A stretch of DNA of 25,354 bases from Pseudomonadota bacterium. GTDB taxonomy: Bacteria > Pseudomonadota > Alphaproteobacteria > Micropepsales > Micropepsaceae. This document shows, in pieces, positions 1-25,354 of this stretch. Position 1 is the stretch's first letter. Each line of letters opens with the position of its first letter. A program made the translations under genes and the position numbers. The stretch lies in contig JAKAVI010000205.1 of assembly GCA_021817355.1 (NCBI GenBank), forward strand, positions 1 through 25,354. The letters run 5' to 3'. Under the pieces are notes generated by a model. The model was not told the origin of the DNA and made no database searches. It saw only the letters and a program-made list of their open reading frames with translations.

Positions 1-933
1 CAGATAGCTCGAAGCCCGCACGACCTCCTGAAAACGGGTAACAATCGTGGCGTCTTCTTCGAACACGACCGGCGGCAGAGCTTGGGGCCAGCGGTCTGCG
101 CCGAACTGCACATGGTAGCCACGTTCGGCAATCATGGGGACGCGGTGACCCAGCCCCTCAAGCAGGGGACGTGACGCCACACCCGCCGCAACAATGACCT
201 GATCGGCATCAAGATGACGTCCACTGGCCAGTTCAACCCGCACCCGTCCTGCCTCCCGTGCTAGGCGCGCCGCCCGGGCGCGGATCGTCACGCCACCAGC
301 GGCGACAAACGCTGCGCGCGCAGCGTCGACAAAAAGATCGAGATCTGAGATCTGACCGCTGCCAATGCACCTGATGGCGCCGGCAACTGGTTTGACCGTC
401 AGCATGCGCAGCTGGGTGTACTCCTCGGCGGTGGCCTCACGAAAATAGGCGGTGCCACAATCGGCCTCGAGCCAATTGCGCCGCCCGCGGGCGGCCGCAA
501 CGGGATGGCTCCAGACAATGAAATGCCCCTCAGTACGTAAGAGCCCTGGCCGCCCCAGCTGCACCGCATAGCGCTGCCAAGCAGGCATCGCCAGCGCCAG
601 CAGATCGCGCAAGGCCCTCTTGCCCAAAGCCAGACGATCTGGCCGGGCGGCGGCAAGAAAGCGCAACGAGAACGGCAGCCATTGTGGCAGCGCCCACACC
701 GGCAAGGACAGTCCGCCATGCGCCGACAAAAGGCGTCGCGGCACTCCTTTGAGCGTCGCAAGCGACGCCAACGGGACAATCTGCTCAACCGCTATGTGCC
801 CTGCATTGCCCCAGGACGCCGGCTTTTGTGTTTCACACGGATCAATCAGCGAAACCGAAAAGCCTGCCATTTGCAGGCTTTGGGCGATTGCCGTTCCCAC
901 CGCGCCGCCACCGACCACTACCGAGCAGGGCAT
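1..933 (-). CDS. FAD-dependent oxidoreductase (probable D-hydroxyproline dehydrogenase), 3' end cut by window
   Basis: The minus strand is open from an ATG at 933 to the window edge (311 codons), so the C-terminus is missing. The N-terminus has a dinucleotide-binding fold with GxGxxG (VVVGGGAVGTAIAQSL, G8, G10, G13), followed by ASWGNAG, which is typical of DadA-like D-amino-acid dehydrogenases (DAO family). In bacterial hydroxyproline catabolism such an enzyme oxidises cis-4-hydroxy-D-proline to pyrroline-4-hydroxy-2-carboxylate, the substrate of the divergently encoded deaminase. The substrate is inferred from context; family membership is clear. An ATG at 950 is out of frame, so 933 is the supported start. 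The gene shares a 72-bp divergent promoter region with the deaminase gene. Alternatives are a D-proline or other D-amino-acid dehydrogenase. Confidence 0.85.
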   Translation of the reverse strand, partial: MPCSVVVGGGAVGTAIAQSLQMAGFSVSLIDPCETQKPASWGNAGHIAVEQIVPLASLATLKGVPRRLLSAHGGLSLPVWALPQWLPFSLRFLAAARPDRLALGKRALRDLLALAMPAWQRYAVQLGRPGLLRTEGHFIVWSHPVAAARGRRNWLEADCGTAYFREATAEEYTQLRMLTVKPVAGAIRCIGSGQISDLDLFVDAARAAFVAAGGVTIRARAARLAREAGRVRVELASGRHLDADQVIVAAGVASRPLLEGLGHRVPMIAERGYHVQFGADRWPQALPPVVFEEDATIVTRFQEVVRASSYL

Positions 934-951
934 GGTATTCCCAAATTCATG

Positions 952-979
952 TTGACCGAGCTATCGTATATCGTATACT
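952..979 (+). promoter_or_regulatory. sigma70-type promoter of the hydroxyproline operon
   Basis: TTGACC (952-957) and TATACT (974-979) are separated by 16 bp, which predicts a transcript start near 986 and a short leader before the ATG at 1006. The candidate GntR operator overlaps the spacer and -10, a layout that fits repression. On the opposite strand the same AT-rich block could supply a -10 for the flavoprotein gene. This is assigned by eye. Confidence 0.55.
964..978. promoter_or_regulatory. candidate operator for the GntR/FCD regulator
   Basis: Two exact tandem copies of TCGTATA (964-970 and 971-977) generate a 13-bp inverted repeat, GTATA-TCG-TATAC (966-978). It lies in the middle of the 72-bp divergent intergenic region and overlaps the plus-strand -10. 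GntR/FCD regulators bind short AT-rich dyads of this size, and one is encoded in the adjacent operon. Binding by that protein is inferred. Confidence 0.5.
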
Positions 980-1005
980 TTTGGTCAATGCAATGGAGAT
1001 TTGAC

Positions 1006-1926
1006 ATGGCGCCGAAACTCAGCTGGACCGGTGTATATCCGGCAGCCACCACCCAATTTGATGCCTCCCTTGCCGTCGACCTTGCGGCGACCCGCAGAGG
1101 GCTAGAGGCCCTACACAAGGATGGCGTCAACGGGCTAATTCTGCTGGGCACCTGCGGAGAAAACAATTCGCTCGAACCCGACGAGAAGCGCGCGGTACTG
1201 CAGACCGCCTGCAATGCGGTCGGGGACAAGCTCCCTCTTGTTGCCGGCGTTTCGGAACTGACTACGCCGCGGGCGGTAAGTTACGCACAGGACGCCGAAA
1301 AGATAGGCGTTTCCGGCCTCATGCTGCTGCCGGCAATGGTCTATGTGCCCTCCGAGGAAGAACTCTTCGAACACTTCCGTCAGGTCGCCGAGTCCACCTC
1401 CCTGCCAATCATGCTTTACAATAATCCGCCGGCTTACCGCGTTGGCATCAGCCTGTCGCTTCTCGAGAAGTTGGCGCACATACCCAATATCGTCGCAGTC
1501 AAGGAAAGTGCGCCGGACACCCGCCGCATCACCGACATCATCAATGCATTCGGTGAGCGCTTTACTGTTATGGCCGGACTGGATGACGTCTCCCTTGAAG
1601 CGATGGTGCTCGGTGCCAAAGGGTGGGTTTCGGGATTGACGAGTGCGTTTCCCCAGGAATCGGTCGCCTTGATGGCGGCTCTGGCAGCTGGCAAATTTGA
1701 AGACGCCCGTCGCATCTATCGCTGGTTCATGCCGCTGCTTCATCTGGACGCCGAGCATGATCTTGTTCAGTCGATCAAGCTCGCCGAACAGATCATGGGG
1801 CGCGGTAGTGAACGCGTACGCATGCCACGTCGCCCGCTGACAGGTGCCCGGCGCGCCGCGGTGACCGCAATGGTCGAAAAGGCTGCCAAAACCCGCCCCA
1901 GCACGTCCTTCAGCAACGCCGCGTAG
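1006..1926 (+). CDS. DapA-family lyase, probable pyrroline-4-hydroxy-2-carboxylate deaminase
   Basis: A 306-residue class I aldolase-type TIM barrel. The DHDPS/NAL family signatures are GTCGE (48-52, where DapA has GTTGE), a catalytic tyrosine in MLYNNPP (Y138) and the Schiff-base lysine in IVAVKES (K166). In hydroxyproline pathways this family converts pyrroline-4-hydroxy-2-carboxylate to alpha-ketoglutarate semialdehyde and ammonia. The assignment rests on its neighbours, the epimerase and the flavoprotein. The frame is open back to 682, but ATG 1006 is chosen because GGAG (995-998) lies 7 nt upstream, the family starts here and the promoter ends just before it. The Sinorhizobium homologue is called hypD, a name not used here because of the hydrogenase hypD in the same window. 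A dihydrodipicolinate synthase proper is less likely. Confidence 0.85.
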   Translation: MAPKLSWTGVYPAATTQFDASLAVDLAATRRGLEALHKDGVNGLILLGTCGENNSLEPDEKRAVLQTACNAVGDKLPLVAGVSELTTPRAVSYAQDAEKIGVSGLMLLPAMVYVPSEEELFEHFRQVAESTSLPIMLYNNPPAYRVGISLSLLEKLAHIPNIVAVKESAPDTRRITDIINAFGERFTVMAGLDDVSLEAMVLGAKGWVSGLTSAFPQESVALMAALAAGKFEDARRIYRWFMPLLHLDAEHDLVQSIKLAEQIMGRGSERVRMPRRPLTGARRAAVTAMVEKAAKTRPSTSFSNAA

Positions 1927-1932
1927 ATCTTA

Positions 1933-2931
1933 ATGCGTAGCACCTTCTTCTGCATCGATGGTCACACGGCGGGCAATCCGGTTCGCCTCGTGGTTGGCGG
2001 CGCCCCGCTCCTGCGCGGTGCCAGCATGGGCGAACGGCGACAGGATTTCCTGGAACGCTTTGACTGGATCCGCAATGGGCTGTGTTTCGAACCGCGCGGC
2101 CACGACATGATGTCAGGAGGTTTTCTTTATCCCCCAACCAGAAGCGATACCGATATCGGCATACTGTTCATCGAGACCAGTGGCTGCCTGCCCATGTGCG
2201 GTCATGGTACCATCGGTATGGTCACCTTCGGCCTCGAACATGGCCTCATCGTTCCGCGCAAGGAGGGCCAGCTGAAAATCGAGGTACCGGCCGGTTTGAT
2301 CGACATCGAATACGCCCTCACCGCCGCCAAGGTCGATTGGGTGCGGATCCGCAATGTTCCTGCCTATGTGGCAGCAACCGACATCCAGATTGACGTGCCT
2401 GATTTTGGCGTCCTGAATGTTGATGTATCCTATGGGGGAAATTACTATGCCATCGTCGAACCACAGGGCCCCTATACCGGCCTTGACGATCTAGGCGCAG
2501 AGCGGATCAAGGAGCTGAGCCGCAAGGTGCGCAGGCAGGTTCAGAAAATGTTTGAGCCGGTGCATCCGCTGGACGAACGCATTCGTGGCGTCAGCCATGT
2601 GCTGTGGGCGGACCGGCCGCGCGGCGAAGGTGCAGATGGCCGTAATGCCGTCTTCTACGGCAATGGCGCCATTGATCGTAGCCCCTGTGGCACCGGTACC
2701 TCGGCGCGCCTCGCCCATCTGGTTTCCAAGGGGCGACTGAAGAAGGGTGACAGCTTTGTTCACGAAAGCTACATTGGCAGTCGATTTATCGGTCGCGTTG
2801 AGGATTTGACCGAGCTGGGCGGCAAGCCCGCTATCATCCCGTCGATTCAGGGAACCGCATATACCACGGGCTTCAATACCATCTGGATTGACCCCAATGA
2901 GCCCTTCCCCCAAGGTTTTTCGGTAGTGTGA
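1933..2931 (+). CDS. 4-hydroxyproline 2-epimerase (proline racemase family)
   Basis: A 332-residue protein with the complete proline-racemase active site: C89 in MCGHGTIG and C252 in DRSPCGTGTSAR, with the ligand-binding D248. Two cysteines indicate a racemase or epimerase; the related trans-3-hydroxyproline dehydratases have threonine at the first position. With the flanking oxidase and deaminase genes, the expected reaction is trans-4-hydroxy-L-proline to cis-4-hydroxy-D-proline, in the cytoplasm. The equivalent is lhpA in Pseudomonas. It starts 6 bp after the deaminase stop and lies 6 bp before the GntR gene, so it sits in one operon. Proline racemase is the alternative; pathway context favours hydroxyproline. 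Confidence 0.9.
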   Translation: MRSTFFCIDGHTAGNPVRLVVGGAPLLRGASMGERRQDFLERFDWIRNGLCFEPRGHDMMSGGFLYPPTRSDTDIGILFIETSGCLPMCGHGTIGMVTFGLEHGLIVPRKEGQLKIEVPAGLIDIEYALTAAKVDWVRIRNVPAYVAATDIQIDVPDFGVLNVDVSYGGNYYAIVEPQGPYTGLDDLGAERIKELSRKVRRQVQKMFEPVHPLDERIRGVSHVLWADRPRGEGADGRNAVFYGNGAIDRSPCGTGTSARLAHLVSKGRLKKGDSFVHESYIGSRFIGRVEDLTELGGKPAIIPSIQGTAYTTGFNTIWIDPNEPFPQGFSVV

Positions 2932-2937
2932 GCAGCC

Positions 2938-3606
2938 ATGAGCCTTACGATCCGCACCGTGCCTGACCAGCTTGCGGACGTAGTACGCGAACGCATTCTC
3001 GCGGGAGCGCTTCAGCCCGGCTATCCGATCCGCCAGGACGCACTTGCAGCCGAACTCGGTGTCAGCAAGATCCCGCTGCGTGAGGCGCTGGCGCGTCTGG
3101 AGCAGGCAGGACTCCTCACGCTCATACCCAATCGTGGCTTTGTGGTCCGACCCATGAGTCGCAGCGAACTCGATGAGATTTATGCTCTGCGGCTCAAGCT
3201 TGAACCAGACGCCGTTGCCCTAGGCGCCAAATGCGCGACCGAGGCCGAGCGCGAACGCGCCATTACCGCGCTGGCAACATTCAAGCGCGAGGCGGCGGAC
3301 CGTCGTTGTAGCGGCGGTATCCATAACCGGGCCCTGCATCTGGCGCTGATCCGCCCGAGCGGTCAGAACCTGACCAGCAATATCCTGGAACAGCTCCACG
3401 TCATGGCTGACCGCTATGTGTGCAAGCATCTCGAGCCTCTGGGGCGTAACGCCCGGGCCGATCGCGAGCATGACGAGCTCGTTGAAGCCTGGCTGGCGCG
3501 GGATGCGGCGCGCGTCAAGCAGTTGATGCGCCGGCATATTGCCGGCACGCTGAAGGATCTGCACGAACAGCTCGCAGCCCCGACACCGGCTAAAAGCGGC
3601 GGATAG
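2938..3606 (+). CDS. GntR-family transcriptional regulator, FCD subfamily
   Basis: A 222-residue regulator. The N-terminal winged helix (about residues 8-73) contains the recognition-helix region LAAELGVSKIPLREALARLEQAGLL and the wing PNRGFVVRPM. The C-terminal all-helical FCD ligand domain follows, with the metal-site-like NRALHLALI and later EHDELVEAW and MRRHI histidines. It lies within the hydroxyproline operon, 6 bp after the epimerase stop, and most likely controls that operon and the divergent flavoprotein in response to hydroxyproline or a pathway intermediate. The effector is unknown. The ATG has only a weak ribosome-binding site, consistent with translation coupled to the upstream gene. 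Confidence 0.9.
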   Translation: MSLTIRTVPDQLADVVRERILAGALQPGYPIRQDALAAELGVSKIPLREALARLEQAGLLTLIPNRGFVVRPMSRSELDEIYALRLKLEPDAVALGAKCATEAERERAITALATFKREAADRRCSGGIHNRALHLALIRPSGQNLTSNILEQLHVMADRYVCKHLEPLGRNARADREHDELVEAWLARDAARVKQLMRRHIAGTLKDLHEQLAAPTPAKSGG

Positions 3607-3623
3607 CATCAAAGGAGACGACA

Positions 3624-4823
3624 ATGACGCATGGTATTGGTGGCTCCAGCGCAGCTGCCGAACTTGCCGGCCTTGGACCTTGGCCCAATCCAGCGCCAGC
3701 CATTGGCGGCGACGAATATCTGGCGCGCATCGAAAAAGCCCGTAGCTTGATGGCAAGACTCGGAGCTGAAGCCCTAATGATCGGGACTGGAGCCAGCCTG
3801 AACTATTTTGCCGGCGTGCCGTGGGCTGTGAGCGAGCGGCTGGTCTGCATGCTCCTGCACCGTCACAAAGATCCCATCCTGGTCGCCCCCACCTTCGAAC
3901 TCGGCTCGCTGATGGCAAGCCTTGCCATCGATGCGCGCGTTCGCAGCTGGGAGGAGGACGAAAGCCCCTACGCACTCGTCGCGGACTGGCTCAGGGAAAC
4001 CTCTGTCCACCGTCTCGCGCTTGATCCTGCCCTGTCCTTTGAGATTGTGAGCCATCTGGCCGAGACAGCGCCCAGCGTCGACACCGTCAATGCCCGTAGC
4101 ATCATTAATGGTTGCCGCAGCATAAAATCCGCAGCGGAACTTACGCTGATGCAGCAAGCCAAGGCAATGACCCTGGAAGTGCAACGCCGGGCAGCCCGCA
4201 TCATGCGCCCTGGCATCACCACCACCGAAGTCCGCCGGTTCATTGAAGCGGGGCATCGCGCCCTCGGTGCAGACGGCAACAGCTTCTGCAGTGTTCTGTT
4301 CGGACGTGCCACCGCCTATCCACACGGCCTGCCCGGAGAAATGCGGCTCATTGAAGACGATGTGGTCCTGATCGACACGGGCTGCCTTGTACGCGGCTAT
4401 ACCTCGGACATCACCCGCACCTATGTTTTTGGCACACCTTCAGCCCGACACCGCGAAATCTGGCAGATCGAGCATGACGCCCAGGCCGCAGCCTTTGCAG
4501 CGGTACGCCCGGGCGTTGCGTGCGAGTTCATCGATGCAACCGCGCGCGCGGTTCTGACCAAGGCGGGACTGGGGCCGGACTACCGCCTGCCGGGACTGCC
4601 CCATCGCACCGGCCACGGCATCGGACTCTCTATTCACGAGGCCCCCTTTCTGGTGCGCGGCGATGCTACAAGGCTTGCGCCCGGGATGTGCTTTTCCAAC
4701 GAGCCGATGATCGTGGTTCCCGACGCGTTCGGCATCCGCCTCGAGGACCACTTCCATGTCACCGAGACCGGGGCGGCGTGGTTCACCGAGCCCTCACCTT
4801 CGATCGACCGCCCCTTCGGTTAG
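3624..4823 (+). CDS. M24 metallopeptidase (Xaa-Pro aminopeptidase / prolidase type)
   Basis: A 399-residue protein with an N-terminal creatinase-like domain (about 30-165) and a C-terminal pita-bread domain. All five dinuclear metal ligands are present: D251 (LIDTGC), D262 (YTSDITRTY), H331 (GHGIGLSIHE), E360 (SNEPMI) and E374 (IRLEDHFH). It has no signal peptide, so it is cytoplasmic. These enzymes cut X-Pro bonds and often accept hydroxyproline, so here it probably frees (hydroxy)proline from imported peptides to feed the epimerase. AAAGGAGA at 3611-3618 fixes the start. It ends 6 bp from the convergent GH127 stop. The exact split between aminopeptidase and dipeptidase activity cannot be read from the sequence. 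Confidence 0.85.
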   Translation: MTHGIGGSSAAAELAGLGPWPNPAPAIGGDEYLARIEKARSLMARLGAEALMIGTGASLNYFAGVPWAVSERLVCMLLHRHKDPILVAPTFELGSLMASLAIDARVRSWEEDESPYALVADWLRETSVHRLALDPALSFEIVSHLAETAPSVDTVNARSIINGCRSIKSAAELTLMQQAKAMTLEVQRRAARIMRPGITTTEVRRFIEAGHRALGADGNSFCSVLFGRATAYPHGLPGEMRLIEDDVVLIDTGCLVRGYTSDITRTYVFGTPSARHREIWQIEHDAQAAAFAAVRPGVACEFIDATARAVLTKAGLGPDYRLPGLPHRTGHGIGLSIHEAPFLVRGDATRLAPGMCFSNEPMIVVPDAFGIRLEDHFHVTETGAAWFTEPSPSIDRPFG

Positions 4824-4829
4824 ATCTTA

Positions 4830-7205
4830 TCACCCTAGGCGCCTGACAAGGCGCGCGCCGAAGACTGGCCCTGCCCTCATCCTGGCAAAGGGTTCAATCC
4901 TCACGGTGATCGAGGCGCGCTCTGCCGTCAGCTGCGGCGCAATAGGATAGTCGCAGGTAAAGAACCGGCCAGGATGGGCACCCGAAAGGCGCTGCTGGGC
5001 GATCAACAGGCTGTCGACGAAGATCTTGAAGTGGCGATCGCGCTCCTCACCCCAGTAGGTCAGCTCGAGGCTGAGAGGTCCTGGTGCTGCTTTGAGCACA
5101 AACTGCATGAAACCTCCGGCGCGGGCGTCGCGCCCAGTACGTCGGCGATAGACCACGGCATAGGAGTCCTGTGACAACAGACTATGCGCACGCTCCGAGG
5201 TCGCATCGCCTAAGTGAATAATATCGCTCGAACGCGCATCAAGCGCCCTCTGCTGGAGCCGCTCAGCAGCCCGTTCTTCCTGCTCCTTCTGCCAGTTCCA
5301 CGGACTGTAGCGCCGAAAATAGACAGCATTCCTGCGCTCATGCTGGAAGGCAAAAGCGCTGATCTGCAACGGCTCGGTGTGATTTATCGCGACCGCACGA
5401 AACCTGCCGTCTGCCTCCTCACTCACCTTCGCGAGCACATCCTCTGCCACGAAAGCCGGGGTCTGCCCGTGCCATGGCTTTGCCGCCGGCCCCAGATCGG
5501 CTGAGAGTACGAGCGGACCCAGAAGCATGGTGAGCGTGTTGGGATCATCCGCTGTCGGTTCAAGCCGCAAGCTCCGCGGCAGTTCAAGGCTGATCACATC
5601 CCCAACTTGCCAGTGCCGCGTCAGCCGGACATAGCCATCCGCCATCTTTACGCTGTATGCGCGGCCGTTGATCTTCAGCTTTGGGCTTGTGCACCACACC
5701 GGCACCCGCAACCATAGCGTCAGCGCATCTGGCGCCTGGCTCTCGAGGAATTGGATCTCAACATCGTCCGCAAACGGATAGCCTGTCGTCAGCTGAATGC
5801 GAGTCCGCTGCGCCATCCAGGCCAGCGTCGAGGGAATGTATAGATTGACATAGAGATTATTGGCTTTACGCCAATAGATCGATTCGCCATGCTTGGCATG
5901 GCTCTCCATACCGGTTCCGACGCAACACCAAAAATCATCAAACGGCGTTGAATAGTGCCGGTAACTGCCGGCCATCAGCGGCGTCATATAGGCAAACATG
6001 CCGGTTTGCGGATTTTGCTGCGCTAGAATGTGATTGAGGTGGGTGCGTTCAAAAAAATCAAAATAGTCAGCACGTGGCGCGCGGGCATAAAGATGGCGCG
6101 TGAGCTTCAGCATATTGTAGCTTGAGCAAGTCTCACAGGTCTGATCGGTAATGTGCGTCGAAATCGTCATCGGCGCCTGGAAGTATTCCCGATCACCATT
6201 GCCGCCGATCACATAGCTGTAACGCCCGACCACATCCTGCCAGAAGAACGCCGACGCAACTCCATAGTCGGGCTCGCGGCTGATCTCATAGAGTCGCGCA
6301 AGGCCCACAAGCTTTGGGATGTTGGTGTTGGCGTGTTTATAGGCGAGGTCATCGCGACGCCGCGTTAAGGGATCAAGGACCTTGTCATCATAGATGGTTT
6401 CGGCCAGACGCAGCCACCGGGTGCGGCCAGTACGGGCATAGAGCTCTGCGAATGACTCGTTGAGCCCGCCATATTCGCAGACCAGAACTTCCTGGACCTG
6501 CTGGTGGTTGAGAGGAGCAAAGACCTGGCTGAAATAGCCTGCCAGCTTTTCAGCGACTGCCAACGCCCTCTTTGCGTGACAGTAGCGGTCCGCATCGAGC
6601 AGGCCCGCAAACAGCTTGTGAATCGTATAGAGCGGTGACCACGCACCATTCAGAGAGAATGGAGTCGCATCAATCCGTCCCGCCCGGACTTCTTCGAACA
6701 CCACTCTGCCTGGATCGATGCGTCCATCCTTTTTGCGCCAAAGCCCGCCGACATAGCCATCGGCATATCTCGCCTGACACAGGATCAGCTCCCCAACGAT
6801 ATACTCTACCCTGCGCCGACACTCTTCGTCGCCGGTTTGTGCATGCATGTGGGAACAGGCACTGAGATAGTGACCGAGCGTGTGCCCCGCAATACTCTCG
6901 CTCTCCCAGCCACCATAGACAGCACCTTTGGGCGGAAGGCCTGCCTGGGCCCGAAAATTGTGAAGCAGCCTGTCGGGTTCCAGACGGTGCAGGTAGGAGA
7001 GATTTGCCTGCATGGCACTGTAATAGGGCGAAGGCAGCAGACGCACTGCCTCAAGCGGGAAGCTTTCGAGCTTGGGTGGTGTCGGGACCTCAGATTGCGT
7101 CTGAGCAAAGACCGGTTGCCCCGCACCAGCAACACCAAGAGCCACAGGCGCCGTACCCAGAAGCAAGGCGCGACGGGACACATAGCCGGCGGCTTTGTGC
7201 GACAT
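4830..7205 (-). CDS. GH127 beta-L-arabinofuranosidase, Tat-exported
   Basis: A 791-residue glycoside hydrolase of family 127 (former DUF1680). The N-terminus is a twin-arginine signal: SRRALLLG (10-17), a hydrophobic stretch, then a VFA-QT cleavage site near 34. The active site matches Bifidobacterium HypBA1. E340 in GGNGDREYF is the likely acid/base. The zinc-cysteine centre is E358 and C360 in TCETCSSYNMLK, with C427-C428 in DDFWCCVGTGME, C427 being the probable nucleophile. An alpha/alpha-barrel is followed by beta domains and a C-terminal domain of about 120 residues. HypBA1 cleaves arabinose-beta-1,2-arabinose linked to hydroxyproline, which matches the convergent hydroxyproline cluster. 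ATG 7205 is preferred over the in-frame TTG 7208 because AGAGGG lies 8 nt upstream of it. Confidence 0.88.
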   Translation of the reverse strand: MSHKAAGYVSRRALLLGTAPVALGVAGAGQPVFAQTQSEVPTPPKLESFPLEAVRLLPSPYYSAMQANLSYLHRLEPDRLLHNFRAQAGLPPKGAVYGGWESESIAGHTLGHYLSACSHMHAQTGDEECRRRVEYIVGELILCQARYADGYVGGLWRKKDGRIDPGRVVFEEVRAGRIDATPFSLNGAWSPLYTIHKLFAGLLDADRYCHAKRALAVAEKLAGYFSQVFAPLNHQQVQEVLVCEYGGLNESFAELYARTGRTRWLRLAETIYDDKVLDPLTRRRDDLAYKHANTNIPKLVGLARLYEISREPDYGVASAFFWQDVVGRYSYVIGGNGDREYFQAPMTISTHITDQTCETCSSYNMLKLTRHLYARAPRADYFDFFERTHLNHILAQQNPQTGMFAYMTPLMAGSYRHYSTPFDDFWCCVGTGMESHAKHGESIYWRKANNLYVNLYIPSTLAWMAQRTRIQLTTGYPFADDVEIQFLESQAPDALTLWLRVPVWCTSPKLKINGRAYSVKMADGYVRLTRHWQVGDVISLELPRSLRLEPTADDPNTLTMLLGPLVLSADLGPAAKPWHGQTPAFVAEDVLAKVSEEADGRFRAVAINHTEPLQISAFAFQHERRNAVYFRRYSPWNWQKEQEERAAERLQQRALDARSSDIIHLGDATSERAHSLLSQDSYAVVYRRRTGRDARAGGFMQFVLKAAPGPLSLELTYWGEERDRHFKIFVDSLLIAQQRLSGAHPGRFFTCDYPIAPQLTAERASITVRIEPFARMRAGPVFGARLVRRLG

Positions 7206-7384
7206 CAAACCGACCCTCTATTTGACACTGTAGGGGAACAGCCGCAGGTGAGTACGTCAACCACAGTCACGATTTTGTGCTGACACCTGCCGCTGCCTAC
7301 GAACCGCGCCTCGAGGCGTTTGCCAGCAAAGAGCCCGTTGGGTCGAAGACATGCCACTGCCCTGGTTCCTTAAAGGTTTAGGCT

Positions 7385-7672
7385 TCAAGGTGTTTGGACT
7401 CCGGGGCCCTGGCTGAAGACCAGGCCCCTCTCCGGATCATTGGCCACATCGATACCGAGCGCAAAGAGTTTTCCGTCATCGGGCGGCAGTAATACGGCGA
7501 GGCGACAAACCAGTGTTGTCTTGCCAGCTCAATCCGGTCCAACGAGGGTAGAAAGTACCCCGCGCGAGACGCTGAAGGATATTGCGTCCAGTGCCAGGAC
7601 CGGCGGTCCACATTCCCGATGCAGCGGTTTGGTAAGAACTTGTGGGCGCACGGCCACCGCCACCCGGCTCAT
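7385..7672 (-). pseudogene. ABC transporter ATP-binding protein, N-terminal remnant with stop in Walker A
   Basis: Starting at ATG 7672, whose ATGA overlaps the hlyD stop, the frame reads an ABC ATPase N-terminus: VLALDAISFSVSRGVLSTLVGPD, then a TGA (7531-7529), then AGKTTLVCRLAVLLPPDDGKLFALGIDVANDPE. The TGA stands where the Walker A motif GPDGAGKTTL needs glycine, so a GGA-to-TGA change is the simplest explanation. After about 95 codons the similarity stops and the frame ends at 7385. Signature, Walker B and H-loop are all absent. The gene therefore carries both a nonsense mutation and a C-terminal truncation. It was originally an ABC-2/YhiH- or YbhF-like drug-export ATPase partnered with the HlyD protein. 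Confidence 0.75.
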
Positions 7673-8517
7673 TGTGGTTTCCGTGCCAGCGGGAGGATGA
7701 CAGTCGCCGGCATGCCCAGACGCAAATCGTCTTGCGGATCCTTCACAAAGACACGAACCTCATAGACTAGGCTTGTACGCAATTGCGCCGTTTCCACCGA
7801 TTTAGGCGTGAATTCGGCTACCGGCGAGATATAACCGACCCAGCCGGCAAAGCGATGTCCAGGCAGACCGTCGACTTCCACCCATGCCTTCTGCCCTGGA
7901 TGGATCAAAGGCAGATCCACTTCATCGGCATAGACCCGCACCCATTTAGGATTGGTAATCGCAAGCGAGAGCACTGGAGTTTGTGGTGAGGCCATATCCC
8001 CCGGCTCCAGCAGACGGGTACGCACAGTCGCCGCGGTTGGCGCAATCAGAACGGCGTCCGCAAGCTGTGCCTTGAGCAGTTTTAGTTGAGCGGCATCGGC
8101 GTCTACCCTCGCCTTGGCAATCGCTTCTGCGGCCCTGGCATTATCGAAATCCTGAGCACTGATGGCATTGCCATGAGAGGCTTTCCACAAACTCACCGCC
8201 CTGCGCCATTGGAGCCTGATATTTGCGGCATTGGCCTTGTCCAGTTTCAACGTTGCGGCTGCAACCTCGACCTGCGGAGCCAGCCGGCTTGTATCCAATC
8301 TCGCGAGCACCTCGCCACGATGGACCCGGTCACCTTCCTGAACAACAATCGACTCAATACGTTGGCTATTGTTGAAAGCGAGATCGATTTCCCGCAGATC
8401 CACGTTCCCATAAAGTGTCAGTGCGTCACGATGGGGCGACCTGGTTATCTGCTGCCAACCAAACCAGACAGCTACACAGAGCGCCGCGACGAGAAGAAGG
8501 ACAGTTGGACGTTTCAT
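7669..8517 (-). CDS. HlyD-family membrane fusion protein (YhiI/YbhG-like)
   Basis: A 282-residue periplasmic adaptor subunit. It has an N-terminal membrane anchor (TVLLLVAALCVAVWFGW, about 5-21) and a first half-lipoyl motif (LYGNVDLREIDLAFNNSQRI). An alpha-helical hairpin follows (about 85-155), then the second half-lipoyl (LIAPTAATVRTRLLEPGD), and a beta-barrel ending LRLGMPATVILPLA. Such proteins join inner-membrane ABC-2 exporters to TolC. Its own ATPase gene, overlapping by 4 nt, is broken and no permease follows, so the pump is probably incomplete. The frame extends to 8577, but ATG 8517 gives a normal start directly before the membrane anchor. FNR/FixK-like boxes lie 55-95 bp upstream. 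Confidence 0.85.
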   Translation of the reverse strand: MKRPTVLLLVAALCVAVWFGWQQITRSPHRDALTLYGNVDLREIDLAFNNSQRIESIVVQEGDRVHRGEVLARLDTSRLAPQVEVAAATLKLDKANAANIRLQWRRAVSLWKASHGNAISAQDFDNARAAEAIAKARVDADAAQLKLLKAQLADAVLIAPTAATVRTRLLEPGDMASPQTPVLSLAITNPKWVRVYADEVDLPLIHPGQKAWVEVDGLPGHRFAGWVGYISPVAEFTPKSVETAQLRTSLVYEVRVFVKDPQDDLRLGMPATVILPLARKPQ

Positions 8518-8543
8518 GTCTGAATGCTGGCCGCTCCAACAGC

Positions 8544-8584
8544 AGGATAGTCGCGCAGCATCCCTGGCTATTGACATGAATCAG
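8544..8584 (-). promoter_or_regulatory. candidate FNR/FixK-type class II promoter of hlyD
   Basis: TTGAC-ATGA-ATCAG (8571-8584) matches 8 of the 10 fixed positions of the FNR/FixK consensus TTGAT-N4-ATCAA. Reading toward hlyD, a -10-like TATCCT (8549-8544) begins 28.5 bp from the dyad centre, as expected for a site centred near -41. The hlyD ATG is at 8517. The match alone is weak; placement is the main support. Confidence 0.45.
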
Positions 8585-8599
8585 GCGCGGTCCAAAAGC

Positions 8600-8613
8600 T
8601 TGACCTCCATCAA
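8600..8613. promoter_or_regulatory. second FNR/FixK-like box upstream of hlyD
   Basis: TTGAC-CTCC-ATCAA matches 9 of 10 consensus positions. Its centre is 29 bp from that of the 8571 box, so it would sit near -70 of the proposed hlyD start site. It could also serve the divergent RNase operon, although no -10 was found at the right distance on that side. Confidence 0.45.
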
Positions 8614-9016
8614 CACAAAAACCTAGTCTCTGTGGAACGAGGGGACCACAGATTCCGCGGGACTCATCGCGACATGAAACAGCTATTAACCTTCGGTCAG
8701 ACCGCGAGCGCATGATGTCAATGCGTTGGGACTTTTTACCTCGCAGCAGATTTTCTCAGGTAGGGACGAGGACCCACCTTGCGGGTTGGCCATACACCCG
8801 AAATTACAACGCATTGAACGCTATCGATCTGCTGGTACCCACAGGGCGATCCAGCACTGCAGGCCTTCGCTGCCGACCACTGCAGCCCGCACTCGGTACC
8901 ACGCTTTATATTTATGCGCCCTATGGTCATCCGTTCCCATGGGACAACTGTCGTCGGCGTACAGTGTACTCAAGCCGCGCGCGCACTAAGGTTCACATCA
9001 GTTTCTGAGGCAAATC

Positions 9017-10384
9017 ATGACACTTGAACTTACATTCCTGGGTGGAGCCGGAACGGTTACCGGCTCCAAATATTTGCTACGGGATAACAATACAAATCTT
9101 CTTGTCGACTGCGGCTTGTTTCAAGGCCGCATGCAGCCGAGACTCAAAAATTGGGCCCGCTTTCCCATACCTCCAACTGACATCGCCGCCGTACTGATAA
9201 CCCATGCCCACATCGATCATTCCGGCTACCTGCCGTTACTTGTACGCCATGGGTTTAGAGGGCCGATTTTCTGCTCTGAAGCGACGGCAGATTTGTGTGG
9301 AATTATGCTTCCCGACGCTGCCCATCTGCAGGAAAGGGATGCCGAATTTGCGAACCACCGCGGCTTCTCGAAGCACAAGCCTGCCTTGCCGCTTTATACC
9401 GTTGATGATGCCCTGCGTGCGCTGACGCTACTGAAGCCGATATCTTTTGATTCAACGTGGCAGGTCACTGGCGGGGCAAGTGTACGGTACCGACGCGCTG
9501 GCCATATCCTGGGTGCCGCATCGCTAGAACTTTCCTGGCATAACCACCGTATTGTGTTTTCCGGCGACATCGGACGCTACGACGACCCACTCCTGCCGGA
9601 TCCCCAGACGCCCGAAAGCACCGATACCCTACTGATCGAATCTACCTATGGTGACCGGCTTCATGGCGACGAGGACATCGGGGCGGAGTTCGCTGCAATC
9701 ATTGCGCAAACCATGGCTCGCGGTGGCACTTTGATCATACCCGCCTTTGCGGTTGGCCGGGCCCAGTTACTTCTCTACCATCTGTGGCGTTTGAAAAGCT
9801 CCGGACAGGTTGCACGCGAACTGCCGATTTATGTGGACAGCCCCATGGCAATCGATGCAAGCGAAATTTTCCAGGCCCATCCAAAGGACCACAAACTGAA
9901 CGATGCAGATACGCGCTCCGTATTTGCACTCGCCCATTATGTCCGCGAGCCGGAAAAATCTAAGGCGCTTACCGCCGACACCTCGCCCAAGATCATCCTC
10001 TCGGCGAGTGGCATGGCAAGTGGTGGTCGCGTTCTGCACCACCTCAAGCATTATGCGCCCGATGCACGCAATGCGATCCTTTTTGCGGGATTTCAGGCCG
10101 CCGGCACCCGCGGCGCAGCACTGATTGCCGGGCGGCAGGAAGTCAAGATATTTGGCGACTATGTGCCGGTAAGAGCTGAAATCCATAATATGCACACCTT
10201 TTCGGCTCACGCGGACCAGAACGAACTGCTGCGCTGGCTTAAAACTATGAAGGCAGCCCCTCGCCAGACCTATATCGTTCACGGTGAGCCCAGTGCTGCT
10301 GATGGACTTCGCCATCGTATTGAAGAAGATCTAGGCTGGAGCTGCACTGTCGCTGAGGAACGCAACACCGTGGCTCTGGCATGA
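9017..10384 (+). CDS. beta-CASP metallo-beta-lactamase ribonuclease (CPSF73/YSH1-like)
   Basis: A 455-residue protein. The metallo-beta-lactamase core has HAHIDH (63-68: H63, H65, D67, H68), a GHILGAAS histidine near 160, and FSGDIGR. A beta-CASP domain follows (about 205-360), and then the RMMBL region with a FSAHAD histidine and YIVHGEP. This is the RNA-processing branch of the fold, related to archaeal and eukaryotic CPSF73 and bacterial RNase-J-like enzymes, and is commonly annotated as an exonuclease. It is cytoplasmic. The stop overlaps the next start by 4 nt (ATGA), so translation is coupled to the phosphorylase. The context suggests it supplies nucleotides from RNA; the substrate itself is not known. 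Confidence 0.85.
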   Translation: MTLELTFLGGAGTVTGSKYLLRDNNTNLLVDCGLFQGRMQPRLKNWARFPIPPTDIAAVLITHAHIDHSGYLPLLVRHGFRGPIFCSEATADLCGIMLPDAAHLQERDAEFANHRGFSKHKPALPLYTVDDALRALTLLKPISFDSTWQVTGGASVRYRRAGHILGAASLELSWHNHRIVFSGDIGRYDDPLLPDPQTPESTDTLLIESTYGDRLHGDEDIGAEFAAIIAQTMARGGTLIIPAFAVGRAQLLLYHLWRLKSSGQVARELPIYVDSPMAIDASEIFQAHPKDHKLNDADTRSVFALAHYVREPEKSKALTADTSPKIILSASGMASGGRVLHHLKHYAPDARNAILFAGFQAAGTRGAALIAGRQEVKIFGDYVPVRAEIHNMHTFSAHADQNELLRWLKTMKAAPRQTYIVHGEPSAADGLRHRIEEDLGWSCTVAEERNTVALA

Positions 10385-11892
10385 ATACGAGCGCAGCCAA
10401 ACATCGACTCAAGGCGCGGCGTCTGGGTCTTGATACCCACGCCGAAGCGGTAATTTTTCTTGATCGGGACAGCCCGGTTTGCCGCGCGGAGGGATTTGCG
10501 GCCCATGGCAGGGTATTGCTGACGGCTAAGGATCGCTTCGTCATAGCCACACTTTACAAAACCATTGGCGGGCTGGTGGCAGCAGGTGAAGCGGCCTTGT
10601 CCGACGCCGCGTGGCAACACCTCGCGCTTCAGGAAGGTGATGGCGTGGAGATCTCCCATCCCGATCCCTTGGCCTCCATGAGCCTCGTACGCGCACGCGT
10701 TTATGGTCACGCTCTGGCTAGCAATTCTTTCGACGCTATTGTCCGTGACATCGCCGAAGGACGCTATTCGAACCTTGAGATTGCTGCCTTTCTGACCGCC
10801 TGCGCCGCCAAGCCACTTTCCGGTGACGAGGTTCTATCATTGACTCGTGCTATGGTGGCTGCAGGTGACCGGCTCGCCTGGGACCGCGATATCGTCGTCG
10901 ACAAGCATTCGGTCGGCGGACTTCCAGGCAATCGTACCACCCCGCTTGTTGTCAGTATCGTGACTGCGCTCGGACTGACCATGCCCAAGACATCCTCGCG
11001 GGCCATTACCTCGCCTGCAGGTACTGCTGATACGATGGAAGTACTGGCGCCAGTCACTCTCGATCCACAAACTATACATCGCGTGGTAGAGCAGGAAGGA
11101 GGGTGCATAGCTTGGGGTGGAGCAGTACGCCTGAGCCCTGCCGATGATATTCTGATCCGGATCGAACGTGCCCTCGACATCGACACCGAGGGCCAGATGA
11201 TCGCCTCGGTTCTCTCCAAGAAAATCGCAGCTGGGGCCACACATCTGGTCCTCGACATGCCAGTAGGTCCAACAGCCAAGGTAAGGTCACAGGCCGCCGC
11301 AGATGCTCTGTCGCGGGGTCTTATCCGCGTAGCGGAGGCGTTCGGCATTAAAGCGCACGTTCTCCTCGGCGATGGAAGCCAGCCGATTGGGCGCGGAATC
11401 GGCCCGGTTCTCGAAGCCCGTGACATCCTCGCCGTGCTCCAGAACGAGGCGAATGCTCCGGAAGATCTGCGACAGCGCGCGGTAGAGCTCGCGGGGGTAC
11501 TGCTTGAACTTTCAGGACGCGCAGGAGTTGGACAAGGATTGGCACTTGCCGCGGCGACACTAGCTGACGGCAGTGCCTGGAACAAATTCCAACGCATATG
11601 CGTTGCCCAAGGCGGCTTGCGCGAACCGAAAATTGCCAGCTACCGCAAGGAAATCCTTGCCCATGTAAGTGGCCGCTTGCGCAGTATCGACAATCGCAAA
11701 CTCTCCAAACTTGCCAAACTCGCCGGCGCCCCCGAGGCAAAGGCCGCCGGGCTTGAACTTCACCACCGGCTTGAGGATGAGGTACGCGCCGGGGAGCCAC
11801 TGTGCACCCTTTATGCCGAGGCACCAGGCGAACTTGCGTATGCCCTGAATTATGCCCAAGCACAGAAAGACATATTCGGAATTGCTGCATGA
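10381..11892 (+). CDS. deoA: type-2 thymidine phosphorylase / AMP phosphorylase family protein
   Basis: A 503-residue protein. It has the extra N-terminal domain of about 85 residues that marks the archaeal AMP phosphorylase branch, followed by the nucleoside phosphorylase core: DKHSVGGLPGNRTTPLVV (about 174-191) and the signature SSRAITSPAGTADTMEVL (205-222). Archaeal relatives split NMPs with phosphate into base and ribose-1,5-bisphosphate, whereas classical DeoA acts on thymidine. Which substrate this bacterial member prefers cannot be decided by eye. It overlaps both neighbours by 4 nt (ATGA at each end), so the trio is one translationally coupled operon. Pairing with an RNase and a PRPP synthetase favours an NMP salvage role. 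Confidence 0.85.
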   Translation: MNTSAAKHRLKARRLGLDTHAEAVIFLDRDSPVCRAEGFAAHGRVLLTAKDRFVIATLYKTIGGLVAAGEAALSDAAWQHLALQEGDGVEISHPDPLASMSLVRARVYGHALASNSFDAIVRDIAEGRYSNLEIAAFLTACAAKPLSGDEVLSLTRAMVAAGDRLAWDRDIVVDKHSVGGLPGNRTTPLVVSIVTALGLTMPKTSSRAITSPAGTADTMEVLAPVTLDPQTIHRVVEQEGGCIAWGGAVRLSPADDILIRIERALDIDTEGQMIASVLSKKIAAGATHLVLDMPVGPTAKVRSQAAADALSRGLIRVAEAFGIKAHVLLGDGSQPIGRGIGPVLEARDILAVLQNEANAPEDLRQRAVELAGVLLELSGRAGVGQGLALAAATLADGSAWNKFQRICVAQGGLREPKIASYRKEILAHVSGRLRSIDNRKLSKLAKLAGAPEAKAAGLELHHRLEDEVRAGEPLCTLYAEAPGELAYALNYAQAQKDIFGIAA

Positions 11893-12779
11893 GCTCTGTC
11901 CTGATCCCGATGCCGGGAAATGAAAAGCTGGCCAATGAACTACAGGCCACATTACACTGTCCGGTCGTGCCGCCACGGCTGCATCGCTTCCCGGATGAAG
12001 AAGTGCGCGTGACGTTGCTTGGTGACTTGGTCGGGCGTAACGTTCACGTCGTGTGCAGTCTTGAACGTCCCGACGATAAAATTCTTCCGATCGTCTTCAT
12101 TGCTGAGCTGGCACGTGAACTCGGGGCAAGACAGGTTGGCCTGATTGCGCCATATCTGGGCTATATGCGTCAAGATATTCGCTTTAACCCTGGTGAAGCC
12201 ATCAGTTCACGACCGTTTGCACGGCTGCTTTCGCAAACTTTCGATTGGCTGTTAACCGTGGATCCGCATCTGCACCGCTACAAATCGCTCTGTGAAATTT
12301 ACTCGATCCGTACCCGCGTTGTGCATGCAGCACCGGCATTGGCACATTGGATTGGCGCCAATGTTCCGGATCCGATACTGATTGGTCCAGATAGTGAAAG
12401 TTCCCAATGGGTAAGCGAGGTCGCCGGAGACTGCGCCGCTCCCTACACGGTGATGCGCAAAGTGCGTCATGGAGATCGTACCGTTGAGGTCTCGTTTGAT
12501 AACGCGGACAAGCTCTCAGGACGAACACCAGTTCTAGTTGACGACATCGTATCCAGCGGTCAAACAATGCTATCGGCAATCAAGGCACTGACTCAGAAAC
12601 CCTCTGCCAAACCTATATGCCTTGCAGTCCATGGCGTCTTTGCAGGTAGATCTTATGAAGAGCTTCTGCATAGTAGGGCACGAATTCTCTCTACAAACAC
12701 GATAAACCATCCATCAAATGCGATCTCTCTGGTACCAGAGATTGCTTCTGCCCTCTTGAGCTTTCAATCTACCCTCTGA
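11889..12779 (+). CDS. prs: divergent ribose-phosphate pyrophosphokinase (PRPP synthetase paralogue)
   Basis: A 296-residue protein, slightly shorter than housekeeping Prs (about 310-315). The recognisable parts are FPDEE (34-38, normally FxDGE), YLGYMRQDIRF (89-99), VDPHLHR (124-130, where housekeeping Prs has VDLHA), a basic flexible loop MRKVRHGDR (189-197) and the PRPP loop LVDDIVSSGQT (216-226). It makes PRPP from ribose-5-phosphate and ATP, or possibly works on a ribose phosphate released by the upstream phosphorylase. The frame runs back to 11802, but the ATG at 11889 overlaps the deoA stop (ATGA). The variant motifs suggest a specialised paralogue, with the housekeeping prs elsewhere. 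Confidence 0.85.
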   Translation: MSSVLIPMPGNEKLANELQATLHCPVVPPRLHRFPDEEVRVTLLGDLVGRNVHVVCSLERPDDKILPIVFIAELARELGARQVGLIAPYLGYMRQDIRFNPGEAISSRPFARLLSQTFDWLLTVDPHLHRYKSLCEIYSIRTRVVHAAPALAHWIGANVPDPILIGPDSESSQWVSEVAGDCAAPYTVMRKVRHGDRTVEVSFDNADKLSGRTPVLVDDIVSSGQTMLSAIKALTQKPSAKPICLAVHGVFAGRSYEELLHSRARILSTNTINHPSNAISLVPEIASALLSFQSTL

Positions 12780-13405
12780 ACGGCGCAAGCCAGGGGACGC
12801 GGAAAATCACGCCATGCAAGCACTCAGATTGGATTTCGGTTTGATCGACCGCGGACGGTGTTCGCCATAATTGTCAAAACCCACTATGGCTTGAAGGATA
12901 TCACGGCATCACCGACGTGCATGATTTGGATAAGCACTTTACGTGCAATCTTGCCGGGCACATGATCCTGAACCGATGTCCACGCGACCCAATGCTAGGA
13001 CAAGGATATCGACATCCACGCACCGAGGAACGGTTGCCCAGTTTCACAGCGCCAAATCTCGGAGCAACTTTCAGAAAGCGCTTTGCTGTACCTTCAGCAT
13101 CCTTCCGCTCCACACGAGCCGAATGTTGCTGCCCTATCTCATTAAAAGGCACCTCGACGCTTCAGGGACAATCACCTCATTTCAAGATCTCGCCGGTCGC
13201 ACAATTGATCTCGTTCCTGTGATCGGCGTGTTTGGGGTGACGTAATCAGGAACCGTAAGTAACAAGCATCGTTCCGGGATGAAGCGCACTACGACCGTCT
13301 AGCGCAAGCATCCACCGCTGACTGAAACATCGGTACTTTCAGACGTGGCCATGACCCACAACCCATTTCAACGCCCACCACCATGACTTTTCTCGAGCCC
13401 AGCCA
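12780..13405. other. 626-bp convergent intergenic region, no confident gene
   Basis: It lies between the ends of prs (+) and hypE (-). No clear hairpin-plus-T-run terminator was found for either operon. One plus-strand frame reads HGITDVHDLDKHFTCNLAGH around 12899-12958. This faintly resembles the VHDLHxW...AH segment at the C-terminus of cation diffusion facilitators, but nothing around it supports a gene. It may be degraded coding sequence. Confidence 0.5.
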
Positions 13406-14458
13406 TCAGCAAATACGCGGGAGTTGTTCACCGGTGAGCATGTCGAGTATGCGATCCGATCCTAACAGGTTGCGAAGCAGGACGCGGCCATCACCCGCCT
13501 CGACATGACCGATTATGGCAGCATGTTCGCCACCTGGTGCGTGACGCAGGATGGTGAGCGCGCTGGCGGCATCGCCAGCCGGTACTATAGCGATAAAACG
13601 CCCCTCATTGGCGACGTAAAGCGGATCAATTCCGAGTATTTCACAAGCGCCGCGTACAGCCTCGCAAACCGCTATGCTTTCCCCATTGATACGTATGTTG
13701 GCTCTTCCCGCCGCTGCGATTTCGATCAGACTGGTGGCCAGACCACCCCGCGTGGGGTCACGAAGGCAATGAGGTGTAACGCCGGCTGACAAAAGCTGCT
13801 TCACAACTGCCCCAAGTGGCGCGCAGTCACTTTCGATCGCACTTTCGAAGCCAAGTCCTTCACGCACCGACATAATCGCGACGCCGTGCCGGCCGATGTC
13901 ACCGCTCAGCAGAACCGCGTCGCCGGGGCATATATTCTGTGGCGCGCAGCCGGTGCGCGCGAGCACGCTGCCAACGCCCGCGGTGTTGACATAAAGACCG
14001 TCGCCTTTGCCGCGCTCGACCACCTTGGTGTCGCCAGTCACGAGCCTCACACCTGCAATGTGCGCGGCACTCCCTATCGACGCTGCAACCCGGCGAAGAT
14101 CGTCAAGAGGAAAACCCTCCTCGATAACAAAACCTGCGCTCAGGAAAAGCGGTTCGGCGCCGCACATGGCAAGGTCGTTGACCGTGCCATTCACCGCTAG
14201 AGTGCCGATGTCACCGCCAGGAAAGAAAAGTGGCCGCACTACAAAGGAATCTGTCGTAAAGGCGAGTCTTGCCCCGTTAATCTCGACGATCGCACCGTCA
14301 TGCGTGAAGTCCTCTATGTTGGCAGAAAATGCTGGCCGAAAGATGCCATCAACAAGACGATGGGTAAGCAGCCCACCTCCGCCATGGGCGAGTTCGATAG
14401 TGGTCTGCTCGAAGGCCGGCGTGGGACAAGTAAATGCAATGCGCTCACTCATGTTCAC
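13406..14458 (-). CDS. hypE: HypE, carbamoyl dehydratase (hydrogenase cyanide synthesis)
   Basis: A 350-residue protein of the AIR-synthase/ThiL fold with ELAHGGGG (about 23-30), [26 protein letters not shown] and RDPTRGG. It ends in the invariant PRIC, whose terminal cysteine accepts the carbamoyl group from HypF and is dehydrated with ATP to thiocyanate, the source of the Fe-bound cyanides. The ATG overlaps the hypD stop by 4 nt. It is the last gene of the hydrogenase operon. All functional motifs are intact. Confidence 0.95.
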
Positions 14459-15567
14459 TTCCCTATAGCGTCAACGCCATCTGCGAGGCGTCTATAGCGG
14501 TAATAGGCAGCACATGCGCCCTCTGAAGAAACCATTGTGGCACCGAGGGGATGTTCCGGCGTACAGAGGGTACCAAAGGCCGGACAATCATTTGGCTTTA
14601 TCAGCCCGCGCAGGATTTCTCCGCTCGCACAGGGACCGCCCTCGAGCTGCAGGCTCAAACTATATCCAAACCTCGCAAGAGCCGAGAAGTCAGCAAAGGT
14701 GGGCGCGAGCGCCAACCCACTTGCAGCAATCTCACCAATACCCCGCCATCGTTGTGGTACGATCCGAAACACACGCGCGAGCGCCTCTTGCGCAGCACGG
14801 TTACCTTCGCGCCTGACCATGCGGCTATAGGCGTTTTCAACTTCGGCACGTCTCTCCTCAAGCTGCCGCAAACAAAGATAGATCCCTTGCAAAAGATCGA
14901 CCGGCTCGAAGCCGGTGACCACAATGGGCACACCATAGCGCCGCACCAACGGCTCATATTCCCAATAACCCATCACAGTACATACATGACCAGCGGCAAG
15001 AAAGCCCTGCACACGGTTTTCGGGATTGCTCAAAATTGCATCAATTGCCGGAGGCACCAGTACATGAGAAACCAGCAGCGAAAAATTCCCAATGCACTCA
15101 TGCGCCGCTTGCAGCACCGCCATCGCGCTGGCGGGCGCGGTGGTTTCGAACCCAATGGCGAAGAATACTACCTCGCGGGAGGGATTTTGACGGGCGAGCG
15201 CCAGCGCGTCGAGAGGTGAATAGACCATGCGGATATCGGCACCGCGGGCTCTGGCTTCAAGCAAGCTGCCGCGGTTACCCGGTACACGCAGCATGTCACC
15301 AAAGGAACAGAAGATCACATCGGGGCGATGTGCCACCTCGATGGCCGCATCAACAACCTCCACCGAGGTGACACAAACCGGGCAGCCCGGACCGTGTAGT
15401 AAGGTTACATCTACGGGAAGTAGCCGATCAATACCGTAACGTACGATCGAGTGTGTCTGGCCGCCACAGATTTCCATTATCGTCCAGGGCTGGGTGACGA
15501 GGCTCGCGATGCGATCGGCATATCGGCGAACGAGTGCGGCATCCCGGAATTCATCGACGTGCTTCAT
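14455..15567 (-). CDS. hypD: HypD, Fe-S scaffold for Fe(CN)2CO assembly
   Basis: A 370-residue protein with the conserved ICGGQTHS (C34), LHGPGCPVC (C62, C65) and GFETTAP motifs. The C-terminal part contains [28 protein letters not shown] and [10 protein letters not shown], whose cysteines hold the 4Fe-4S cluster. With HypC it forms the platform on which iron receives CO and two cyanides before transfer to the large subunit. It overlaps hypC and hypE by 4 nt each. It should not be confused with the unrelated hydroxyproline-pathway protein also called HypD. Confidence 0.95.
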
Positions 15568-15803
15568 GAAAGCTCCTCCGGCTCGGCCTCGCTGAGATAG
15601 GCAAGGGTCGCAAGCGCTTCGGTTTCGTCGATTACGGCGATGGCAAAGCCAGCATGGACGAGCACATAATCGCCGATGCGCACCCCGGGCACATAAGCAA
15701 GATTAACCTGTTTGACGATCCCGGCAAACGCCACCCGCCCAATGCACATGAGTGGATCTTCGCCTTCGATGCTCAATACCTGACCTGGAATTGCAAGACA
15801 CAT
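15564..15803 (-). CDS. hypC: HypC, hydrogenase assembly chaperone
   Basis: A 79-residue member of the HypC/HupF family starting [12 protein letters not shown]. The cysteine right after the initiator Met (C2) carries the Fe(CN)2CO unit and must be exposed by Met removal. The start is therefore the ATG at 15803 and not the in-frame TTG two codons upstream (15809). That ATG shares one base with the hypF stop (TGATG). It chaperones the large-subunit precursor and pairs with HypD. Confidence 0.95.
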
Positions 15804-18109
15804 CAGCAACGCTCTTCACTGAGCGGTCTTGCCGCAAAGAGTACCTGCCCTACCGCAAGTCCGCCATCATTGGGTGGAATTCTTAGGTGCCGGAACGGTG
15901 TAAAGCCTGCGGCGCCAAGCTTCTCCATGACCGTTTTGGTGAGGCGGGCATTCTGGAAACAACCGCCAGTGAGAAGAACACGCGCAATCCCTACGCGTTC
16001 TGCAACCGCGACCACCGCCTCAGCCAATCCTTCATGCAGCGCGCGCGCGAGCAACTCTGGCGGTATTCCCCTGACTATCGCGTCAACAAGCTCGGCAATC
16101 ATGGGCCGCCAATCAACGGTCCAGTCGCCTTCCCGCCCAGTAAGCTCCGGCGGAGGTAGAGGAGTCGCAGTACCCGCCCTGTCAGCTGCAAATTCGACTG
16201 CCATCGCAGCCTCTCCTTCGAATGTCGCGCATTGGCACAAACCCAAGATTGCCGCCACTGCGTCGAACAACCGGCCCGCGCTCGATGTAAGCGGAGTATT
16301 GACCCCACCTTGAAGCATCCCCAACAGCACACGTTGTTCTGCGGCCGAGAACGTGGCGACGGGCACGAGGCTTTTGCAAGCAAACAAATTTGTGCCGTAA
16401 AGAGCGTGGAGCAGACCCAGGGCAGCGCGTCGCGGTTCACGCACCGCCGCCGCACCGCCAGGCAATGCGAAGGTCAGCAAATGCGCAACACGGCGGAAGG
16501 ACTTGTCGCTGACGCGGATAAACTCGCCGCCCCAAACCGTGCCATCACCACCGTAGCCGGTTCCGTCCCAAGCAATCCCTAGAACGGGGGCATCTAACCC
16601 GCTTTCCACCATTCCCGACAAAATATGGGCGAGATGATGGGGCACGCAGGCGATGGGCAGGCCAAAACGCCTGGCGAGCCGAGTTGTGTAGTAATCTGGA
16701 TGACCATCACAGGCCACGACCGACGGCGTTCGTGCAGGCAGTTGTGTCAATTCCTCAGCCATCTGCTCGCACGCCCTGCGCGAGGCCACTACCGAAAGGT
16801 CGCCAATCTGGGGGGTCAAAACAATCTCCCCCCCAAACCCGGTAGCGATGGCATTTTTTTGATCGCCGCCGAGGGCAAGGACCGGCGCCTGCACGGCGCC
16901 GCACGTGATCTGCAGCGGCGCAAAACCCCGGGCCCGTCGCAGCACGACATGCTCGCCTGCGATGGCGCGTACAACCGAATCGTCTACCGCATGCAGGATC
17001 CTGCGGTCGTGAACGAGGAAGAGGTCGGCAATCCCACCAAGCCGCGTACGCGCTTCATCTTCTTCAATGGCGATCGGCTCACCACTCAGATTGCCACTTG
17101 TCGCCACCACCGGCCCGCCAAAATCATGCAGCAACAAGTGATGCAGCGGAGTTGTCGGCGTTAGAATACCGAGAAGCGGATTTCCAGGCGCAATGCTGGG
17201 CGCAAGCCCGGTTGTGGGTTTTGCTCGTAACAGCAAAATTGGTGCCTGTGGCGATGCAAGCAGTACCGCGTCCGATCCGGATAGCTCTGTAAGGTCCCGC
17301 GCAGCATCGACCGACGCCACCATAAGCGCCAACGCCTTCCGGGGTCGTAACTTGCGTGCGCGCAGCCGACACACGGCGTCTTCATTCCTCGCGTCAACCA
17401 CAAGCTGAAAGCCCCCCAGCCCCTTGATCGCGAGTATGAGCCCGGCACGGAGCGCTTGGATTGCCACTCGTAGTGCCTCGTCGTATCTGGCCAATGTCTG
17501 GCCCGCAGCGTTCCACAGCGCAAGCTGCGGTCCGCAATCGGGACAGGCAACGGTCTCGGCGTGAAAGCGGCGCGAAGCGGGTTCTTCATATTCTGCCTGG
17601 CAGGCGGAGCATAGCACAAAGCCGTCCATGGTCGTACGCGTCCTGTCGTAAGGGAGCGCGGTGACGATGCTGTAGCGCGGACCACAATCGACGCAGCTCG
17701 TAAAAGGATAGCGGAACCGGCGGTCTTTGGGATTGAAGACTTCACTACGACAATCCTCACAGGTCGCGAGATCTGGCAGGATGAACACGGATGAGAGCTC
17801 TGCCGTTTCGCTTGCCAGGACGCGAAAGCCCACTTCACCATTTGGCACGAGCCGGACAATCTGCCGCGCGTGAATTACAGCATTGCGCGGCAGATTGGCG
17901 TCAAACCGCGTAATGAACCGTTCTACCGCCTCCGCCTTTCCCTCGATTTCCAGCGTCACGCCATCGGTTGTATTGCGCACGAAGCCACTCAATCCAGCGG
18001 CGCTCGCTAGTCGAAAAGCGAAGGGGCGAAAACCAACGCCCTGTATCAGTCCACGTAATTCTAAACGCCAGCGTTCCATGCGGCAAATCGCTCCGTTGTG
18101 AACGGTCAT
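15803..18109 (-). CDS. hypF: HypF, carbamoyltransferase
   Basis: A 768-residue multidomain protein. It has an N-terminal acylphosphatase domain (about 12-98, GLIQGVGFRPFAF), two zinc-finger pairs (CEDC...CVDCG and CSAC...CPDCG, about 115-195), a YrdC/Sua5-like domain (about 205-385) and a Kae1-like carbamoyltransferase domain (VPHHLAHI, WDGTGYGGDG, LTGGCFQNARL). It makes carbamoyl-AMP from carbamoyl phosphate and ATP and transfers the carbamoyl group to HypE. The start at 18109 overlaps the hypA stop by 4 nt; a second Met at residue 11 is the alternative. The length is normal for the family. Confidence 0.95.
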   Translation of the reverse strand: MTVHNGAICRMERWRLELRGLIQGVGFRPFAFRLASAAGLSGFVRNTTDGVTLEIEGKAEAVERFITRFDANLPRNAVIHARQIVRLVPNGEVGFRVLASETAELSSVFILPDLATCEDCRSEVFNPKDRRFRYPFTSCVDCGPRYSIVTALPYDRTRTTMDGFVLCSACQAEYEEPASRRFHAETVACPDCGPQLALWNAAGQTLARYDEALRVAIQALRAGLILAIKGLGGFQLVVDARNEDAVCRLRARKLRPRKALALMVASVDAARDLTELSGSDAVLLASPQAPILLLRAKPTTGLAPSIAPGNPLLGILTPTTPLHHLLLHDFGGPVVATSGNLSGEPIAIEEDEARTRLGGIADLFLVHDRRILHAVDDSVVRAIAGEHVVLRRARGFAPLQITCGAVQAPVLALGGDQKNAIATGFGGEIVLTPQIGDLSVVASRRACEQMAEELTQLPARTPSVVACDGHPDYYTTRLARRFGLPIACVPHHLAHILSGMVESGLDAPVLGIAWDGTGYGGDGTVWGGEFIRVSDKSFRRVAHLLTFALPGGAAAVREPRRAALGLLHALYGTNLFACKSLVPVATFSAAEQRVLLGMLQGGVNTPLTSSAGRLFDAVAAILGLCQCATFEGEAAMAVEFAADRAGTATPLPPPELTGREGDWTVDWRPMIAELVDAIVRGIPPELLARALHEGLAEAVVAVAERVGIARVLLTGGCFQNARLTKTVMEKLGAAGFTPFRHLRIPPNDGGLAVGQVLFAARPLSEERC

Positions 18110-18375
18110 TCCTTGACCTCGAGATCAGCGCTTCGAATGAGAACTCGTTGGGCTGCAGGATCAAGCAGATCTGCCGATATCTCGACCTCCAAGGTCGCTC
18201 CCTCTGCAAGCGTACCGCGCGCTTCCTCCTCGAAGTGCTCGGCGAAATGATAAGAAGAGAATTGACTCAACGCTCCAATCCACACTCGGGCTCGTGAAAT
18301 ACGTAGCGCATGGCCGGCGCGCGCCACTTCTTCAAGTCGGCGCACCAGGTCTTTAACGATCCCCGTTTCATGCAT
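18106..18375 (-). CDS. hypA: HypA-like nickel chaperone lacking the zinc finger
   Basis: An 89-residue protein with the HypA N-terminus MHETGIVKDLVRRLEE, including H2, the nickel ligand, and E3. The middle aligns with the usual HypA beta strands (ISRARVWIG, FEEEARGTLAEGATLEVE). Ordinary HypA is about 113-118 residues and carries CxxC...CxxC. This protein has no cysteine at all: after LEVEIS it runs through ADLLDPAAQRVL straight to a RSADLEVKE ending that resembles the normal C-terminus. It overlaps the protease gene by 8 nt and hypF by 4 nt. The open frame extends upstream to 18531, but ATG 18375 is required for the MHE motif. Confidence 0.85.
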   Translation of the reverse strand: MHETGIVKDLVRRLEEVARAGHALRISRARVWIGALSQFSSYHFAEHFEEEARGTLAEGATLEVEISADLLDPAAQRVLIRSADLEVKE

Positions 18376-18847
18376 CGATCGGGTCTCCCGCGTCATCCAA
18401 AATACGCAATTCTTCCATAATAAGCCTGACCGCCCTATCTGCGGCGGCAGAAACCTCCGGCGATATGCCTGCCCCGAGCTCAAAGCAAGCCCCTTCGATG
18501 GCGAAGATAACGAGACGACGCGGCAATACATCGAGCGCGCGTGCGAGTTGAATCGCGTCGATCAGACCAAAAGTGTGCGTGGAGGGCGCCAAAAGCGCAC
18601 GTGGTAATGCTTCTTGTAACGCGTCAATACGGTGGACGCAGCCGGGAGCGGAAAACAACGCTGCCGCATCGACGACAAAGACGAAATCAGCGCCGGCCCA
18701 ATCCTCGATCAAGCCGAACGCGTCACCGGTGTGAATAATCGAATGCGCCTTGCCCAAGAGCCTTTCCGCCACTAACGGACCGACCCCATCGTCACCGCGT
18801 TCCGGATTTCCCAGTCCGATCACGAGACACTCGCCCGCAGTCTTCAT
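18368..18847 (-). CDS. [NiFe] hydrogenase maturation endopeptidase (HyaD/HybD/HycI family)
   Basis: A 159-residue peptidase. It has LGNPERGDDGVG with nickel-contact E16, VVDAAA with D60 and STHTFGL with H91, corresponding to the E/D/H nickel ligands of E. coli HybD. It removes the C-terminal tail of the large-subunit precursor once nickel is inserted. Its ATG overlaps the large-subunit stop by 4 nt, which suggests a dedicated partnership. Confidence 0.92.
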   Translation of the reverse strand: MKTAGECLVIGLGNPERGDDGVGPLVAERLLGKAHSIIHTGDAFGLIEDWAGADFVFVVDAAALFSAPGCVHRIDALQEALPRALLAPSTHTFGLIDAIQLARALDVLPRRLVIFAIEGACFELGAGISPEVSAAADRAVRLIMEELRILDDAGDPIDA

Positions 18848-20133
18848 GCCCGGTGCACCCTCAGATTAAGAAAATGGGCCGAGCAGGAAATGCAGGGGTC
18901 ATAATTACGGATGGTCCGTTCGCAAAAGCTGCGCAATTTGTCGTCGGGAAGATCAACATGCCTGACTGCGACGTCGCGCAAATCTTCTTCGATGCTCAAC
19001 TGGTTTTGTGAAGTTGGCGGAACGATGCGCGCATTCAGGATGGTACCCTTATCGTCAATTTCGTAACGATGATAACAGATCCCGCGCGGCGCCTCGGTGC
19101 AGCCATGACCGATACCGGCCCGTGGAGCGACGGAGACAGCAGCTGAATCAGGCATCTCATAATCGGCAATAAGGCGCAGCGCCTCTTCGCAGGCATATAT
19201 GACTTCCACGGCACGCACGAGTATGCTCTTGAACGGATTGCGGCAAGAACGGTCTAGCCCTGCTGCCCTGGCTAGCATTTGTACCTCGGTCGAAAGCCGA
19301 TCAAAATTGAGGTTATAGCGCGCGAGCGGACCTACCAGATAACTGCCGCGCTTGCGTACTACCGCCTGCAGTGCGGTGGAATGGACGACCTGTCTTTCCT
19401 CAAATATCTCGTCAAATTCACTTGATGCAATATCGATGCCGTAGCTTGAAGTGATCCGTCCCTCGTTGTAGGGATATTCCTGCGGATGGCTGAGGGCAAC
19501 AAATTCGTACTTGCGCTCGAATTCAGGAAACGCAAAGCCACTGACCCATTTGAGGATCTCAACCGCTTGGTCCCGCGCCGGCTTGAGTTGCTCGGCGAGC
19601 GGCGCAAGTTCCGCTTTTCGCGGTACGCGATAGAACCCTCCGACCTTCACATTTACGGGATGGACTTCCCGCCCCCCCAGAACGCGCAATATCTCATTAC
19701 CCACCTTTTTTAGGCTGAGACCCGCCCTGACCATTCCGCCATGATCACGTGCCATTTGCATCGCATCGGGAAACCCGAGAAAGTCCGGCGCATGCAGCAT
19801 CACGATGTGAAGGACGTGACTTTCGATCCATTCACCACAATAGATTAGACGCCTAAGCGCGCGGAGCGGCCCATCCACGGTGAGGCCGAGCACGTCCTCG
19901 ATCGCATGGACCGCGCTCATCTGATAGGCGACAGGACAGATACCACAAATTCGAGCGGTGATGTCAGGCGCTTCCTCCATACCACGCCCCCGCAGCAATG
20001 CCTCGAAAAGTCGGGGGGGTTCGAATATCCGCAGGTGCGCATCTTCGACCCTGCCGTCGTGCATATAAAGATCGAGAGCGCCCTCCCCCTCGACGCGCGA
20101 TAGAATATCGACCTTGATCGTCTTAGTCGTCAT
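18844..20133 (-). CDS. hyhL: group 3b [NiFe] hydrogenase alpha (large, catalytic) subunit
   Basis: A 429-residue subunit starting [18 protein letters not shown]. The nickel-iron site ligands are C63 and C66 in [10 protein letters not shown] (L1) and C414 and C417 in DPCISCSAH (L2), with a short 9-residue tail after H420 for the maturation protease. Length and motifs fit the cytoplasmic group 3b/3d type, and the four-subunit context indicates 3b (NAD(P)-linked, sometimes called sulfhydrogenase). The frame extends upstream to 20361, but that part lies inside the small-subunit gene and looks unrelated. ATG 20133 overlaps the delta stop by 11 nt. Confidence 0.93.
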
Positions 20134-20896
20134 GTGCGTCGCTTTCGGTACGGAACGGCTCGGTGTCCGCATTAAAGGTGCGGAAAATGCGGTGGAGATC
20201 GCGCGTACTTGCCCCCAGCGCGATGGCCCGATGCGAAAGCGACCCGGTGTTTGGCGTCTCCATCGGACCATAACAGCCGTAGCAGCCGCGATTGAAGGAC
20301 GGACAGAGAGCGCCGCAGCCCGCGCGCGTAACCGGTCCGAGGCACGGCGTGCCATAAGCAACCATCACGCAGAGCGTGTCGCGCATTTTGCACTCGACGC
20401 AAACGCTGTGCGCCGCTATCGACGGCTTGCGGCCAGCGATATACGCCGATATTACTTCCAACAGCTGAAGTTTGTTGATCGGACAACCATGAAGTTGATA
20501 ATCTACCTTTACGTGGGCCGAAATCGGCGTCGATGTCGCAAGCGTGCTGATATATTGCGGTGAGGGATAGACAGCAGCCACGAATTCCTTCATGTCGGCG
20601 AAATTGCGCAAAGCCTGTATACCCCCCGCCGTCGCGCAAGCTCCGATGGTGACGAGAAATCTAGATTGGCTGCGAGTGTCAATAATGCGCATGGCGTCTT
20701 GTTCGGTGCTAATTGAACCTTCAACGAGCGAAAGATCGTAGGGGCCATCTGCCATGACGGAAGAGGCCTCCGGAAAATAGGCAATCTCAACCGCCCCGGC
20801 GAGGGCGAGGAGTTCGTCCTCGCAATCCAGCAGCGAAAGCTGGCATCCGTCGCAGGATGCAAATTTCCACACTCCGAGCCGGGGGCGTCTGGACAT
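20123..20896 (-). CDS. hyhS: group 3b [NiFe] hydrogenase delta (small) subunit
   Basis: A 257-residue electron-transfer subunit. Proximal 4Fe-4S ligands are C15 and C18 ([13 protein letters not shown]), C87 (GACATAGG) and C138 (HGCPINK). Further cysteines (C166, C169, C176, C185, C194, C198, C205, C208) are enough for two more 4Fe-4S clusters. It has no Tat signal, so the enzyme is cytoplasmic. It passes electrons from the NiFe site to the gamma and beta subunits. The ATG directly abuts the gamma stop codon. Confidence 0.93.
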
Positions 20897-21736
20897 CTAA
20901 ATCTCCCTGATCGCAAAAATCGCAGCAATACGATCATACCTCATTACCGGGCCGTCCTTGCAGACGAAGTCTGGCCCGAACTGGCAGTGGCCACACAGTC
21001 CCACCGCACACTTCATGTTTCGTTCCATCGCTAGGTAAATATGGTTAGGCGAGACACCGGCATGGCAGAGTGCGTTGACCGTGAACCGCATCATGATCTC
21101 CGGCCCACAGACCATTGCTACCGTGTTCGAGGCATCAAATGCCATACGCGGGATGAGCGCCGGAACGACCCCGACATTGCCGTGCCACTTGTCGTCGGCT
21201 TGGTCCAAGGTGACTTCGATGTCGACATCAAGACGCTCGCGCCATTGCTCGAGCTCATGACGGAAAATAATGCCTGCTTGATTGCGCATCCCGACCAACA
21301 GAACGATCCGCCCATAGGCCTCACGGCGACCAAGAATTTCATAAATGGCGGGGCGCAGAGGTGCCAGGCCCAAGCCGCCAGCGACGATTATCACATCCTT
21401 GTGCTCTGCCGCATTGAGCGGCCAGTCGGTGCCAAAAGGGCCACGCAGACCGATCGTGTCGCCGGCTTTAAGCGCTGCTATTTTTGTACTCACCGCACCT
21501 ACAGCACGCACCGTGTGGACGAAGCGGTCTCGATCAGACGGCGCGCCACTCAGGCTGACCGCGATCTCTCCGGTACCAAAAGCATAAAGCATATTGAACT
21601 GACCGGGCCTGAACGAAGGCAACTCACCGCGAACTGGTATGAATTCGAGCGTTGCGGTATCAGTAGCTTCGCTGACAACACGAATGACTCGCCAGATTTG
21701 CGGAACGAAGGGATCGCCAGTGGACACGGCGTTCAC
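20897..21736 (-). CDS. hyhG: group 3b hydrogenase gamma subunit, FAD/NAD(P)-binding reductase
   Basis: A 279-residue protein of the ferredoxin-reductase/DHODH-B PyrK-like family. It has the FAD motif RPGQFNML (43-50), the nucleotide-binding GGLGLAPLRP (120-129), CGPEIMM (210-216) and a C-terminal 2Fe-2S site (C243, C248, C251, C259). It exchanges electrons between the hydrogenase Fe-S chain and NAD(P)H. The ATG overlaps the stop of the cyclic-nucleotide-binding-like gene by 4 nt. Confidence 0.92.
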   Translation of the reverse strand: MNAVSTGDPFVPQIWRVIRVVSEATDTATLEFIPVRGELPSFRPGQFNMLYAFGTGEIAVSLSGAPSDRDRFVHTVRAVGAVSTKIAALKAGDTIGLRGPFGTDWPLNAAEHKDVIIVAGGLGLAPLRPAIYEILGRREAYGRIVLLVGMRNQAGIIFRHELEQWRERLDVDIEVTLDQADDKWHGNVGVVPALIPRMAFDASNTVAMVCGPEIMMRFTVNALCHAGVSPNHIYLAMERNMKCAVGLCGHCQFGPDFVCKDGPVMRYDRIAAIFAIREI

Positions 21737-22197
21737 TGCTCCGGCCTTCTATATACGTCGAGGGCCTGTAGCCGCGTCGCGTGCAGGCGCGCGAGGAGGA
21801 CGGCAAGAAATCGCTTCATGAGTTCGTAACCAAGATGATGATCTGCTTCACACTTCGCGCGCAGACAGCGCGCATCAATGCCGATGGCGTGCACACGCGC
21901 CACCGCGCGCGCATCAAAAGTCCAACGATAGGGCGGCGCGAGCCAGGAAAGGCCAACGATCTCGCCTTGGCCCAGGGTAAGAAATACGGCTGGCGCCTGC
22001 CCTGGCGCGAGACTCTCTACCGCAACACTCCCCTCGCGAACGAGAAAGAATTCGTCAGCTGCCTCATATTCATGGAACAGATAAGTGCCCGCGACGAATA
22101 CCACGTTGCGCGCGCAGCCCGACACGATAGGGCCAAGCTCCTCCGCGAGTCCCGAGAAGAACGGATGACGCATGACAATCTTTTCCAGTCCCTCCAC
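21733..22197 (-). CDS. stand-alone Crp-like (cyclic nucleotide-binding fold) protein in the hydrogenase operon
   Basis: A 154-residue single cNMP-binding-type beta-roll (about 10-120: [28 protein letters not shown], then [11 protein letters not shown]) with a helical tail, [28 protein letters not shown]. There is no helix-turn-helix, so it is not a transcription factor. The phosphate cassette, [15 protein letters not shown], lacks the usual GE-x-A...R-AT pattern, so binding of cAMP is doubtful. GTG 22197 is chosen because AAGGAGG lies 5 nt upstream and overlaps the beta-subunit stop; the frame stays open to 22317 inside that gene. Its place between beta and gamma suggests an accessory or regulatory subunit. 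Confidence 0.8.
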
Positions 22198-22202
22198 TTC
22201 TA

Positions 22203-22209
22203 CCTCCTT
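22203..22209 (-). promoter_or_regulatory. strong ribosome-binding site fused to the beta-subunit stop codon
   Basis: AAGGAGG (22209-22203) overlaps the TAA stop of hyhB and ends 5 nt before the GTG at 22197. It settles the start of the Crp-like gene and implies termination-reinitiation coupling. Confidence 0.75.
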
Positions 22210-23332
22210 ACGTCCCGTCCGGTACTGTGCGAATGGCAGCAACTTCCTCTGTGATATCGATGCCGACAGGACACCAGGTAATGCAGCGCCCGCAGCCAAC
22301 GCATCCAGAGGTTCCAAACTGATAAATCCAGCTGGCGAGCTTGTGGCTTAGCCATTGGCGGTACCGTGAACTTGCCTGCTTGCGCACGCTGCCACCATGT
22401 AGGTAGGAAAAATCGAGTGTGAAGCACGAATCCCATCTGCGTTCGCGTACCGCTATCTCTCCAGCGAGATCGCTACGGTCCTCAACCGTGGTGCAAAAGC
22501 AGGTAGGACACACCATTGTACAATTTGCGCAGGTAAGACAACGATCAGCGATCTCCTCCCATCGCGGATGGTTGGGGTGCTTCAGCAACAGATCCCGGAT
22601 GTCCCTGGTATCGAGGGTACGGCCCATATTCGCGGTGGTCGAGGCCGTCACCGCCTCAGCGGCGGCGACGTCACCCGGCTTTGCCGCGCGGGCGGGTATC
22701 GAGGAGAACAGCGCTCCACCACTTTCACTTCCGATCTCGACCAAGAACTCATGGACATCTCGCTGCAATTCGGTGAGCGCGAGGTCGAAGCCACTTTCTA
22801 CCTTGGGGCCAGTCTTCATCGATACGCAGAAGCAGGTTCCGCCTGATTTACTGCAGTTAACCGCGATGAAGAAGTTATCCTCGCGACGGCGTGCATAGTC
22901 AGCGTCGCGATAGGGACCACCGAGGAAGACTTTGTCCTGGATGGAGATGGCATGGAGTTCACATGCGCGCACACCAAAAAACGCGAATTTGGGAACACTG
23001 ACGTCTCGGGTGACGGAGAAATCGCCACCATCCCGTTGCATGCGCCAGAGATCCTGAATCGGCGGATGCAGAAAGCGTTTCCACGATTGGGCTCCAACCG
23101 CAAAACCAAACAGGGCGCTGCCGGCGCGCCTCTCTAGACGATAGCTTCCCGCATCTTGCCGATCCGTCCAGCCCTGCGGCAGGTCCTCTATATGCGCGAC
23201 GTCGTCATAGACGATTGCCCCGTCACGTCGCGTAGGACCTAAAATCCGATAGCCGCGCTCTCCCAGTTCACCGAGCAGCTTTTGCAGGTCGTCGCGCGCC
23301 ATAACGAATTTGTCGCCAATGCCTGCAATCAC
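22208..23332 (-). CDS. hyhB: group 3b hydrogenase beta subunit, two 4Fe-4S clusters
   Basis: A 374-residue iron-sulfur protein similar to sulfhydrogenase beta and anaerobic sulfite reductase A. It has [10 protein letters not shown] (120-129), a cysteine group C160/C167/C169 ([11 protein letters not shown]), then two ferredoxin-like clusters: C265, C268, C271, C275 ([11 protein letters not shown]) and C344, C347, C350, C354 ([11 protein letters not shown]). It is the first gene of the 11-gene operon. GTG 23332 is preferred because GGAG (23343-23340) sits 7 nt upstream; an internal ATG at 23302 has no such site. Confidence 0.92.
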
Positions 23333-23468
23333 AGCGGATCTCCAACGCTAGTGTGCAATTAGGATCATGTTGATGGCGTTATCCATGCCGAGTCAAGCGG
23401 CAAGCCCTCTTAGGTCAATGACGCATGAGCAACTAGCGCAGCACAGTTAGCCCACGCTCATCGAACAC

Positions 23469-23511
23469 ATCATAACTTCGCACCAGCTTTAATCGTCCTG
23501 ATCCAGATCAT
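23469..23511 (-). promoter_or_regulatory. candidate FNR/FixK-type promoter of the hydrogenase operon
   Basis: On the minus strand ATGAT-CTGG-ATCAG (23511-23498) keeps the perfect TGAT-N4-ATCA core (8 of 10 consensus positions). TATGAT (23474-23469, 5 of 6 matches to TATAAT) begins 30.5 bp from the dyad centre. That predicts a start near 23462 and a leader of about 130 nt before the hyhB GTG. This is assigned by eye. Confidence 0.5.
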
Positions 23512-23837
23512 AGCGGGTGAGGAAATAAGTTCCCGTTTTGAGTGCTTCTCTCAAGTTCGCGAATTTGTGGCACTTTTCTTTCGTCACACGGCCATAGACG
23601 TTGGCAGGATTAGGTCGCGAATGTAAAATGTTCACTTTCCACTGGCAGCCGCTTGATCGCTGCGTGGCGGTTGCCATTCAGGGATCGTTTAGGCGTAGGC
23701 TCACTCACGGACTGGTTACGCAGAATGCCACGGACGTCTGTTCACCCGGTCCCATCCGCATCTTCCCGTTGCCAGAATAGCAGCTTGCATTCGAGGACAA
23801 GGATAAACTTCACCGGTGTGGAAGGAGCACCACTTGT

Positions 23838-23878
23838 TTGATCAAAATCAAGGAGTAGGAGTTAAGAATGATTAGCAT
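23838..23878 (+). promoter_or_regulatory. perfect FNR/FixK box, probable slipin promoter
   Basis: TTGAT-CAAA-ATCAA (23838-23851) is a 10/10 match to the FNR/FixK consensus. A perfect match is expected about 0.02 times by chance in 25 kb of random sequence with equal base use. Toward slipin, TAGCAT (23873-23878, 4 of 6 to TATAAT) begins 28.5 bp from the centre. On the opposite side the nearest -10-like hexamer is spaced too far away. The start would be near 23885, leaving a leader of about 255 nt. Confidence 0.6.
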
Positions 23879-24139
23879 TTTCTCCAGCAGAAGCAAAATC
23901 TGAATTCAGGTCATGCGAGGGCTTTGCTCCGCGGAAATCGAGAAAAGCACGAAACCGCTTGCACTTTGAGAGGGACGGCGAGCAAGCCGAGGCCCAAAAA
24001 GCACCCGGTCGAGTGGGGTTACTCTCGAATTCGTCGTCTGGAAGAAATGTCCGAAAGGCCAACTGTGATGTCTTCCAACTACAGAAGCGATCTTATCGTT
24101 GACCCGATGTTTTCCTGAAACAAGAGCGAGGAATGCGAT

Positions 24140-25075
24140 ATGAGATCGACTAGTGCAATTCCAATTCTGATTTTCACGGTAATTTGCGCGGTGGGGTTAA
24201 GTATCGCTTACTCGTCCTTTGCAACGTCGGATTATCAGGCCAGCCTTGGAATCGCGGTCGGGACAGTCGTCATTGCGACGGTTCTCGCGAATGCGGTCAA
24301 GATTGCAGACCAATGGGAGAGAACGATCGTTTTGCGGCTGGGTCGGTTTCTATCTATGAAGGGTCCAGGACTTTTTTTCATCGTTCCGATTATCGATACG
24401 GTTCCCTACTGGATCGATATCCGTGTGATCACGAGTACCTTTAAGGCCGAAAAGACACTCACCAAAGACACCGTTCCCGTTGATGTAGATGCGGTATTGT
24501 TCTGGAAGGTTTTAGATCCCAAGAAGGCGGCGCTTGATGTCGCGGACTATCAGGCCGCCATCAGTTGGGCCGCTCAGACAGCTTTGCGGGACGTCATCGG
24601 CAAGACAATGCTTTCGGACATGCTCGAAGGCCGGGAGAGAATTAGTAATGAGCTCCGCAAGATCATCGACGAGCGGACCGAGCCTTGGGGTATCAATGTC
24701 ATTTCGGTGGAAATTAAGGATGTCCTCATTCCTCCGGGCCTGGAGGATGCGATGTCGATGCAGGCACAAGCCGAACGGGAGCGGCAAGCCAGAGTCATTC
24801 TGGGAGATTCTGAACGTCAGATCGCCGAAAAATTCGAACAAGCGGCCAAAAGCTACGCCAATAATCCAACCGCACTGCACTTAAGGGCCATGAACATGCT
24901 CTATGAAGGCTTGAAGGAAAATTCGACCATCGTGCTAGTTCCCAGTACTGCAGTGGATACGATGCAACTGGGTGGCCTTGCCGGCATAACTGCGATGGCG
25001 ACGGAGATGCGTAACAAGGGGACTGACCGCATACCCGCGAGCCCAGTCGTCACGGACAGCGGCAATACTGCATAA
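24140..25075 (+). CDS. slipin (SPFH/stomatin-family membrane protein)
   Basis: A 311-residue protein with two N-terminal hydrophobic segments (about 7-27 and 35-53) followed by the SPFH/band-7 domain. That domain starts at QWERTIVLRLGRF and includes KGPGLFFIVPIID, ALRDVIGKTMLSDML and the ERTEPWGINVISVEIKDVLIPPGLEDAM segment. A helical region (QAQAERERQARVILGDSERQ) and a conserved LRAMNMLYEGL tail complete it. Slipins form oligomeric membrane scaffolds. The usual partner gene, nfeD, is not seen here; a transposase follows 85 bp downstream. A purine-rich GAGGAA lies 6 nt before the ATG. A perfect FNR/FixK box lies about 290 bp upstream. Confidence 0.92.
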   Translation: MRSTSAIPILIFTVICAVGLSIAYSSFATSDYQASLGIAVGTVVIATVLANAVKIADQWERTIVLRLGRFLSMKGPGLFFIVPIIDTVPYWIDIRVITSTFKAEKTLTKDTVPVDVDAVLFWKVLDPKKAALDVADYQAAISWAAQTALRDVIGKTMLSDMLEGRERISNELRKIIDERTEPWGINVISVEIKDVLIPPGLEDAMSMQAQAERERQARVILGDSERQIAEKFEQAAKSYANNPTALHLRAMNMLYEGLKENSTIVLVPSTAVDTMQLGGLAGITAMATEMRNKGTDRIPASPVVTDSGNTA

Positions 25076-25160
25076 GAGCGATCTCAGCCCATGGGATGAT
25101 TTTGTCGGGATAAATAGGACCATCCTCTTGTAAGGCATTGTCAGGAAATAAGGTAGTCAA

Positions 25161-25354
25161 TCAACGTCTGGGCTGACGGACGTTGGGAGCAATCGTGTAG
25201 TTCCACTCGCCGTGGAAGTCGTGAGGGAATATATTGACGGTGGCGAGTTGGTCGTCGGAAACGCGCAGGCCTTTGGGGTAGGTGTTTTCGTCAAGCTCGG
25301 CTCGCACCGTAAGCCCCGCCGCAGTGGTGGTGGCGGCAATGAGCTGAACAATCG
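25161..25354 (-). mobile_element. ISAzo13-type transposase, C-terminal fragment (continues past window)
   Basis: The minus strand reads, from the window edge to a TGA at 25163-25161, TAAGLTVRAELDENTYPKG...VSDDQLATVNIFPHDFHGEWNYTIAP. The AELD-NTYPKG-hVSD and FHGEWNYTI elements are the hallmark C-terminus of ISAzo13-family DDE transposases. The 5' part is outside the window, so completeness cannot be judged. The IS end should lie between slipin and this stop (25076-25160), but I could not identify a terminal repeat without the other end. Confidence 0.75.

Follow-up and report, generated by a model that had tools for sequence, protein, structure and literature searches.

A hydroxyproline catabolic locus with a Tat-signal GH146-type arabinofuranosidase: a probable salvage module for plant hydroxyproline-rich glycoproteins in Alphaproteobacteria

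HypR regulons (PMC5343134, PMC6608401) combine a GntR-type regulator with hypE/hypO/hypD, proline (di)peptidases and, in some taxa, TonB receptors, and they extend to the breakdown of a hydroxyproline polymer via collagenase; in all of these traits they resemble the loci described below. The same holds for the 4-hydroxyproline epimerase (4HypE) neighbourhoods of PMC4113996, which contain the epimerase, a DAAO and a DHDPS, and in which MLD2/Ldh_2 is the delta1-pyrroline-2-carboxylate reductase. By word search, the main text of PMC5343134 contains neither "arabinofuranosidase" nor "glycosyl hydrolase", and that of PMC4113996 has no match for "glycoside". XeHypBA1, of the XeHypBA1/AA/BA2 system of Xanthomonas euvesicatoria, specifically frees arabinose from Ara-Hyp and lies beside a prolyl-oligopeptidase-like gene (PMC6085000); it has been assigned to GH146 (PMC10850190), the family of the Bifidobacterium enzyme Bll4HypBA1, which is active on Ara-Hyp (Araf-beta1-Hyp; PMC10850190). 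The HypBA1/HypBA2/HypAA cluster of Bifidobacterium longum, together with Bll4HypBA1, removes Hyp-linked beta-arabinooligosaccharides, as is proposed here for the glycosidase. Release of arabinose from extensin has been predicted for Latescibacteria (PMC4454575), hydroxyproline catabolism being unmentioned in the available part of that paper.

The window analysed here is a stretch of 25,354 nucleotides from a contig of the alphaproteobacterial family Micropepsaceae (JAKAVI010000205.1). All six genes of interest were recovered where the initial annotation had placed them, as open reading frames with Pfam or NCBIfam matches. On the minus strand lies a FAD-dependent oxidase of the DAO family, predicted to act on cis-4-hydroxy-D-proline (1..933; PF01266, 79 bits), which is truncated at the window start (311 aa; its relative on contig L006 has 412 aa, 137 bits). 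Divergent from it, on the plus strand, follow a DapA-family enzyme (dapA, 1006..1926; PF00701, 189.5 bits), a 4-hydroxyproline 2-epimerase (1933..2931), a GntR/FCD regulator (2938..3606; PF00392 and PF07729) and a prolidase-like M24 Xaa-Pro dipeptidase (3624..4823; PF00557 and PF01321). A candidate operator, TATCGTATATCGTATAC, to which no strand is assigned, sits between the oxidase and dapA genes (962..978). Convergent with the M24 gene across a gap of 6 bp (4824-4829), a Tat-signal GH146-type beta-L-arabinofuranosidase with a C-terminal DUF6805 is encoded on the minus strand (4830..7205, ATG at 7205; PF07944/PF20736/PF20620). The window holds a compact form of a gene set which occurs in a number of bacterial groups.

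From the observed gene families, their recurrent linkage and a palindrome common to relatives we infer a substrate, an order of steps and a pairing of regulator and operator, and propose that the six genes probably constitute a compact module for the salvage of hydroxyproline from plant (or algal) hydroxyproline-rich glycoproteins. Once exported, the GH146 enzyme would strip arabinose from Ara-Hyp in glycopeptides, and the peptides would be trimmed and then imported. The cytoplasmic M24 prolidase would cleave Xaa-Pro/Xaa-Hyp dipeptides, the epimerase would convert trans-4-Hyp to cis-4-hydroxy-D-proline, the FAD oxidase would oxidise the latter, and the DapA-family enzyme would deaminate the oxidase product toward alpha-ketoglutarate semialdehyde (KGSA). 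The HypR-like GntR protein would act at the GTATAC-centred palindrome.

The epimerase scores 530 bits with NF010578 (cut-off 376) and has the two catalytic cysteines, both motifs, MCGHG and SPCGTG, being read from the sequence; the NCBIfam models for proline racemase and dehydratase score below their own cut-offs on it. Its closest solved chain is 7pb3 (250 bits; 2azp, 176 bits), and the label of 7pb3, proline racemase, was counted against the salvage model. The DapA-family enzyme is predicted to be the delta1-pyrroline-4-hydroxy-2-carboxylate deaminase, by analogy of its neighbourhood to the 4HypE pathway of PMC4113996. As in HypR regulons, the GntR gene is found among the hydroxyproline catabolic genes, between epimerase and M24; no NCBIfam regulator model scores above cut-off on its product. 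The best solved relatives of the M24 enzyme are 5cik/4r60, "Proline dipeptidase" (500 bits), and no signal peptide was seen in it by eye.

The best solved relative of the glycosidase is 5opj (419 bits), which we take to be BT0349, followed by 8k7x (175 bits), while the GH127 entries score low (4qjy, 67 bits; HypBA1 3wkw/3wre, 38 bits). Although Pfam calls PF07944 a GH127 domain, the enzyme is by these scores against solved entries of the GH146 type under the published GH127/GH146 split. Its nearest characterised relative is XeHypBA1, which falls in its tree group; L056, the sequence that we equate with XeHypBA1, is 51% identical to it. Orthology to the GH127 enzyme HypBA1 is ruled out by the 38 bits to 3wkw/3wre. 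The twin arginines R11/R12 and E340, E358, C360, C427 and C428 are invariant in 12 of 12 aligned sequences, query included; the latter five, presumably the zinc-cysteine/glutamate centre and the acid/base glutamate, align to identical residues of 5opj. Thus, of the Tat-exported GH127 with an intact Glu/Cys-zinc centre previously noted here, the signal and the residues stand and the family does not. The enzyme is predicted to release arabinose from Ara-Hyp. Other GH146 enzymes have arabinan or AGP substrates, namely oligosaccharides derived from arabinan for BT0349 and AGP/arabinan for Bll3HypBA1 (PMC10850190), and these activities were counted against the salvage model.

The six-gene arrangement recurs on two other MAG contigs, L005 and L006, with gene order and orientation unchanged and 82-95% identity; preserved in these two MAGs, the block is neither a chance arrangement nor an assembly artefact. 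A plasmid search returned no record containing most of the window. A KGSA dehydrogenase is absent from the Pfam-scanned genes of the window, as annotated initially, and from the scanned left-flank genes of L006. It was expected leftward together with a transporter, and in this the expectation failed: in the two close relatives through which the extension was made, L005 and L006, the block is preceded by a 3'-5' exonuclease, a SIS/CBS protein, an ABC ATPase and a frame RpoN-like by eye, and neither a KGSA dehydrogenase nor an amino-acid transporter adjoins it, which counts against the model. A single ALDH query gave zero matches in 33 mapped stretches (hand-picked, with overlaps L010/L120, L012/L121 and L022/L124).

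The adjacency of the glycosidase to hydroxyproline genes, whose lack of recurrence would have spoken against the initial reading, recurs and is specific. In 249 Sphingomonadaceae genomes, a sample not selected for GH146, 4HypE is present in 20/20 genomes bearing this GH146 vs 11/229 without it; the two genes lie 2.1-10.7 kb apart in 18 of the 20 genomes having both, while 0/5 more distant DUF1680 copies in epimerase-bearing genomes are linked to it. Among GH146-selected genomes the genes are at most 20 kb apart in 26 of the 35 having both (paralogs in epimerase-bearing genomes 0/17). Left out of these counts are 34 of 80 loci, for the most part additional Sphingomonas and Xanthomonas and including 14 with a flanking epimerase, as well as two weak epimerase matches (37% identity) and the second fragment of one gene (G036). 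Gene orders vary, and several alphaproteobacterial families are involved. Two observations were counted against the model: three Xanthomonas genomes searched keep the GH146 with no strong epimerase match, and G480 has one further Xe-type copy 147 kb from the epimerase.

Upstream of dapA lies the GTATAC-centred palindrome AATATCGTATACGATATT. A position weight matrix (PWM) trained on dapA regions, whose 65 scanned stretches include overlapping repeats and 22 training sites, matches GH146 upstream regions in 44/80 cases (null 1.05%), and in four genomes where the GH146 is on a separate contig or 122 kb off the palindrome is found at both genes. In 39 hand-picked loci, 88 of the 93 sites scoring >=18 are upstream of listed locus genes, regions amounting to 15% of the DNA, and the palindrome precedes 14 of 15 TonB receptors. 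In the window the dapA region scores 18.8, and the operator is conserved in L005 and L006. The GH146 upstream region gives at best 2.4 and has no operator, so that co-expression with the hydroxyproline genes in the window is only putative; the site is also absent at the GH146 of the linked loci L005, L006, L007, L011, L016, L029, L046, L071 and L075, again counted against the model. For co-expression, whose lack had been named beforehand among the refuting conditions, the operator scan gives a shared predicted operator in relatives, but none at the GH146 of the window or of L005 and L006, its closest relatives. In G001 and G002, of the window's clade, a second genomic site precedes the gene for a dehydratase of trans-3-hydroxyproline, a residue of collagen.

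The palindrome that dapA and GH146 share in relatives predicts a regulon of the HypR kind devoted to hydroxyproline-rich glycoproteins of plants, with the GntR protein as the putative reader. It is unlikely that another regulator reads the palindrome, which would leave the regulon real and the wiring different: the GntR-palindrome pairing is a prediction, and L031 has a GH146 site though its genome lacks a strong 4HypE match, but a gntR match occurs in at least 34 of the 39 hand-picked stretches, the site lies between oxidase and dapA in those loci, and a symmetric palindrome suits a dimeric GntR regulator.

Less probable still is a general plant-wall island in which the hydroxyproline genes are mere neighbours of a GH146 whose targets are side chains of pectic arabinan, RG-II or AGP. 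The activities of BT0349 and Bll3HypBA1 would fit this, as would the missing operator at the window GH146 and a Sphingomonas sp. R1 plasmid, where genes for a rhamnogalacturonan lyase and an acetylesterase accompany a GH146 and the matches listed within 18 kb include no Hyp epimerase. It is opposed by the linkage specifically to the epimerase, from which the paralogs are excluded, by the operator at the GH146 in over half of the cases, by the preference of XeHypBA1 for Ara-Hyp (PMC6085000, PMC10850190), and by the lack of GH43 in the close relatives G001 and G002. Very improbable is a collagen or free-peptide source of hydroxyproline with the GH146 as a hitchhiker: collagenases in the HypR regulons of Shewanella and Streptomyces (PMC5343134, PMC6608401) and the dehydratase substrate in the clade's predicted regulon point that way, against repeated linkage in differing gene orders and an operator shared even where the GH146 is unlinked.

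Salvage from plant glycoproteins thus remains our preferred reading, and the relatives' loci reshuffle a common set that adds DUF885, S9, DUF5695, GH43, Ldh_2, a permease and TonB receptors. GH43 counts in the three relatives searched were 0 (G001), 0 (G002) and 4 (G032); in the former two, longer Hyp-arabinosides (Ara3/Ara4-Hyp) may escape, which was counted against salvage. Sequence search gave DUF5695 no match among solved structures, so a structure prediction was made (mean pLDDT 71.6). The predicted fold is PL27-like and closest to an arabinogalactan-protein rhamnose lyase, with GH121 absent among the structural matches listed, and makes DUF5695 a candidate new AGP-uncapping lyase family. 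The "extensin-eating module" of the initial annotation may therefore be too narrowly named, its core from Hyp-arabinoside to hydroxyproline catabolism being retained: specific recurrent linkage and the operator shared in relatives support it, whereas GH127 and the leftward KGSA dehydrogenase and transporter fall away, and co-expression in the window stays putative. We give even chances to the wider proposal that several alphaproteobacterial families have a dispersible regulon dedicated to these plant glycoproteins and delimited by a single palindrome and its HypR-like regulator. Its members would be TonB receptors, DUF5695, GH43, GH146 as the last arabinofuranosidase, acting on Ara-Hyp, proline peptidases (DUF885, S9 and M24), a permease and the pathways for both 4-Hyp and 3-Hyp. 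The prize would be the imino acid (carbon, nitrogen) and not arabinose, and the window would be a stripped-down six-gene form.

Extensins and arabinogalactan-proteins are hydroxyproline-rich, heavily glycosylated wall polymers, and to our knowledge little is known of how bacteria recover hydroxyproline from them. The loci supply a partner gene list, a predicted operator, an inducer hypothesis and a testable role for DUF5695 and DUF885. The view that this was not a described system held in the open-licence literature (titles and abstract starts), where no earlier coupling of Hyp epimerase or HypR with GH127/GH146 was found among the matches listed. The B. longum cluster differs in being described as yielding arabinose as a carbon source. 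We know of no hydroxyproline catabolism included in it. The Xanthomonas system is similar in that its GH146 belongs to the tree group of the window enzyme and has a TonB receptor and a GH43 nearby, and differs in lacking a strong Hyp epimerase match in three genomes and the shared operator at the GH146. Its authors ask why a bacterium unable to use arabinose retains Hyp-arabinosidases (PMC6085000); a possible answer is that deglycosylation may serve peptide gain. HypR regulons with collagenases are already known and their plant counterpart appears undescribed in the literature searched; their polymer is collagen, whereas the loci described here have a plant-type Hyp-arabinoside glycosidase as the upstream enzyme.

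At the left end of the window an FAD oxidase gene on the minus strand (1-933, truncated by the window edge) is followed by a dapA-like gene (1006-1926), a 4-hydroxyproline epimerase (1933-2931), a GntR/FCD regulator (2938-3606) and an M24 peptidase (3624-4823), the nearest solved chains of which are labelled 'Proline dipeptidase' (500 bits). A Tat-signal glycosidase (4830-7205, minus strand) is convergent with the M24 gene, with a 6-bp gap. The epimerase scores 530 bits on its equivalog model (cut-off 376) and does not reach the cut-offs of the racemase and trans-3-hydroxyproline dehydratase models; its nearest solved chain carries the label proline racemase (7pb3, 250 bits). In passages of the eLife proline racemase study (PMC4113996) the trio of oxidase, deaminase and epimerase is the set assigned to 4-hydroxyproline breakdown. 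The initial annotation had looked to leftward extension for an alpha-ketoglutarate semialdehyde dehydrogenase and a transporter; the left flank of the window's close relatives has neither this dehydrogenase nor an amino-acid transporter.

The glycosidase had been annotated as an exported GH127 with an intact Glu/Cys centre, GH127 being the Pfam label of a domain common to GH127 and GH146. The centre is indeed intact, as E340, E358, C360, C427 and C428, which we take to be the catalytic residues, show no variation across 12 aligned sequences. The family had to be revised: among solved structures the top match is 5opj (419 bits), presumably BT0349, the founder of GH146, while the GH127 entries are weaker (4qjy 67 bits, HypBA1 38 bits). 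The GH146 protein of a Xanthomonas euvesicatoria locus (L056) has 791 aa, is the sole DUF1680 match at E 1e-30 in its genome, and has upstream a 528-aa GH43 and a piece matching the solved beta-L-arabinobiosidase. It is here taken as XeHypBA1 because protein sizes and neighbours are compatible with XCV2724/2728/2729 in the relevant parts of PMC6085000, which describe arabinose release by XeHypBA1 as specific to arabinose on hydroxyproline. The window glycosidase is 51% identical to it, and in a midpoint-rooted tree of 51 rows the two share a 37-row group (support 99/96), separate from two paralog groups.

Beside the GH146 gene, positions 7206-7672 hold an ABC-exporter ATPase remnant, with two short matches (58% and 42%) to the ATPase of L006, one of the two MAG contigs closest to the window. 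L006 has HlyD, then the ATPase and two permease-like genes; the window keeps HlyD alone (7669-8577). Consecutive genes for a beta-CASP metallo-beta-lactamase, an AMP/thymidine-phosphorylase-like protein (486 bits on the archaeal AMP phosphorylase model, under the cut-off of 535) and a PRPP-synthetase-like protein occupy 9017-12779, and by eye similar-looking frames stand in the same order at 615-4389 of L006. NiFe-hydrogenase genes with HypA, HypF, HypD and a HypE-like (AIRS) maturation protein are found at 13406-23332 on the minus strand.

A contig scan of named genomes gave 80 GH146 loci, the best 80 of at least 580, and at 31 of them the epimerase lies inside the fetched flanks (at most 10 kb). 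Forty-six of the 80 genomes were searched whole and 35 have a strong epimerase match; the best GH146 is less than 20 kb from it in 26 of these, on a separate contig in eight and 122 kb apart in one. None of 17 other DUF1680 copies in epimerase-bearing genomes is on the epimerase contig. Since these genomes had been picked for carrying GH146, a sample of 249 Sphingomonadaceae genomes picked without regard to it was taken (GH146 threshold at least 800 bits). Twenty carry GH146 and 31 carry the epimerase, which is present in all 20 GH146 genomes versus 11 of the 229 others (Fisher p 5e-22, kinship not corrected). The adjacency of glycosidase and epimerase, noted initially in the window, recurs at 2.1-10.7 kb in 18 of the 20, the other two having the genes on separate contigs. 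An additional GH146 copy (870 bits) is 147 kb away in one genome (G480). Ten copies score less than 800 bits: five in epimerase genomes (two of them in G480), none of which comes as close as 20 kb to the epimerase, and five in genomes without it. Across the class GH146 is rare: at E 1e-150 it is matched in three of 385 Alphaproteobacteria, among them the centre genome and one with a 712-bit copy.

The window oxidase-dapA intergenic region contains the palindrome TATCGTATATCGTATAC, a predicted operator retained in L006 and in the other closest contig, L005. Of 33 mapped stretches, 27 have its core hexamer GTATAC, chosen from this region (background 0.04 per 310 bp), in the 300 bp preceding dapA, and 21 have it in the 300 bp preceding GH146. 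A position matrix trained on 22 dapA sites only (consensus AATATCGTATACGATATT) matches the GH146 upstream region in 44 of 80 cases at a score of at least 12, the cases being the window and 79 of the 80 fetched loci (L009, too short, was omitted); of 8000 first-order shuffles, 1.05% are matched. Matches are found upstream of dapA in 62 of 65 stretches, training sites and repeats among them. Of 18 stretches from paralogs, some of which include little upstream DNA, one has a match, and its gene is also that of L081, a second XeHypBA1-type copy. Four loci (L039, L064, L066, L074) have the site at GH146 although the epimerase is on another contig or 122 kb off, and the dapA regions of the same genomes (L125-L128) likewise bear it. 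No site is present at the GH146 of the window, L005 and L006, nor of the linked L007, L011, L016, L029, L046, L071 and L075; co-regulation of GH146 with the hydroxyproline genes in the window's clade is therefore a prediction only. L031 has a site, in a genome that lacks a strong match to the epimerase.

Of 93 sites scoring 18 or more in 39 hand-picked loci, 88 are upstream of listed genes, whose upstream regions make up at most 15% of the DNA. At a score of at least 15, sites in these loci precede dapA (37/39), GH146 (31/39), the oxidase (28/36), the TonB receptor (14/15), DUF5695 (11/20), S9 (6/12), GntR (5/34), DUF885 (4/32), Ldh_2 (3/23), GH43 (2/11), M24 (2/30), the epimerase (2/39) and the permease (1/24). 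Few sites are expected for operon-internal genes, and one site can serve divergent neighbours. In two relatives of the window's clade, G001 and G002, a second palindrome of this kind stands ahead of the gene for trans-3-hydroxyproline dehydratase, which suggests that the regulon also covers 3-hydroxyproline. Weaker palindrome matches in these genomes, with one mismatch (one in G001, three in G002) or two (one in G002), are no commoner than in a reversed-pattern control. The palindrome thus marks hydroxyproline genes independently of GH146.

Some observations do not fit. Three Xanthomonas genomes have the enzyme and no strong epimerase match, and one annotated Sphingomonas plasmid has GH146 beside pectin genes, with no epimerase listed within 18 kb. 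GH43 is absent from G001 and G002, and each has a single DUF1680 gene; from gene content they therefore look like users of short hydroxyproline-arabinosides and not wall degraders.

The gene set can be plasmid-borne, since a 90-kb Sphingomonas hankookensis plasmid (L001 and L085, NZ_CP117028.1) carries GH146, DUF5695, an Ldh family gene, DUF885, TonB receptors, GH2 and hydroxyproline genes. DUF5695 (about 900 aa; e.g. L042:7043-9859) has a predicted fold nearest to the PL27 AGP-rhamnose lyase and is a candidate new lyase or hydrolase family.

HypR regulons are described, in parts of PMC5343134 and PMC6608401, for S. meliloti, other Proteobacteria and Streptomyces, some of them containing collagenases and proline dipeptidases, so that the regulon logic is already known. 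The literature matches listed include no description of a plant-glycoprotein HypR branch with GH146.
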